A DNA stretch of 59,329 bases from Erysipelatoclostridium sp. An173 (GTDB taxonomy: Bacteria; Bacillota_I; Bacilli_A; Erysipelotrichales; Coprobacillaceae), in the NCBI RefSeq assembly GCF_002160495.1, contig NZ_NFKR01000017.1:1-59329 (forward strand), written 5' to 3'. The translations under genes were made by a program, and so were the position numbers. Under the pieces are notes generated by a model. That model saw nothing but the letters and a program-made list of their open reading frames with translations, ran no database searches and was not told where the DNA came from. This document shows positions 1 to 59,329 of the stretch, in pieces. Positions within the stretch are counted from its first letter, which is position 1; the number at the start of each line of letters is the position of its first letter.

Positions 1-576
1 GATGCCGGATATGGAAGTTATGATAATTACATGTTCTGTAAAAAACATGAGATAGATTTATATATGAAATATTCGGGATATTATAAAGAACAGGAAAAAA
101 AGACAGAAAAGAATCAATTCAAGGTATCTCAAATGCGGCAGGAAGATGGAAGTTATGTGTGTCCACAGGGATATAAATTTGAATTTGTGAGAGAAACGAT
201 CAATACCAAAGGGCAATATAAGAAAGTAAATCAGATACTGGAAAATAAACATTGCGAAGGATGCCCGTTAAAATCAAAGTGTACAAAAAGCAAAGGCAAC
301 CGAAAAATAACAAATAATGAAAAATTAAATCAGATGAAGAAAGAAGTAAGAGATAATCTGGCTAGTGAAGTAGGAAAAGAATATATAAAATGGAGACAGA
401 TATATTCAGAAGGAGTATTTGGGATATTAAAGGAAGATCATCATTACTCAAAATTAAGAAGAAGAGGAGAATCTGGAGTCAAATTAGAAATAACGCTGGT
501 CGCAATAGGATTTAATATTAGAAAATATCATAAAATGATGATGGAGAAGCGAAAAAAAGAAGCTCTAATTAATTAA
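1..576 (+). CDS. DDE transposase, 3' part (cut by window edge)
   Basis: The reading frame is open from base 1 with no start codon, so the N-terminus lies outside the window. The first residues read DAGYGSYDNY, which resembles the region around the second catalytic Asp of IS1182/IS4-like DDE transposases. A CxxC-type zinc-binding cluster (CEGCPLKSKC, near residue 86 of the visible part) follows. Near the C-terminus is EGVFGILKEDHHYSKLRRRG, which matches the region holding the catalytic Glu in that superfamily. It ends in a normal TAA and looks intact as far as it can be seen. The family assignment is by pattern; which IS family is uncertain. Confidence 0.8.
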   Translation, partial: DAGYGSYDNYMFCKKHEIDLYMKYSGYYKEQEKKTEKNQFKVSQMRQEDGSYVCPQGYKFEFVRETINTKGQYKKVNQILENKHCEGCPLKSKCTKSKGNRKITNNEKLNQMKKEVRDNLASEVGKEYIKWRQIYSEGVFGILKEDHHYSKLRRRGESGVKLEITLVAIGFNIRKYHKMMMEKRKKEALIN

Positions 577-632
577 AAAGATCCAAAAAGTCCTTGAAAA
601 AAAACTGATTTTGAAACAGATACCCTTATTGC

Positions 633-652
633 GCCTAAAAAGGCTTTTTTTT
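633..652 (+). terminator. Short intrinsic terminator after the transposase
   Basis: GCCT (633-636), AAAA loop, AGGC (641-644), then eight T. The stem is only 4 bp, so it is weak. It could also be part of the insertion sequence end; no matching left end is visible in the window. Confidence 0.45.
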
Positions 653-723
653 ATACAAAAATTAATTAAAAATAGCAAAAAAATTAAATTTTCCAAAAAA
701 TAATCTTCAAAACAAAAAAAGAA

Positions 724-778
724 GCTGTAACGCTTCATTAAAGGTTAAAAAAACCTCCTTTCGTTACAGCCCCTTTTT
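724..778 (-). terminator. Terminator of the MerR-like remnant
   Basis: A perfect 9-bp inverted repeat GCTGTAACG (724-732) / CGTTACAGC (762-770) encloses a smaller AGGTT/AACCT stem. A-rich sequence flanks the left side, giving a U-run on the minus transcript. It sits directly after the stop codon of the remnant at 777-1061. Confidence 0.75.
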
Positions 779-1061
779 ATTCGATTGGTATCCAGATATT
801 ATGCCAGTTAAAATATTCTTGATCTGGCTTACACATTGAAACAATTTGAGTAATTATATCACCAGCTAGTTGTAAATTATGCTTTTTCATATACTCAAAT
901 GCCGGATTTAAAACCTGATATGTTAAAAATTGGCTCGAACGTGATGAAATACACAGATATAAACATTGACATGGTGGATAGTATTTAACATATTATGTTT
1001 CTTTAATATCAAGAAGCTGCGCAAATTCTTCTTCAACGCCAACTAAAGTAAAAACTCCAAT
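777..1061 (-). pseudogene. MerR-family regulator remnant (C-terminal effector domain)
   Basis: This is not an open frame. Translating the minus strand gives GVFTLVGVEEEFAQLLD, an in-frame TAA at 993-995, then YYPPCQCLYLCISSRSSQFL and on to YMKKHNLQLAGDIITQIV and a C-terminus ending in WHNIWIPIE. This is the effector-binding half (GyrI/BmrR-like) typical of MerR regulators of Firmicutes, whose C-termini often end in IWIPI. The DNA-binding N-terminal domain is absent: homology stops near 1060, where a plus-strand gene fragment begins. About 94 codons remain. The family call is from remembered sequence pattern. Confidence 0.7.
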
Positions 1062-1260
1062 GTGCGAAACAATGGATTATGTTGAATTTATCAATGAATT
1101 AACTGGTAATAACTTTACATCTGTTGAAGAAATGTATGCTGGGGTCCCATTTTTAGACGTTGAAGACATTACTGATATGGTTTATTGGATGGGAACTAGT
1201 CGCGAAGCTGGAAAATTTAACGGTCGTGATATTCCATTAGATTTAGGAACTTTACAATAA
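1060..1260 (+). pseudogene. 3' fragment of an unrecognised gene
   Basis: A 66-residue frame, acidic and without membrane segments (motifs ELTGNNFTSVEEMY, DVEDITDMVYWMGTSREAG, ending DIPLDLGTLQ). I do not recognise the family. It has no ribosome-binding site before its ATG: the upstream bases belong to the antisense MerR remnant, so I read this as the C-terminal end of a once longer enzyme. It stops 15 bp before the MFS transporter, whose own GGAGG lies in the gap, so the two were probably one operon. It may still be translated as a short protein. Confidence 0.45.
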
Positions 1261-1275
1261 TGGAGGATTAAAAGA

Positions 1276-2496
1276 ATGAAAATTACTAAAGCAACTCGCT
1301 GGCGTGTTTTTGCGGGAGTTTGGATACAAAGTTTATTTACATCAGCTACTGCTTTCTTTAGTTTATTTGCATTACCATTATGCGATCAATTTGGTTGGAG
1401 TAGTTCTGATTTTTCAATGGCTTATACCATTTATATGTTTATTTATTGTGCTGTTGGCTTTCTAGGCGGAATTTTAGCTGAAAAACTCCAGCCACGAATC
1501 GCCATTTATATCGGATTAGCTTTATTTGCAGGAGGGTGGATCTTAACTGGTTTTGCTAATACAATTCCATTCCTTTATATTGCATATGGCTTTATCGCTG
1601 GAGCTGGTGCTGGGATGATTTATCCAGCCTGTTTACCAACAGCATTAAAATGGTTTCCTGATAAAAGCGGATCTATTTCTGGTTTAGTTCAAGCTAGAGC
1701 TGCTTGTGGTCCATTTATCATGTCACCAATTGCCCAAATGTTAATTGACAATTATGGGGCTCAAAGTGCTTGTAAAATTTTAGGAATTATCTTTTTAATT
1801 GGGGTTGGTCTAGTAGCCTGGATGATCGTTCCTTGCCCTGATGGCTGGACTCCTGAAGGATGGGTTCCATCTACTGAACAAAGCAAAGAATTAAACACTA
1901 AAGATTACAATATTCCTCAAATGGTTAAAACACCAATTTTCTGGATTTTGTTATTAATGTTTATTTTTGCTAATGCTGCTGGTACTATGATGGTTAGTGC
2001 CACATCACCAATTGCTCAAAATCAAATTGGTTTATCAGCAATGGATGCTGCTCTATGTGTAAGTTTAATGACTTTATTTAATATGTTTGGACGAATTGCA
2101 TTCGGCTTTATCTATGATAAATTAAAAGGCTGGAATTCTCTGCTACTAGTTTTAGTTATTAACGGTATTTCAATGTTAATGTTAACTATTGCTGATTCTT
2201 ATATTTATTTCATTTTATGTATTGCTTTAGTTGGCTTTTCTTTTGGGGGGCTGCTAGTTGTCTTTGCACCAATGGTTAAAATAATCTTTGGCTCAAAATA
2301 TTATAATCGTAATTATGGATTGATTTTTATTGGATATGGTATTGGAGCTTTTGTCGGACCAAAAATTTCAGCCAGCTTCTATGATGCAACTGGATCATAT
2401 GTGATGGGATATCTAGGCTCTGCTATTTTAGCCGCATTAGCCATTGCATTAATATTAATTGCTAAAAAAATGTCTGATAAAATGTTAAATGATTAA
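1276..2496 (+). CDS. MFS transporter, OFA (oxalate/formate antiporter) type
   Basis: A 406-residue protein with 12 predicted membrane segments and the N- and C-halves separated by a hydrophilic loop near residues 195-215. The N-terminal half (VWIQSLFTSATAFFSLFALP) and the glycine-rich segment GFIAGAGAGMIYPACLPTA resemble the OFA family, whose members exchange small carboxylates such as oxalate/formate or lactate/pyruvate. The substrate here cannot be read from sequence. GGAGG lies at 1262-1266, well placed for this ATG. It was probably cotranscribed with the truncated gene before it. That gene's start and promoter region appear deleted, so expression of this transporter may be altered. Confidence 0.8.
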   Translation: MKITKATRWRVFAGVWIQSLFTSATAFFSLFALPLCDQFGWSSSDFSMAYTIYMFIYCAVGFLGGILAEKLQPRIAIYIGLALFAGGWILTGFANTIPFLYIAYGFIAGAGAGMIYPACLPTALKWFPDKSGSISGLVQARAACGPFIMSPIAQMLIDNYGAQSACKILGIIFLIGVGLVAWMIVPCPDGWTPEGWVPSTEQSKELNTKDYNIPQMVKTPIFWILLLMFIFANAAGTMMVSATSPIAQNQIGLSAMDAALCVSLMTLFNMFGRIAFGFIYDKLKGWNSLLLVLVINGISMLMLTIADSYIYFILCIALVGFSFGGLLVVFAPMVKIIFGSKYYNRNYGLIFIGYGIGAFVGPKISASFYDATGSYVMGYLGSAILAALAIALILIAKKMSDKMLND

Positions 2497-2520
2497 AAAA
2501 ATCGTGATTTTATTTCTTAT

Positions 2521-2556
2521 AAAAAAAGTGCTAATCCTAACAATTAGCACTTTTAT
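2521..2556. terminator. Bidirectional terminator between MFS and cstA
   Basis: AGTGCTAAT (2527-2535) pairs with ATTAGCACT (2543-2551), with a run of A on the left and of T on the right. It serves both convergent genes. Confidence 0.9.
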
Positions 2557-2562
2557 CTTTAA

Positions 2563-4278
2563 TTACGCTGTTGCTTTTTTAGATTCAAATAATTTTTTGA
2601 AATCAAAGAATGCTACTAATACACCTAAAGCAACTAACAATACTGCTACAATTAATTGTAATCCGGATGTCAAGAAATCAATTGTTCCTGTTGTCATCCA
2701 TGCAGTAACAATGTTATAAATTGACATTCCTAATGAAGTTAATGTTACAACTAACATTAAACACATTGGGATATATAACATCCATCCTTTTCTTCCAGTT
2801 ACCTTTAAGAATACTGAAATACTAATTAATACCATCGCAGCTAATAATTGGTTAGCTGATCCAAATAATGGCCAAATATTGTTGTAACCACCTAAAGATA
2901 ATAAATATCCACAGAATAATGAAATTAATGTAGCTACATATTTATTTGTTAAAAATTTATTTATTCCAGATTGTTCTTGACCAAGTTCTATTTCAAAGAA
3001 TTCTTGGAATGATAAACGACTAATTCTTGCTACAGCATCTAATGAAGTTAATGCCAATGCTGAAACAAACATTGTCATAATACAAATTCCCCATTCTTGA
3101 GGTAATCCTAATTGAGAAACAAAACCAGTAACCCCAACTGCAAATTGAGTAAATGGAGTAGCTCCACCTTCAACAGTTACCATTGCTGTAAGTTGTTGAT
3201 TTAAAGTACCATCAGCAATTAATGAAGATAAAGACCCAACTACAACAACAACTAAGATTGCTAATAATGATTCTAATAACATTGAACCATATCCAACTTG
3301 TAACATATCTTTTTCATTTTCAATTTGTTTACTGCTTGTTTCTGAAGAAACCAAAGAGTGGAATCCAGAAACTGCCCCACAAGCAATAGTTACAAATAAT
3401 GTTGGGAATAAGTAACTTCCACTATCAGTTACAAATCCAGTAAATGCAGGTGTAGAAATAGTTGGATTGTAAATAAGCACACCAACAACAGCTGCAATGA
3501 TCATTCCTACAAATAAGAATGTAGTTAAATAATCACGAGGTTGTTTTAATAACCACATTGGTGTAATTGATGCAAAGAAAATATAGACAAACACTACATA
3601 TAACCATGTTGTTTTATCAAAATAAATTGGAAAAGCAATTCCTACTGCTAACATCAATAAAATCAAAACAATTCCAATAGCCGCTTGTAATTTACCACTA
3701 ACTTTGAATTTTCTTAAAAAGAAACCAAATCCGATTGCAACAACAATGTACAACATTGAAATCGAAGCAGCCGAACCATTAGCGGCAACTTTTGACCCAT
3801 CTGCCCCAAAGCCATTAAATGTACCAGCTACCATATCGGCAAAAGCTGCAATTACAAGTAATGTAAATAACCAGCAAAATAAAAAGAATAATTTTCTTCC
3901 TGTTTTACCAATATATTCTTCGATAATTCCGCCCATCGATTTACCATCAGATTTAACTGAAGCATATAATGCCCCAAAATCTTGAACAGCACCAAAGAAA
4001 ATACCACCTATAAGGATCCATAAAACAGTTGGTATCCAACCAAACATCAATGCCATAACCGGTCCAGTTACTGGCCCAGCACCCGCAATTGAAGAAAATT
4101 GATGTGCGAAAACATTCCATTTATTACTAGGTACATAATCAACGCCATCATCATTCTTAATCGCAGGGGTTTTAGCATTTGGATCAACTCCCCATGTTCT
4201 TTCCAAATAACGCCCGTAAACAACATAAGCAACGATCAAAACTACCATTGCGATAACGAGCAATACTAAACCATTCAT
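2563..4278 (-). CDS. cstA: CstA-family carbon starvation / pyruvate-type transporter
   Basis: A 571-residue, very hydrophobic protein with about 15 membrane segments. The conserved CstA core is clear: NKWNVFAHQFSSIAGAGPVT (near residue 52), then FGAVQDFGALYASVKSDGKS, and GFHSLVSSETSSKQIENEKD near residue 305. CstA proteins move pyruvate or peptides across the membrane in nutrient-poor conditions; which applies here is unknown. It is monocistronic, has GGGGGA before the ATG and a near-consensus promoter upstream. Confidence 0.92.
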   Translation of the reverse strand: MNGLVLLVIAMVVLIVAYVVYGRYLERTWGVDPNAKTPAIKNDDGVDYVPSNKWNVFAHQFSSIAGAGPVTGPVMALMFGWIPTVLWILIGGIFFGAVQDFGALYASVKSDGKSMGGIIEEYIGKTGRKLFFLFCWLFTLLVIAAFADMVAGTFNGFGADGSKVAANGSAASISMLYIVVAIGFGFFLRKFKVSGKLQAAIGIVLILLMLAVGIAFPIYFDKTTWLYVVFVYIFFASITPMWLLKQPRDYLTTFLFVGMIIAAVVGVLIYNPTISTPAFTGFVTDSGSYLFPTLFVTIACGAVSGFHSLVSSETSSKQIENEKDMLQVGYGSMLLESLLAILVVVVVGSLSSLIADGTLNQQLTAMVTVEGGATPFTQFAVGVTGFVSQLGLPQEWGICIMTMFVSALALTSLDAVARISRLSFQEFFEIELGQEQSGINKFLTNKYVATLISLFCGYLLSLGGYNNIWPLFGSANQLLAAMVLISISVFLKVTGRKGWMLYIPMCLMLVVTLTSLGMSIYNIVTAWMTTGTIDFLTSGLQLIVAVLLVALGVLVAFFDFKKLFESKKATA

Positions 4279-4308
4279 TTTTCTTCCCCCTTAATATTGT
4301 TAAGAATA

Positions 4309-4337
4309 AAAATACACTTGTAATTCTTATTTGTCAA
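4309..4337 (-). promoter_or_regulatory. cstA promoter
   Basis: On the minus strand TTGACA (4332-4337), a 17-base spacer and TATTTT (4309-4314) form a strong sigma-A promoter about 30 bases before the cstA start codon. Confidence 0.7.
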
Positions 4338-4408
4338 TATAATAATTTATTTTAATAAATTATTTTTAGAAAAAAGATAAATATTTTCATTTTTTTTGTT
4401 AAAAAGAT

Positions 4409-4435
4409 TAAAAACAGTCATTTTATTGACTGTTT
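4409..4435 (-). terminator. Terminator of the ABC exporter operon
   Basis: AAACAGTCA (4412-4420) pairs with TGACTGTTT (4427-4435) and gives a U-run on the minus transcript. The hairpin contains the stop codon of the ABC gene. Confidence 0.85.
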
Positions 4436-6165
4436 CCTAAATTAAACTGACTATGGTATAGATTATAATAATAACCATGTTTAGCTAACAATTCTCGATG
4501 CGTTCCTTGTTCTAAAATACGACCTTTATCCATTACTAAAATAACATCAGCATTTTTAATCGTCGATAAACGATGGGCAACAATAAATGTCGTTCTTCCT
4601 TCCATCATAATATCAAAAGCTTCCTGGATTTGTAATTCAGTTCGTGTATCAATCGAACTAGTCGCTTCATCTAAAATCAACATCGGTGGTTTAGTAAGCA
4701 TAATTCGAGCTATACAAATTAACTGTTTTTGTCCTTGAGAAAGATTGCCACCATCTTCTTCTACTAACGTATCATACCCTTCTGGTAACTTCATAATAAA
4801 CTTATGAACCCGGGCTTTTTTGGCCGCAGCAATTATTTCTTGATCACTTGCATCACTTTTTCCATAAGCAATATTTTCTTTAATTGTCCCTTTAAAGATC
4901 CAAGATTCTTGTAAAACCATTCCGTATAATCGTCGTAAATAATTTCTTTCCATATCTCTAGTATCAATGTTATCTACTTGGATAGTACCACTGGTTTGAT
5001 CATAGAAACGCATTAATAAATTTATTAACGTCGTTTTCCCACAACCAGTTTTACCAACAATAGCAACTGTTTGTCCTGGTTTAGCTTCTAAACTTAAATT
5101 TTCAATTAACGATATATCAGGATTATAGCTAAAACAAACATCCTTTAAACAAACCTGTCCCCTGATATTTTCAATCGTTTGCGGATTAGCAACTGGTTTT
5201 TCAACTTTTTCATCTAATAATTTAAATACTCTTCCACTAGCTGCAAGAGCAGTTTGCATTTCTGTCATTACTGAAGAAATTTCATTAAATGGTTTAGTGT
5301 ATTGATTGGCATATGTTAAAAAGCTCGATAATAATCCAACACTAAAATGTCCATTTAAAACACTAATTGCCCCAAAAACACCAACTGCACCATAAACCAA
5401 ACTGTTTACTATTCTTGTTGTAGGATTTATCAAAGCACCATAAAACTGGGATTTAACGCCACTAACATGCATCCGCTGATTAATTTGTGCAAATCTTTGT
5501 TCATTTAATTCTTCATAATTAAATGCTTTAATCAAACGTTGATTACCAATCATTTCTTCAATATATCCATTCATATCACCACGAATCTCTAATTGTTCTT
5601 GAAAATATAAATGTGTTCTTTTAACAATCAATGAAGCTACTAAAAGTGATAATGGTGTTAAAACAATTACCACTGCAGCAATCGTCAAATTAATTAAACA
5701 CATAATAATAATTGTCCCTACGATCGTTGCAATTCCTGTAAACAAGCTAGTAAAACTTTGCAATAAACCACTGCCTATTAAATCAATATCATTAATAACT
5801 CGTCCAATAATATCTCCATGAGGATGTTGATCAATATATTTTAGTGGTAATAAATGAATCTTTTCAAAAACTCGATCTCGTAAATCATTAGTAATATTAT
5901 AAGTTATTTTGTTTGTTAGCTGTGATAATATCCATTGTACTATCGACCCAGCAATAATTATTAAAACAATAAATAACAATTGATTTATTAAAGCATTAAA
6001 ATCAACTTTACCTACTCCAATCAATAAATCAATAGCTTGACCAAATAGAATTGGAGTAATCAGTGTTAAACAAACACTTATAAAAGATAAAACAAAAATC
6101 CCAATTAAAATAATTCGATACGGTTTACAATATGTAATTAAACGCATAATAGTTTTATTATCCAT
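4423..6165 (-). CDS. ABC exporter, permease-ATPase half, catalytic-site subunit
   Basis: Six membrane segments in the first 300 residues, then an ABC domain with Walker A GKTGCGKTT (near residue 371), signature LSQGQ (near 475), Walker B LILDEA with the catalytic Glu, and an H-loop AHRLS. I start it at the ATG at 6165, which overlaps the stop of the upstream ABC gene by 8 bases with a GGTGA before it; a longer frame starts at 6198. Together with the upstream gene it forms a heterodimeric multidrug-type exporter of the LmrCD/BmrCD class. The signature has Q in place of the second G, as expected for the partner of a degenerate subunit. Confidence 0.88.
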   Translation of the reverse strand: MDNKTIMRLITYCKPYRIILIGIFVLSFISVCLTLITPILFGQAIDLLIGVGKVDFNALINQLLFIVLIIIAGSIVQWILSQLTNKITYNITNDLRDRVFEKIHLLPLKYIDQHPHGDIIGRVINDIDLIGSGLLQSFTSLFTGIATIVGTIIIMCLINLTIAAVVIVLTPLSLLVASLIVKRTHLYFQEQLEIRGDMNGYIEEMIGNQRLIKAFNYEELNEQRFAQINQRMHVSGVKSQFYGALINPTTRIVNSLVYGAVGVFGAISVLNGHFSVGLLSSFLTYANQYTKPFNEISSVMTEMQTALAASGRVFKLLDEKVEKPVANPQTIENIRGQVCLKDVCFSYNPDISLIENLSLEAKPGQTVAIVGKTGCGKTTLINLLMRFYDQTSGTIQVDNIDTRDMERNYLRRLYGMVLQESWIFKGTIKENIAYGKSDASDQEIIAAAKKARVHKFIMKLPEGYDTLVEEDGGNLSQGQKQLICIARIMLTKPPMLILDEATSSIDTRTELQIQEAFDIMMEGRTTFIVAHRLSTIKNADVILVMDKGRILEQGTHRELLAKHGYYYNLYHSQFNLGNSQ

Positions 6166-7876
6166 GTAAATCACCATCCCCACTATGCTGAGAAGCATAA
6201 ATTTCTTGATAAATCTGGCAATTCTTCATCAAATTTTCATGACTATCATAGCCAACTAATTCACCATGATATAAAACAAGAATTTTATCAGCCTGTTCAA
6301 CAGAAGCAATTCTTTGTGAAATAATAATTTTAGTCATTTGCAATTTCTTTAATTCCTGACGTAACCTAAAATCGGTAGCATAATCAAGAGCACTTGAACT
6401 ATCATCTAAGATTAAAATCTTAGGATCTTTTACTAAAGCCCTAGCAATAGTTAGACGCTGTTTTTGGCCACCAGATAAGTTTTTACCACCTTGGTCAATA
6501 AATGTATCTAAGCCTCTTTCTTTATCTTCTACTAATTCTACTCCCTGTGCAATTTGTAAAGCCGTCATTAATTTTTCATCACTAGCGTTTTGATTACCTA
6601 ATTGCAGATTTTCTCTTATCGTTCCTGAAATCAAAGAAGCATACTGAGGTACAAAACCAATGAAACTTCGTAGTGATTGTAAATCATAGTCTTTAATTGG
6701 CTTTTCATTTAAATAAATTTCTCCATTATTAACATCATAAAAACGAGCAATTAGATTTACTAAAGAAGTTTTACCTGCACCAGTTCCGCCAATAATACCA
6801 ATTGTCTGACCAGCAAAAATCTTAAAATTAATGTTTGTTAAAACATTCTTTTTATTATAAGCAAAATCAACATTTTTAAACTCCAAACAAACCGGTGTAT
6901 CATTCCAATCTGTTTCATTAGATAAACTTGTAATATCAGGATTAGTTTCTAACACTTCAAATATTCGTGAATAACTAGCTCCAGCTTTATTGTAAATAGA
7001 GATAACATTTGCAAAAACAATCAAAGCTAAAAGAATTGAATTCATATAATTAACTAAAGCAATAACTTCACCTTGTGATAATCCACCAATATTTACCTGG
7101 ACCCCACCAAAATAAATAATCAATACAATTGCAACATTTACGATCAATTGTGTAAAAGGATTCAATAACGCCTGAATACTCCCCACTTTAACTTGAATAT
7201 CTTTTTGACTTTTAGTTTCCTGTTTAAACTTATTAATTTCTTTGTCTTGTGAAGCAAAAGCTCTAATAACTCGAATCCCATTTAAGTTTTCACGTACAAT
7301 TAAACTTATTTGATCAAGTTTTTGTTGGACCCGATTAAAATATGGCATTGAAACTATTGTAATTAATAACATGACAATTGCTAAAATTACTGCTCCACAA
7401 ACAAAGATCAAGGCTAATGGACCACTGATTAAAAAGGCTAAAAATAACGAACCTAACATAATAAAAGGAGCTCTTGATGTTAAACGAATCGTCATAGCAA
7501 TTGCTAATTGAATTTGAACAACATCATTTACTAATCGAGTTACTAATGTTGGTGCATTTAATTTATCTAAATTGTGATGATCATAGCGATTTATCTGATG
7601 ATACATATCCTCTCTAAGTTTAGTCCCTACACTTTGTGATGTTACTGATGCATAATATTGACATATCAACGCAAACAGATATCCAATAACAGCTAATGCT
7701 ACTAATATTAATCCCCGTGATAAAATATAATTTTGATCATTATTAGCAATTCCAACATCGATAATATCAGCCATTACTAGTGGTACTAATAATTCTAAAG
7801 CGGCTTCAGCTATCTTGGAAACAAATCCGCCAATAGCTGGAAACCGATAATCTTTAATGTATTTTAATAATTTCAT
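6158..7876 (-). CDS. ABC exporter, permease-ATPase half, degenerate-site subunit
   Basis: A 572-residue partner of the downstream gene: N-terminal six-helix domain, Walker A GGTGAGKTS (near 370), canonical LSGGQ (near 467). The Walker B is ILILDDSS, with Asp where the catalytic Glu normally sits, and the switch motif reads SQRIA, with Gln instead of His. Those two changes mark the non-hydrolysing site seen in heterodimeric exporters. The substrate is unknown; such pairs export drugs, peptides or lipids. GGGAGG precedes the ATG. It is the first gene of a two-gene operon. Confidence 0.88.
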   Translation of the reverse strand: MKLLKYIKDYRFPAIGGFVSKIAEAALELLVPLVMADIIDVGIANNDQNYILSRGLILVALAVIGYLFALICQYYASVTSQSVGTKLREDMYHQINRYDHHNLDKLNAPTLVTRLVNDVVQIQLAIAMTIRLTSRAPFIMLGSLFLAFLISGPLALIFVCGAVILAIVMLLITIVSMPYFNRVQQKLDQISLIVRENLNGIRVIRAFASQDKEINKFKQETKSQKDIQVKVGSIQALLNPFTQLIVNVAIVLIIYFGGVQVNIGGLSQGEVIALVNYMNSILLALIVFANVISIYNKAGASYSRIFEVLETNPDITSLSNETDWNDTPVCLEFKNVDFAYNKKNVLTNINFKIFAGQTIGIIGGTGAGKTSLVNLIARFYDVNNGEIYLNEKPIKDYDLQSLRSFIGFVPQYASLISGTIRENLQLGNQNASDEKLMTALQIAQGVELVEDKERGLDTFIDQGGKNLSGGQKQRLTIARALVKDPKILILDDSSSALDYATDFRLRQELKKLQMTKIIISQRIASVEQADKILVLYHGELVGYDSHENLMKNCQIYQEIYASQHSGDGDLHG

Positions 7877-7923
7877 TGTTACCCTCCCAACTATAAATAA
7901 TTATAGCCAATTTACTTTATAAT

Positions 7924-8859
7924 TTAGCTGCAAACATAAATATAGCGCCCAAATTTATTTTTTTCGCCCTTTCTTCGAAAACAACTATCGTCTATATTAT
8001 ATCCAGCCTTAATAATTTCACCAGACATTTCTTCAAATGTAACTATCACTAGTCGATTACAGATTCTTCTTGATGATTCAATTATTTGGCACTGCTCTTG
8101 ATAGCTAATTGGTGTATATAAATTATAAGGTAAATCAATTATGGCAACATCATAATGTTTATCCAAATTATGAATACTTACCTTATTAATTAAATACTCA
8201 TTATAACCATAGTATTTTAAGTTTTTTCGTGCTTGCCATGATATTTCCCGAGAAATATCAAATCCCTCAATATTTAGTCCTAGTGCTAATCCTTCTAAAA
8301 CTACAGTCGCCATTCCACAACAAGGATCAACTATTTTTAAGCTTTTATCACCTTGATAGGCAATGTTAACTAACGTTCTAGCCAGTCTAATATCTAACGA
8401 GTTAGAAAAAGTATTCGGTTTATCATCATGTTTTTTCCACGATGGAATACCATGATGATAATAGCCGCAAAGCCATAATTGATTCAACTTAGTAATTGCA
8501 ATAATATGTTTAGGTTTAGACATATTAACAGTTCCTTCAATAGCCCAGGAAATATCTTTACACTTCTGCAATGTTTCTTGATAATCAACATGGCTAATTT
8601 CATTTTTTAAATAAATAACCTTAAATTCCTCAAACTCATAATGCAATTGTTTAACTTTCTCTATTAATCGATCAAAGTTTTTATCTACAGACCAAATATC
8701 AACCTTAGCTTTCATAAAAACACTTTGATCAACACTATAATCAATATTACTTAAATAATATTTGCTTAAATATTCTTCTTTAAATAATGCCCGAAATTCT
8801 AATGCACATAAATCACGTTCTTCAGGCGGATAATTGAATACATATAGGTACTTTTCCAT
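7924..8859 (-). CDS. RNA/DNA methyltransferase of the UPF0020/TRM11 type
   Basis: A 311-residue protein. The C-terminal half has a Rossmann methyltransferase core: DPCCGMATVVLEGLALG (near residue 178) for SAM binding, GFDIS as motif II, and DLPYNLYTP (near 243), the (D/N)-P-P-Y-like catalytic motif with Leu replacing the first Pro. This arrangement fits TRM11/UPF0020 enzymes, which methylate guanosine in RNA. The N-terminal 150 residues show no clear THUMP signature to me. It is a single gene with AAGGAG before the ATG. Whether it acts on tRNA, rRNA or DNA is not visible. Confidence 0.7.
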   Translation of the reverse strand: MEKYLYVFNYPPEERDLCALEFRALFKEEYLSKYYLSNIDYSVDQSVFMKAKVDIWSVDKNFDRLIEKVKQLHYEFEEFKVIYLKNEISHVDYQETLQKCKDISWAIEGTVNMSKPKHIIAITKLNQLWLCGYYHHGIPSWKKHDDKPNTFSNSLDIRLARTLVNIAYQGDKSLKIVDPCCGMATVVLEGLALGLNIEGFDISREISWQARKNLKYYGYNEYLINKVSIHNLDKHYDVAIIDLPYNLYTPISYQEQCQIIESSRRICNRLVIVTFEEMSGEIIKAGYNIDDSCFRRKGEKNKFGRYIYVCS

Positions 8860-8872
8860 TACTTCTCCTTAT

Positions 8873-8901
8873 TTGTAACCACTTTAATTTTATGCTATAG
8901 T
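8873..8901 (+). promoter_or_regulatory. Promoter of the O-antigen-ligase-like gene
   Basis: TTGTAA (8873-8878), a 17-base spacer and an extended -10 element TGCTATAGT (TATAGT at 8896-8901), followed by GGAGG at 8912-8916 and the ATG at 8923. The leader is only about 15 bases long. Confidence 0.65.
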
Positions 8902-8922
8902 AACAGTACTTGGAGGTCTGTT

Positions 8923-10125
8923 ATGCAATATTTAGATTCATTAAAAAACCGTTTTTCTAAAGAACAGCTGCTATTAATTGCAATAGCATTTAGTTTATCG
9001 ACACCTTTTTATATTTGTGTCCCTTTTTTATTAGTTGTAACAATATATTTATTGTATACCAAAAAAATTATTAATGCTTATAAAACCACCCCAAAATCCA
9101 AATATTTACTTATTTTCATGGCAATAAGTTTAATAGTATCTCTAATTTATCAAAACTGGATTGGTGTTGGTTGCCTAGCTTTAATTTTTATAGCTGTTTC
9201 ACTAATGCTATATTATCGCCAATATATCAATCAAGACACTTTTGAGTTTATTCTTGATTTATTAATTGCACTATCAGTTTTATGGGCAATATATGGATTA
9301 TATGAACAAACCCAAATTTTACAACGGCTTGGGTATGACCATTTTACCTTAAAAGTATTCAGCCGTCGAGAAAATCGTCTTAATTCAGTATTTTTCAATG
9401 CCAATTATTATGCAATGATGATTGAATTTATTATTATGATGATTGGTTATAAAATATTTGGAACTAAAGACTTAAAGAAACAAGCTTATTATTTTGTAGT
9501 AGCTTTAATTAATTTCTTTTTACTATATATGACTGGTTGTCGAACTGCATTAATCGCAACAGCTGGAGCAATGTTAGTATTTTTAATCGTTAATAAAAAT
9601 TTCCGTATTTGTTTATTAATAGCTCTTGCCTGTGTACTTTGTGGCATTTACTTTATCTTTAATCCGGAACAATTTCCACGTATTGAACGAATCTTTGACA
9701 ACTTTGCCGTTAGAATGAAAATATGGCGAGCTGCTATTACTGGTATCAAAGCTCATCCTTTATTTGGTCAAGGGCCTATGACATATATGATGATCTTTGA
9801 AAAATATCACGGTCACGTTACTCAACATGCTCATAGCGTTTATTTAGATCCTATTTTATCCTTTGGGGTAATTGGAATATCCGTGCTAGTTCCTTATGTT
9901 ATTGATAATTTTAAAAGATTAATTAAAGTATACAAAAAAAGATTAAATATTCGTTATGTTGCCTTAGTAATTTCATGTATTACTGTAATTTTGTTACACG
10001 GTACTTTAGATTACACTATTTTTTGGGTTCATACTGGTATTTTATTTTTATTACTATCTTCCTCATTTGGAATTTATGAAAACAGCGGTGATTTAGAAAG
10101 AGAAATTGAATATGAAAGAAAATAA
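8923..10125 (+). CDS. O-antigen ligase / polymerase-like membrane protein
   Basis: A 400-residue protein with about ten membrane segments. A periplasmic-type loop carries RMKIWRAAITGIKAHPLFGQ and then GHVTQHAHSVYLD (near residue 300). The pattern of Arg and His motifs around H-P-x-x-G-x-G fits Wzy_C/WaaL proteins, which join or polymerise glycans on lipid carriers at the outer face of the membrane. In a Gram-positive cell this would be a cell-wall glycopolymer. No glycosyltransferase cluster surrounds it. The next gene overlaps its end by 14 bases, so the two are likely cotranscribed. Confidence 0.75.
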   Translation: MQYLDSLKNRFSKEQLLLIAIAFSLSTPFYICVPFLLVVTIYLLYTKKIINAYKTTPKSKYLLIFMAISLIVSLIYQNWIGVGCLALIFIAVSLMLYYRQYINQDTFEFILDLLIALSVLWAIYGLYEQTQILQRLGYDHFTLKVFSRRENRLNSVFFNANYYAMMIEFIIMMIGYKIFGTKDLKKQAYYFVVALINFFLLYMTGCRTALIATAGAMLVFLIVNKNFRICLLIALACVLCGIYFIFNPEQFPRIERIFDNFAVRMKIWRAAITGIKAHPLFGQGPMTYMMIFEKYHGHVTQHAHSVYLDPILSFGVIGISVLVPYVIDNFKRLIKVYKKRLNIRYVALVISCITVILLHGTLDYTIFWVHTGILFLLLSSSFGIYENSGDLEREIEYERK

Positions 10126-10846
10126 ATATGATAACCTTGTGTTTTTTAATAAATATCTACAAATGAATCGCTCAATAAACGGTTTAGATGGTGCTGGTGA
10201 ATGGCATGAACTTAAAAAAATTCTTCCAGATTTTCATGATAAAAAAGTTCTTGATTTAGGCTGTGGTTTTGGCTGGCATTGTAAATACGCCAGCGATAAT
10301 GGAGCCATATATGTTTTAGGAACAGATATTTCTAAAAGGATGTTACAAAAAGCCCAGGAAATTAATAGTGCTGATAATATTGAATATCAGCAAATTGCAA
10401 TGGAAGATTTAAACTTATCGAAAGAAAGTTTTGATATTATTTTGAGTTCTTTAGCTTTCCATTATGTTGAAGACTTTGTTTCTTTAATAAAAAATATTTA
10501 TAACTGGTTAAAACCAGGTGGTGATTTTGTTTTTTCAGTAGAACATCCAATATTTACATCAGCTGGATCTCAAGACTGGTATTATGATGATAATGGTGAA
10601 ATATTACATTTCCCAGTTGATAATTATTATTATGAAGGTAAAAGAGAGGCAATTTTTTTAGATGAAAAAGTAACTAAATATCATCGTACTTTAACAACAT
10701 ATATTGAAACTCTTTTAAATAATGGCTTTTTATTAACTAACATCGTTGAACCACAACCACCTGAAGAAATGATGGATCTTCCAGGCATGAAAGATGAAAT
10801 GCGTCGACCAATGATGTTATTAATCGCTTGTAAAAAACCGCTTTAA
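10112..10846 (+). CDS. Class I SAM-dependent methyltransferase
   Basis: A soluble protein of 244 residues. Motif I is VLDLGCGFGWHCKYA (near residue 46), followed by GTDISKRML and the motif IV region DIILSSLAFHYV, then a loop typical of UbiE/COQ5-like enzymes (LKPGGDFVFSVEHP). It methylates an unknown small molecule. I choose the ATG at 10112; a TTG at 10106 is in frame. Overlap with the preceding membrane gene suggests coupled translation, but a functional link is only inference. Confidence 0.8.
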   Translation: MKENKYDNLVFFNKYLQMNRSINGLDGAGEWHELKKILPDFHDKKVLDLGCGFGWHCKYASDNGAIYVLGTDISKRMLQKAQEINSADNIEYQQIAMEDLNLSKESFDIILSSLAFHYVEDFVSLIKNIYNWLKPGGDFVFSVEHPIFTSAGSQDWYYDDNGEILHFPVDNYYYEGKREAIFLDEKVTKYHRTLTTYIETLLNNGFLLTNIVEPQPPEEMMDLPGMKDEMRRPMMLLIACKKPL

Positions 10847-10850
10847 AAAT

Positions 10851-10880
10851 GGAGACTGATTTATATCAGCCTCCTATTTT
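10851..10880. terminator. Terminator between convergent genes
   Basis: GGAGACTGA (10851-10859) and TCAGCCTCC (10866-10874) form a stem with one mismatch, followed by a T-rich tract. It ends the methyltransferase transcript. Confidence 0.8.
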
Positions 10881-10885
10881 TATAT

Positions 10886-11059
10886 TTAATAAAAATCTTC
10901 AATTTTTACTTTATCACTAATACCAACAATCGTCATCCAAATAACGCTAAATAAAATCAATCCTAATAACCAAAGAGGTACTCCACAAATTATAGTATCT
11001 CTAACCATCAATTCTAATACTATAAATAAGCCTATTGCAATTAACGCGATCCTGTTCAT
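10886..11059 (-). CDS. Small hydrophobic protein, 57 residues
   Basis: A short frame with a strong GGAGG eight bases before its ATG. It reads MNRIALIAIGLFIVLEL, a short basic loop (MVRD), then a second hydrophobic stretch CGVPLWLLGLILFSVIWMT and an acidic tail ending IEDFY. Two membrane segments are predicted. I recognise no family. The clean ribosome site, the lack of stops and the position directly before a terminator support a real gene. It stands alone. Confidence 0.65.
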   Translation of the reverse strand: MNRIALIAIGLFIVLELMVRDTIICGVPLWLLGLILFSVIWMTIVGISDKVKIEDFY

Positions 11060-11156
11060 AATAAGCCTCCTTCATTTTCAATTATATCTTATTCTTTATA
11101 TATATTCGATAATACCACTAATATGTTAAATAAATATTAAATTTTCTCTAGAAATA

Positions 11157-11187
11157 GAAAATGACAGTAAATATTACTGTCATTTTC
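11157..11187 (-). terminator. Perfect 14-bp hairpin
   Basis: GAAAATGACAGTAA (11157-11170) and TTACTGTCATTTTC (11174-11187) are perfect inverted repeats with a 3-base loop. It lies downstream of the small membrane gene at 11326-11505 and may end its transcript, though the following tract is only moderately T-rich. Confidence 0.6.
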
Positions 11188-11325
11188 AAGATTGGAAAGT
11201 TACTCAAAATATATAGGTATAAATTGCATAAAAGGACTAAAACATTATCTTTATACCTACGTTTATTTTACAATAATTTTTATAATCTAAAATCTAATTT
11301 GTCTTAAATGTTTGTTAATTTTTAT

Positions 11326-11505
11326 TTACTTAGTTTCACCTTTAAACGCCAAATAAATAACGCCTAACATAAATGGTATCAATAATACTAATGCTATACT
11401 AGGCAGATTAGTTTTTTCACTACCTGTATAAGCGAAAATATTTGACATATTAGTCCCAATTGTCATCAATCCTGTTAATAATCCCATTCCTACTCTTTTT
11501 TTCAT
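11326..11505 (-). CDS. Small secreted or membrane protein with C-terminal anchor-like tail
   Basis: Starting at the ATG at 11505 (AGGTG six bases before it) the protein has 59 residues. A basic N-terminus (KKRVG) and hydrophobic run ending in an Ala resemble a signal peptide; then YTGSEKTN, a hydrophobic segment LPSIALVLLIPFMLGVIYLAF and a charged end. The layout (T-G motif, hydrophobic stretch, positive tail) recalls a sorting signal, but no true LPxTG is present. Longer starts at 11511 and 11514 are possible. Function unknown. Confidence 0.55.
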   Translation of the reverse strand: MKKRVGMGLLTGLMTIGTNMSNIFAYTGSEKTNLPSIALVLLIPFMLGVIYLAFKGETK

Positions 11506-11581
11506 CTTCATCACCTACAGCTTTTATTATATTTAAAAACAGTATTTAAAATAGACAAAGACAATTAAGTTTATGTAAATA

Positions 11582-12355
11582 TTATCCTAAGGCAACATCC
11601 AAGATCATCATAATAACAAACCCAATGGCAAAACCGATTGTTGCAAGATTACTATGTTCTCCCTGAGAAGCTTCTGGTATTAATTCTTCAACTACAACAT
11701 AAATCATTGCTCCAGCTGCAAAAGCTAATAAATATGGCAAAATTGGTACCATCTTAGAAGCAAATAGAATAGTTATAACAGCACCTGCTGGTTCAACAAT
11801 ACCTGATAACAGTCCATAAAGAAAAGAACGATTTTTTGATAAGCCACTAGCTTTTAATGGCATTGAAATTATAGCTCCTTCAGGAAAATTTTGTATCGCT
11901 ATACCGATTGATAAAGCAATCGCTCCAGCAAAAGTTATGTCTTGATTCCCAGAAAGAAACCCAGCAAATAACACTCCTACTGCCATTCCTTCTGGTAGAT
12001 TATGCATTGTAACTGCTAATATTAACATTGTTGTTTTTTTCAAATGACTTTTAGGTCCTTCAGCTTTATTATCTAAATGCATATGCGGAATCATATGATC
12101 TAAAAATAACAAAAATAAAATTCCTAACATAAAACCAATCGCTGCTGGTAAAAATGATAATTTTCCCATTGAAGCCGACATTTCCATCGCTGGAATCAAC
12201 AATGACCAGACCGATGCAGCAACCATGACTCCTGAAGCAAAGCCAAGTAACAGCTTTAGTACATAATTATTGATTTTATCTTTCATAAAATATACACAGG
12301 CAGCACCGGCAGTAGTTCCAAAAAACGGAATTAGAATTCCCCAAAATATTTCCAT
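11582..12355 (-). CDS. ZIP-family divalent metal transporter
   Basis: A 257-residue, eight-helix membrane protein. Helix 4 carries HNLPEGMAVGV (near residue 118) and helix 5 NFPEGAIISMPL (near 160), the two metal-binding motifs that define ZIP carriers; a His-containing loop (DHMIPHMHLDN) lies between helices 3 and 4. It brings zinc, iron or manganese into the cytosol. It is a single gene; no metal regulator or box is visible beside it. Confidence 0.88.
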   Translation of the reverse strand: MEIFWGILIPFFGTTAGAACVYFMKDKINNYVLKLLLGFASGVMVAASVWSLLIPAMEMSASMGKLSFLPAAIGFMLGILFLLFLDHMIPHMHLDNKAEGPKSHLKKTTMLILAVTMHNLPEGMAVGVLFAGFLSGNQDITFAGAIALSIGIAIQNFPEGAIISMPLKASGLSKNRSFLYGLLSGIVEPAGAVITILFASKMVPILPYLLAFAAGAMIYVVVEELIPEASQGEHSNLATIGFAIGFVIMMILDVALG

Positions 12356-12495
12356 ATTACATTCCTCACTTATTAATTTTTATCATCTTATATATAATCT
12401 CCAATATCTAAATAACGGAAAATAATTAAACTATATTTTGGCTATATTCTAGCTTATCCGATTTTTACATGCAATTTATATGATAATAAATCATT

Positions 12496-12936
12496 TTACT
12501 CATCAATTACTGATGTACAATGAGGACATCTTGAAGCTTCAATATTTATCTCTTCTTTACAAAAAGGACATATTTTTACTTTAGCTTCAGCTTTATTTTC
12601 TTCACCAATTTTTGCTTTAATACTTTCATTAATTGAATTAACTAACTTTATCAAAGCAAAAAGAATAAACGCAACTATTAAAAAATTAATTACTGCCGTA
12701 ATAAAACTGCCATAAGCTAATACCGGAGCATTTTTACCACTCCCTAAAACTAATTTTAAATTTGAAAAATCAACACCACCAAATATTCCTAATATCGGTG
12801 TAATAATATCATTATTTAAAGAAGTAACAATTGTGGTAAAAGAACCCCCAATAATTACCCCAACAGCCATATCAATTACATTACCTCTAGTAATAAATTT
12901 CTTAAATTCTTCAATAAGATTTTTTCCTCTTTTCAT
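12496..12936 (-). CDS. mscL: Large-conductance mechanosensitive channel with zinc ribbon
   Basis: The N-terminus (LIEEFKKFITRGNVIDMAVG) and GVIIGGSFTTIVTSL are the highly conserved first helix of MscL, which opens under membrane tension during osmotic downshock. The second helix and a charged tail follow. The protein ends with CPFCKEEINIEASRCPHCTS, a four-Cys zinc ribbon, making it a little longer than most MscL. Two ATGs (12939, 12936) are possible behind AGGAGG; I use the second. Confidence 0.92.
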   Translation of the reverse strand: MKRGKNLIEEFKKFITRGNVIDMAVGVIIGGSFTTIVTSLNNDIITPILGIFGGVDFSNLKLVLGSGKNAPVLAYGSFITAVINFLIVAFILFALIKLVNSINESIKAKIGEENKAEAKVKICPFCKEEINIEASRCPHCTSVIDE

Positions 12937-13027
12937 CATCTAACCTCCTAATAAATACATTAAAACAAAAAATGTCTATTTTAGTCAATTAAGTAAACAA
13001 AAAAGTAACTATGACAAACATAGTTAC

Positions 13028-14935
13028 TTAAAGATAAACACTTAAACATTTTTGTTTAAAAGCAAACACTGATAACAAATATGCCAGATAAAAGATAACT
13101 AGTATTATTAATGCACTAACAACATTTATAATAAATAAATCTGTTTGCATTGTATTGGCAAGTGCCTGAACTGAAAAGCAGGAAGTAATTACCATTAATA
13201 CAAATGGACAATAATAAGCAAAGCGAATTTCATTTTTAATTGATTTTGATAATACTCGATCACTAATGCCCATTTTTCTTAAAATCTGATAACGTTCACG
13301 GTCTTCATAAGCTTCATTGCTAACCTTCATAAAAATAATACTACCACTAGCTAAAATAAAGACAATAAATAAGAAAATACAAATAGAATAAGTAACACGA
13401 ACCCAGGCAATATCACTATATAAAGGATCAAGCGCTACATAACCAACAGCTCCTCCTTCACTTTCAACTAAAGAATCTAAATATCCAATTGATGCCTGAT
13501 AATTATTAGGATCAGCAATTTTATAATTATAAATATTTATTTCGTTACTTGTTGTTTGTAATTGTTTATAGACATTATCATTTACAACATAAGTATTAAT
13601 ATTTTCTTGAAGAATTCCTAAATAAGATGTATTAGTTTCATCTACTATTTGATATTCCTGGTTTTTAATGGTAATAGTTGGATTACTTACTGGATCAGAA
13701 ATATCTATTAAATATAATCGGGTTAATTGAATTACTTGATTATCATTTAACTCTGGTAAATCAAAATCAATATTAGCTTTTTTAGCCAGTTGTTTTAATT
13801 GACTATATGACACGATTCCATTAGCAGTATATGTGTACTTACTACTTACATCTTCATCGTTTAAAGATAGCATTGTATATGAATTAGAAAATTCTACTTC
13901 ATTAGTTTTAGAGATTTCATCAGCTATTTGTTTTTCATCTAACTGTTTACTAGCTGTAATTGTATAATTATAAGTATCTCTAAAATGAGCAATACCGTCA
14001 TAGCGTTCTTTCATTGCAAATGCAGTAGCTAAAACAGTTACTGAACAAATCATTAAAATCGTTACAATCGCATAAGTACGGTAATTCTTTTTTAATCTAA
14101 AGGCGATATTATTAACCCATAATGTTCTTTGTTTTTGATATAGATATTTTTTATTACCTATTAATTTATAGATTACAAATGGAATAACACCATCATACAA
14201 AAAGTAAATACCCACGATTACTAAAACAACTGCATAAAGAATATACATAAATGATGTTAGATCACCAACCTGCAATGCACAGTAGTAACCAGCAATCAAC
14301 AATATCATACCTATTATTGCTTTAATAGTAGCCAAAATACCATTAGTAACCTTTAGTTCATTTTGTTTAGAAGCAGATAGCATTTCTACAACACTGCTTT
14401 TTACAATATTGATATATCCTTTAATGATCATTATCGCAAAAATAACTATAAACAAACTAATCGAAATTATAAATGGTGCTAAAGTTAATTTAAATGATAC
14501 ATCAACACTAATGTTAGAAAGAGCTAATAAAATCATTGTAAACAATTTAGAAAAAATTATCCCGGTTCCAATTCCAATTATTAATGATAATAAAGCTACT
14601 AAACTAATTTCAATTACATACATTTTACCAATCTTACCATTGTCTAGTCCCATAAATGTAAAGATTCCAATTTCTTTTTTTCGCTGTGCTAAAAAGACAT
14701 TTGTAGCATACCAGATAAAGAAAAAGACAAAGATAACAAATACAATCGAAATAACTTCAATAATAGTTGTAATATAATCACTATTTCGATCTTTTAATAC
14801 ATCCATTGCTCCTGAAAAAGCAATATTTTGAAAATTAAAGAAAACGAAAATCGAAAACGATAATGAAATAATTAATGACACATAATTTTTAATACTTCTT
14901 TTAAAATTAGAATACGCTAGTTTAAATAAACTCAT
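13028..14935 (-). CDS. BceB-like ABC transporter permease (FtsX domain)
   Basis: A 635-residue permease with about ten membrane segments. The N-terminus MSLFKLAYSNFKRSIKNYV and the FtsX segment FLAQRKKEIGIFTFMGLDNG (near residue 83) match Bce-type permeases; a large extracellular domain (residues about 310-510) holds the peptide-sensing region. The final FtsX repeat has YEDRERYQILRKMG. Its start overlaps the ATPase stop by 4 bases (ATGA). In the BceAB family this protein frees lipid II-cycle intermediates from antimicrobial peptides and signals to the kinase. The drug recognised here is unknown. Confidence 0.88.
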   Translation of the reverse strand: MSLFKLAYSNFKRSIKNYVSLIISLSFSIFVFFNFQNIAFSGAMDVLKDRNSDYITTIIEVISIVFVIFVFFFIWYATNVFLAQRKKEIGIFTFMGLDNGKIGKMYVIEISLVALLSLIIGIGTGIIFSKLFTMILLALSNISVDVSFKLTLAPFIISISLFIVIFAIMIIKGYINIVKSSVVEMLSASKQNELKVTNGILATIKAIIGMILLIAGYYCALQVGDLTSFMYILYAVVLVIVGIYFLYDGVIPFVIYKLIGNKKYLYQKQRTLWVNNIAFRLKKNYRTYAIVTILMICSVTVLATAFAMKERYDGIAHFRDTYNYTITASKQLDEKQIADEISKTNEVEFSNSYTMLSLNDEDVSSKYTYTANGIVSYSQLKQLAKKANIDFDLPELNDNQVIQLTRLYLIDISDPVSNPTITIKNQEYQIVDETNTSYLGILQENINTYVVNDNVYKQLQTTSNEINIYNYKIADPNNYQASIGYLDSLVESEGGAVGYVALDPLYSDIAWVRVTYSICIFLFIVFILASGSIIFMKVSNEAYEDRERYQILRKMGISDRVLSKSIKNEIRFAYYCPFVLMVITSCFSVQALANTMQTDLFIINVVSALIILVIFYLAYLLSVFAFKQKCLSVYL

Positions 14936-15687
14936 TGTTGGTCACTTCCCATCGAAGCTAATAAACTTAATATTTCATCATAGAATTGTTCTCGTTTACC
15001 AGTATGATTCAAGCGACATTTAATTGATCCATCACTTAAAAAATATACCTGTTTAGCATAGCTGGCACTATAAGCATCGTGAGTAACCATTAAAATAGTA
15101 GCATTACCACGTTCATTAGCATTTTTTAATGATACTAATAAATCTTTACTAGATTTAGAATCAAGGGCTCCGGTTGGTTCATCTGCAAAAATTATTCGAG
15201 GATTAGTAATTAAAGCTCTGGCACTAGCTCCTCTTTGTTTTTGACCACCAGATAATTGATAAGGATATTTGTTTAAATGATTACTTAAGCCAAATAATTC
15301 CGCCATTGCTTTAGTTCGAGCAATTGCTTCAGTATTTTTGACCCCGTTTAAACTAAGTGGTAAAGCAATATTATCAGCCAAAGTCATATTATCTAATAAA
15401 TTATAGTCTTGAAAAATAAAACCTATTTTCTCTTGTCTAATTTTTGATAAGCGTTTATTACTAACATTACTGACATCTTCACCATCAATAATAATCTGAC
15501 CATGAGTAGGTTTATCTAACGTTGAGATCATATTTAATAATGTTGATTTACCTGCCCCTGAGGGTCCCATAATAGCAATAAAGTCATTTTCATAAATATC
15601 TAGATTAATGTTTTTTAATACTTTCGTTTGATAATCTTTACCGCCATAACTTTTGACGAGATTTTTAATTTCAACTACTTTTTTCAT
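14932..15687 (-). CDS. BceA-like ABC transporter ATPase
   Basis: A 251-residue ATPase: Walker A GPSGAGKST (near 40), Q-loop FQDYNLLDNMT, signature LSGGQKQRGA (near 144), Walker B IIFADEPTGALDS and H-loop VTHDAYSAS. These are typical of the MacB/BceA group that powers FtsX-type permeases. GGAGGA lies before the ATG. It is the first gene of the transporter operon and is preceded by a candidate response-regulator site. Confidence 0.9.
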   Translation of the reverse strand: MKKVVEIKNLVKSYGGKDYQTKVLKNINLDIYENDFIAIMGPSGAGKSTLLNMISTLDKPTHGQIIIDGEDVSNVSNKRLSKIRQEKIGFIFQDYNLLDNMTLADNIALPLSLNGVKNTEAIARTKAMAELFGLSNHLNKYPYQLSGGQKQRGASARALITNPRIIFADEPTGALDSKSSKDLLVSLKNANERGNATILMVTHDAYSASYAKQVYFLSDGSIKCRLNHTGKREQFYDEILSLLASMGSDQQ

Positions 15688-15714
15688 ATCAAGTCCTCCT
15701 TAGATTACAACTTA

Positions 15715-15759
15715 ATTGTATCAAGTTGAACTCCAAAAATCCTAACAGCTATCTAACAG
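15715..15759 (-). promoter_or_regulatory. Promoter with direct-repeat operator for the Bce-like transporter
   Basis: On the minus strand the -10 element is TACAAT (15715-15720). Where the -35 should lie there is no consensus. Instead two identical heptamers (plus strand CTAACAG, 15742-15748 and 15753-15759) repeat with an 11-base period, one helical turn. That is the usual spacing of OmpR-family activators, so the neighbouring response regulator is the likely ligand. Confidence 0.55.
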
Positions 15760-15783
15760 TTAATTTGCTAATCTTACATTTTC

Positions 15784-16773
15784 TTAATCTAAGAAAAAAT
15801 AATCCCGATTATCTTTAAACTTAATAAAAAAACGAGTTCCCGTATGAAAATTTTGATCAACTTGAACCTCAATATTCAACTTTTTAGCAATATCTTTAAC
15901 AAAATATAATCCCATTCCGGTAGAACGATAATCACCATCTCTTAAGTTGCTGCCTACAAAACCACGATCAAATATGTATGGCATATCTTCCTTACTGATG
16001 CCAATTCCATTATCTTCTACAACTAAGGTTATTGCATCATTTTCAATGATTTTAAATATTAAACAAGGACTTTCTTGACAATATTTAATTGAATTTGCAA
16101 TAAACTGATCAAGCATATATGTTAACCAGCGACGATCATTGTAAACATAAATATCATCAAATTGGATATCGATACTAAAATGCTTGTTGATTAAAAAATA
16201 TGATTGATGTTTTATTGCTTCTTTAATTACTTGGGTTAACTGGATTCGTTCTATTTTTATATCATTTTCAGGATTTTTTAATTTACTGCTCATGAGCATA
16301 GTATTTAAAAGCAGTTGTAATCTTTCAATAGTTTCTCGAATATCTTTTTTTAAAAAAACATTTTCATTACGCTCATTCATTAATCTTAATGATGCAAGTG
16401 GTAATTTGGCTTCATGTGACCATTTTGAAATATAGTCCGATAAATCTTGAATTTGATTATTTAAATAATTTATTTTTTGTTCATAGTATTTTTGATTATG
16501 TGCAAATATATTAACTATCTGCTTACTACAAACTAAGTTTAATTCTTCTTTGTCAACTAATTGCCGTTTTTCTAATCTAACTAATCGTAAATACTTTAAA
16601 TAATCAAAAATAATTACAACAATTAAAAGAAAACATAAAATTATATCTAAATAAATTAAATCTTCCAAAAATAGGCGACTGCCACAAAGTAAAATAAAAT
16701 AGATATTAATAAAAGCAATAACACTAATAGCAAATAAAATTTTCAAGCCGGTTTTCTTTAAATAATTAATCAA
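15784..16773 (-). CDS. BceS-like sensor histidine kinase
   Basis: Two membrane helices in the first 60 residues with a very short outside loop, so it belongs to the intramembrane-sensing kinases that listen through a Bce permease. The phosphorylated His is in SKWSHEAKLPLASL; N-, G1- and G2-box motifs are FIANSIKYC, VVEDNGIGIS and STGMGLYFV. I place the start at a TTG (16773), behind AAAGGAG and overlapping the regulator by 8 bases; a GTG at 16818 gives 15 more residues. Expressed with the response regulator. Confidence 0.85.
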   Translation of the reverse strand: MINYLKKTGLKILFAISVIAFINIYFILLCGSRLFLEDLIYLDIILCFLLIVVIIFDYLKYLRLVRLEKRQLVDKEELNLVCSKQIVNIFAHNQKYYEQKINYLNNQIQDLSDYISKWSHEAKLPLASLRLMNERNENVFLKKDIRETIERLQLLLNTMLMSSKLKNPENDIKIERIQLTQVIKEAIKHQSYFLINKHFSIDIQFDDIYVYNDRRWLTYMLDQFIANSIKYCQESPCLIFKIIENDAITLVVEDNGIGISKEDMPYIFDRGFVGSNLRDGDYRSTGMGLYFVKDIAKKLNIEVQVDQNFHTGTRFFIKFKDNRDYFFLD

Positions 16774-17437
16774 TATAGTAACCAACTCCTTTTTTTGTTT
16801 TGATAACCTCTTGTCCACTCATTAATTCTTTTAATTTATTACGTAATCTTGAAATATGAACCGATAAAGTTGCATCTGTTACAAATTCATCTGTATTCCA
16901 TAAAACCATCATCAATTGTTCCCGACTAACACAATTACCACGGTGTTCTAATAATGTTGTCATAATTTTACTTTCTGATTTAGTTAACTCTAAAACCTGA
17001 TCATTATGAATTAATCGACCACTTAATAAATCATAGCAGGTATCATCATCTAAATATTCTTTTTCTAATTGTTTATATTCATATGTTCTTCTTAGCATTG
17101 CTTTAATTTTGACTAATAATACTTCTAAATCAAAAGGTTTTTCAATATAATCATCACCACCAGCTGATAATGCCATTATTTTATCAGCATTTTGTTCACG
17201 ACTAGAAATAAACAAAATCGGTACTGTTGATGTATTTCTAATCTTTTGACACCAATAAAAACCATCATAATATGGTAAATTGATATCTAATAAAATTAAA
17301 TCTGGTGCATATTTTAAACATTGTCTATCTACATGTTTAAAATCAATATCAGCTTTTACTTGAAAATCCCATTTTTTAAGTAATAATTCTAGCTCCCGCG
17401 CTAAAACAGGATCATCTTCAACAATCATTATTTTCAT
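16766..17437 (-). CDS. OmpR-family response regulator (BceR-like)
   Basis: The receiver domain starts KIMIVEDDPVLARELE, with the acceptor Asp in LILLDINLPYYDG (near residue 51) and the conserved Lys in YIEKPF. A winged-helix DNA-binding domain follows (LTKSESKIMTTLLEHRG, then SVHISRLRNKLK). It should activate the transporter operon in answer to its kinase. Several start codons are clustered (17446, 17440, 17437) behind AGGGG; I use 17437. Confidence 0.88.
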   Translation of the reverse strand: MKIMIVEDDPVLARELELLLKKWDFQVKADIDFKHVDRQCLKYAPDLILLDINLPYYDGFYWCQKIRNTSTVPILFISSREQNADKIMALSAGGDDYIEKPFDLEVLLVKIKAMLRRTYEYKQLEKEYLDDDTCYDLLSGRLIHNDQVLELTKSESKIMTTLLEHRGNCVSREQLMMVLWNTDEFVTDATLSVHISRLRNKLKELMSGQEVIKTKKGVGYYID

Positions 17438-17516
17438 CATTATCACCCCTATATAAAATTATTATATATCGCTAATTTAAAAATTAATATTAAAATATCC
17501 AATCTAACAAAAATGT

Positions 17517-17550
17517 TATAAAAAAATACTAAGTCATTAAACTTAGTATT
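17517..17550 (-). terminator. Terminator of the GDPD gene
   Basis: AATACTAAGT (17525-17534) pairs with ACTTAGTATT (17541-17550), with a U-run on the minus transcript. Confidence 0.85.
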
Positions 17551-19663
17551 AAAAAGCAGGATAACTATCACCTTTATAATAATAATATTGATAATTGTGC
17601 TTTAAGTAATCATCAACAGCCGCTTTGCCACGATCTGGATAATTAGTTATAATTCCACTAACGCCCATATCTAAATATTGGCGCATTTTATCACTTGTAT
17701 CAACGGTCCAGACATAAACTGGTACCCAGTTATTATTAGCTTTTTCAATAAAACTTAATGTAGCTCGATTTTCTTCAATAGCTAGAAAGTCAATATCCAT
17801 ATTCCATAATGATTCATCTAAATCCCCAGCACTACCATAAATACAATAACCAATCCACCATTCAGGATGCTCTTGTTGTAAATAAGTAACCGCATCGTAA
17901 TCTAATGACATAAAAATTGAACGATCTTCAAAATTATTTTTTTCAACTACTTTAATTATTTCTTTTGCAAGTTTTTGACTATCACTATTTTCAGTCTTTA
18001 ACTCAATTAACAAATCAACATCAATATCATTCTTTTTCATCTTCTTGATCAATCCATCAAGAGTTGGTATTTTATCTTGATAATTGCCTTGATATACCGT
18101 TAATTTTGTTAATTCTTTAGCTGTTGAATTACTAACTTTTTTTCTTTCATTAGCTAATCTAGATAAATCATTATCATGAATCACTACCGGTATACCATCA
18201 CTTGAAAGCTGAACATCAATTTCTGCATAATTAGCATTATGGTCACTAGCGCCTTTTACAGCACTATAAGTATTTTCAACACCATAGTGACTTCCTCGAT
18301 GCCCAATGACCCAAGGATGATGAACCATCGTTGATGGTTCTAAATAAGCGCCAACTAATAAAACAGATAAACTTACTAAAGTAAATGTTACTATTTTAGG
18401 ATGTTTATTATATATTTTAGAACGGTTCAAAACGTTTCTAATCATCTGATAAGGCCAAAATAATATAGAATTACTTTTTGAAGCTTTAGTTTTATTATTT
18501 TTTTGTTCATAGCGATTAATGATACTGGCTACAAAATACATAACAATAACTACAATTAAAATAGTACATAATATGTATATCGAATTGGGAGAAATATAAG
18601 TAATTATTAATACTAATGCCGCCCAGAATATTAAATTGATGATCCCCCAATGTTTTTGATAAAACTCATTTTTAAAAATATTTTTATCTAAAAACTGATA
18701 AATAATATTACCTTGGATCTTAGCTTCAAGTACGGTTTCATCAAAAGCCTGATTAAAATCTGTATCAATAGCCACTTTGACAATTTCTTCATTTTGCTTA
18801 CTAACTATCTTTAAGACTATTTGATAGAAGATAACTATTAATGCTACAATAATTAAACTATAAATTAAATATTGAATTAAATAGTTTCTAAATAATGATG
18901 AAGTAATTAAATTCTTCAAGAAATAGCGATTAAAATCAGCATTTTTTATTAATGCATTAGGTAATTGCTGTTTTAAAAGCATTTCCATTATAATCCAGCC
19001 TACAATCAAAGTTATTAATGTTATTCGTTGTTTTAACTGTAATGAACGATGAATTTTTAAGTTATCTTTAAATGCTTTGATAAAACTTTCTTTTTTTAAA
19101 ACCATCATTACTGGTACAAAGAATAACAAAAGATAAATTCCATAATATAATAAATAAATTAAAACAATTAAAATATTACCTACCAATGTTAATTTCAATT
19201 CCCCAAATATAAAATTAGGAATTTTAAATGAAGGGAATAAAGAATTAATATATCCTAAATGAACTAGTGGTAATAGTAATATAAAATATAATCCAGCTAA
19301 TAAAGTACTAGGATATTTTAAACATTTTAGATTTAGTATTGAGGTTTTTAAGACATCATAAATTCGAAAATCTATTCCTTGTGATTTTAAAGTTATCATA
19401 TTAATAATGACACTGTATTCATAAATAATGGTCATTAAAGCTCCTAGCATTACTAATAATATTATTAATATTCCTTCAATAGTTAAAAAATCAAAAACGA
19501 TATATTGATTGAAGGCTCCACCTAAGGAACGATCATTTAAATACATTTGAATGATTTTATTGAAAAATGGCGATATTATTAAAATTATTCCAATTTTATA
19601 AAATATTTCAAATTTTAAGATTTTGAAAAAAAGATATTGATAATTTTTTATTTTTTCAAACAT
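17549..19663 (-). CDS. Membrane-anchored glycerophosphodiester phosphodiesterase
   Basis: A 704-residue two-part protein. Residues 1-450 hold about ten membrane segments like the GDPD membrane domain (PF10110) of Gram-positive bacteria. Residues about 455-700 are a GDPD catalytic barrel: VIGHRGSHYGVENTYSA with the first catalytic His, AEIDVQLSSDGIPVVIHD with the metal-binding Glu/Asp and second His, and later LLIELK. It cleaves glycerophosphodiesters, perhaps from lipids or lipoteichoic acid, outside the membrane. Single gene with its own terminator. Confidence 0.88.
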   Translation of the reverse strand: MFEKIKNYQYLFFKILKFEIFYKIGIILIISPFFNKIIQMYLNDRSLGGAFNQYIVFDFLTIEGILIILLVMLGALMTIIYEYSVIINMITLKSQGIDFRIYDVLKTSILNLKCLKYPSTLLAGLYFILLLPLVHLGYINSLFPSFKIPNFIFGELKLTLVGNILIVLIYLLYYGIYLLLFFVPVMMVLKKESFIKAFKDNLKIHRSLQLKQRITLITLIVGWIIMEMLLKQQLPNALIKNADFNRYFLKNLITSSLFRNYLIQYLIYSLIIVALIVIFYQIVLKIVSKQNEEIVKVAIDTDFNQAFDETVLEAKIQGNIIYQFLDKNIFKNEFYQKHWGIINLIFWAALVLIITYISPNSIYILCTILIVVIVMYFVASIINRYEQKNNKTKASKSNSILFWPYQMIRNVLNRSKIYNKHPKIVTFTLVSLSVLLVGAYLEPSTMVHHPWVIGHRGSHYGVENTYSAVKGASDHNANYAEIDVQLSSDGIPVVIHDNDLSRLANERKKVSNSTAKELTKLTVYQGNYQDKIPTLDGLIKKMKKNDIDVDLLIELKTENSDSQKLAKEIIKVVEKNNFEDRSIFMSLDYDAVTYLQQEHPEWWIGYCIYGSAGDLDESLWNMDIDFLAIEENRATLSFIEKANNNWVPVYVWTVDTSDKMRQYLDMGVSGIITNYPDRGKAAVDDYLKHNYQYYYYKGDSYPAF

Positions 19664-19744
19664 TATATCGCCTCCACAAATGTTATTCTAACATTTATAG
19701 CGTACTTTTTTAATTAATATTACTTAAAAATATATTAAGAAAAT

Positions 19745-19778
19745 CTAAAAAGCAACTTATTTTTATTTTAAGTTGCTT
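19745..19778 (-). terminator. Terminator of the first GH1 gene
   Basis: AAGCAACTTA (19750-19759) pairs with TAAGTTGCTT (19769-19778); five U follow on the minus transcript. Confidence 0.85.
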
Positions 19779-19785
19779 AATATAA

Positions 19786-21417
<1,632 letters not shown>

Positions 21418-21430
21418 TTATCTATATTAT

Positions 21431-21461
21431 AAAAAAAAGTAACGGACTTAACCATTACTTT
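21431..21461 (-). terminator. Terminator of the GNAT-KptA gene
   Basis: AAAGTAACGG (21437-21446) pairs with CCATTACTTT (21452-21461) with one wobble pair; eight U follow on the minus transcript. Confidence 0.85.
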
Positions 21462-22489
21462 TGTTTAATAATTTCTTTTACATATTTAAAATCAATGTCA
21501 TCACATAACCACACACCGTTTTTTGAACAATAAAACTTATAGCCATCTTTTTGCATTGCAAGAGTATCAATAACTAAAACTACCGGTATTCCATGGCGAC
21601 TACCTACTTTAAATGCTGTTTCAACATCTTTAGATAGATGAACATATAAGCGACGCATCTTCTTGATACCAGTTGCCTTAATTTCACATAAATTTTTCAT
21701 TGCCGTTCCATGATACAATAAATCAGGGGGAACTTTTTCATCCAATTCAACATCTACTGCAATAGAATGTCCTTGAGCAGCCCGAATTTTAGTTTGATCT
21801 TCGTTATAATGAAAACGTTGTTTATTATTCGTAGCTACAATTTCCTGCAATATTTCATGATTGATGAAATATCCCTTTTCTCTAATACCAAGCAATAATT
21901 CTTCAACATCTGCCCAGCCATGTCCATCTAATTTGATTCCAATTACTTCCGGTTTATGTCTTAAAATCAAACTAATAAAACGCCCTAACTGATTAATATC
22001 AATTTTACCAAATTCTAAACGCATATCATACCAGATAGCGCCACCATGAACTGATTGTGAAATACCACAGTTTTTAAAACCAAATTTTTCATAATAATGA
22101 ATTAATTTATCTTTACACGTCAAAATACAGCCCTTACGACCTTCTTGACGGGCTTGTTCTACTATTTTATCTATTAGTTTAGCTGCCAATCCTTGTCTTC
22201 GATATTCGGGTAAAACATTAAGACCAAAAATTGCTTGCCACATTCCATTTTCATCATGTAATGAAGCATCGCTAAACATTATATCGCTAATGGTACTGTT
22301 ATTAGTAACCATACCATTTATAAAACCTATTAACTGATCATCATTTTCTAATAACCAAAAATGATCAGGATATACTTGCAAACGTTTTTCAAAATCGGCT
22401 TTTGTGGCTGCTTCAGCAACTGGAAAACAAGCTGCTTCTACCGCTGTGATAGGATCTAAATCTTTCATTGACGCATGACGAATTTTCAT
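21455..22489 (-). CDS. GNAT acetyltransferase fused to RNA 2'-phosphotransferase (KptA/Tpt1)
   Basis: One 344-residue chain with two enzymes. Residues 1-155 are a GNAT fold with the acetyl-CoA loop YRRQGLAAKLID and the late motif LIHYYEKFGF. Residues 160-340 are KptA/Tpt1: LGRFISLILRHKPE, DGHGWADV, KIRAAQGHSIAVD (near 232), LLYHGTAMKNL and RLYVHLSKD. Tpt1 removes an internal 2'-phosphate from RNA using NAD+, making ADP-ribose 1'',2''-cyclic phosphate. Bacteria lack the tRNA splicing that leaves such a mark, so its bacterial role is unsettled. Both halves keep the signature residues I know. Single gene, GGAGG before the ATG. Confidence 0.88.
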   Translation of the reverse strand: MKIRHASMKDLDPITAVEAACFPVAEAATKADFEKRLQVYPDHFWLLENDDQLIGFINGMVTNNSTISDIMFSDASLHDENGMWQAIFGLNVLPEYRRQGLAAKLIDKIVEQARQEGRKGCILTCKDKLIHYYEKFGFKNCGISQSVHGGAIWYDMRLEFGKIDINQLGRFISLILRHKPEVIGIKLDGHGWADVEELLLGIREKGYFINHEILQEIVATNNKQRFHYNEDQTKIRAAQGHSIAVDVELDEKVPPDLLYHGTAMKNLCEIKATGIKKMRRLYVHLSKDVETAFKVGSRHGIPVVLVIDTLAMQKDGYKFYCSKNGVWLCDDIDFKYVKEIIKQK

Positions 22490-22594
22490 CTTGCTAAGCC
22501 TCCTTATCCGTTCTAGTATACCATTTATTAATAAAATAATAAAGCTAATTTATTATTATTACCAAATCATAACCAATTAAATATTAGTTTTTAA

Positions 22595-22642
22595 ATAAAA
22601 AAATTCTTTTAATCGTGGTTTAAAACCTATGATTAAAAGAAT
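22595..22642 (-). terminator. Terminator of the ArsR-nitroreductase operon
   Basis: ATTCTTTTAATC (22603-22614) is a perfect 12-bp partner of GATTAAAAGAAT (22631-22642), with seven U after it on the minus strand. Confidence 0.9.
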
Positions 22643-22651
22643 CTTAATATC

Positions 22652-23323
22652 TTATTTTTTTATCCAATTAAAATTTTCTTTACTAGCACCGATTTCAAAG
22701 TGATATTTAACAATTCCTAAATCAACCTTAGTATAAAATCCTGTTCCTTTTTTTATTGCAACTTGATTGTCGTGACGAGAAAAAACAAATTTTTGTTGAT
22801 TCATTGCTGTTGGAGCCAATAATGCTGCTTTAACACCATTTATAAACCATTCTGGTTGATTTTGCATTGTATCAACTACCTGATCTGTTGATTTAATGCG
22901 GTGTTCTACTCCTTGATTAGTACCATAACCAATAGCAATTACTAAAACTAGTTTTTCATTAGTTCCAATTTTAAAAGCAGTTTTAATCTTTTTATAAGTC
23001 ATAGCTACCCAACAGGTATTTAAACCTAATTGTTGCGCTTTTAAAACAATCTTTTCACCATAATAACCACATTTTTCATCTAAATCAGGTCCTTTTTTAC
23101 CAATTAAAGCAATATAATTTTTAACATTTTTAAATTTTCCATAATGAGCCATCATGCTATCAAAAGCCTTTGGTTCATCACTAATTAACTGAATATTTAA
23201 GTCGCCTTCTTGATTGCATTCATCAATACATGATAACAATTCATCCTTTATCGCACTAGTAATTTTTTTATCTGTATAAACACGTACAGAATGACGTTTT
23301 TCCATCGCTTCTAATAAATTCAT
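22652..23323 (-). CDS. Nitroreductase-family flavoprotein
   Basis: A protein of 223 residues starting NLLEAMEKRHSVRVYTDKKI, the FMN-binding opening of the nitroreductase fold. It continues with GYYGEKIVLKAQQLGLNTCW and ends in a lysine-rich tail. It resembles the TM1586-type putative nitroreductases, which reduce unknown substrates with NAD(P)H. I start it at 23323, behind GGAGG and four bases after the ArsR stop; a longer frame to 23377 has no such site. Cotranscribed with the ArsR gene. Confidence 0.85.
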   Translation of the reverse strand: MNLLEAMEKRHSVRVYTDKKITSAIKDELLSCIDECNQEGDLNIQLISDEPKAFDSMMAHYGKFKNVKNYIALIGKKGPDLDEKCGYYGEKIVLKAQQLGLNTCWVAMTYKKIKTAFKIGTNEKLVLVIAIGYGTNQGVEHRIKSTDQVVDTMQNQPEWFINGVKAALLAPTAMNQQKFVFSRHDNQVAIKKGTGFYTKVDLGIVKYHFEIGASKENFNWIKK

Positions 23324-23327
23324 TAAT

Positions 23328-23684
23328 TTATACCTCCGCATCTCTTTTAGGAAGCCGTTGCATAATATCTTTAGCATGGTTAAGCATTGTAATTAACTGA
23401 TCAAATAAATCAATATCACCATCAAAATAGTAATAATTTTTAGTAGCTTCCTGGCGGACTTTAACAACACCAGCTCTTTTTAAAATCTGAAGATGATGTG
23501 ATACAGTTGCTCTTGATAAATGGGTCTTTTTAGCAATATCACCAACTCGCATTCCTAAACAGTCCCCAGATTCCATCATCATCAAAATAATATGCTGGCG
23601 AATTTCATCGCCTAAAGCTAACAATAATTTTTGACTATTTTTAATTTCTAAAGATAATTGCTCTAATTCAGCTTCTAGATTCAT
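23328..23684 (-). CDS. ArsR-family transcriptional regulator
   Basis: 118 residues with a winged helix: LALGDEIRQHIILMMM, then the recognition helix THLSRATVSHHLQILKRAG and wing VKVRQEATKNYYYFDGD. ArsR proteins repress their own operon and let go on metal or redox signals. No obvious pair of metal-binding cysteines is seen; only one Cys (near residue 39) is present. It controls the nitroreductase that follows. AAAGGAG lies before the ATG and a palindrome overlaps the promoter. Confidence 0.85.
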   Translation of the reverse strand: MNLEAELEQLSLEIKNSQKLLLALGDEIRQHIILMMMESGDCLGMRVGDIAKKTHLSRATVSHHLQILKRAGVVKVRQEATKNYYYFDGDIDLFDQLITMLNHAKDIMQRLPKRDAEV

Positions 23685-23707
23685 AATAAGCTCCTTTTAT
23701 CAAAGTA

Positions 23708-23720
23708 TTATATCATATAA
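23708..23720 (-). promoter_or_regulatory. Candidate ArsR operator
   Basis: TTATAT-C-ATATAA is a perfect palindrome about 25 bases before the ArsR start. On the minus strand it overlaps a TATAAT -10 element (plus strand 23707-23712). Binding there would block the promoter. AT-rich palindromes are common in this genome, so this is only suggestive. Confidence 0.4.
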
Positions 23721-23780
23721 CATCCTAAAAAATTGCTTCGTCAAAGAAATTACGACCATACAATATTTATACACGATTAA

Positions 23781-24506
23781 TTATCTAATTCCAACTTTTT
23801 CAATTTCTTTAATTAAAGTCTCTAATATATACACAACTGGTACTTGACTTGCAGAAGAATAAAAATAACTATCTTTACTAGAAGGAATATAATAACAAAT
23901 GTTTTCATCAGCAAGTTTTGCGGCAGTAGTATTAACACTATTACTTATAACAATAACTTTAGCTCCAGTTTCTTTAATAAACATAATTTGATTATTTGTT
24001 TCCTTGGTTTCTCCACTAACTGTCAAAATAACAACACAAGTATCAGGATCATATACATTAAAACGATGTGAAAAATCATCAACATAAAAACTTTTAAATC
24101 CACGACGATTAAATAAGTAAGCACCGTATTCAGCAATTGCTCCTGATAAACCAATCCCAAAAAATAATATTTCACTACTTTTAGCCATCATCCCAGCAGC
24201 TCGCTGGAGCAAGGCTTTAGATTCTTGATTATCGATTTTCTTAAAAAAATCAATTAAATATTCACTATCACTTTCCTGACGGCGAACTTCTTTTTCCTGG
24301 TTATAACGCATTTGAACCTTAAATTGCGTAAAGCCTTCAAAACCTAATTTTTTACATACTCTTGTAATCATCGAGGAAGAAACATGTAATGTTTTGGCAA
24401 TATCGCTTAATTTAGCTTTTACCACAACATCACTATGATTGATTAAATAAAGATAGATTTCATATTCTAAATCATTTAGTTGTTTTATTTGTTCAATTGT
24501 TATCAC
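23781..24506 (-). CDS. RpiR/MurR-family regulator with SIS domain
   Basis: 241 residues: an N-terminal helix-turn-helix (LSDIAKTLHVSSSMITRVCK, near residue 35) and a C-terminal SIS domain (LFFGIGLSGAIAEYGAYLFNRRG and VILTVSGETKETN) that binds sugar phosphates. It lies just downstream of the EIIC-GH1-RDD operon on the same strand, so it probably controls that operon. GTG start behind GAAGG. A second RpiR gene lies on the other side of the same operon. Confidence 0.85.
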   Translation of the reverse strand: MITIEQIKQLNDLEYEIYLYLINHSDVVVKAKLSDIAKTLHVSSSMITRVCKKLGFEGFTQFKVQMRYNQEKEVRRQESDSEYLIDFFKKIDNQESKALLQRAAGMMAKSSEILFFGIGLSGAIAEYGAYLFNRRGFKSFYVDDFSHRFNVYDPDTCVVILTVSGETKETNNQIMFIKETGAKVIVISNSVNTTAAKLADENICYYIPSSKDSYFYSSASQVPVVYILETLIKEIEKVGIR

Positions 24507-24650
24507 GACTTTTCCTTCTTTCTAAATAATTATTTTTAAAATATCTTAACAAATCAATATTATAAATAAGCTTTTAATATCAATAAAACATTTACATTAC
24601 TGTTATTATTTTAATTAAAATAATAACTATTATATTATTATAAACAAAGA

Positions 24651-24671
24651 GGTTAATCAATATGATTAACC
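24651..24671. repeat. Perfect hairpin GGTTAATC/GATTAACC
   Basis: An 8-bp inverted repeat with a 5-base loop lies between the RDD terminator and the RpiR gene. It has no T-run, so it may be an operator or a second processing hairpin. Confidence 0.4.
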
Positions 24672-24678
24672 AACAAAA

Positions 24679-24704
24679 AATGGATAAATCTATGTTTATC
24701 CATT
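24679..24704 (-). terminator. Terminator of the EIIC-GH1-RDD operon
   Basis: AATGGATAAA (24679-24688) pairs with TTTATCCATT (24695-24704); six U follow on the minus transcript. It contains the RDD stop codon. Confidence 0.85.
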
Positions 24705-25343
24705 GGCAAGTTTAAGATTTTTTCTCATTTTTTTCTTCATTCTACGAACGGCTACAGTATATTGGTTTGAATCAAGATAGACTACTTTAGTATTAGTTAC
24801 TAAATCATGTAAGGCCCGTTTTGATTTTAAAAATAAAACTAACAGCGCTGAAATCAAACTAATGACTAAGCCAATATAAGCATAAAGACCACTAAAATTA
24901 AAGTTAGTAGCTGCATTTATAATCTGATGTAACATATTACTACAGCTATAAATACTTCCTTCAACCAAAATAATCATTACTAATTGTCTAATAATAATTT
25001 GTTTTGTACTAGCTTCTTGATAGTCATTACTAACAATTTTAAGCTTCAACAATCTCTTACCAACTGTCTGTCCTTTAAAAACAACCCAAGGTACTCCTAC
25101 ATAATATATAATAGCTACTAGAAAAGATAAACTACCAGCTATAAAATTATATGGATAGTCGAAAATAGCGATATTTTGCGGTATACTGGTAGCATCTTCA
25201 TGTAACATCATATAAATGATGATAATTGGTAATGAGGCAACAACGCCACCTAAATACCAGTCAATTGCATAAGCAAGAAATCTTCTAATATGACTTAATT
25301 CATTTTTTTCTTCTTTATTCCTTAGTTCTAATATTTTTTTCAT
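24696..25343 (-). CDS. RDD-family membrane protein
   Basis: A 215-residue protein with about five membrane segments. RRFLAYAIDWYLGG (near residue 20) is the Arg-Asp-containing first helix, and FKGQTVGKRLLKLKIVSND the conserved G-K-R-L-x-x-L loop of the RDD family. Members are poorly understood; some affect ion or solute transport. It follows the GH1 gene by 21 bases and ends before the operon terminator, so it belongs to the beta-glucoside operon. GAGGTAGG precedes the ATG. Confidence 0.82.
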   Translation of the reverse strand: MKKILELRNKEEKNELSHIRRFLAYAIDWYLGGVVASLPIIIIYMMLHEDATSIPQNIAIFDYPYNFIAGSLSFLVAIIYYVGVPWVVFKGQTVGKRLLKLKIVSNDYQEASTKQIIIRQLVMIILVEGSIYSCSNMLHQIINAATNFNFSGLYAYIGLVISLISALLVLFLKSKRALHDLVTNTKVVYLDSNQYTVAVRRMKKKMRKNLKLANG

Positions 25344-25364
25344 AGCCTACCTCGAATCTTTTAA

Positions 25365-28116
<2,752 letters not shown>

Positions 28117-28157
28117 AATTTTTTCCTCCCATAATTAGTTTAGCTAAACGTTTAATT

Positions 28158-28173
28158 TGTAAGCGCTATTTTT
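28158..28173 (-). promoter_or_regulatory. cre (CcpA site) upstream of EIIC-GH1
   Basis: TTGTAAGCGCTATTTT fits the cre consensus WTGNAANCGNWNNCWW in all but one fixed position. It lies about 14 bases downstream of a TATAAT -10 element (28187-28192), so bound CcpA would block elongation. This predicts glucose repression of the operon. Confidence 0.65.
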
Positions 28174-28264
28174 ATCGACACTTAATATTATAAACAAAGG
28201 AAATTTAATATAAATACTTTTAAGCCAATTGGCAACTGTATTCATAACTTGATTTTAGTTACAT

Positions 28265-28302
28265 AAAAAAAACAATGTGTTTTATTTATGAAAACACATT
28301 GT
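28265..28302 (-). terminator. Terminator of the second RpiR gene
   Basis: ACAATGTGTTTT (28272-28283) is a perfect 12-bp partner of AAAACACATTGT (28291-28302), with eight U after it on minus. The stop codon of the gene is inside the hairpin. Confidence 0.9.
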
Positions 28303-28998
28303 TGTAAGATTTTCAATGATTGCAATAACTGGTATTTGCGTAGTCAAATCAAATATCTCTGTTCCTATTTTTTTAATATAATATGGAATAGTTAAATCCG
28401 ATAACTTAGCTAATGTACTGCTTTGAGAAGTTGTAATAGCAACAATTTTACAACTTCCTTGTTTACTAGAAGTAACCATATCAATTATTTCTGGTGTTTC
28501 ACCCGATACTGATAAAACAATTAACAAACTATTTTCACTTATTGCTGACATTTTCAAATATGGGTCATTGATAGCAATTGCAAATTTACCAGAACTAGTA
28601 AATCGTCTTGCTCCATAGTGACATACTGCTCCTGAATTACCTACTCCAAGAAAAATAATATTTTCACTATTACCAATTAAAGCCATAGCCTCATTAAATT
28701 TATCATGATAAAAATTGGAATCAAATTTTTTTAAACAATCAATAACTTCACTAAAATCATAATCACGTTCAAAATGCTTTTCATCTTGCATTGACATTTT
28801 ATAAGCATATTTAAAATCATTATAGCTATCATATCCCATCTTTTTAACGAATCTAAGAATTGTTGTTGTCGAAACCTGAGCAACGCTGGCTAACTCTCTA
28901 ATTGTAAGAAAGGGAATAATTAAACTATTATTCATAATATATTCAAACACTTGTAATTCAGTGTCATTTAAATCTTTAATTTGTTGTGCTTTAAACAT
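28282..28998 (-). CDS. RpiR/MurR-family regulator with SIS domain
   Basis: 238 residues: the helix-turn-helix is IRELASVAQVSTTTILRFVK (near residue 35), the SIS domain IIFLGVGNSGAVCHYGARRF and LLIVLSVSGETPE. It lies upstream of the EIIC-GH1-RDD operon on the same strand and has its own terminator, so it is a separate unit. With the RpiR gene at 23781 it flanks the operon. Which of the two is the regulator cannot be told. Confidence 0.82.
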   Translation of the reverse strand: MFKAQQIKDLNDTELQVFEYIMNNSLIIPFLTIRELASVAQVSTTTILRFVKKMGYDSYNDFKYAYKMSMQDEKHFERDYDFSEVIDCLKKFDSNFYHDKFNEAMALIGNSENIIFLGVGNSGAVCHYGARRFTSSGKFAIAINDPYLKMSAISENSLLIVLSVSGETPEIIDMVTSSKQGSCKIVAITTSQSSTLAKLSDLTIPYYIKKIGTEIFDLTTQIPVIAIIENLTTMCFHK

Positions 28999-29011
28999 TT
29001 ATTTTCATTCC

Positions 29012-30049
29012 TTAAGCTAATTTTTCAATATTTTCAATAGTAAACTTTTGCATATTTAAATCAATCAATTCATCTTCAGGAAAATACTTATCGACTAACT
29101 GATTATATTCTTCTAAAGTTAAAGGCCGTGTTTGTTCATCTTGTAAATCAAAATAATAAACTACCCCATCATTATCAACGTCATCTGCCAAGTTATAGCC
29201 ATAAGCTTCATCATAACAATAAGCTTCACCAAGCATCTCATATTTATTTTGATCATATTTATAAATAATATAAGGCCAGATCGTCATTCCTGCTGATTGA
29301 TTATGGCTAAATGGTGTTTTGGCATAGCCATTTTTATAAAATTCAGTGTCTGCTCCTAAAATCGGCAACATTTCAAATTCTTGACTTTCATCATCATATT
29401 TCCAGATTTCACTGTGCATTCCTGCCATTGAGGTCGTTGTATAATTAATAATAATTTCATCAACACCATCTTGATCAATATCACCAATTCCAAATTCATT
29501 TTCTTCAAACATTGCTTCATCAATGTCACCATTAATACCACCTTGTTCATCAATATAATCCTCAGGGTTATCATGAACAGCTTTTAAAAATTTAATATAT
29601 TGATCAATGGAAACCTGATTAGAAATCTCTTCTTCTTTATCTTCAATTATTTCACGTTCATCTTCATATACTACATCTTTAGCTTCTTCTAATAATTCAA
29701 CTGCTTTTTCTACTTGATCAGTTGTTACATAAACATCAGCTAATTCTACATAAGCATCTGCTTTTTTAGGTTCAATATCGATTGCTTCTAAATAAGTTTC
29801 CTCAGCTTGCTGGTATTCTTTTTCTTCAACATAGCGCTGAGCTTGATCCATTAATTCATTATACTGTTTTTCGGTATTAGATGATCCAAAAATAAAAATT
29901 GATCCAACAACAATTGCCACAACAACAATCACAGCAATTATCGCTATATATATTTTTTTATTTTTAGAACTAGGATCTAATTTTGCACCACAATTACTAC
30001 AAAATTGTGCCTGAGCCTTATTAACAGTCCCGCATTGTTTACACTTCAT
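29012..30049 (-). CDS. Zinc-ribbon / single-helix / TPR protein
   Basis: 345 residues in clear parts: a four-Cys ribbon (MKCKQCGTVNKAQAQFCSNC), one membrane helix (IYIAIIAVIVVVAIVVGSIF), two TPR-like helical repeats rich in Glu (about 60-145), then a C-terminal domain with DIDQDGVDEIIINY and DVDNDGVVYYFDL, which look like calcium-binding Asp loops. The ribbon should be inside the cell and the rest outside. Function unknown; similar ribbon-helix proteins are common in Firmicutes. Start at 30049 behind GGGGA; a longer frame begins at 30067. Confidence 0.7.
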   Translation of the reverse strand: MKCKQCGTVNKAQAQFCSNCGAKLDPSSKNKKIYIAIIAVIVVVAIVVGSIFIFGSSNTEKQYNELMDQAQRYVEEKEYQQAEETYLEAIDIEPKKADAYVELADVYVTTDQVEKAVELLEEAKDVVYEDEREIIEDKEEEISNQVSIDQYIKFLKAVHDNPEDYIDEQGGINGDIDEAMFEENEFGIGDIDQDGVDEIIINYTTTSMAGMHSEIWKYDDESQEFEMLPILGADTEFYKNGYAKTPFSHNQSAGMTIWPYIIYKYDQNKYEMLGEAYCYDEAYGYNLADDVDNDGVVYYFDLQDEQTRPLTLEEYNQLVDKYFPEDELIDLNMQKFTIENIEKLA

Positions 30050-30141
30050 AACTTTTCCCCATTTCACAAGATTTTATCAATCAAATTATATCACTATCAT
30101 TATTTTATAAAAATAGTTATTAAAATTTTTATTTAGTATCA

Positions 30142-30175
30142 TTTGCATTATTTGTATTATATGTTATAATACAAA
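30142..30175 (+). promoter_or_regulatory. Promoter with perfect operator palindrome for the GntR operon
   Basis: TTTGTATTATA (30151-30161), TGT, TATAATACAAA (30165-30175) is a perfect 11-bp inverted repeat. Its right arm contains the -10 element TATAAT, 17 bases after a TTTGCA -35 element (30142-30147). The operon it serves encodes a YtrA-type GntR regulator, so autorepression is likely. Confidence 0.7.
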
Positions 30176-30190
30176 CAGAGGTGATATACA

Positions 30191-31573
30191 ATGTTATTTT
30201 TTATTATTATGTTATCAACTGTTGCTATTGTAAATATTGCATTTTATTACAGTACTAAAAAAACAGCCAGTTATCAAGACGGACGGTTATTATTAGTGAA
30301 TATCCCAGCATATGCTTATAACCTTAGCGAAGTCAAAGAAATAGAACATAATTTTAAACAAGAAACAACTAAAATACTATTTCTTTCTTTTCTTACTTAT
30401 TTACCAATGATAATTCTTCCTGATTTTGTTGATATTTTATATTTTTTGATCATTATCTGGATTAACATTTATTTATTTAATTTGCCATTTAAAAAATATC
30501 GAAACCAATTATTAAAAATCAAAAAAGATTATAACTGGCCTAGTCAAAGTACTAAAACTGTAAAAGTTGATTTAGCAATGTTAGCACATATGGAAAAACA
30601 ACCTTTTAATTATAAAAGATATTTAATTGTTTTAATCGTTGATATAATTTGTCTAGCTGGGATGATTTATTTTAAAGCTAATATCACTAGCTATTTATAT
30701 TTAGTATTACAGTTTATTGTTTTAATCATTGGTATTATCCTTATAAAAAGATTACCTAATAAAACATATTGTGATGATACCAAAATTAATATTACTATCA
30801 ACAGCTTAAGAATAGATTATGTATCTCATTGCTTTTTTTCATTAATATTGATTGATGCTTTATTTAATTTTGCAATTCAGTTTTATTTATTAAATAAATT
30901 ACCTTTTATTATAGTGACCATTGTAATTATTTTAATGATGATTAATATGATTTTAATTATTAATCATACTAAAGACTATCAAAGAAAGAAACAAGAAATT
31001 TTAGCTAGTGAAAATCAAAAAGAATATACAATTGACGATGATTCTTGCTGGAAAATCGGTTTTTTAGGTCCGTACTATTATAATAAAGCTGATCCTAAGA
31101 CATTTGTTTATTGTGGTACACAAATGGTTTTTAACACCGCCAAAACAAGCTATAAATATTTTGTCATTTGCATCTGGGTTTTTGTTATTGGTTTACTTAT
31201 TATATTATTTGGTTATCCTTTTTACCTGGACTATACTAATCAATTAGTTGATGTTGCTATTGAAAATAATGTTATCGTTGTCGATAGTCCTTTATACGAT
31301 GCTAAAATTAATTTAGATAATATTAATAAAGTTGAATTAACCGATGATTTAGGTGACGGTATACGAACTAATGGTAGTGATGCTATTGTTTATACTACTG
31401 GTTATTGTACTTATGATAAATATGGTGACTGTAAAGTTTATAAAGCTAATTTTCATGACTGTTACATTATTTTATATACTGATGATTTAACATATATAAT
31501 TAATGATGATGATATTAAAAATACTAAACAGATTTATCAAGAAATTAAAGGAGTGATTAATAATGATTATTGA
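30191..31573 (+). CDS. DUF1648/DUF5808-like multi-pass membrane protein
   Basis: 460 residues with about eight membrane helices. Near residue 290 it has CWKIGFLGPYYYNKADPKTF, like the short DUF5808 motif (W-x-x-G-x-x-Y-Y-N-x-x-D-P), and ends with a soluble PH-like beta domain after the last helix (about 370-455) containing YCTYDKYGDCKVYKANFHDC. Such proteins sit beside GntR/YtrA regulators in Firmicutes and may sense the envelope, as in SdpI-type systems; this is inference. GAGGTG before the ATG. The GntR gene overlaps its end by 11 bases. Confidence 0.65.
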   Translation: MLFFIIMLSTVAIVNIAFYYSTKKTASYQDGRLLLVNIPAYAYNLSEVKEIEHNFKQETTKILFLSFLTYLPMIILPDFVDILYFLIIIWINIYLFNLPFKKYRNQLLKIKKDYNWPSQSTKTVKVDLAMLAHMEKQPFNYKRYLIVLIVDIICLAGMIYFKANITSYLYLVLQFIVLIIGIILIKRLPNKTYCDDTKINITINSLRIDYVSHCFFSLILIDALFNFAIQFYLLNKLPFIIVTIVIILMMINMILIINHTKDYQRKKQEILASENQKEYTIDDDSCWKIGFLGPYYYNKADPKTFVYCGTQMVFNTAKTSYKYFVICIWVFVIGLLIILFGYPFYLDYTNQLVDVAIENNVIVVDSPLYDAKINLDNINKVELTDDLGDGIRTNGSDAIVYTTGYCTYDKYGDCKVYKANFHDCYIILYTDDLTYIINDDDIKNTKQIYQEIKGVINNDY

Positions 31574-31955
31574 GTTAAATTATACAAGTGATACCCCGAT
31601 TTATTTACAACTTAGAAATGAAATCGTTAAAGGAATTGCCAGCGGCCAATTTAAATATGGTGAAGCATTACCTACTGTACGTACTCTTGCAAAAGAATTA
31701 CAAGTTAATAATATGACTGTTAATAAAGCTTATTCTTTATTAAAACAAGAAGGTTATATTTGTATTGATCGTCGTCATGGCGCTAAGGTACAGCCAACAA
31801 TTGATAATTCATATGAACACCAGGAAAAATTAGTTAATGAACTAGAGTTATTAGCTAGTGAAGCAATTGTAAAAGGTATGGATAAAGAAGACTTTATTGA
31901 TACATGTAAAAAATTATTACAAAGTATCAATTATGACCCATCAATAGCCAAGTAA
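31563..31955 (+). CDS. GntR-family regulator, YtrA type
   Basis: 130 residues. The winged helix is clear: DTPIYLQLRNEIVKGIASGQ, GEALPTVRTLAKELQVNNMT and NKAYSLLKQEGYI. The effector domain is replaced by a short helical tail, as in the YtrA subfamily. Its start overlaps the membrane gene before it. The perfect palindrome at the operon promoter is the likely binding site. Confidence 0.85.
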   Translation: MIIELNYTSDTPIYLQLRNEIVKGIASGQFKYGEALPTVRTLAKELQVNNMTVNKAYSLLKQEGYICIDRRHGAKVQPTIDNSYEHQEKLVNELELLASEAIVKGMDKEDFIDTCKKLLQSINYDPSIAK

Positions 31956-31969
31956 TTTAGTTTACAAGC

Positions 31970-31997
31970 TTGTTTTAAGTTAAAACTCCAGTATAAT
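31970..31997 (+). promoter_or_regulatory. Promoter of the HAD-NagB operon
   Basis: TTGTTT (31970-31975), a 16-base spacer and TATAAT (31992-31997), with AAAGGAG shortly after. Confidence 0.55.
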
Positions 31998-32017
31998 TAT
32001 ATTAAAGGAGAACGATT

Positions 32018-32647
32018 ATGAAAAAATACAAAGCAATAATTTATGATTTAGATGGGACAGTCTTAGACACATTAAAAATGAATATGATTCCATTATTAAA
32101 AATCATCAAAGAAGAAACTAGGGAAGATTGGTCTTTTGAACAAGTCTTAAAATTCGCCTCTTATCCAGGTATGAAAGTAATGGAAGAACTACAGGTAAAA
32201 AATCCTAAAAAAACTTATGCCCGTTGGGTAAAATATGTTAATGAATATGAAGATGGGGCAACTTTATATGATGGTTTTAAAGAAGTATTTGAAGCTTTTG
32301 ATGGTAAAATTATTCAAGCTGTTGCTTCATCTAAAAAGAAAAAACAATATGAAATTGATTTTCTTTCTAAAGGATTAGGAAAATATATTGAAACTGCGGT
32401 TTTAGAAGAAGATACTACTAAACACAAACCTGATCCTGAATCAATTCTAGAATGTCTAAAAAGATTAAATATTAAAAATGAAGATGCTATCTATATTGGT
32501 GATACTTATTCTGATTATCAAACATGTAAAAATGCTCATGTTGATTTTGGTTTAGCTAAATGGGGTTGTACTAAAGAATTTGAAACTGATTCATCATGTC
32601 TTATTTTTAACCAGCCACTTGATTTATTAAAACTGCTTGATGATTAA
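32018..32647 (+). CDS. HAD-family phosphatase (phosphoglycolate phosphatase-like)
   Basis: 209 residues: motif I IYDLDGTVLDT with the nucleophilic Asp, motif II VASSKKKKQYE, motif III Lys in KHKPDPESI and motif IV IYIGDTYSDYQTC. A helical cap lies between motifs I and II. It dephosphorylates a small metabolite, possibly a sugar phosphate, given the sugar-phosphate enzyme encoded 18 bases downstream. AAGGAG before the ATG. Confidence 0.82.
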   Translation: MKKYKAIIYDLDGTVLDTLKMNMIPLLKIIKEETREDWSFEQVLKFASYPGMKVMEELQVKNPKKTYARWVKYVNEYEDGATLYDGFKEVFEAFDGKIIQAVASSKKKKQYEIDFLSKGLGKYIETAVLEEDTTKHKPDPESILECLKRLNIKNEDAIYIGDTYSDYQTCKNAHVDFGLAKWGCTKEFETDSSCLIFNQPLDLLKLLDD

Positions 32648-32665
32648 AGACAAGGAGAAATCGTA

Positions 32666-33385
32666 ATGAAACTAATTATTGAAGAAAATGAACAAAAAAT
32701 GAGCGAAAGTGCAATGTTTATATTATTAGGAGCAATGATGCAAGATAAAAGAGTAAATATTTCATTGACTTCTGGGCGTTCGCCAAAAACTATGTATGAT
32801 ATGATGATTCCTTATGTTAAAGATCAAGAAAAATTTAAGGATGTTGAATATTACTTATTTGATGAAAATCCTTATATTGATAAAATCCATGGTCCTAACT
32901 GGAATGATATGCAAGAGTTATTTTTCCAGCCAGCCAATATTCCTGATGAAAGAGTTCATATTATGAACAATGATAATTGGCAAGATTATGACAATCAAAT
33001 TCGTAATGCTGGTGGTATTGATGTTATGGTTATTGGTCTTGGTTATGACGGCCATTTTTGCGGTAATTGTCCTCGCTGTACACCATTTGACAGTTATACT
33101 TATAAAATTAAATTTACTGATAAACAAGCTGTCAATCCTGGCTATGCCGACCGTCCTACCCAACCACATACTTTAACGATGGGACCTAAAAGTTTAATGC
33201 GTGTTAAACATCTAGTTATGATTGTTAATGGAAAAGAAAAAGCTGAAATATTCAAACGCTTTTTAGAAGAACCAATTAATCAAGATGTTCCCGCAACGAT
33301 CTTAAAACTTCATCCTAATTTTACAGTTATTTGTGATCAAGATGCCGCAAGTTTAATTGATCGTGATAAATTAAATCGTCTATAA
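32666..33385 (+). CDS. NagB/RpiA-like sugar-phosphate isomerase or deaminase
   Basis: 239 residues. ISLTSGRSPKTMYDMMIPY (near 33) is the phosphate-binding loop, YLFDENPY the catalytic Asp region, and VMVIGLGYDGHFCGNCPRC carries the GxGxDGH motif of glucosamine-6-phosphate deaminase and 6-phosphogluconolactonase proteins. The Cys pair after that His is unusual. The exact substrate is not clear; sub-family relatives act on amino-sugar phosphates. It lies in an operon with the HAD phosphatase. Confidence 0.8.
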   Translation: MKLIIEENEQKMSESAMFILLGAMMQDKRVNISLTSGRSPKTMYDMMIPYVKDQEKFKDVEYYLFDENPYIDKIHGPNWNDMQELFFQPANIPDERVHIMNNDNWQDYDNQIRNAGGIDVMVIGLGYDGHFCGNCPRCTPFDSYTYKIKFTDKQAVNPGYADRPTQPHTLTMGPKSLMRVKHLVMIVNGKEKAEIFKRFLEEPINQDVPATILKLHPNFTVICDQDAASLIDRDKLNRL

Positions 33386-33390
33386 AATCA

Positions 33391-33414
33391 AAGGGACACT
33401 GAGGTCCCTTTTTT
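33391..33414 (+). terminator. Terminator of the HAD-NagB operon
   Basis: AAGGGAC (33391-33397) pairs with GTCCCTT (33404-33410), followed by a T-run. Confidence 0.85.
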
Positions 33415-33431
33415 AGTCTTCTACTATTTAA

Positions 33432-35102
33432 CTATTGCTTACATAACAATTGATAAAATAATTGCTGATTAGCTATTAATTCATTATAACTACCACTTTC
33501 AATAATTTTTCCTTGATCTAATACTAATATTTCATCATATTTTTCTAATAATTCCTTTTTTAAATGATGGGTAATACTTATTATCATCGCTTTACTATCT
33601 AATATTATCTTTTCAATTTCATAAGCACTAAGATTATCTAAATTGGATGTGCCCTCATCAATAAATATAATTTCTTTTTGTTTTAACAATGCTCTAGCAA
33701 TAGCTATTTTTTGCTTTTGTCCTCCTGATAGATTAGCACCGTTTTCTTTGATTTTACTATTTAAACCTTCTGGTAATGAAGCAACTAACTGGTTAAGTCC
33801 TGTTTTATTTATAATCTCATTTATTTGTTTACTATCATAATCTTGAAATAAACATATATTATTTTTTAAAGTATCATTAAAGATAAATGTTTCTTGATTG
33901 ATAAAAGCAATTTGATCAAATATACTAGTTGGGTCAATATCTTTGGCATTTTTATTATTATATAAAATTTCCCCTTCATAATTATTAAAATACATTAATA
34001 TTAATTTTAATAATGTTGTCTTACCACAACCACTATTACCTACTAAAATATATTTTTTGCCTTTTTTAAAGCAATAATCTATTTGATTTAAAATTAGTTT
34101 ATTTGAGTATTTAAAACTGACTTTTTCTAATTGGATTTTATTAATCGATTCTTTGTAATTTATATCATTGTTGCAGCAATGATGTAAATCGATAAAACTA
34201 ATTATTTTTTGTTCAACTATTCTAGTTCCTTTTACTGTTGCTATTTCTACAAAAAGGCGATTAAGAGGATTGGTAATGTTATTAACCAGGTTATTGATTG
34301 CAACCACAGTACCAATTGTTATTCTACCGGTAATTACAAAATATATACAAAGTAAAATTGTAATTATATTAGTTCCAATTGATGATAATGATGATAAAGC
34401 ATTAATTTTGGCTTCTTCATAACGTACTTTCTGTTTACTATTTTCATGTTCTATTTCTTTGGTATTAAAAATTGTTTTTATTTTATTTATTATATTATTA
34501 GCTTTTATTAATTCAAAACCCATTAAGTAATCTTTAAATTTAATGTTTAACTCATTTAATACTTTGGTATATTTTTCTTGTTTTAAAGATAATTGTTTTG
34601 AAAATATAACGGGTATAATTATTGATAATATATTTATTAAAACTACTATTAAAGCTAATTTAAAGTTAGTTAAAAATAAACCTATGGTACAAATAACTAT
34701 CAAAAATAAATCACTAATAATTAATAATAAATTTTCTAAATAATTTTTTTCTAATAAACTAATATCATTATTAAATACTGAAATATATTTTGATGGATTA
34801 CTGTTATCAAAAATATTACGATTCATTAATGCTTTAAAATAATCACTTCGTAACATAACCATTACTTTTTTTAAAAATACCGCATTAACAATACCCTTTA
34901 AATAAACTAATAAAACATAAATAATAATCAATAATAAAGATAATATAATCGCACGATAAAATAATTTTAAATCTTTACTAATTGCAACATCCATAATATA
35001 TTTCATTACATAAGCAAGAAACAATGTTGCTAGTGCACTTAATAAACAGATAAAACCAGCTAGAAAAAAATGCCATTTGTTTCTTTTTAAATATCTTCTC
35101 AC
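33432..35102 (-). CDS. Single ABC exporter (permease-ATPase fusion)
   Basis: 556 residues: six membrane helices, then an ABC domain with Walker A VGNSGCGKTTLL (near 358), LSGGQKQKIA (near 452), Walker B IIFIDEGTSNLD with the catalytic Glu, and ITHHLKK as the switch His. It has all catalytic residues, so it may act as a homodimer. It is not next to a partner. The protein is more Asn/Ile/Lys-rich than the exporter pair at 4.4-7.9 kb. Substrate unknown; peptide export is possible. Confidence 0.82.
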   Translation of the reverse strand: MRRYLKRNKWHFFLAGFICLLSALATLFLAYVMKYIMDVAISKDLKLFYRAIILSLLLIIIYVLLVYLKGIVNAVFLKKVMVMLRSDYFKALMNRNIFDNSNPSKYISVFNNDISLLEKNYLENLLLIISDLFLIVICTIGLFLTNFKLALIVVLINILSIIIPVIFSKQLSLKQEKYTKVLNELNIKFKDYLMGFELIKANNIINKIKTIFNTKEIEHENSKQKVRYEEAKINALSSLSSIGTNIITILLCIYFVITGRITIGTVVAINNLVNNITNPLNRLFVEIATVKGTRIVEQKIISFIDLHHCCNNDINYKESINKIQLEKVSFKYSNKLILNQIDYCFKKGKKYILVGNSGCGKTTLLKLILMYFNNYEGEILYNNKNAKDIDPTSIFDQIAFINQETFIFNDTLKNNICLFQDYDSKQINEIINKTGLNQLVASLPEGLNSKIKENGANLSGGQKQKIAIARALLKQKEIIFIDEGTSNLDNLSAYEIEKIILDSKAMIISITHHLKKELLEKYDEILVLDQGKIIESGSYNELIANQQLFYQLLCKQ

Positions 35103-35220
35103 TATAACAGCTCCTTTGAAAATAAATTAATTCTATATTTTTACTATAGACGCTTATTTCTAGTTGCTGCTACCAACTTTAATTTACATCAAAAAATAAA
35201 ATAGAAACTATTAGTTGCAA

Positions 35221-35250
35221 AAAAAATAACCAGGCTTTAAACCTGGTTAT
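35221..35250 (-). terminator. Terminator of the EIIC-RarA-C operon
   Basis: ATAACCAGG (35226-35234) pairs with CCTGGTTAT (35242-35250), with six U after it on minus. Confidence 0.9.
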
Positions 35251-35255
35251 CATAA

Positions 35256-36539
35256 TTATTTATCTGTTCCTTCTTTTTCAGCTAATGATTTTTCATAAAC
35301 TTTGAAGAATGGATAATATACTACAATACTTATTGCAATTAATACACACATAAAGATTACATTTCTAAAGTCTAATGCTGAAAGGAATCCTTGTGCAAAG
35401 AATGGTGTAAATGATGGATCAACAATATATCCCATACTAACCCATCCTAATGATTGTGCTAAATATCCTAAATAAATTGAAATACATGGCATTAATACAA
35501 ATGGAATTGCAAGAATTGGATTTAAGACAATTGGCCCACCAAAAATAACCGGTTCATTGATACCACAAATTCCTGGTACTACACTTAATTTTCCAATTGT
35601 TCTTAAATGTTTTACATGTGAAAAACACATTAATAATACTAACCCTAGTGTGTTTCCACCACCACCAAGAACTGCATAACGATACATTTGTAAATTCATA
35701 ACATTTTCAGCTGCTTTTCCAGCGTTAACTAAATCTGCATTTAATCCTGAATTAGTTACCCCTAATGTAAAGACAATTGGGAAAATAATTGAAGATCCAT
35801 TAATACCAAATAACCATAAAATATTTGAAAAAGCAAAAATTGCCATATAAGCCCAAATATTATCAACACCTGATATCGCTGGTGTTAAAATACTCATAAT
35901 AAAATCTGGTAATGATTTACCACTTGCTGCCATTAAAATTAAATTTAAACCATAAATAACAATAATATTAGCAGCTAATGGAATTAATGAATTAACAAAG
36001 TTTGTTACGGCACTAGGTACACTACCAGGGAAAGTGAATACTACTTTATTACCAACAACCCGACAGATTTCAACTGATAATAAACCAACGATCAAAGCAA
36101 CGAATAAACCATCTGCTCCTAAATAAGTCATTGCAAGTTTACCATCTTCTACTGGTGCACAAATCATTAAGAAAACACACATAGAGATGATACCACTGAT
36201 TGCTGCTTTCATCTTATAGCTTTCAGCTAAACTATAACCAACACCGAATGCTGTTACTAAACCAATTAATCCCATTGTCATTGTATATGGAATTGTAATT
36301 GTATTATAATTAGCTACCGCCCATTGTTTCCAGGCAATTAAAGCTTTCATAAAGATATTACCTGTATCAAGATCAACTAAATCTAAATTAATTGGCGGAT
36401 TTGCAATAATTAAAAATATTGAACCGACTACAATTAACGCTAAAGACATCATCATCCCATTAGAAATGGCTTGTAAATGTCTTTGGTTCCCTAATTTATC
36501 TGATAATGGCGCTAACCATTTTTCTAATTTATTAATCAT
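35256..36539 (-). CDS. PTS permease EIIC, lactose/cellobiose family
   Basis: 427 residues and about ten membrane segments. The opening KLEKWLAPLSDKLGNQRHLQ, the motif LFGINGSSIIFPI and VVPGICGINEPVIFGGPIVLN (with the sugar-binding Glu) assign it to the CelB/LicC group. It has Gly-Ile-Asn where many members have G-I-H. No EIIA or EIIB nearby. It is cotranscribed behind the RarA-C-like gene at a distance of 18 bases. Confidence 0.88.
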   Translation of the reverse strand: MINKLEKWLAPLSDKLGNQRHLQAISNGMMMSLALIVVGSIFLIIANPPINLDLVDLDTGNIFMKALIAWKQWAVANYNTITIPYTMTMGLIGLVTAFGVGYSLAESYKMKAAISGIISMCVFLMICAPVEDGKLAMTYLGADGLFVALIVGLLSVEICRVVGNKVVFTFPGSVPSAVTNFVNSLIPLAANIIVIYGLNLILMAASGKSLPDFIMSILTPAISGVDNIWAYMAIFAFSNILWLFGINGSSIIFPIVFTLGVTNSGLNADLVNAGKAAENVMNLQMYRYAVLGGGGNTLGLVLLMCFSHVKHLRTIGKLSVVPGICGINEPVIFGGPIVLNPILAIPFVLMPCISIYLGYLAQSLGWVSMGYIVDPSFTPFFAQGFLSALDFRNVIFMCVLIAISIVVYYPFFKVYEKSLAEKEGTDK

Positions 36540-36557
36540 CCTTGTTCCCCTTTTTTA

Positions 36558-37157
36558 TTAAAATTGCCAACCATTAAATTTAAATGCTGTTTCACAAACA
36601 TTTTCTGGATCATATTCTTCTAAAATCTTAGCATATCTTTCTTTATAATCATTATCTACTTCTTTTTGTGGATATACTTTGCTTGCTTCATTTAAGAAAT
36701 GGAAAGAATCTCTACCCATTGCTTGCCCTCTAACAGTATGTTTATCCAATGCATAATCAGGAATTTCAGGGAATTTTCCCATTGCAAATGATTTAATACA
36801 AATATTTTTTAATAAATCACTTGAACGATCTTTTTCAGATTGACATAGATATCTAATCGCATGAATGAAATACATTGGACGATCACCATCTGAATAATCA
36901 AATTCTCTACTCATTTGATATAAATTATTAACCATAATTGCTGCCATTGGATTACCCATTCCAATGTCTTCTACTGAAATTGTTAGAAGTCTACGCCATA
37001 ATTTTTCTTCTAATTGTGGTGAAGAAATGTATAATTCATATGCAAACATACAAGCTTGTTCTTCTAACCCTCTTCTAATTGATTTTTGTAATGCAGAAAT
37101 TACTTCATCCCCCGCATAACCATTTCTAGTCGTTATTTTTGACCATGGATCGTACAT
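36558..37157 (-). CDS. Stand-alone RarA/MgsA C-terminal-like protein
   Basis: 199 residues with no AAA+ ATPase domain. GDEVISALQKSIRRGLEEQA (near 18) and KLWRRLLTISVEDIGMGNPM (near 53) match the conserved helices of the C-terminal tetramerisation domain of RarA/MgsA, where the motif reads like A-R-R-L-x-x-x-x-x-E-D-I-G. The rest is helical. It is the first gene of the operon with an orphan EIIC. RarA itself acts at stalled replication forks; what the free domain does beside a sugar permease is unknown. ATG at 37157; an in-frame TTG at 37163 lies closer to the AAAGGAG. Confidence 0.7.
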   Translation of the reverse strand: MYDPWSKITTRNGYAGDEVISALQKSIRRGLEEQACMFAYELYISSPQLEEKLWRRLLTISVEDIGMGNPMAAIMVNNLYQMSREFDYSDGDRPMYFIHAIRYLCQSEKDRSSDLLKNICIKSFAMGKFPEIPDYALDKHTVRGQAMGRDSFHFLNEASKVYPQKEVDNDYKERYAKILEEYDPENVCETAFKFNGWQF

Positions 37158-37212
37158 TTTCAACCTTGCTCCTTTCTTTTTTCTGTGACATAATGAATAA
37201 GAGGTGGCGTTT

Positions 37213-37881
37213 ATGAATATTCAACATTTAATTGAAAAGTATGAATTAAATAATTTGGAAAAACAGATTGTATCTTACATGCAAAAAAATATTTCTCAAT
37301 TAAAGTCTATTGGCATACGTCAAATGGCAAAAGACAACTATACTAGTACCTCAACTATCTATAAACTATGTAATAAATTCGGTTTTAAAGGCTACAGTGA
37401 TATGATTTATCATCTGACATCTGCCAAGGATACTACTATCAACTTCAATGAAAAATATCTTGATTATAAAAAAGAATTTTCTTCATTAATGAGTGATAAA
37501 TCTAAACGAATTATTGTTTTTGGCTTAGGCTTTTCAGCTCCTATTGCTGAATATATTCAACAACGATTAACTTTAATGGGCTATCAAGCACTTTGCGTAG
37601 TTCACATGGAAATGTTTAGTCAGGTATTTTTTGAAAATACTCTTATGATTGTAATTTCTTATTCTGGCAAAACACGTCGTTTAAGTGAAATTGTTACTAC
37701 TGCTTCTAAAAACAATATTCCTATTATTAGTTTTATTGCTAGTAAGGAATCGCCAATATATCAAGATTCTACTTTACCAATTATTATTGGTAAATATGAT
37801 TCTTTTTTACATGACAACAGTAAACCAAATTTCTTTTTTGGTGAAACCATAATTGCTTTTGAAACACTCTTGTTCGACTAA
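37213..37881 (+). CDS. RpiR-family regulator with SIS domain
   Basis: 222 residues. The helix-turn-helix is IRQMAKDNYTSTSTIYKLCN and the SIS domain IIVFGLGFSAPIAEYIQQRL, then LMIVISYSGKTRR. It is divergent from the RarA-C/EIIC operon with about 55 bases between start codons, so it should regulate that operon and itself. I use the ATG at 37213 behind GAGGTG; a GTG at 37204 is in frame. Confidence 0.82.
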   Translation: MNIQHLIEKYELNNLEKQIVSYMQKNISQLKSIGIRQMAKDNYTSTSTIYKLCNKFGFKGYSDMIYHLTSAKDTTINFNEKYLDYKKEFSSLMSDKSKRIIVFGLGFSAPIAEYIQQRLTLMGYQALCVVHMEMFSQVFFENTLMIVISYSGKTRRLSEIVTTASKNNIPIISFIASKESPIYQDSTLPIIIGKYDSFLHDNSKPNFFFGETIIAFETLLFD

Positions 37882-37933
37882 TGTCACGCTATTATTATAC
37901 AAATTGACAAAAAATATTTATCAAATCTTTACA

Positions 37934-37971
37934 CAAAAAAAACATGTTATTAAATTTATAACATGTTTTTA
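37934..37971. terminator. Bidirectional terminator
   Basis: AACATGTTAT (37941-37950) pairs with ATAACATGTT (37958-37967), with A-run left and T-run right. It serves the RpiR and PLP genes, which converge. Confidence 0.9.
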
Positions 37972-37975
37972 CTAT

Positions 37976-39145
37976 TTATTGACCATTATATGCTTTTTCA
38001 AGTGCTTGTAAAAAGTCATCAATTAATAATTGGCTATCTTCAAGCCCTAAATATACCCTGATATGACCTAACGCTAAACCACGTTGTTTTAATTCTTCAA
38101 CATTATTACCTTTATATACTGGCATAGCTAGACTTTCAAAACCACCCCAGCTATATGCAAGAGTAAAATGTTTTAAAGAATCCATAAATCTTTCAATAAT
38201 TTCTGGTGTAGCATCTTTTAATACAATCCCTAATAAACTACCATAACCTTTTAAATAACGATCAGCTAATTCTTTTTGGTGTGAATCACCAGCATAAGGA
38301 TGATAAATTTTTTCAATTTTATCATGATTTTTTAAAGTATCAATTACTTTTTTGACTGTTTCACTTTGTGATTTAATACGCACTGGTAAGGTTCTTAAAC
38401 CTCTAATCGCTAACCAGGCATTAATAGGTGTCATTGTTGCTCCTAGTAAGATAGTTGCAAAATTATCAATCTTTTCCATTAAAGATTCATTAGTAATAAC
38501 AACTCCCCCAACAATATCACTATGTCCACCGATATATTTTGAACAAGAATGAATAACTACATCAATTCCATGAGCTAATGGGTCTTGTAACAATGGGGTA
38601 GCCCAAGTATTATCGATTACAGTATAAATCCCTTTTTCTTTAGCAACATCAGCAATCATTTCTAAATCAAGCATTTCAAATTTTTGTGATGAAGGACTTT
38701 CAAAATAAATCATTTTAGTATTATCTTTAATATATTTAAAGATTTCTTTAGTATCTGATACATCGATTTTAGTGCTTTCAACACCAAATTTTTCTAATCG
38801 TTGAATCAATTTAACAGAAGAACCATAAACAGTATTAACAATAATGATATGGTCATTTTGTTTTACTAAACTTAAAATAGTCCCTGAAATTGCACCCATC
38901 CCTGAAGCAAATGCGCGAGCTTTTTGTCCACCTTCTAATTTAGCAACCTTATCTTCTAAAATTTTAATAGTTGGATTATCACCTCGAGTATAAGTGTAGG
39001 CAAACTCACCATTAGCATTAACATCTACATAATGTTGGAAATTTTTGAACTTGAAATTTGAAGTTTGTACTATTTCAGGAGCTACTGGATAATATTCATA
39101 ACCACCATCTTCCAATTCTAAGCAGATATTTTTATCATCATACAT
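37976..39145 (-). CDS. PLP-dependent transsulfuration-family enzyme
   Basis: 389 residues of the Cys/Met-metabolism family (cystathionine gamma-synthase/lyase, methionine gamma-lyase, O-acetylhomoserine sulfhydrylase). The PLP Lys is in HSCSKYIGGHSDIVGG (near 200), and ARAFASGMGAISGTI and YFESPSSQKFEMLD are the phosphate and cofactor loops. Which reaction it performs cannot be told without comparison. Start at 39145 behind AAAGGAG; a longer frame to 39181 lacks a ribosome site. Single gene; no S-box or T-box seen in the leader. Confidence 0.88.
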   Translation of the reverse strand: MYDDKNICLELEDGGYEYYPVAPEIVQTSNFKFKNFQHYVDVNANGEFAYTYTRGDNPTIKILEDKVAKLEGGQKARAFASGMGAISGTILSLVKQNDHIIIVNTVYGSSVKLIQRLEKFGVESTKIDVSDTKEIFKYIKDNTKMIYFESPSSQKFEMLDLEMIADVAKEKGIYTVIDNTWATPLLQDPLAHGIDVVIHSCSKYIGGHSDIVGGVVITNESLMEKIDNFATILLGATMTPINAWLAIRGLRTLPVRIKSQSETVKKVIDTLKNHDKIEKIYHPYAGDSHQKELADRYLKGYGSLLGIVLKDATPEIIERFMDSLKHFTLAYSWGGFESLAMPVYKGNNVEELKQRGLALGHIRVYLGLEDSQLLIDDFLQALEKAYNGQ

Positions 39146-39285
39146 TTTTTTATTTTCTCCTTTACCTAATATTATTAACAACTATATCATACCATATTAC
39201 AACAATTAAAAACCCCAAATTATTGCGTTTTTTATTAGTTATCATTTATTTCTTACATTTATAAAAAACACATTATTATCTAAAC

Positions 39286-39312
39286 TAAAAAGGAGCTAAT
39301 TTAAAGCTCCTT
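39286..39312 (-). terminator. Terminator of the mannoside operon
   Basis: AAGGAGCT (39290-39297) pairs with AGCTCCTT (39305-39312), with U-run on minus; includes the GH3 stop codon. Confidence 0.85.
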
Positions 39313-41511
39313 AGATACAACCACTTTAAATTCTTGATAGTTTTGACTATCTTGTCCAACACAAACAAGAACTTCACCTGGCTCAACTGTAAAATTCATA
39401 AACTCATCCCATAAAGCAAAATCTTCATATGTAAGAGTTATTTCAACATTTGTTTTAGATGATTTAGGAACAAATACTTTTTTAAATCCTTTTAATTCTA
39501 AAACTCTAACAACAATTGAGGCATTTAAGTGTTTTAAATATACTTGAACTACATCTTTACCATCGTTGTTACTTAAATTACAAACATCTAAAGAAATTGT
39601 AAAACCTTCTTTTTTTAACTGCTGTAAACTAATTTTACTAGGCATGTTTATATTTTTATAAACAAAATCAGAATAACTTAAACCATATCCAAATGGTAAT
39701 AATGGTCCTGGTGCTAAATCAACATAATCTTTTTGAGCGCCATTATATTTATGATTATAATAACATGGTAATGCTCCTACATGACGTGGTAAAGACACTG
39801 TTAAATGACCGCTTGGATTATAGTCACCAAACAAGACATCACTGATACCATCACCACCACGAGCCCCAGGATAAAAACTTGCAAGGACTGCTTTAGAATA
39901 TTTTAAAACCTGATCAATTACATGAGGTCTACCTTGAATTAAAACAGTAACAATATTAGGATTAACTTTACTAACTTCTTTTAATAACTTATTTTGATAA
40001 CCTTCTAATTCTAATGAAGCTAAATCAATATTTTCACCACAATTCATTTCATTATGCTCCTGTATTTTTAAAGCCCCATTATTTTCAAAAGCATTTTCAT
40101 ATAAACGAGTACTATTACCCCCTAATACTAAAACAACTACATCAGCTTCTTTAGCTATTTTTAATGTTTCATCAAGATTTTCAAATTGCTTAAGCCGAGT
40201 TGTACATCCTAAAGCATAAGCTGGTTTATACTTAGTTTTTTTAGCAATCCCTTGTAAAACAGTAACAATATCCTTTTCTTCTTGATAAGCGGTATAATCA
40301 CCTAATTGATTTAAATAATTATTTGCATTAGGACCAATAACAGCAATTTTTTTATCCTTAGATAGTGGCAAAATATCATTTTCATTTTTTAGTAATGTTT
40401 GACATTCTCTAGCACATTCAAGTAATAAGTCACCACTTTCAGGTAAAGAAATATTTTTAGAATCGTTAAAAAGACCTAGTTTTTCTTTTAGTTTTAAAAC
40501 TCTAATAACAGCCTCATCTAACTCTTTTTCTTGCAGATAACCTTGTTTAATAGCCTCTTCTAATTTTAAATAAACTTGATCCCAAAGGCTTAAATCAACC
40601 CCAGCCTTTAATGCTTTACTAGCCATTAGTAAAGGATTATTATTCATCAATAACAGACGATCTAAAGCACAGCCATCAGCCATTACAATTCCTTTAAAAC
40701 CATATTCTTTTCTTAATATATCACTAAGAAGATTTTTATTAACATGACAAGGAATACCATCAATTTCATTATAAGCAGCCATGACCGCTTTAGCTTGAGC
40801 TTTACTAGCCGATTGAACTGGTGGTAAATGAATTTCTCGAAGTTCACGCATCCCAATATTAGCTGCATCGGAATTATGTCCACCAACACTAGCACCTTGT
40901 CCACATAGATGTTTAACAACAACTCCAACACCATTATCTTCTTTTTGAAAACCAGTAACTGCTGCTTTAACCATTTGACTTGTTAAAAAGGAATCTTCAC
41001 TAAAACATTCTTCACTACGTCCCCAGCGAGGATCTCTTAAAACATCAAAACCAGTAAATAACGCTAAGTTTCCACCTTTAGCTGCTAATTCCTGGCTAAC
41101 ATTTTGACTTACTCGTTCCATTAAATCAACATCCCAAGTCATTCCCATTGCTAGTTGAGTTGGAAATACTGCACTTTTTAAAGCCATGTGACCATGAACA
41201 CATTCTTCACTAATTAAAGCTGGTATTTTAAAACGAGAATGATCTTTGATATATTCTTGAATCATTGTAATAACTTTAAAACTATCTTCTCTACTAATTC
41301 CGTTATCTTTGTCGATTTTAGACCAGGCATCAGCGCGCATGATTCCATAAATAGCTCCAACACCGCCAAATTCTTTAACATGATTTTTAAAAGTATCTGT
41401 TAATTCATAGTGATCATCAACTTTTTGATAACATTGCCAGCCATATAAATGTTGATTTAACTGACCAACTTTTTCTTTTATTGTCATTTGCTCTACAATT
41501 TTTTCTATCAT
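39301..41511 (-). CDS. GH3 beta-glycosidase
   Basis: 736 residues with the three usual parts: a barrel (1-330) holding the nucleophile Asp in GFKGIVMADGCALDRL (near 278) and KHLCGQGASVGGHN; a sandwich domain (about 370-580) with KKIAVIGPNANNYL; and a C-terminal fibronectin-type domain (from about 640). No signal peptide, so it acts in the cytosol. It likely removes beta-linked glucose or xylose, or N-acetylglucosamine; the specificity is not readable. Last gene of the EIIC-GH38-RpiR-GH3 operon, 18 bases after the regulator. Confidence 0.88.
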   Translation of the reverse strand: MIEKIVEQMTIKEKVGQLNQHLYGWQCYQKVDDHYELTDTFKNHVKEFGGVGAIYGIMRADAWSKIDKDNGISREDSFKVITMIQEYIKDHSRFKIPALISEECVHGHMALKSAVFPTQLAMGMTWDVDLMERVSQNVSQELAAKGGNLALFTGFDVLRDPRWGRSEECFSEDSFLTSQMVKAAVTGFQKEDNGVGVVVKHLCGQGASVGGHNSDAANIGMRELREIHLPPVQSASKAQAKAVMAAYNEIDGIPCHVNKNLLSDILRKEYGFKGIVMADGCALDRLLLMNNNPLLMASKALKAGVDLSLWDQVYLKLEEAIKQGYLQEKELDEAVIRVLKLKEKLGLFNDSKNISLPESGDLLLECARECQTLLKNENDILPLSKDKKIAVIGPNANNYLNQLGDYTAYQEEKDIVTVLQGIAKKTKYKPAYALGCTTRLKQFENLDETLKIAKEADVVVLVLGGNSTRLYENAFENNGALKIQEHNEMNCGENIDLASLELEGYQNKLLKEVSKVNPNIVTVLIQGRPHVIDQVLKYSKAVLASFYPGARGGDGISDVLFGDYNPSGHLTVSLPRHVGALPCYYNHKYNGAQKDYVDLAPGPLLPFGYGLSYSDFVYKNINMPSKISLQQLKKEGFTISLDVCNLSNNDGKDVVQVYLKHLNASIVVRVLELKGFKKVFVPKSSKTNVEITLTYEDFALWDEFMNFTVEPGEVLVCVGQDSQNYQEFKVVVSKEL

Positions 41512-41529
41512 TTCTATCTTCCTGCTTAT

Positions 41530-42291
41530 CTATAAATATCTTTTATTATATAAATATTGATTAACTATTTCTCTTAATAAATATTCAATCGCCAAATGAA
41601 TATGTAAACGGGAATCAATATCATATCCTTCATCTTCTGAAACTGAAACATTGATTACATAATCTGATAGTCTAGTCATTGGCGCAGCCTTTTTTTCAGT
41701 AATCAGCAATATTTTACAACCACTAAGTTTGGCATTTTTCATCGCATCAAGGATTGATTCCGTTGCGCCACTGCGCGAAAGTACAATAACAAAGTCATCC
41801 TTGGTAAGATTATTAGCTTCTAAATATAAAAACCAGCTATCATCAGGATAAATTGTTCTAATTCCATATAAACTTAATTTAACTGCTAATATTTTAGCTA
41901 CATATTTATTCATTCCTGATGAACAAATAAGAACACTTTTAGCATTAACAATATCTTTAACGGCATCATCAATATCGACACTTCTAAGCATTGTCATAGT
42001 ATCACGGATTTCTTTTTCCATTGTATCTAAAGCGTCTTTACTAGATTTTTTATAAACAAATTCATCTTGACGCTGATATAAAAGATCATAGCGAAAATCC
42101 ATAAATGATTTATAATTTAGTTTTTTTACCATTCTAAAAATAGTAGTTGTTGATACATTTAATGCATCGGCAAGTGAGGATATTGTTAGACTGGGTTCTA
42201 AATTTTCAAAAGTTAATAATTTTTGAAATGACTCAATTTCTAATTCTGTTAAGTTATTACCATACTTCTGAAAGTTTTTGATTAAACTCAT
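41530..42291 (-). CDS. RpiR-family regulator of the mannoside operon
   Basis: 253 residues; helix-turn-helix ISSLADALNVSTTTIFRMVK and SIS domain VLICSSGMNKYVAKILAVKL, then DFVIVLSRSGATES. It lies inside the operon between GH38 and GH3, so it probably senses a mannose-derived sugar phosphate. Start at 42291 with AAAGGATGG before it; a longer frame begins at 42312. Confidence 0.85.
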   Translation of the reverse strand: MSLIKNFQKYGNNLTELEIESFQKLLTFENLEPSLTISSLADALNVSTTTIFRMVKKLNYKSFMDFRYDLLYQRQDEFVYKKSSKDALDTMEKEIRDTMTMLRSVDIDDAVKDIVNAKSVLICSSGMNKYVAKILAVKLSLYGIRTIYPDDSWFLYLEANNLTKDDFVIVLSRSGATESILDAMKNAKLSGCKILLITEKKAAPMTRLSDYVINVSVSEDEGYDIDSRLHIHLAIEYLLREIVNQYLYNKRYL

Positions 42292-42334
42292 CCTTGGGTA
42301 CCATCCTTTCATGTGAAAATAGAGTAGAAAAAAT

Positions 42335-44980
42335 CTACTCTATTATAACAGTAATGAAAGTATTTGCCATAATGTTTTTAATTAAAATTTGACCGTTTTC
42401 ATTTTCTAACTTTTCAAGTTTCTCTTCTTGAACATTAGCCAAATAACACTGCTTATCTTTAGATAATGTAAGAATTACCTCTGCAACATCGTCATCACGA
42501 TTATTTAAGATTCGAACAACTGATCCATTACCTTGTTCACATTTTTTATAAGCCATCAATTCAACTCTTGGATCTAATTTGAAAATACTATTACACCAAG
42601 CTAAGTTATCATTTTTATGACGACTAATATCATTTAAATAACGACTTTGTACTGGCGTATTTAAAACTTCAGCATTTCTAATTAAATCACTCATTTGATC
42701 AGCTTTTCCTAAAAAAATTGAGTATTCACTAGTAATTGATTTATCTAATAGTTGTGAAGATGGAGTATCCATTCGATATCCAGAAGATCTACCTGGTCTA
42801 ATTAATAAATCAGCTTTTCCAAATTTACCAACACTTCTAAGTAGTGTTAAACATAGACGTTGGTTAGCTTCAACTTCATATTCTAAAGGACCTTTACTAA
42901 TTAATGCCATAATTGAATTTTGGTGATTCAATTTAACAAAACGTTGCATTGCATAAATTGGTAAAACGTATTCTGTTGCACCATCTTCTAAACTTTTTTG
43001 ATTTCCAATTACATTATCTCTAATTATTGTTCCAAATTGATCTTGACTACAGTTTTGTAAAGATTCATATAAATCATCAAAAGTAACTCGTACGATGTGA
43101 TCTGATGAATGATTTTCAACTGTTGTTTTAAAATCAATTGTTTGACTATTAGCTTTTAAAGAAACATCACTAATTATATTTAATTCTTTTAATTCAGCAA
43201 CTCGATGATGATCAACAACCTTTTCAGGAACCATTGTCTTATATACAAGTCGATATTTGACTTCAATTGGAGATGATTCAATTAAGGTAATAGTTGGTTT
43301 AGTATCGTTAAGACAAATTTCTTGATCATCAACACATGGTGAATAATTATATTCATCACCATCATCACCTTTTTCAACAAAAGTATTTAAATTACGATAT
43401 GTTTCGTTAGTGATTTTGTTTGTTGCAGTAACTGTTCCATTAGCTTCTATCTTAATTTTTAAATATTTATTTTCAGCTCCGTTTTCAAAAACAGTCACAT
43501 CACCATCAATATTATTTTCGGTTGTTTCATTAAAGCATACTTTTAATATTTCATAACCCATTGCTGGTAAAAATGAAGTAGCTATTTTTAGTTGAACTTT
43601 AAATTTAGTTCCTTCTAATACTTCTCCAGAATCATGGAAATTTTCCATTCCATTATAATATTCAATATCGTGACAAGTATCAATTATTTCATTTGTCAAT
43701 TGATAAGGCACAATTGAACCATCTTGTCTTTTTAAAACAAAGTCTTTATTTTTAACGATCATACTAACAAAAGCATAATCATTTCTTTGATATGGTAAGG
43801 TATTAAATAAAACTAAAATATCTTCATTTTCTTTTAGTGAACTTAAATCTGTTTTTTCAGCTAAATATCTAAAATTCATCCAGATTAGTTCATTTAAACC
43901 ATGTCGTAAATTTAATAAACGATTTTCAACTGTATGATTGATACTATCAGGTGATGAACTATAAATTGAATCATGGAATTGATTTTTGAAAATTATCTTC
44001 CAGAAATAATTAACTAGTTCTTGATCACAGTAACCACCTAATGCTCGAGTAATCCCAATCATTGGTTCAACAACTTTAGCCATCATTGTTTCATAATAAC
44101 GCATGGCATTTTTGATATCAATTCTAGTTGAAGTAATTCCAGCGTGAATTCTTCCTAAAGCGGCACTACGAGCCTCTCCTTCATAAACATTTAATTGATG
44201 ATTATTATTTTTAGCTGCTTGTAACAATGTATCTAAATAATCTTCTGGATTATTCATTTGACAGTTATAACCATCTTTTTTTAATTGTTCAATTGTCTTT
44301 GAGGCATGTCTTCTTGGAAAAGCGTAATCACTACCAAGCATGAATAATACTTCTTGATCTTGATAACGAGCTTTTAATTTAGGAATAAAATTTTCCATAT
44401 CTTTTTTTACTTCCTGATAATCTTCAGGAAAACCACGATAATGTCCATAACCCAAGGCAAAATGAACTGCTGGTAAAACAGTATTGCCATTTCCTTTCCA
44501 TAAAAACAATGAATCATCTAAACATTCGTAATCAAAACCACGCCAAGCATAGACACCTTTCATTCCTAATTCTTTAAATAAATAAGGTGTAACTTTGTTT
44601 TGACCAAAAGCGTCCGGTACCCAGCCAACATTCATACAATGTCCTAATGAGCTAGCATATTTTGAACCTACTAATAAATTTCTAATTAATGCTTCACCAG
44701 AAGGAATAATCATATCTGGCTGGACATACCATGGACCAATTAATAATTTTCTTTCAGTAACCAGTTTAGTAATCTTTTCTTTTTGATATGGTTTAATCGC
44801 TAGATAATCTTCTAGAGCTGCTGTTTGCCCATCAAATGTAAAATATTCCATTTTGCTGTCATTTTCCAGCATATCGATTAATCGATCAAAAAAGTATACT
44901 AATTTAATTCTTGAAGCGTCTGTTGAACGAAGCCATTCACGATCCCAATGAACATGAGGGATAAAATGTATTCTACTCAA
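42335..44980 (-). CDS. GH38 alpha-mannosidase
   Basis: 881 residues. The N-terminus has IHFIPHVHWDREW with zinc-binding His and Asp, GPWYVQPDMIIPSGEALIRN, and VGWVPDAFGQN with the nucleophile Asp (near 123). Length and start resemble E. coli MngB. I place the start at a TTG (44980) that overlaps the EIIC stop by 8 bases, behind AAGGTG; the next longer frame adds residues that do not look conserved. No signal peptide, so it acts on an imported, probably phosphorylated, alpha-mannoside. Second gene of the mannoside operon. Confidence 0.9.
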   Translation of the reverse strand: MSRIHFIPHVHWDREWLRSTDASRIKLVYFFDRLIDMLENDSKMEYFTFDGQTAALEDYLAIKPYQKEKITKLVTERKLLIGPWYVQPDMIIPSGEALIRNLLVGSKYASSLGHCMNVGWVPDAFGQNKVTPYLFKELGMKGVYAWRGFDYECLDDSLFLWKGNGNTVLPAVHFALGYGHYRGFPEDYQEVKKDMENFIPKLKARYQDQEVLFMLGSDYAFPRRHASKTIEQLKKDGYNCQMNNPEDYLDTLLQAAKNNNHQLNVYEGEARSAALGRIHAGITSTRIDIKNAMRYYETMMAKVVEPMIGITRALGGYCDQELVNYFWKIIFKNQFHDSIYSSSPDSINHTVENRLLNLRHGLNELIWMNFRYLAEKTDLSSLKENEDILVLFNTLPYQRNDYAFVSMIVKNKDFVLKRQDGSIVPYQLTNEIIDTCHDIEYYNGMENFHDSGEVLEGTKFKVQLKIATSFLPAMGYEILKVCFNETTENNIDGDVTVFENGAENKYLKIKIEANGTVTATNKITNETYRNLNTFVEKGDDGDEYNYSPCVDDQEICLNDTKPTITLIESSPIEVKYRLVYKTMVPEKVVDHHRVAELKELNIISDVSLKANSQTIDFKTTVENHSSDHIVRVTFDDLYESLQNCSQDQFGTIIRDNVIGNQKSLEDGATEYVLPIYAMQRFVKLNHQNSIMALISKGPLEYEVEANQRLCLTLLRSVGKFGKADLLIRPGRSSGYRMDTPSSQLLDKSITSEYSIFLGKADQMSDLIRNAEVLNTPVQSRYLNDISRHKNDNLAWCNSIFKLDPRVELMAYKKCEQGNGSVVRILNNRDDDVAEVILTLSKDKQCYLANVQEEKLEKLENENGQILIKNIMANTFITVIIE

Positions 44981-46313
44981 GAACAACACCTTCACTCTCT
45001 GCTTCAATACTATTTTGTTTAATTTGTAGTTTTACAAATGGATAATATAAAATTAAATCAATAATAAATAGTACTATACATAAAACAACCGGACTCATTG
45101 TAAAGGCACCAAGTACCCATGCATTAACAAAAATTGGTTCAACCCCAGAGTTCAATACAACTAAATGGTTTACTAAGCCCCAAGATGTTGCAAAGTAACC
45201 GATAATTGCATTAACAACTGGTACAAATACAAATGGAATAAACATAATTGGATTTAATACGATAGGTAATCCAAATGTTACTGGTTCATTAATACCAAAT
45301 AATCCTGGAATAATTGCAACTTTTCCAATTGATCTTTCGGCAGAACCTTTTTTACCTAATACTAATAATAAGACAACTAAAGCTAATGTTGATCCAGAAC
45401 CACCAATCATAGCGTAAACATTACATAATGTATTTGGTGCTACTTCTGTAATTTTATCAAAAGATCCTGTTTCCACAAAAATTTGAATGTGTTCATAGAA
45501 AATTGGCATCCATAATACTGAAATTAGACCCCACATGATTGAAAAACCATGAACTCCAAAGAACCATAATAATTGCATAATAATAATTACTAAAATAACA
45601 GCTGGTAATCCAGTACCAATTCCGTTTAATGGTGTAATAATAAATTGTGTAAATAATTCTTGTAGTGATGCAAATCCACATGAAGTTACAATCTCTTTAA
45701 TTCCTGAAAAAACAACCATGATTACAAAAAATGGAATAATTGATAAAAATGAACTCAATACCATTGGTGGAACTTGTCCAGGTAATTTAATTGTATATTT
45801 TGAATTAACTAAATGATAATATAAGTATGCAGATGCTAATCCAATAACCATTCCTGTAAACATCCCTTCATAATTGAAGAAGTTAATTTGGAATGCAGTA
45901 ATAGTTGAATCACCAACATCAATTGCATTTGGAATAGTAGCAATATAAGCAATTAATGATACAACACAAGCTACTAAAGGAACACATTTATCACCTTTTT
46001 TATTTCCTTTAAGTTGAGTAGCATAATTATAAGAAGAAGCTAATACAACAACTAAACCAGTAAGCCCCATTGCTACTGTATTAATATTAGCGAATGTATC
46101 AACAATACTTCCAAAAATACCATCTAATGATATTCCCCATTCACCACACCAGTAATTGGCTTGTTGACTAATTAGTCCTGCTAATGAACCAACAACTGTA
46201 AATGGGCTGGTTAAAATACAAGCGTCTTTAATCGCATTTAATAATTTGTTTGCGGTAATTTTATTAGAAAACGGCATTAGATATTTTTCTAATAATGACA
46301 TAATAAATTTCAT
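44973..46313 (-). CDS. PTS permease EIIC, lactose/cellobiose family (mannoside operon)
   Basis: 446 residues with about ten membrane segments. FFGVHGFSIMWGLI and IPGLFGINEPVTFGLPIVLN (near 340) carry the family signatures. It is the first gene of an operon with GH38, RpiR and GH3, so the likely cargo is an alpha-mannoside. No EIIA or EIIB is encoded in the window. GGAGG lies 11 bases before the ATG; an ATG four codons later (46301) is also possible. A cre site covers the promoter region. Confidence 0.88.
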   Translation of the reverse strand: MKFIMSLLEKYLMPFSNKITANKLLNAIKDACILTSPFTVVGSLAGLISQQANYWCGEWGISLDGIFGSIVDTFANINTVAMGLTGLVVVLASSYNYATQLKGNKKGDKCVPLVACVVSLIAYIATIPNAIDVGDSTITAFQINFFNYEGMFTGMVIGLASAYLYYHLVNSKYTIKLPGQVPPMVLSSFLSIIPFFVIMVVFSGIKEIVTSCGFASLQELFTQFIITPLNGIGTGLPAVILVIIIMQLLWFFGVHGFSIMWGLISVLWMPIFYEHIQIFVETGSFDKITEVAPNTLCNVYAMIGGSGSTLALVVLLLVLGKKGSAERSIGKVAIIPGLFGINEPVTFGLPIVLNPIMFIPFVFVPVVNAIIGYFATSWGLVNHLVVLNSGVEPIFVNAWVLGAFTMSPVVLCIVLFIIDLILYYPFVKLQIKQNSIEAESEGVVLE

Positions 46314-46350
46314 TTTCTTATTTTCCTCCCTTTGACAACTACAAGTATAT

Positions 46351-46364
46351 AAAAAGCGCTTTCA
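46351..46364 (-). promoter_or_regulatory. cre (CcpA site) of the mannoside operon
   Basis: On the minus strand CTGAAAGCGCTTTTTA has the symmetric core GAAAGCGCTTT of the best CcpA sites. It lies about 40 bases before the EIIC start and next to a TATATA tract that may be the -10, so CcpA binding would stop initiation. Confidence 0.75.
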
Positions 46365-46407
46365 GATTTGAATTACAGAACTGGTAATATTTTTTCTAAA
46401 GATCAAA

Positions 46408-46433
46408 TAAAAAAAGAAGGAGTTTATCCTTCT
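46408..46433 (-). terminator. Terminator of the GH125 gene
   Basis: AGAAGGA (46415-46421) pairs with TCCTTCT (46427-46433), with seven U after it on minus. It separates GH125 from the EIIC operon. Confidence 0.85.
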
Positions 46434-46467
46434 TGAAAAATTATACTGATTTTTCACATATAAACAA

Positions 46468-47733
46468 TTATTTAAGACATGTTTTAATAATCAATTCTGC
46501 AAATAATGAATTAGCCCAGCAAAACCACTCTCTAGTATACTTGCTATCATCGTTTACATCAAAACTTTCATGACAATATCCAGTATTACCGGTATTATTT
46601 ACAATCATTGAAATAAGTTCATTAATTTCATCAGGATCATTAGAAGTTAATGCCTGCATAGTAAGTGCTATTGGCCAAACATATTCTTTCCAAGTATGGG
46701 GTGAACCAATTCCTTTTGCCAGTTTTCCTTGATAATAATATGGATTATCTTTACTTAAAATAAATTTACGAGTATTTTGATATATTTCATCATCAATATC
46801 AGTATATTCTAGATAAGGAATTGAAAGTAAACTAGGAACGTTAGCATCATCCATTAGCACATGATTACCATATCCATCAGTTTCATAAGCATAAATTTTA
46901 CCATATTTAGGATGTAAGTAAGTCCCAAATAATTCAATTCCATAATCGATTTGAAATTTTAAATCAATAATTCTTTCCTTTAAATATTGATCATGGTATA
47001 TTTCATCAACAATTTGCTCTAAGTATCCTAAAACAACACTACAAAACATATTACCAGGAATATTATAATTTAAAGCACAAGCATCATCACTTGGTCTAAA
47101 AGCACTCCATGTCATTCCCGTATAACGGGTATCAAAACCATGACCATGATTTTGTAATGTTTCTGTTTTTCTTAGATTCCATTTTTTAGCCATATCTCTT
47201 TCAAATGTATATGATGATTTTTGACTATGATATTGTTCTGTTTCAATTGTATCTAAGAAAACATTAATAAAATGTAAGTATGTTTGATCGAAAATAGAAG
47301 CATCATTACACTGACGATAATATTGATAGGCTAATTTGATTGGATAACATAATGAGTCAACTTCATATTTTCTTTCCCATACATATGGTTTCATGATGGT
47401 AGTATCATGATATTCTCTTATAGTATCTTCAGTGTTTAAAAAAGCATTAGCATAAGGATCTAATAAAACATAATCAATTTGAGCTTTAATCAATCCTTTG
47501 ATTTTTAATCTTAGATCTTCATCATCATTAATATAGTCTAGATAATGATTTACCTGACAGCTAGAATCACGTAGCCACATAGCATTAATATCACCAGTGA
47601 TAATATAAGTTTTATCGCCTTCAACTTTCATACTTGTTTCTATTGTTGATAGAAAACATTTTTTAAACATTTCTTTTAACTTTTCATCTTTAATAACTGT
47701 ATCTGCTTTTTCTAATAATGTTTGTATATTCAT
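46468..47733 (-). CDS. GH125 exo-alpha-1,6-mannosidase
   Basis: 421 residues. ITGDINAMWLRDSSCQVNHY (near 45) and TGMTWSAFRPSDDACALNYN (near 215) are the conserved motifs of this family (once DUF1237). GH125 enzymes of gut and oral bacteria remove alpha-1,6-linked mannose from N-glycan cores. No signal peptide. GGAGG before the ATG at 47733. It is a separate transcript just upstream of the GH38 operon; together they suggest N-glycan or mannan fragment use. Confidence 0.88.
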   Translation of the reverse strand: MNIQTLLEKADTVIKDEKLKEMFKKCFLSTIETSMKVEGDKTYIITGDINAMWLRDSSCQVNHYLDYINDDEDLRLKIKGLIKAQIDYVLLDPYANAFLNTEDTIREYHDTTIMKPYVWERKYEVDSLCYPIKLAYQYYRQCNDASIFDQTYLHFINVFLDTIETEQYHSQKSSYTFERDMAKKWNLRKTETLQNHGHGFDTRYTGMTWSAFRPSDDACALNYNIPGNMFCSVVLGYLEQIVDEIYHDQYLKERIIDLKFQIDYGIELFGTYLHPKYGKIYAYETDGYGNHVLMDDANVPSLLSIPYLEYTDIDDEIYQNTRKFILSKDNPYYYQGKLAKGIGSPHTWKEYVWPIALTMQALTSNDPDEINELISMIVNNTGNTGYCHESFDVNDDSKYTREWFCWANSLFAELIIKTCLK

Positions 47734-47881
47734 AATTACCTCCATTTTCTACCTTACCACTTATTTTATTTATGTCTATTTCTAGTAAAGTAAATTTTTT
47801 TCAGCTTATAATATATAATTATATAGTTAAAGATACTTTGTTATCAAGATAAGCAGGCTTTTCTTTTGTTGTAAATATAAT

Positions 47882-47916
47882 AAAAAGATATCCCAATTAT
47901 TTTAGGATATCTTTTT
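47882..47916 (-). terminator. Terminator of the alcohol dehydrogenase gene
   Basis: AAAAAGATATCC (47882-47893) pairs with GGATATCTTTTT (47905-47916), with A- and T-runs on both sides. Confidence 0.85.
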
Positions 47917-47944
47917 ATATAGTTGTGTTATTCAATTTATAGTT

Positions 47945-49111
47945 TTACATACTTTCTTTTAATATTTCAACAATTTCATCATGTGTTAAAACTTTATAAC
48001 CGCCTTGGTTGATAAATGTACCATCAGCGATACCCTCAAGCATGTCTTCTTTTACTCCTAAATCAGTAAGATTCATTACTAAGCCGATTTCATTCATCCA
48101 TGCTTCCATTGCATCTAAACCGGCATTAGCAATTTCTAAATCAGTTTTTCCTTCAGGATTTACATTCCAAACATTAATTGCATAACGTTTAAATTTTGGT
48201 AAACCAGCTTCCATAATATGATGATAATATGCCATTGATACTGCTGCTAATGTCATACCATGAGTAGCATCAGTATAGGCACCTACAGATTGTCCAATCA
48301 TATGAACCATCCAGTCTGTTGCTTTACCTTTAGCAATCAATGTGTTTAAAGCCCATGTTGCAATCCACATAATATTGCTTCGTGCTTCATAGTTTTCTGG
48401 ATCTTTAATAGCTACTTTAGAACTATTGATTAATGATTTTAATAAACCTTCAGCAATATAATCTGAAGTATTATCATCATCACCAGAGAAATATTGTTCT
48501 AAGATATGTGACATAATATCATAGAAACCAGCTACCATTTGATATCTTGGTAGAGTATATGTGAAAGTTGGATTTAAAATTGAAAATTTAGGGAAAACAT
48601 TGTCACCAAAAACATGTCCAATTTTTAATTTAGTTTCATGATTTGTAATAACAGCACCACCGTTCATTTCTGAACCAGTTCCAACCATTGTTAATACACA
48701 ACCAACAGGAATAATTTTGTTATCAACATCTTCCATTCTTAAATAATATTTGTCCCAAGGATCTTCTTCACAATATGCTGATACAGAAACAGCTTTAGAA
48801 TAATCACACACTGAACCGCCACCAACAGCTAAGATCAAGTCAACGTTATTTTCTTTTGCAATTTTACATCCTTCGTATAATTTTTCTACTGTTGGATTTG
48901 GCATTACACCACTATCTTCAAAAATATTTTTGTTATTGGCTTTTAAAATATTTACAACCTGATCATAAATACCATTTTTCTTAATTGATCCACCACCGTA
49001 GACCAGCATAACATTATCACCATATTTAGCTAATTCCTGATTTAAAAAATCTAAAGAATTTTCTCCAAAATACAATTTTGTTGGATTAGAATATTCAAAA
49101 TTACCTAACAT
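47945..49111 (-). CDS. Iron-containing alcohol dehydrogenase (butanol dehydrogenase type)
   Basis: 388 residues starting LGNFEYSNPTKLYFGENSLD. GGGSVCDYSK (near 95) binds NAD(P); metal ligands lie in the region YDIMSHILEQYFSG and ATHGMTLAAVSMAYYHH. It reduces aldehydes made in fermentation. Start at 49111 behind GGAGTG; a longer frame begins at 49120. It is about 35-40% like the second dehydrogenase at 57093-58247 by eye, from shared motifs such as FGENSL/FGKNSV. Confidence 0.88.
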   Translation of the reverse strand: MLGNFEYSNPTKLYFGENSLDFLNQELAKYGDNVMLVYGGGSIKKNGIYDQVVNILKANNKNIFEDSGVMPNPTVEKLYEGCKIAKENNVDLILAVGGGSVCDYSKAVSVSAYCEEDPWDKYYLRMEDVDNKIIPVGCVLTMVGTGSEMNGGAVITNHETKLKIGHVFGDNVFPKFSILNPTFTYTLPRYQMVAGFYDIMSHILEQYFSGDDDNTSDYIAEGLLKSLINSSKVAIKDPENYEARSNIMWIATWALNTLIAKGKATDWMVHMIGQSVGAYTDATHGMTLAAVSMAYYHHIMEAGLPKFKRYAINVWNVNPEGKTDLEIANAGLDAMEAWMNEIGLVMNLTDLGVKEDMLEGIADGTFINQGGYKVLTHDEIVEILKESM

Positions 49112-49241
49112 TTCTATCACTCCTTCGATTAATATTTTAGCTTCTTTAAACCAAAATAGCCAATACTTATCTTTTATAGATTGTTATACCTAAAAAGCAT
49201 TAATTAAAGCTACTTGTTTTTAAATTTCAAGTTCTATATAA

Positions 49242-49268
49242 AAAAGAAGATTATCCCAAACCTTCTTT
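49242..49268 (-). terminator. Terminator of the 122-residue gene
   Basis: AAAGAAG (49243-49249) pairs with CTTCTTT (49262-49268), with U-run on minus. Confidence 0.65.
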
Positions 49269-49309
49269 TACCCATAAATTATATAAATAAAATCAATAAT
49301 TACTCAAAA

Positions 49310-49678
49310 TTATTTTAATCCTTTTACAAAAGGAATTAAACAAAGTAACACTACAATTCCTACGATACCAACACAAATACCAACAATCATGTTACTCCAT
49401 ACCATTGCCATACACATTCCTACACCAAATAATAATGCACCGACAATACCTATTAATGTTGCTAAAATAGTTTTACCAGATAACTTAATTGGACTTTTAT
49501 TTTCCATCTTACGCCAAATTAAAATCATAATTAATAAAACAACTAAACCGACAACTCCCATAACAATTCCTGGTTGAAAAGCATTCCATTCTGGAATCAT
49601 AGTCATACAAGCCCCTAGTGCAAATAAAATACCTCCAATAATACCTAAAATCATTGCAACAAAATTACTTTTTTTCAT
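49310..49678 (-). CDS. Small four-helix membrane protein with internal duplication
   Basis: 122 residues: two helix pairs with similar motifs, GIIGGILFALGACMTMIPEW (near 14) and GIVGALLFGVGMCMAMVWSN (near 76), joined by a basic loop. This suggests an internal repeat of a two-helix unit. I recognise no family. Its ATG overlaps the stop of the broken gene upstream (ATGA), so the two once formed an operon. Confidence 0.7.
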   Translation of the reverse strand: MKKSNFVAMILGIIGGILFALGACMTMIPEWNAFQPGIVMGVVGLVVLLIMILIWRKMENKSPIKLSGKTILATLIGIVGALLFGVGMCMAMVWSNMIVGICVGIVGIVVLLCLIPFVKGLK

Positions 49679-49911
49679 AACTTATTTGACACTACCTTTT
49701 TATTTTCTTTTTTTAGCTCTTTGTTTTTTTCTTGATTAAGTCTTACTTTAGCTTCATCTACTGATTCTCCATCTTTAGTTAAATAATTTTCAACAAAGCG
49801 ATCAGATATTTTATTAAATCCATCAACGAAGCCATTTTAAATTTTTTTATAATCACTAACAACTTCATCAGCAATCTTTTCATTTACCTTAACTAATTTT
49901 GATTTAGCCAT
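49675..49911 (-). pseudogene. Small helical protein gene broken by one TAA
   Basis: The frame starts at an ATG with AGGAGG before it (49909-49911), runs MAKSKLVKVNEKIADEVVSD YKKI, meets TAA at 49837-49839 (codon 25), then goes on in frame NGFVDGFNKISDRFVENYLT and KDGESVDEAKVRLNQEKNKE to a TGA at 49675. That matches a common small Firmicutes protein with a K-x-I-E-x-G-x-V pattern, where codon 25 would be Glu (GAA to TAA). It is 78 codons long and coupled to the 122-residue membrane gene. Confidence 0.65.
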
Positions 49912-50039
49912 CTTTTATACCTCCTTTGTTTTGACAGGTATAAAATATCATTGAATTATTTATGAATAATTTATAATTTGTTTCTAAAATGTTAAAATCA
50001 TCAAATTGTTGCGTTGTAACTAAAAAATTTTTTGTGCAA

Positions 50040-50085
50040 TAAAAAAGAACCTGTTTCTTTTACATCCTAAGAATCAAGTTCTTTA
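50040..50085 (-). terminator. Possible terminator of the GNAT gene
   Basis: AAAGAAC (50044-50050) pairs with GTTCTTT (50078-50084) around a 27-base loop, with U-run on minus. Confidence 0.5.
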
Positions 50086-50107
50086 TTTATATTATTTAAT
50101 ATCTATA

Positions 50108-50710
50108 TTAAATATTTTCTTCAATATAATGATTTGGATACATATCCCAATATTTTTTAAATACTCTTTTTTCATTACCATCTAAATTAATCTGATACAT
50201 TCTAAATACTACCAAAATATCTTTAGGTTGCCATTGTTCTTCATATGAATACATATATTTCATGCCACATTTTTGCATAACTTTACCACTGCCAATATTT
50301 CTTTGATCACAAGTTGCATGAATATAAGCAAAACCATCTTCTTTTAATTGTTTTAACATTGCAAGACTTACTTCACTTGCAATCCCTTTTTTCCAATAAT
50401 CTCGATGAATCCCATAACCTAAATCACCACATTTTTCTTCTAAATCAATATCAGTAACATCTGCGTATCCAACTACTTTATGACTATCTTTAGCTTCAAT
50501 AGCGTAAAAATAAGAAACTTCTTTTTGATATTCTAGATAAACTCTATCTTCTAAAAATCTTTTAGTATCATCTACTGTTTTACTGACAAACCATGGTAAA
50601 TATGTATTTACTACTTCATCTTTTAATATTTCATGTAAATCATTAATATCATTATCATTAAACTTTCTCAATATAAATCTTTCTGTTTCTATTCTAGGAC
50701 TATTTTGCAT
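50108..50710 (-). CDS. GNAT acetyltransferase, RimJ/RimL type
   Basis: 200 residues. It opens RIETERFILRKFNDNDINDL, typical of ribosomal-protein N-acetyltransferase relatives, with acetyl-CoA motif GYGIHRDYWKKGIASEVSL (near 90) and the late ATCDQRNIGSGKVMQKCG. The target could be a protein N-terminus or a small amine. It lies 11 bases after the HAD gene, so they are probably cotranscribed. TAGGAGG before the ATG. Confidence 0.85.
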   Translation of the reverse strand: MQNSPRIETERFILRKFNDNDINDLHEILKDEVVNTYLPWFVSKTVDDTKRFLEDRVYLEYQKEVSYFYAIEAKDSHKVVGYADVTDIDLEEKCGDLGYGIHRDYWKKGIASEVSLAMLKQLKEDGFAYIHATCDQRNIGSGKVMQKCGMKYMYSYEEQWQPKDILVVFRMYQINLDGNEKRVFKKYWDMYPNHYIEENI

Positions 50711-50721
50711 AAATTTACCTC

Positions 50722-51522
50722 CTAAACTTTAATATTTTTAGTCAAAACACCTAATTGTACTAATGCATAACTAACACCATCATGTTTGGCATCTTTAGAA
50801 ACATGAGTAACTTTATCGATTAAATGCTTAGCTGCAGTACCAATCAAAACACTATTGCCAGCAGCTAATAACATTTCTTCATCATTATTACTATCTCCAA
50901 AAGCATAACTATTAGCTTTATCGATATTAAAATATTCTAATAACTTGTTCATTGCTTTTCCCTTAGAATATCCTTTTAATACTACCTCTGTTTCATCTTC
51001 ATTTCTTTTAATAAAATCAAAGTATTTATCCATTTCTTTTTCAAAATTTTCTCTAGCATTTTGATTTGGATAGTGAATTGACATCTTGACAAAATGAAAA
51101 CTTGGGTCAGTTACTGGTAAAAATTTCAAACCTCTTTTTTCAATACTTTCAATCTGATTTTTCATATAATCAGATGTAATATCATTACAAAATAACCCAT
51201 TATGTCCTTCAAAATAAGCTTCAATCTGATAAGTATTTAAACAATCTAATACTTCTTTAATTTGATTTTCTGGTAATTTTGCTTCTAATAAAACCTTATC
51301 TTGATAACGAATATATGTTCCACAACCACATATAAAACCATCAAAAGGTAAAGTATAGACTTGCGCTCCTAAAGCATTAAAACTTCTTCCTGTATTTAAG
51401 AAAATTAAATGTCCTGCCTCTTTTAATTGTGCAAAACTATCATATGTTTGTTTAGTTATTTCATCTGTTTCTTCAATTCTAAGAGTTCCATCAAAATCAA
51501 AGAAAAATATTTTTTTATCCAT
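50722..51522 (-). CDS. Cof-type HAD phosphatase
   Basis: 266 residues: motif I FFFDFDGTLRIEE, motif II LNTGRS, Lys in VVLKGYSKGKAMN (near 200) and AFGDSNNDEEML as motif IV. The cap lies between motif II and the Lys, the Cof layout. It dephosphorylates sugar phosphates or cofactors. Start at 51522 behind GGGAG; the frame runs on to 51558. It overlaps the ROK gene end by 8 bases, as in three other operons here. Confidence 0.85.
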   Translation of the reverse strand: MDKKIFFFDFDGTLRIEETDEITKQTYDSFAQLKEAGHLIFLNTGRSFNALGAQVYTLPFDGFICGCGTYIRYQDKVLLEAKLPENQIKEVLDCLNTYQIEAYFEGHNGLFCNDITSDYMKNQIESIEKRGLKFLPVTDPSFHFVKMSIHYPNQNARENFEKEMDKYFDFIKRNEDETEVVLKGYSKGKAMNKLLEYFNIDKANSYAFGDSNNDEEMLLAAGNSVLIGTAAKHLIDKVTHVSKDAKHDGVSYALVQLGVLTKNIKV

Positions 51523-52516
51523 TTCTTTTCTCCCTATTATAGTCTGTATATAAATCAAATAATTTTAATATTCCTAAATAATGCAAACCATCAAGTCCAT
51601 CTTCTAACGGGTTAGTTGACTTTTCAAGATTAATTAAATAGCGTTTGCTTAAAGATTTACTAACTCCTTCTTTAATTTTAGTTAGTGATAGATTATTATC
51701 TTTTTTCATTGCGATAATTATCTTTTCAGGATCAATCGTTACCGCTACAGCTACTAAAATTAAAACAAACATATCCTCTAAAACCTCTTTAGCTGATTTA
51801 CTAGCAATCACCTCATTAATTGTTTGATTTTGATATGGTAATAATCCTAGCTCACCTGAAAATGATTGATGACCTTTGATTATATTCCCTTCAACATAAT
51901 AAGCACTTCCAATCCCAGTTTCACTCATATAAATATACGCTAAATTATTACAAGATTGTTTGGCCTTAATTGACATCATCATACTATTAACATCATTTTC
52001 AATTATAATTGGTATCGTCGTTCTCTTTTTTAAATTTAGAGCAATTTCATGTTTTGTCATATACTCACCATGATCTGTATAAAAACATTCATCTTGAATA
52101 ACTCCACTTGAAGCAATACTAATACAATTAACTACATATTTTTCTGTTATAGTGATAATAATATTTTCTAATTCTTCATTAAGTGAACAAACTATATGCT
52201 TATGAAAAATAGTATTATCTAAAATATCTTTCAATTTTAAATCTACAGTTCCTTCATCAACAAATACGGATAAGATTTGAAAATGTTCTTTAGAAAAAGT
52301 ATATCGTCCTGGACAGCTACCCCCACTAGATTGATCTACATTTTGCAAAGTTAGTATTCCTTTATTTTCTAAACTTTTTAAAATACTTCTTACTGAAGAT
52401 TGTGAAAATGATGTTTGAGCAACTAACTCGGCCATTGTTGCATTATTTAATTGATACAAATTTTTTAATAATTCAATGCTGTTCATTTTTTTTATATCTT
52501 CGGATTTATACGTCAT
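51515..52516 (-). CDS. ROK-family transcriptional regulator
   Basis: 333 residues. The winged helix is NATMAELVAQTSFSQSSVRSI; the ROK domain has IIIENDVNSMMM and SETGIGSAYYVEGNIIKGHQ, FSGELGLLP. The zinc motif (C-x-C-G-x-x-G-C) and the ATP loop D-x-G-G-T of ROK kinases are absent, so it is a regulator, not a kinase. Several starts are possible (52525 GTG, 52519 and 52516 ATG) after AGAGGTG; I use 52516. First gene of ROK-HAD-GNAT. Confidence 0.82.
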   Translation of the reverse strand: MTYKSEDIKKMNSIELLKNLYQLNNATMAELVAQTSFSQSSVRSILKSLENKGILTLQNVDQSSGGSCPGRYTFSKEHFQILSVFVDEGTVDLKLKDILDNTIFHKHIVCSLNEELENIIITITEKYVVNCISIASSGVIQDECFYTDHGEYMTKHEIALNLKKRTTIPIIIENDVNSMMMSIKAKQSCNNLAYIYMSETGIGSAYYVEGNIIKGHQSFSGELGLLPYQNQTINEVIASKSAKEVLEDMFVLILVAVAVTIDPEKIIIAMKKDNNLSLTKIKEGVSKSLSKRYLINLEKSTNPLEDGLDGLHYLGILKLFDLYTDYNREKRNG

Positions 52517-52582
52517 CATTATCACCTCTAACTTTTATTTACCCTCAACAAAAGTATATATGTATTTATCTTAAAGTTAATA

Positions 52583-52641
52583 AAAAAAGAATAATTAACA
52601 TTTAAATGCTATTAATTATCCTTTTAAATTATTATTCTTTT
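52583..52641 (-). terminator. Terminator of the TetR remnant
   Basis: AAAAAGAATAAT near 52585 pairs with ATTATTCTTTT (52631-52641), with a nested AATTAATA/ATTAATT stem, and a U-run on minus. Confidence 0.6.
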
Positions 52642-52660
52642 ATCCAAAACTAAATAAAAT

Positions 52661-52840
52661 TTATAAAGCTTTTTTGGTGGTTGTTTTGCTTTTAGCAAGA
52701 ACTGATGGTAAACAGTTTTCAATTATTGTAGCAACTTCCATTTCACTAGTCTTACAATCAGTATCAACCCAATGTTTTTAAGATCATTGTAAAACCTGCT
52801 TGAAAATTAATAAATACGCATCATACAATTTATTACTTTA
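52661..52840 (-). pseudogene. TetR-family regulator remnant (C-terminal part, frameshifted)
   Basis: No long frame exists, but three minus-strand pieces join: YDAYLLIFK, then after one lost base AGFTMILK, then after one extra A in an A-run HWVDTDCKTSEMEVATIIEN CLPSVLAKSKTTTKKAL and TAA (52661-52663). This is like the last helix pair of TetR regulators. The N-terminal domain is not seen. Confidence is moderate because the match is by pattern only. Confidence 0.5.
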
Positions 52841-52908
52841 TTTAGTATAACAAATAAATTTTAAAACAATTTTTTATCTAATAAACCATTTTATTCGATT
52901 CGGTTAAT

Positions 52909-52941
52909 TCTATCGGTGGTCTATCGGTGCTCTATCGGTGG
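52909..52941 (+). repeat. Three tandem copies of an 11-bp unit
   Basis: TCTATCGGTGG (52909-52919), TCTATCGGTGC (52920-52930), TCTATCGGTGG (52931-52941), then a T-run. The units differ at one base. They are GC-richer than the surroundings and lie in a non-coding gap (52841-53039), in which I see nothing else. Confidence 0.8.
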
Positions 52942-53039
52942 TCTTTTTTAAATATAGCCACCTTTTGCTTTAACTCCAACATATTAATCTTTTAAAAGCA
53001 ATAATTCTATTTAATAATATCTTTTTTTGATAAGATTTT

Positions 53040-54476
53040 TTACAGTTTCTTTAATATCGCTTTTAATACTTCATACATCTTTAAAAAAGAAGCTAGGTTC
53101 ATTTTTTCTTCTGGTGTATGGGCTCCTGAACATTCAGGTCCGATAGTAATAATATCTAATTCAGGGATAAGCCCTTTTAAAATTCCAATTTCTAACCCGC
53201 CATGACTAGCTTGAGTTATCATTTTAGTACCTAACTGCTCTTTAATAACTTCTTTTAAAATATCTCGCATGAATGAATTAGCTTCATAATTCCACCCAGG
53301 ATAATCCGATTCTATTTGTACACTAGCATTTAATAATGATGTCAACAGTTTGATTTCATTAGTTAATTCTTCACGAGCACTAGTCAAAGGACTACGAATT
53401 AAATAGTGACATTTTATCTTGTTATCAACAACTTCCATTTGTCCTAAATTTAATGATACCGTTGTAAGATCATCAATAACCATACTTTTTGCTTTAAAAC
53501 CATCAGGCAATAAATAAATTAAATCAATCGCTTCCTGACTAGTTTTTTCATCAAAACAAACTGGTGCTTTTTTAGGTAATTGGTTTAATGAATATGTCAA
53601 ATCAGGATCACTAAACTCTAACTCTGTTTTGATTTTAGTCATAATATTTTCAAATATTTGTTGCACAACTGATAACGAAGTATCAACAGCGAATTCTACA
53701 ACGCACTCTCTAGCAATAGCATTAGCTTTTAGACCACCAGTTATATTAACTAATCGTATTTTAGTTTTCTTAGACAGATGCTGTAACATTCTAAAAGCAA
53801 TTTTATTAGCATTTCCTCTTTCCTTACTAATAAATTTTCCTGAATGACCACCTAATAATCCTTCAATCTTTAATCTATAAGTATCCCAGTTATTATTAAT
53901 TTGATTAAGTTCTTTTGTTACAGTAACCCTTCTTCCACCTGATGAAGAAACACAAGTTACCGCTTCATTTCCAGTATCCATACTAATCATTCGTTTAGCA
54001 CGAATTTTATCAGCCGATATGTTTCGCACTCCTAACATTCCTACCTCTTCTTGAACTGTAAAAACACAATCAAGTGGTGGGTGATCAATATCTTTACTTT
54101 CTAAGATTGCTAACATATAACTAATAGCATAACCATCATCAGCTCCTAAAGTAGTTCCTTTTGCATGTAAATAACCATCTTCAACATACAATTTTAAAGG
54201 ATCATTATCAAAATCATGGTCATAATCATAGTCTTTTTCACAAACCATATCTATATGACCTTGCAACATTACTGGTGGATGATTTTCATACCCCTTAGTA
54301 CCATCTTTATAAATAATGACATTTTTCATATCATCTTGAAAATATTTCAATTTATTCTTTTTAGCAAATTCAACTAAATAATTGCTTATCTTTTCTTCAT
54401 GAAAAGATCCCCGAGGAATTTTAGAAATTTCTTCAAAATATTTAAATATTGCTATACTTTCTGTCAAAATCGCCAC
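53040..54476 (-). CDS. pepD: Aminoacyl-histidine dipeptidase (PepD, M20 family)
   Basis: 478 residues. The metal site of M20C peptidases is clear: MLQGHIDMVCEKD (near 72) with first His and Asp, TTLGADDGYAISYM with the bridging Asp, and FTVQEEVGMLGV with the catalytic Glu pair. An inserted domain (about 180-400) contains GLLGGHSGKFISKERGNANK. It cleaves dipeptides such as carnosine or Xaa-His in the cytosol. It starts at a GTG behind GAGGGGG. Confidence 0.88.
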   Translation of the reverse strand: MAILTESIAIFKYFEEISKIPRGSFHEEKISNYLVEFAKKNKLKYFQDDMKNVIIYKDGTKGYENHPPVMLQGHIDMVCEKDYDYDHDFDNDPLKLYVEDGYLHAKGTTLGADDGYAISYMLAILESKDIDHPPLDCVFTVQEEVGMLGVRNISADKIRAKRMISMDTGNEAVTCVSSSGGRRVTVTKELNQINNNWDTYRLKIEGLLGGHSGKFISKERGNANKIAFRMLQHLSKKTKIRLVNITGGLKANAIARECVVEFAVDTSLSVVQQIFENIMTKIKTELEFSDPDLTYSLNQLPKKAPVCFDEKTSQEAIDLIYLLPDGFKAKSMVIDDLTTVSLNLGQMEVVDNKIKCHYLIRSPLTSAREELTNEIKLLTSLLNASVQIESDYPGWNYEANSFMRDILKEVIKEQLGTKMITQASHGGLEIGILKGLIPELDIITIGPECSGAHTPEEKMNLASFLKMYEVLKAILKKL

Positions 54477-54507
54477 AATTTTTCCCCCTCGTTTAATATA
54501 TCATTAA

Positions 54508-54735
54508 CTATTTTTCTTTCTTTATTAATATCATTTTTTGTTTATCTTTACAATTAGGACATTTTAAATAAATTGTTCCCACATAATTATTTAAATTACC
54601 AACTATATTAAAGATAGATGGCTGACATTTACATTTACACTTCTCACATTTAAAACAATACTTCTTTTTTATATATACTGCTCTTATAAACATAAATACT
54701 AACAAAGCAATTATAACTAATATTATCCACCACAT
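54508..54735 (-). CDS. Small membrane protein with zinc-ribbon-like cysteines
   Basis: 75 residues from the ATG at 54735 (AGAGGTG before it). One N-terminal helix (WWIILVIIALLVFMFIRAVY), then CFKCEKCKCKCQP and KCPNCKDKQKM, seven Cys in two clusters that could bind zinc. The family is unknown. It lies about 30 bases after the pepD start region, on the same strand, so it may precede pepD in one transcript. Confidence 0.65.
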   Translation of the reverse strand: MWWIILVIIALLVFMFIRAVYIKKKYCFKCEKCKCKCQPSIFNIVGNLNNYVGTIYLKCPNCKDKQKMILIKKEK

Positions 54736-54745
54736 ATTTACACCT

Positions 54746-54890
54746 CTAATTATAAATTTCAATTACTTCTGCTTTTCCAACATCTTCTTCGAAGCTATCA
54801 TTATAGATATTCTTAATATTGCATTTTCTTAGCTAATCGGCATTAATTTTTAATATCATTTACAAATTTAACTACTATATTAATAACTCC
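54746..54890 (-). pseudogene. Degraded small gene of unknown family
   Basis: The minus strand reads INAD, TAG, then LRKCNIKNIYNDSFEEDVGK AEVIEIYN and TAG (54746-54748). Upstream, after the VOC stop, another frame gives VVKFVNDIKN. The pieces look like one small protein broken by a stop and a frameshift. I do not recognise it. Confidence 0.3.
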
Positions 54891-55302
54891 CTGTTATTTC
54901 TAAAATATTACCATCTGGATCGATTACATTAAAATAATAATACGGCATACGAATATTCACATACATTATTTGAGAAACCTTTCCTATTTTCAATGACTTT
55001 ATTCTTTGGTACTCACTTTTTAAATCATCTGCTTCAAAATTAAAAATAACAGCATTATTCTTTTTATAACCATCTTCTTTAAAAAAATCATCAATATAAG
55101 CTTGATTAAAATGAATATCCTGTTCCTCTTTTAAAAGCTTTTTATCATATTTTTTATTATAAAGCGCTAACTGATTACCACAATCAAATACTATCCACCT
55201 ATCATCATTGCAATATAATGGTTCTTTTTGTAAAAGTAATTTATAAAAATTCAAAGATTTTTCTATATCTTCAACACATATATAAGTAGTTTATAATCTC
55301 AT
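54880..55302 (-). pseudogene. VOC/glyoxalase-family gene with stop at codon 4
   Basis: The open part (54880-55254) reads NFYKLLLQKEPLYCNDDRWI and ends FNVIDPDGNILEITG, the two halves of a VOC (glyoxalase/bleomycin-resistance) fold. Upstream the frame continues TTYICVEDIEKSLNFYKLL, the normal start of this family. There is an ATG (55300-55302) behind GAAAGGAA, but codon 4 is TAA (55291-55293). Unless the stop is read through or a later start is used, it is dead. No metal ligands were tested. Confidence 0.7.
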
Positions 55303-55466
55303 ATTATTATTCCTTTCAAACTGTAATCATTTATATCTATAATTATAATATCCACTTACTATGATTGCTATCTTTTTGCAATGAAATACTAGTTATCTGA
55401 TATTATCCACAGTTCATATTCTTTTTTATATAAAATGTTATTAAATCATTACTGCTTTAGATACTT

Positions 55467-55553
55467 ATGATAATATATGAAGATTTATTTTAATTTGTTG
55501 CGATACATATTGCATTAATCTCTTTAATTATAAAGATTACCAAAAGAAAATAA
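55467..55553 (+). pseudogene. Holin-like type I toxin remnant
   Basis: A 28-codon frame: MIIYEDLF, TAA (55491-55493), FVAIHIALISLIIKITKRK and TAA (55551-55553). It has the layout of the small Fst/TxpA-like holin-like toxins of Firmicutes: acidic start, one membrane helix, basic end, and a stop running straight into the hairpin TAACCGCCC. The stop at codon 9 should make it inactive. The call rests on remembered pattern and on the antisense arrangement downstream. Confidence 0.5.
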
Positions 55554-55636
55554 CCGCCCAACATCAATTGTAACGGTTATATTTTTTGAATAACTTTTAT
55601 TCTTGGAACAACTACTTAACGATAGCTCCTTTTTCA
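55540..55636 (-). ncRNA. Candidate antisense RNA (type I antitoxin)
   Basis: On the minus strand a promoter TTGTAA (55664-55669), 16 bases, TATAAT (55642-55647) drives a transcript of about 95 bases. It passes a GGAGC...GTTCC hairpin (55600-55630) and ends at the shared terminator AACCG/CGGTT (near 55552-55575) with U-rich tail. Its 3' end is complementary to the toxin message. This is the converging layout of Fst-family loci. Confidence 0.45.
55551..55583. terminator. Bidirectional terminator of the toxin/antisense pair
   Basis: TAACCG (55551-55556) pairs with CGGTTA (near 55572-55577) around a loop with TCAATTG, followed by six T on plus and by T-rich sequence on minus. Confidence 0.6.
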
Positions 55637-55934
55637 CTTATATTATACGCAACTATGTTATTTTTACAACAATTTTTAATTGTATATTTTATATTAATCT
55701 TTACTATTTTATAATAATAGAAAATAATTGTAATATAACTGACTATCCTAATAAAAATAGTTAAATTATTATATTAAAATTAATATTTATCTACAATTTA
55801 ATGACAAATCATCTGTATTTTATAATCAGGTTATTTCTGTCATGGTAAGGGTAATTGTATATTACATATGCAAATAGCTAGATAGATATTTATAACGATA
55901 ACTAAACTGATGTTAAGTTCACTCTAAAAACTAG
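55584..55934. other. Gene-free AT-rich stretch
   Basis: Apart from the antitoxin promoter at 55642-55669, no frame, ribosome site or hairpin of note is seen. No long frame is present between 55303 and 56455; that gap holds only the toxin locus, two terminators and the lysS fragment. Confidence 0.5.
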
Positions 55935-55966
55935 AAAAGGTAAGGAATGCGACTCCTTACCTTTTT
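55935..55966 (-). terminator. Strong terminator downstream of the lysS fragment
   Basis: AAAAGGTAAGGA (55935-55946) pairs with TCCTTACCTTTT (55954-55965). It would end a minus transcript from the lysS fragment, and looks like the original lysS terminator. Confidence 0.75.
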
Positions 55967-56070
55967 GCATTTGATACAATACTTTTCGATTTACAAGCAG
56001 ATTATAACATATAACCGCCTAATTTCAAGTATGCCAATTTTTTGCTATTTTATACTTTTTAATTTATCAA

Positions 56071-56232
<162 letters not shown>

Positions 56233-56330
56233 TACATAATTTTTATATATATTTTTACATGTTATTTTGTATTAGTAAACGACTAAAAAAATATATAGCT
56301 TGTAGATTTTATATATAGTTATCTTATCTT

Positions 56331-56350
56331 GTATGCCAGAATGTATGCCA
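56331..56350 (+). repeat. Direct repeat GTATGCCA
   Basis: GTATGCCA occurs at 56331-56338 and 56343-56350, a 12-base period, in an otherwise very AT-rich 200-base gap next to the lysS fragment. The rest of 56233-56455 holds nothing recognisable. Confidence 0.7.
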
Positions 56351-56455
56351 CTACTTTATATTCATGTTATGTGTTTATTTTAATAATTAGTACGTTTTTA
56401 ATAAAGATAATAAAAGTACACATTTACTCTAATGATAAGTAAACACGATAGAAAT

Positions 56456-57049
56456 CTATTTGCAACTTTCAAAGTCTGGTCTTATACTGTCAATATATCT
56501 AAATGTATCATTTTCATATTCAAAATGCAAAATACAACAATTAGTTAATCCACCTTGATTATTTACAACACTAGGATCCGTTACACTACTTAAAAAAGAA
56601 TAACACGCTCCTCCATGCGAAACAGCAAGTACACATTGATGATCCATCTTATCCATAATTTCTTTTAAGATACCTGCCACCCTATCAACTACATCTTGAA
56701 AATACTCTCCACCATAATGTGGGAATAAATCATCATAATCAAATGACCAATCTATTTTAGGATTTAAATCTTCACTTTCACCCTCAAAAATACCAAAATT
56801 TCTTTCTTTTAGCTGTTTTAATCGTTTATATTCAACCTTATGATCAGTAACTATTTCTAGCGTATCACAACACCTCTCAGCTGTAGAACTATAATAATGA
56901 TCAAATTGAATATCTTTTAAAATTTCTCGAACTGCCTTTGCTTGTTTTACTCCGTTTTCCGTTAATGGAGAATCACACCATCCTTGAATTTTTCTTCTTA
57001 CATTAAATAACGTTTCTCCATGTCTCATTAAATATAGATGTTTGACCAT
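56456..57049 (-). CDS. Histidine phosphatase (phosphoglycerate mutase family)
   Basis: 197 residues. HLYLMRHGETLFNVRRKIQG carries the RHG active-site His, and VLAVSHGGACYSFL the second His; FERNFG-like motif KERNFGIFEGES gives the acid. It is a small-molecule phosphatase, or cofactor-dependent mutase; sequence alone cannot tell. AAGGAAGG before the ATG. It follows the alcohol dehydrogenase by 43 bases on the same strand. Confidence 0.85.
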   Translation of the reverse strand: MVKHLYLMRHGETLFNVRRKIQGWCDSPLTENGVKQAKAVREILKDIQFDHYYSSTAERCCDTLEIVTDHKVEYKRLKQLKERNFGIFEGESEDLNPKIDWSFDYDDLFPHYGGEYFQDVVDRVAGILKEIMDKMDHQCVLAVSHGGACYSFLSSVTDPSVVNNQGGLTNCCILHFEYENDTFRYIDSIRPDFESCK

Positions 57050-57092
57050 AATAATGCCTTCCTTTCTCTCTAATCAAACCAATACAATATCG

Positions 57093-58247
57093 CTATTTGC
57101 AACGCAATAATAATTCATATATCTCTTCTCTTGTTAATTCTCTAGGACCTGTATTAGAAATCTCACATGTCTGAGACACAGTTCTTGCTATATCTTCCGT
57201 TAGCTCATATCCTAATTCTGTAAATGTAGTTGACAGTTGAGCCTCCTTGATTAATTTCTCTAATGCCTCTATTCCTTTTAATGCTATATTTTCTTCTGAA
57301 TCTTTATCATGAATTTCCATAATAACACGTGAAAATCTAGCAAACTTAGATATATCTCCCTTATAAACGGCTCTATAGTACGCCGGTTGAATAACTGCAA
57401 GTTGTTGTCCATGTGTACCATGAGAATAAGCTCCTAATGCATTTTCAATTTTATGTGCTTGAAAGTCACCAGGCTTACCAACATTAAACAAAAATGTTTG
57501 TACCAATGATGAATCCCACATTAAATTAGATCGAACTTCTAAGCTATCATTTCCATGAATCAATTCTCTCATATTGTAAATAATATCTTTCATTAAACCT
57601 TCATTCAATAAGTCTGATACATTAGTGGTTTTTCCAAAATAAGTTTCCATACAATGTGTCAAACTGTCAAATACTCCAGGCATAAATACTTTAAGAGGAA
57701 CTGTCATAATATAATTTGGATCTTCGATTACAAATTTAGCATACGGACCAGTTAACGTTTTCTTCTCATGTCTTTTTTCATATGTTACTGCTCCTAAACA
57801 ATCCATCTCCGCTCCTGCTCCGGATAAAGTTAAAATGACAGCAAAATTTCCCATATTTTCTGGAATTACTCCTTTTTCTAATTGAGCTTCCCAAATATCC
57901 TCATTAATTTCAGTACCTGAGCAAATGACTTTACAACAATCGATGACAGATCCTCCACCGATAGCAAGGATTAAATCAACATTATTTTCTTTATATAGCT
58001 TAATTCCATCCAAAACTTTTTCATAAGTAGGATTTGCTGATATTCCTGGAAAATCAATAATATTCTTTCCGCATTCCCCCAAGACCTCGATAACTTCGTC
58101 ATAGATACCATTTCTTTTGATTGATTCTTGACCATAAGCGAGCATTATATTCTTGCCATAATGCTTTAATTCGTCTTTAAGATATCTCTTGACACTGTTT
58201 TTACCAAAATATACCTTTACAGGCATTTGATATACAAAATCTTTCAC
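57093..58247 (-). CDS. Iron-containing alcohol dehydrogenase
   Basis: 384 residues. GGGSVIDCCKVICSG (near 97) binds NAD(P); metal-site residues are in VFDSLTHCMETYFG and GTHGQQLAVIQPAYY. I start it at a GTG (58247) seven bases after GGGAG; the frame runs to 58322, into the TetR promoter. It is divergent from a TetR gene, which should control it. Its substrate is not known. It resembles the dehydrogenase at 47945. Confidence 0.85.
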   Translation of the reverse strand: MKDFVYQMPVKVYFGKNSVKRYLKDELKHYGKNIMLAYGQESIKRNGIYDEVIEVLGECGKNIIDFPGISANPTYEKVLDGIKLYKENNVDLILAIGGGSVIDCCKVICSGTEINEDIWEAQLEKGVIPENMGNFAVILTLSGAGAEMDCLGAVTYEKRHEKKTLTGPYAKFVIEDPNYIMTVPLKVFMPGVFDSLTHCMETYFGKTTNVSDLLNEGLMKDIIYNMRELIHGNDSLEVRSNLMWDSSLVQTFLFNVGKPGDFQAHKIENALGAYSHGTHGQQLAVIQPAYYRAVYKGDISKFARFSRVIMEIHDKDSEENIALKGIEALEKLIKEAQLSTTFTELGYELTEDIARTVSQTCEISNTGPRELTREEIYELLLRCK

Positions 58248-58272
58248 AATATCTCTCCCTTCTATAAGGGAC

Positions 58273-58319
58273 ATATCGTCTCTTATATAAAACATAATAA
58301 GTGATATCGTGTCTCTTGT
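58273..58319. promoter_or_regulatory. Candidate TetR operator repeats
   Basis: ATATCGTCTCTT (58273-58284) and ATATCGTGTCTCTT (58304-58317) are near-copies 31 bases apart (three helical turns), between the divergent dehydrogenase and TetR genes. They are GC-richer than the surroundings. Binding by the TetR protein is inferred. Confidence 0.5.
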
Positions 58320-58372
58320 CAATTGAATTTTTTTTATTTGTTTGCTATAATCTAAAAGAAAGAGTGATGATA

Positions 58373-59008
58373 ATGAAAAAAAACTTTATTAGAGCAAAAA
58401 GTCAAGAGAATAAAAATATACGAATACAACAAATCATGGATACTACAGATAAATTATTTTATGAAAAAACTTACCATGAAATAACGCTAACAATGATTGC
58501 CAAAGAAATGAATCTTGCAAGAGGTGGACTCTATAAATATGTGACTTCAAAAGAAGAAATTTTTTTGATGATATATTTGCAAAAGCAAGGTATAATGTTG
58601 CAAGATATTGTAAATAATTTAAGTCGTGATAAAATAAATCCTGATTCATTATCAAAAGTAATAAGTCAAACAATTTATCAACATTTAGACTTTATTAAGT
58701 ATCATCAAATATTAAACGCTATAATCGAAACAAATGTGACTGTTGAAAAACTTGCTGAATTCAAATTAAAATCACACAAACAAATGACCAGTTTATTTAA
58801 TATATTAGAAAGAGTATTACAAAAAAACAGAATACAAATTTACGATTTATACCTAACAATATTATATCATTGTGTGTATCTATATGATCGTGTTGCCTAT
58901 AATAAGAACTATGTAAAAGCAATGAAACTTGCTAATCTTGAAATAGAAAATATTGATTTTGTAGAACATCTTTCCCACTTCATACATATAATTTTTTTTA
59001 ATAATTAA
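58373..59008 (+). CDS. TetR/AcrR-family regulator
   Basis: 211 residues. The N-terminal domain has QIMDTTDKLFYEKTYHEITL and TMIAKEMNLARGGLYKYVTS, the TetR helix-turn-helix with the Y-x-Y/H-F/Y ending. The rest is a helical effector domain. Start at 58373 behind GAGTG; ATG at 58367 and a long upstream frame to 58301 are less likely. It probably represses the divergent dehydrogenase-phosphatase operon. Confidence 0.85.
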   Translation: MKKNFIRAKSQENKNIRIQQIMDTTDKLFYEKTYHEITLTMIAKEMNLARGGLYKYVTSKEEIFLMIYLQKQGIMLQDIVNNLSRDKINPDSLSKVISQTIYQHLDFIKYHQILNAIIETNVTVEKLAEFKLKSHKQMTSLFNILERVLQKNRIQIYDLYLTILYHCVYLYDRVAYNKNYVKAMKLANLEIENIDFVEHLSHFIHIIFFNN

Positions 59009-59236
59009 AGTAAATTTTTTTATTACATATACCAATACTAAATTTAAACAATAGTAAAGATCATTTATTAATATCAATATTTAATAATCAAATCTAGTTA
59101 TTTGTAGTTTTCTTCTCGAATAAATCACTATCCCCCATTTCGACTGTTTTTCAATATTTCTTCAAATTTTCTAGAATAATCAACTTCTCTTTTTAACATT
59201 GTTATAAAACTTTTTTTCTATTATAAAAGTTAAAAT
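59009..59236. other. Gene-free AT-rich gap
   Basis: About 230 bases after the TetR gene without a frame or ribosome site that I can support. No terminator lies directly after the TetR stop codon. Confidence 0.4.
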
Positions 59237-59300
59237 AAGATTACCCAAATTGTTGCAGATAAGTGGTTACACTTTGCATTAATCAGGGTAATCTTTTTTG
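59237..59300 (+). terminator. Long-loop hairpin at the window end
   Basis: AAGATTACCC (59237-59246) and GGGTAATCTT (59286-59295) form a perfect 10-bp stem with a 39-base loop, followed by six T. A TATAAT (59302-59307) and AAAGGAG (59318-59324) follow. It resembles the hairpin of the toxin locus near 55551 in layout, but no toxin frame is visible before it. Confidence 0.5.
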
Positions 59301-59329
59301 ATATAATTCTTTCCTGTAAAGGAGTGAAT

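Follow-up and report, generated by a model that had tools for sequence, protein, structure and literature searches.

RarC, a free-standing homolog of the C-terminal domain of the replication-fork ATPase RarA (MgsA), is encoded next to a sugar-transport gene in Erysipelatoclostridium sp. An173. We coined the family name here for free-standing proteins of this type. In cells, members of the family are tied to sugar-transport genes, and in phages they are tied to glycosyltransferase genes. By alignment and tree, RarC constitutes a lineage distinct from RarA with conserved residues of its own, and in this lineage the RarA collar fold has probably been put to new use in the chemistry of sugars or nucleosides. 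The window, as the term is used below, is the whole stretch of 59,329 nucleotides that was analyzed, and its features are collected in Table 1.

Table 1. Positions of the RarC operon, its regulator, and other PTS-related genes in the window
Feature	Position	Strand	Basis or remark
Free RarA C-terminal-domain homolog RarC, 199 aa	36558..37157 (including stop codon)	-	Open reading frame, Pfam, PDB, AlphaFold
PTS EIIC, lactose/cellobiose family, gene 2 of the operon	35256..36539	-	TIGR00410, above cutoff
Intergenic stretch, 18 bp, Shine-Dalgarno-like for EIIC	36540..36557	-	Sequence
Predicted intrinsic terminator, 12-pair stem and T run	35225..35251	-	4 bp past the EIIC stop
RpiR-family regulator, divergent, HTH_6 and SIS domains	37213..37881	+	Pfam; GTG at 37204 is an alternative start
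Short divergent control region	37158..37212	.	Between RarC and RpiR
GH3, RpiR/SIS regulator, GH38, second EIIC, GH125	39301-47745	-	Resembles a separate mannoside-type PTS group
Third EIIC-like open frame	26776-28134	-	

Relation of RarC to the RarA C-terminal domain

A first-pass annotation of this DNA had read the first gene of the operon as the RarA C-terminal domain without its ATPase part and had named a profile search as one of the checks. The search found the relation. The Pfam family MgsA_C (PF12002) matched RarC residues 51 to 171 at 6.3e-9 with 36.4 bits, against a cutoff of 27, and PDB entry 2r9g, a C-terminal fragment of E. faecium RarA, matched residues 10 to 150 at 6e-12. The AlphaFold model of RarC (pLDDT, 92.6) aligned to 2r9g with a Z score of 16.6 and to E. 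coli RarA (3pvs) with a Z score of 16.0, followed by clamp-loader collars with Z scores of 9 to 10; the structural-alignment rows (VIA-align) cover mainly RarC residues 4 to 110. The full-length RarA profile aligned to RarC by its C-terminal part alone, positions 274 to 423 of 459, and detected no ATPase remnant elsewhere in the window. The protein of 199 amino acids thus has the C-terminal collar fold of RarA and no AAA+ ATPase with a Walker A motif. In RarA, the C-terminal collar fold serves oligomerization. Two full-length RarA-type ATPases, frames of 445 and 429 amino acids with MgsA_C scores of 233 and 150 bits, are encoded on other contigs of the same genome (loci L001 and L002; contigs C24 and C90), and RarC is therefore no broken rarA. 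Some matches were rejected as RarC: those at L100 to L102 are full-length RarA-like ATPases, and the one in Bacillus phage SP-15 is a full-length RarA of 429 amino acids that is therefore uninformative on RarC and hypermodified bases.

Conserved residues and phylogeny

Alignment of 36 RarC homologs revealed 49 invariant columns. Twelve positions, T10, E18, R29, E41, W54, R111, D114, D134, A136, G144, R149, and F154, are shared by cellular and phage RarC and are seldom or never found in the 33 RarA domains compared. In the combined alignment, S21, K25, R28, R56, E63, D64, K109, and P133 are common to RarC and RarA, and D138 and H140, invariant in RarC, are found in roughly half of the aligned RarA domains. 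The residues specific to RarA (D10, G29-S30-D31, N111, and Y153) do not appear in RarC, which has R29 for G, R111 for N, and H153 for Y. The window protein carries the whole RarC signature, consisting of QKxxRR, ED, KxR, and DxHTxxG, with no ATPase attached. The tree separates all free proteins from all RarA proteins (SH-aLRT, 100) and unites the cellular RarC proteins in one group (SH-aLRT, 95); these values come from one quick run with SH-aLRT as its only support measure, 33 RarA domains from few phyla, and several long-branched rows, and the branching order within the viral RarC set is unsure.

The RarC operon in the window

The first-pass annotation had placed three genes here, with the RpiR regulator facing RarC, and this layout stands as described. 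The RarC frame starts at an ATG, and a TTG at 37163 is a possible alternative. Between the RarC stop and the EIIC start lies a GGGG stretch that resembles a Shine-Dalgarno sequence. This stretch, the narrowness of the gap that holds it, and the terminator after EIIC are the reasons for predicting that RarC and EIIC are very likely cotranscribed as a two-gene operon; for the terminator prediction, shuffled sequences gave a mean of 0.9, and the same inverted repeat is listed for the other strand too. Cotranscription of RarC with an orphan EIIC had been asserted at first pass; the 18-bp gap and the terminator agree with the predicted cotranscription, and a search of the window found neither IIA nor IIB. 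The EIIC operon of the window therefore has no IIA or IIB of its own, which sets it apart from a complete lactose/cellobiose PTS operon. A TTATGTCA-like stretch lies upstream of the RarC gene and, judged by eye, recurs in related Erysipelotrichia. Neither a TAGT-type glycosyltransferase gene nor a ParB gene adjoins the window RarC gene; these neighbors belong to the phage relatives only.

Neighbors of RarC in cellular genomes

Lack of conservation of the gene neighbor had been named at first pass as a possible refutation, and a survey showed that the neighbor is conserved. A related EIIC cluster was found at 67 of 75 RarC loci from Bacillota, Fusobacteriota, and Collinsella, and it lay within 7 kb of RarC at 68 of 80 loci. 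The two genes are close, with gaps of -13 to 43 bp in 36 of the 38 pairs measured, and in many species they make up the entire operon. An adjoining EIIC of the lactose/cellobiose family is thus a conserved feature of RarC. Operons in other species add IIA, IIB, a BglG-type regulator, GH4, nucleoside phosphorylase, and phosphopentomutase, with IIA and IIB within 7 kb at 30 to 32 of 80 RarC loci.

For comparison, we used 40 loci of other lactose/cellobiose-family EIIC genes, hand-picked from one list of matches in related genomes. GH1 was rarer near RarC (1 of 34 loci versus 10 of 40; P = 0.009). Within 7 kb, PNP (15 of 80 RarC loci versus 0 of 40 control loci) and DeoB (10 of 80 versus 0 of 40) were commoner near RarC, and GH4 was counted at 11 of 80 versus 4 of 40. 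All of these counts are suggestive only, because closely related species are present among the RarC loci and the 80-locus set contains some genomes twice. On 34 chosen RarC loci, PNP was present at 4, versus 0 of 40 controls (P = 0.04), as one among several comparisons. The link to nucleoside genes is concentrated in related Erysipelotrichia. One RarC locus (L226, positions 7856 to 9078) has two adjacent RarC copies in an operon with EIIC, IIA, IIB, GH4, PNP, and DeoB.

The more divergent family members have other neighbors. At L231 (genome G109), the genes to one side of RarC encode a Bmp/PnrA-type binding protein, an ABC ATPase, and a nucleoside hydrolase, and an ADP-ribosylglycohydrolase is encoded to the other side; L230 (G144) has a similar layout, judged by gene size, and its RarC adjoins a GH1 gene on the opposite strand. 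RarC comes after a sugar-type ABC transporter in a fecal clone (L097). In addition to these members, L023 has GH31 and NAGidase near RarC. No clear sugar context was seen at the RarC copies of L058, L225, and L228. Since GH31 with NAGidase, GH4, PNP, and nucleoside hydrolase vary from locus to locus, we claim no single sugar.

Distribution

RarC relatives with 53 to 98% identity in the best segment were found at 58 loci in genome contigs. Carriers include Erysipelotrichia, Clostridia, Fusobacterium, Cetobacterium, Enterococcus, Vagococcus, Trichococcus, Oceanobacillus, and Collinsella, among others. Within the genus of the window, some species have the gene and others lack it. A close relative was present in 9 of 392 genomes of a broad sample, with a distant free copy in 1 more, and in 2 of 291 and 2 of 198 genomes of two other samples, the center genome counted. 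RarC copies also reside on Enterococcus and Cetobacterium plasmids. Being patchy and rare, RarC is an accessory gene and probably a mobile one.

On E. faecium DO plasmid 3 (L092, positions 7977 to 13279), an IS110 transposase gene separates RarC from EIIC, and on the far side of EIIC comes a gene for an IS256 transposase. Haloarchaeal plasmids (L095, L285, and L286) encode RarC relatives of 261 to 265 amino acids, two of them near ring-hydroxylating dioxygenase genes and one near nucleotide-sugar enzymes. The RarC of a Bradyrhizobium plasmid (L094, positions 6091 to 8543) has a TIR-domain gene and phage-like genes nearby. The fecal record L097, which also encodes RarC, is titled "Bacteriophage sp." and is possibly bacterial DNA.

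Phage and viral relatives

The RarC-family profile matched at least 80 IMG/VR contigs, mostly at 28 to 43% identity, and among the matches listed nearly all frames are near 200 amino acids long and have no ATPase part. The search applied no selection for neighbors. Among the matches listed, a TAGT-type glycosyltransferase cluster occurs on 63 of 77 phage RarC contigs and a ParB-fold protein on 54 of 77; for phage RarC proteins below 50% identity, the counts among the matches listed are 23 and 21 of 31. The TAGT assignment comes from one tested cluster member, which matched Pfam TAGT at 4.7e-10. In 50,697 phage records, the TAGT protein had 57 matches, 56 of them in Microbacterium phages, and RarC likewise matched 56 Microbacterium phage records, an agreement by count and not accession by accession; these phages are close kin and amount to about one case. 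In one of them, ClearAsMud, gp86 to gp89 encode ParB, a glycosyltransferase, UDP-glucose dehydrogenase, and RarC, in that order.

Longer RarC variants with the same signature occur in two other phages. In Rhodobacter phage RcZahn, the variant lies beside a deacetylase, an epimerase, an aminotransferase, and a methyltransferase, with a glycosyltransferase four genes on and ParB five genes before, and in Stenotrophomonas phage DLP3, it lies near a UDP-glucose epimerase. N6 methylase also occurs near phage RarC, as do Mom and ArdC in one case each. ParB-fold genes have been reported in phage DNA-modification neighborhoods (PMC12783734). Foldseek paired the RarC model with larger giant-virus proteins, two of which bear the name putative glycosyltransferase. 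Two phage frames annotated "AAA-ATPase," at L185 (4953 to 5672; 239 amino acids) and L186 (4983 to 5603; 206 amino acids), consist of the C-terminal part only, and judging from these translations the label is a misnomer for the phage RarC forms of 206 to 239 amino acids read here.

Proposed function and alternatives

What these contexts share, as we read them, is a sugar attached to some other moiety, in imported phosphoglycosides and nucleosides in cells and through glycosylation in phages. Of the functions offered at first pass, a sugar-metabolism enzyme fits best, as inferred from context. Our leading proposal, which we put just short of probable, is that RarC is a collar-fold enzyme acting on a glycoside- or nucleoside-type substrate. 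EIIC would import that substrate with the help of IIA and IIB encoded at other loci of the genome, and RarC would perform an early cytosolic step on it. The putative active site would be made of charged residues, for which K25, R28, R29, R56, E63, D64, K109, R111, D138, and H140 are candidates, and RpiR would control the RarC-EIIC pair via a sugar phosphate bound by its SIS domain. The invariant polar residues could alternatively serve assembly or nucleic acid binding. Speaking against the proposal are also the RarC copies that have no clear sugar context, the two haloarchaeal copies near dioxygenase genes, and the concentration of the nucleoside-gene link in related Erysipelotrichia. A bolder form of the proposal, in our estimation a long shot, would make RarC a new enzyme family whose active site arose from a clamp-loader-like collar and accepts a sugar-bearing nucleoside or a sugar nucleotide, used by phages in DNA glycosylation and by gut Bacillota in eating glycosylated nucleosides imported by the PTS; the sugar-bearing nucleoside as substrate is a conjecture.

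Roughly in order of merit, the rivals are an EIIC adaptor, a nucleic acid binder, and a RarA modulator. RarC might be a nonenzymatic partner or sensor of EIIC, an adaptor or regulator whose collar combines oligomerization with small-molecule sensing. The commonest arrangement, RarC and EIIC alone with small or overlapping gaps, is what such a partner would predict, and RarA is established to use the same fold for oligomerization; however, the phage relatives keep the signature where glycosyltransferase and ParB recur, not EIIC, and we regard this role as unlikely, if worth taking seriously. We are more doubtful that RarC binds nucleic acid, meaning modified-base DNA in phages and an operator or RNA in cells. 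Conserved basic residues point that way, as do phage neighbors that include candidates for DNA modification or antirestriction (TAGT, ParB, N6 methylase, Mom, and ArdC), but nucleic acid binding by itself leaves the tight EIIC link and the cellular nucleoside enzymes unexplained.

It had also been suggested at first pass that RarC may modulate RarA when a sugar is present; it would do so by entering RarA oligomers via the common collar fold. The fold and the core residues S21, K25, R28, R56, E63, D64, K109, and P133 are indeed shared, and two full-length RarA-type ATPases are there as targets, but RarC and its viral relatives split from RarA with maximal support, the RarA-specific positions are replaced (R29, R111, and H153), and the contexts are those of sugar or glycosylation, not repair. 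Tree, residues, and phage neighbors thus lend the suggestion no support, and we consider it improbable; the fold, tree, and neighbor data of this analysis contain no tie of RarC to DNA repair. That a C-terminal domain stands alone could also suggest a decayed or truncated rarA fragment beside a PTS gene, an idea that can be dismissed with near certainty given a gene intact in dozens of genomes, the 49 invariant columns, the single tree group of cellular RarC, the missing ATPase remnant, and the full-length RarA elsewhere.

Under the bolder form of the enzyme proposal, with an active site in the collar, the part of that site retained by RarA would hint at an unrecognized RarA ligand. The collar fold is thus found not only in a widespread replication-fork ATPase but also in a free-standing family of its own, which occurs in Bacillota, Fusobacteriota, and Collinsella, on rhizobial and haloarchaeal plasmids, and in many phages; Foldseek matched giant-virus proteins as well. 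Text searches on the Pfam MgsA_C family and on free RarA C-terminal domains, in a literature collection with few subscription journals, found no description of the free family; the fold is known, and the free lineage is apparently undescribed. If RarC were assigned a function, this would account for proteins that at present carry the label "hypothetical" or "AAA-ATPase," would give phage glycosyltransferase islands a further component, and would prompt one to ask which ligand the conserved residues in the C-terminal domain of RarA itself bind.

Comparison with known systems

RarA/MgsA (WRNIP1 family) has a C-terminal domain whose fold and core residues are common to RarC, which scores above the Pfam cutoff. 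However, RarC has no AAA+ ATPase, lies on a separate side of the tree, and has its own DxHTxxG motif, along with R29, E41, W54, R111, D114, D134, G144, R149, and F154 at positions where RarA usually has other residues. Like RarC loci, PTS operons of the lactose/cellobiose type that carry an RpiR or BglG regulator combine EIIC with the regulator and sometimes with IIA and IIB. They differ in that GH1 is rare by RarC, RarC fills the place adjacent to EIIC, and the window lacks IIA and IIB. The window protein also matches phrog_33349 (labeled "ATPase") and phrog_16866 (unknown function), both free-standing and bearing the RarC signature, but phage proteins of this type, which often bear the annotation "AAA-ATPase," recur beside TAGT-type glycosyltransferase and ParB and not beside PTS genes. 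The cellular RarC operon has no glycosyltransferase, in contrast to the phage TAGT/ParB islands, for which DNA modification is a putative role and which give phage RarC a sugar-handling context in common.
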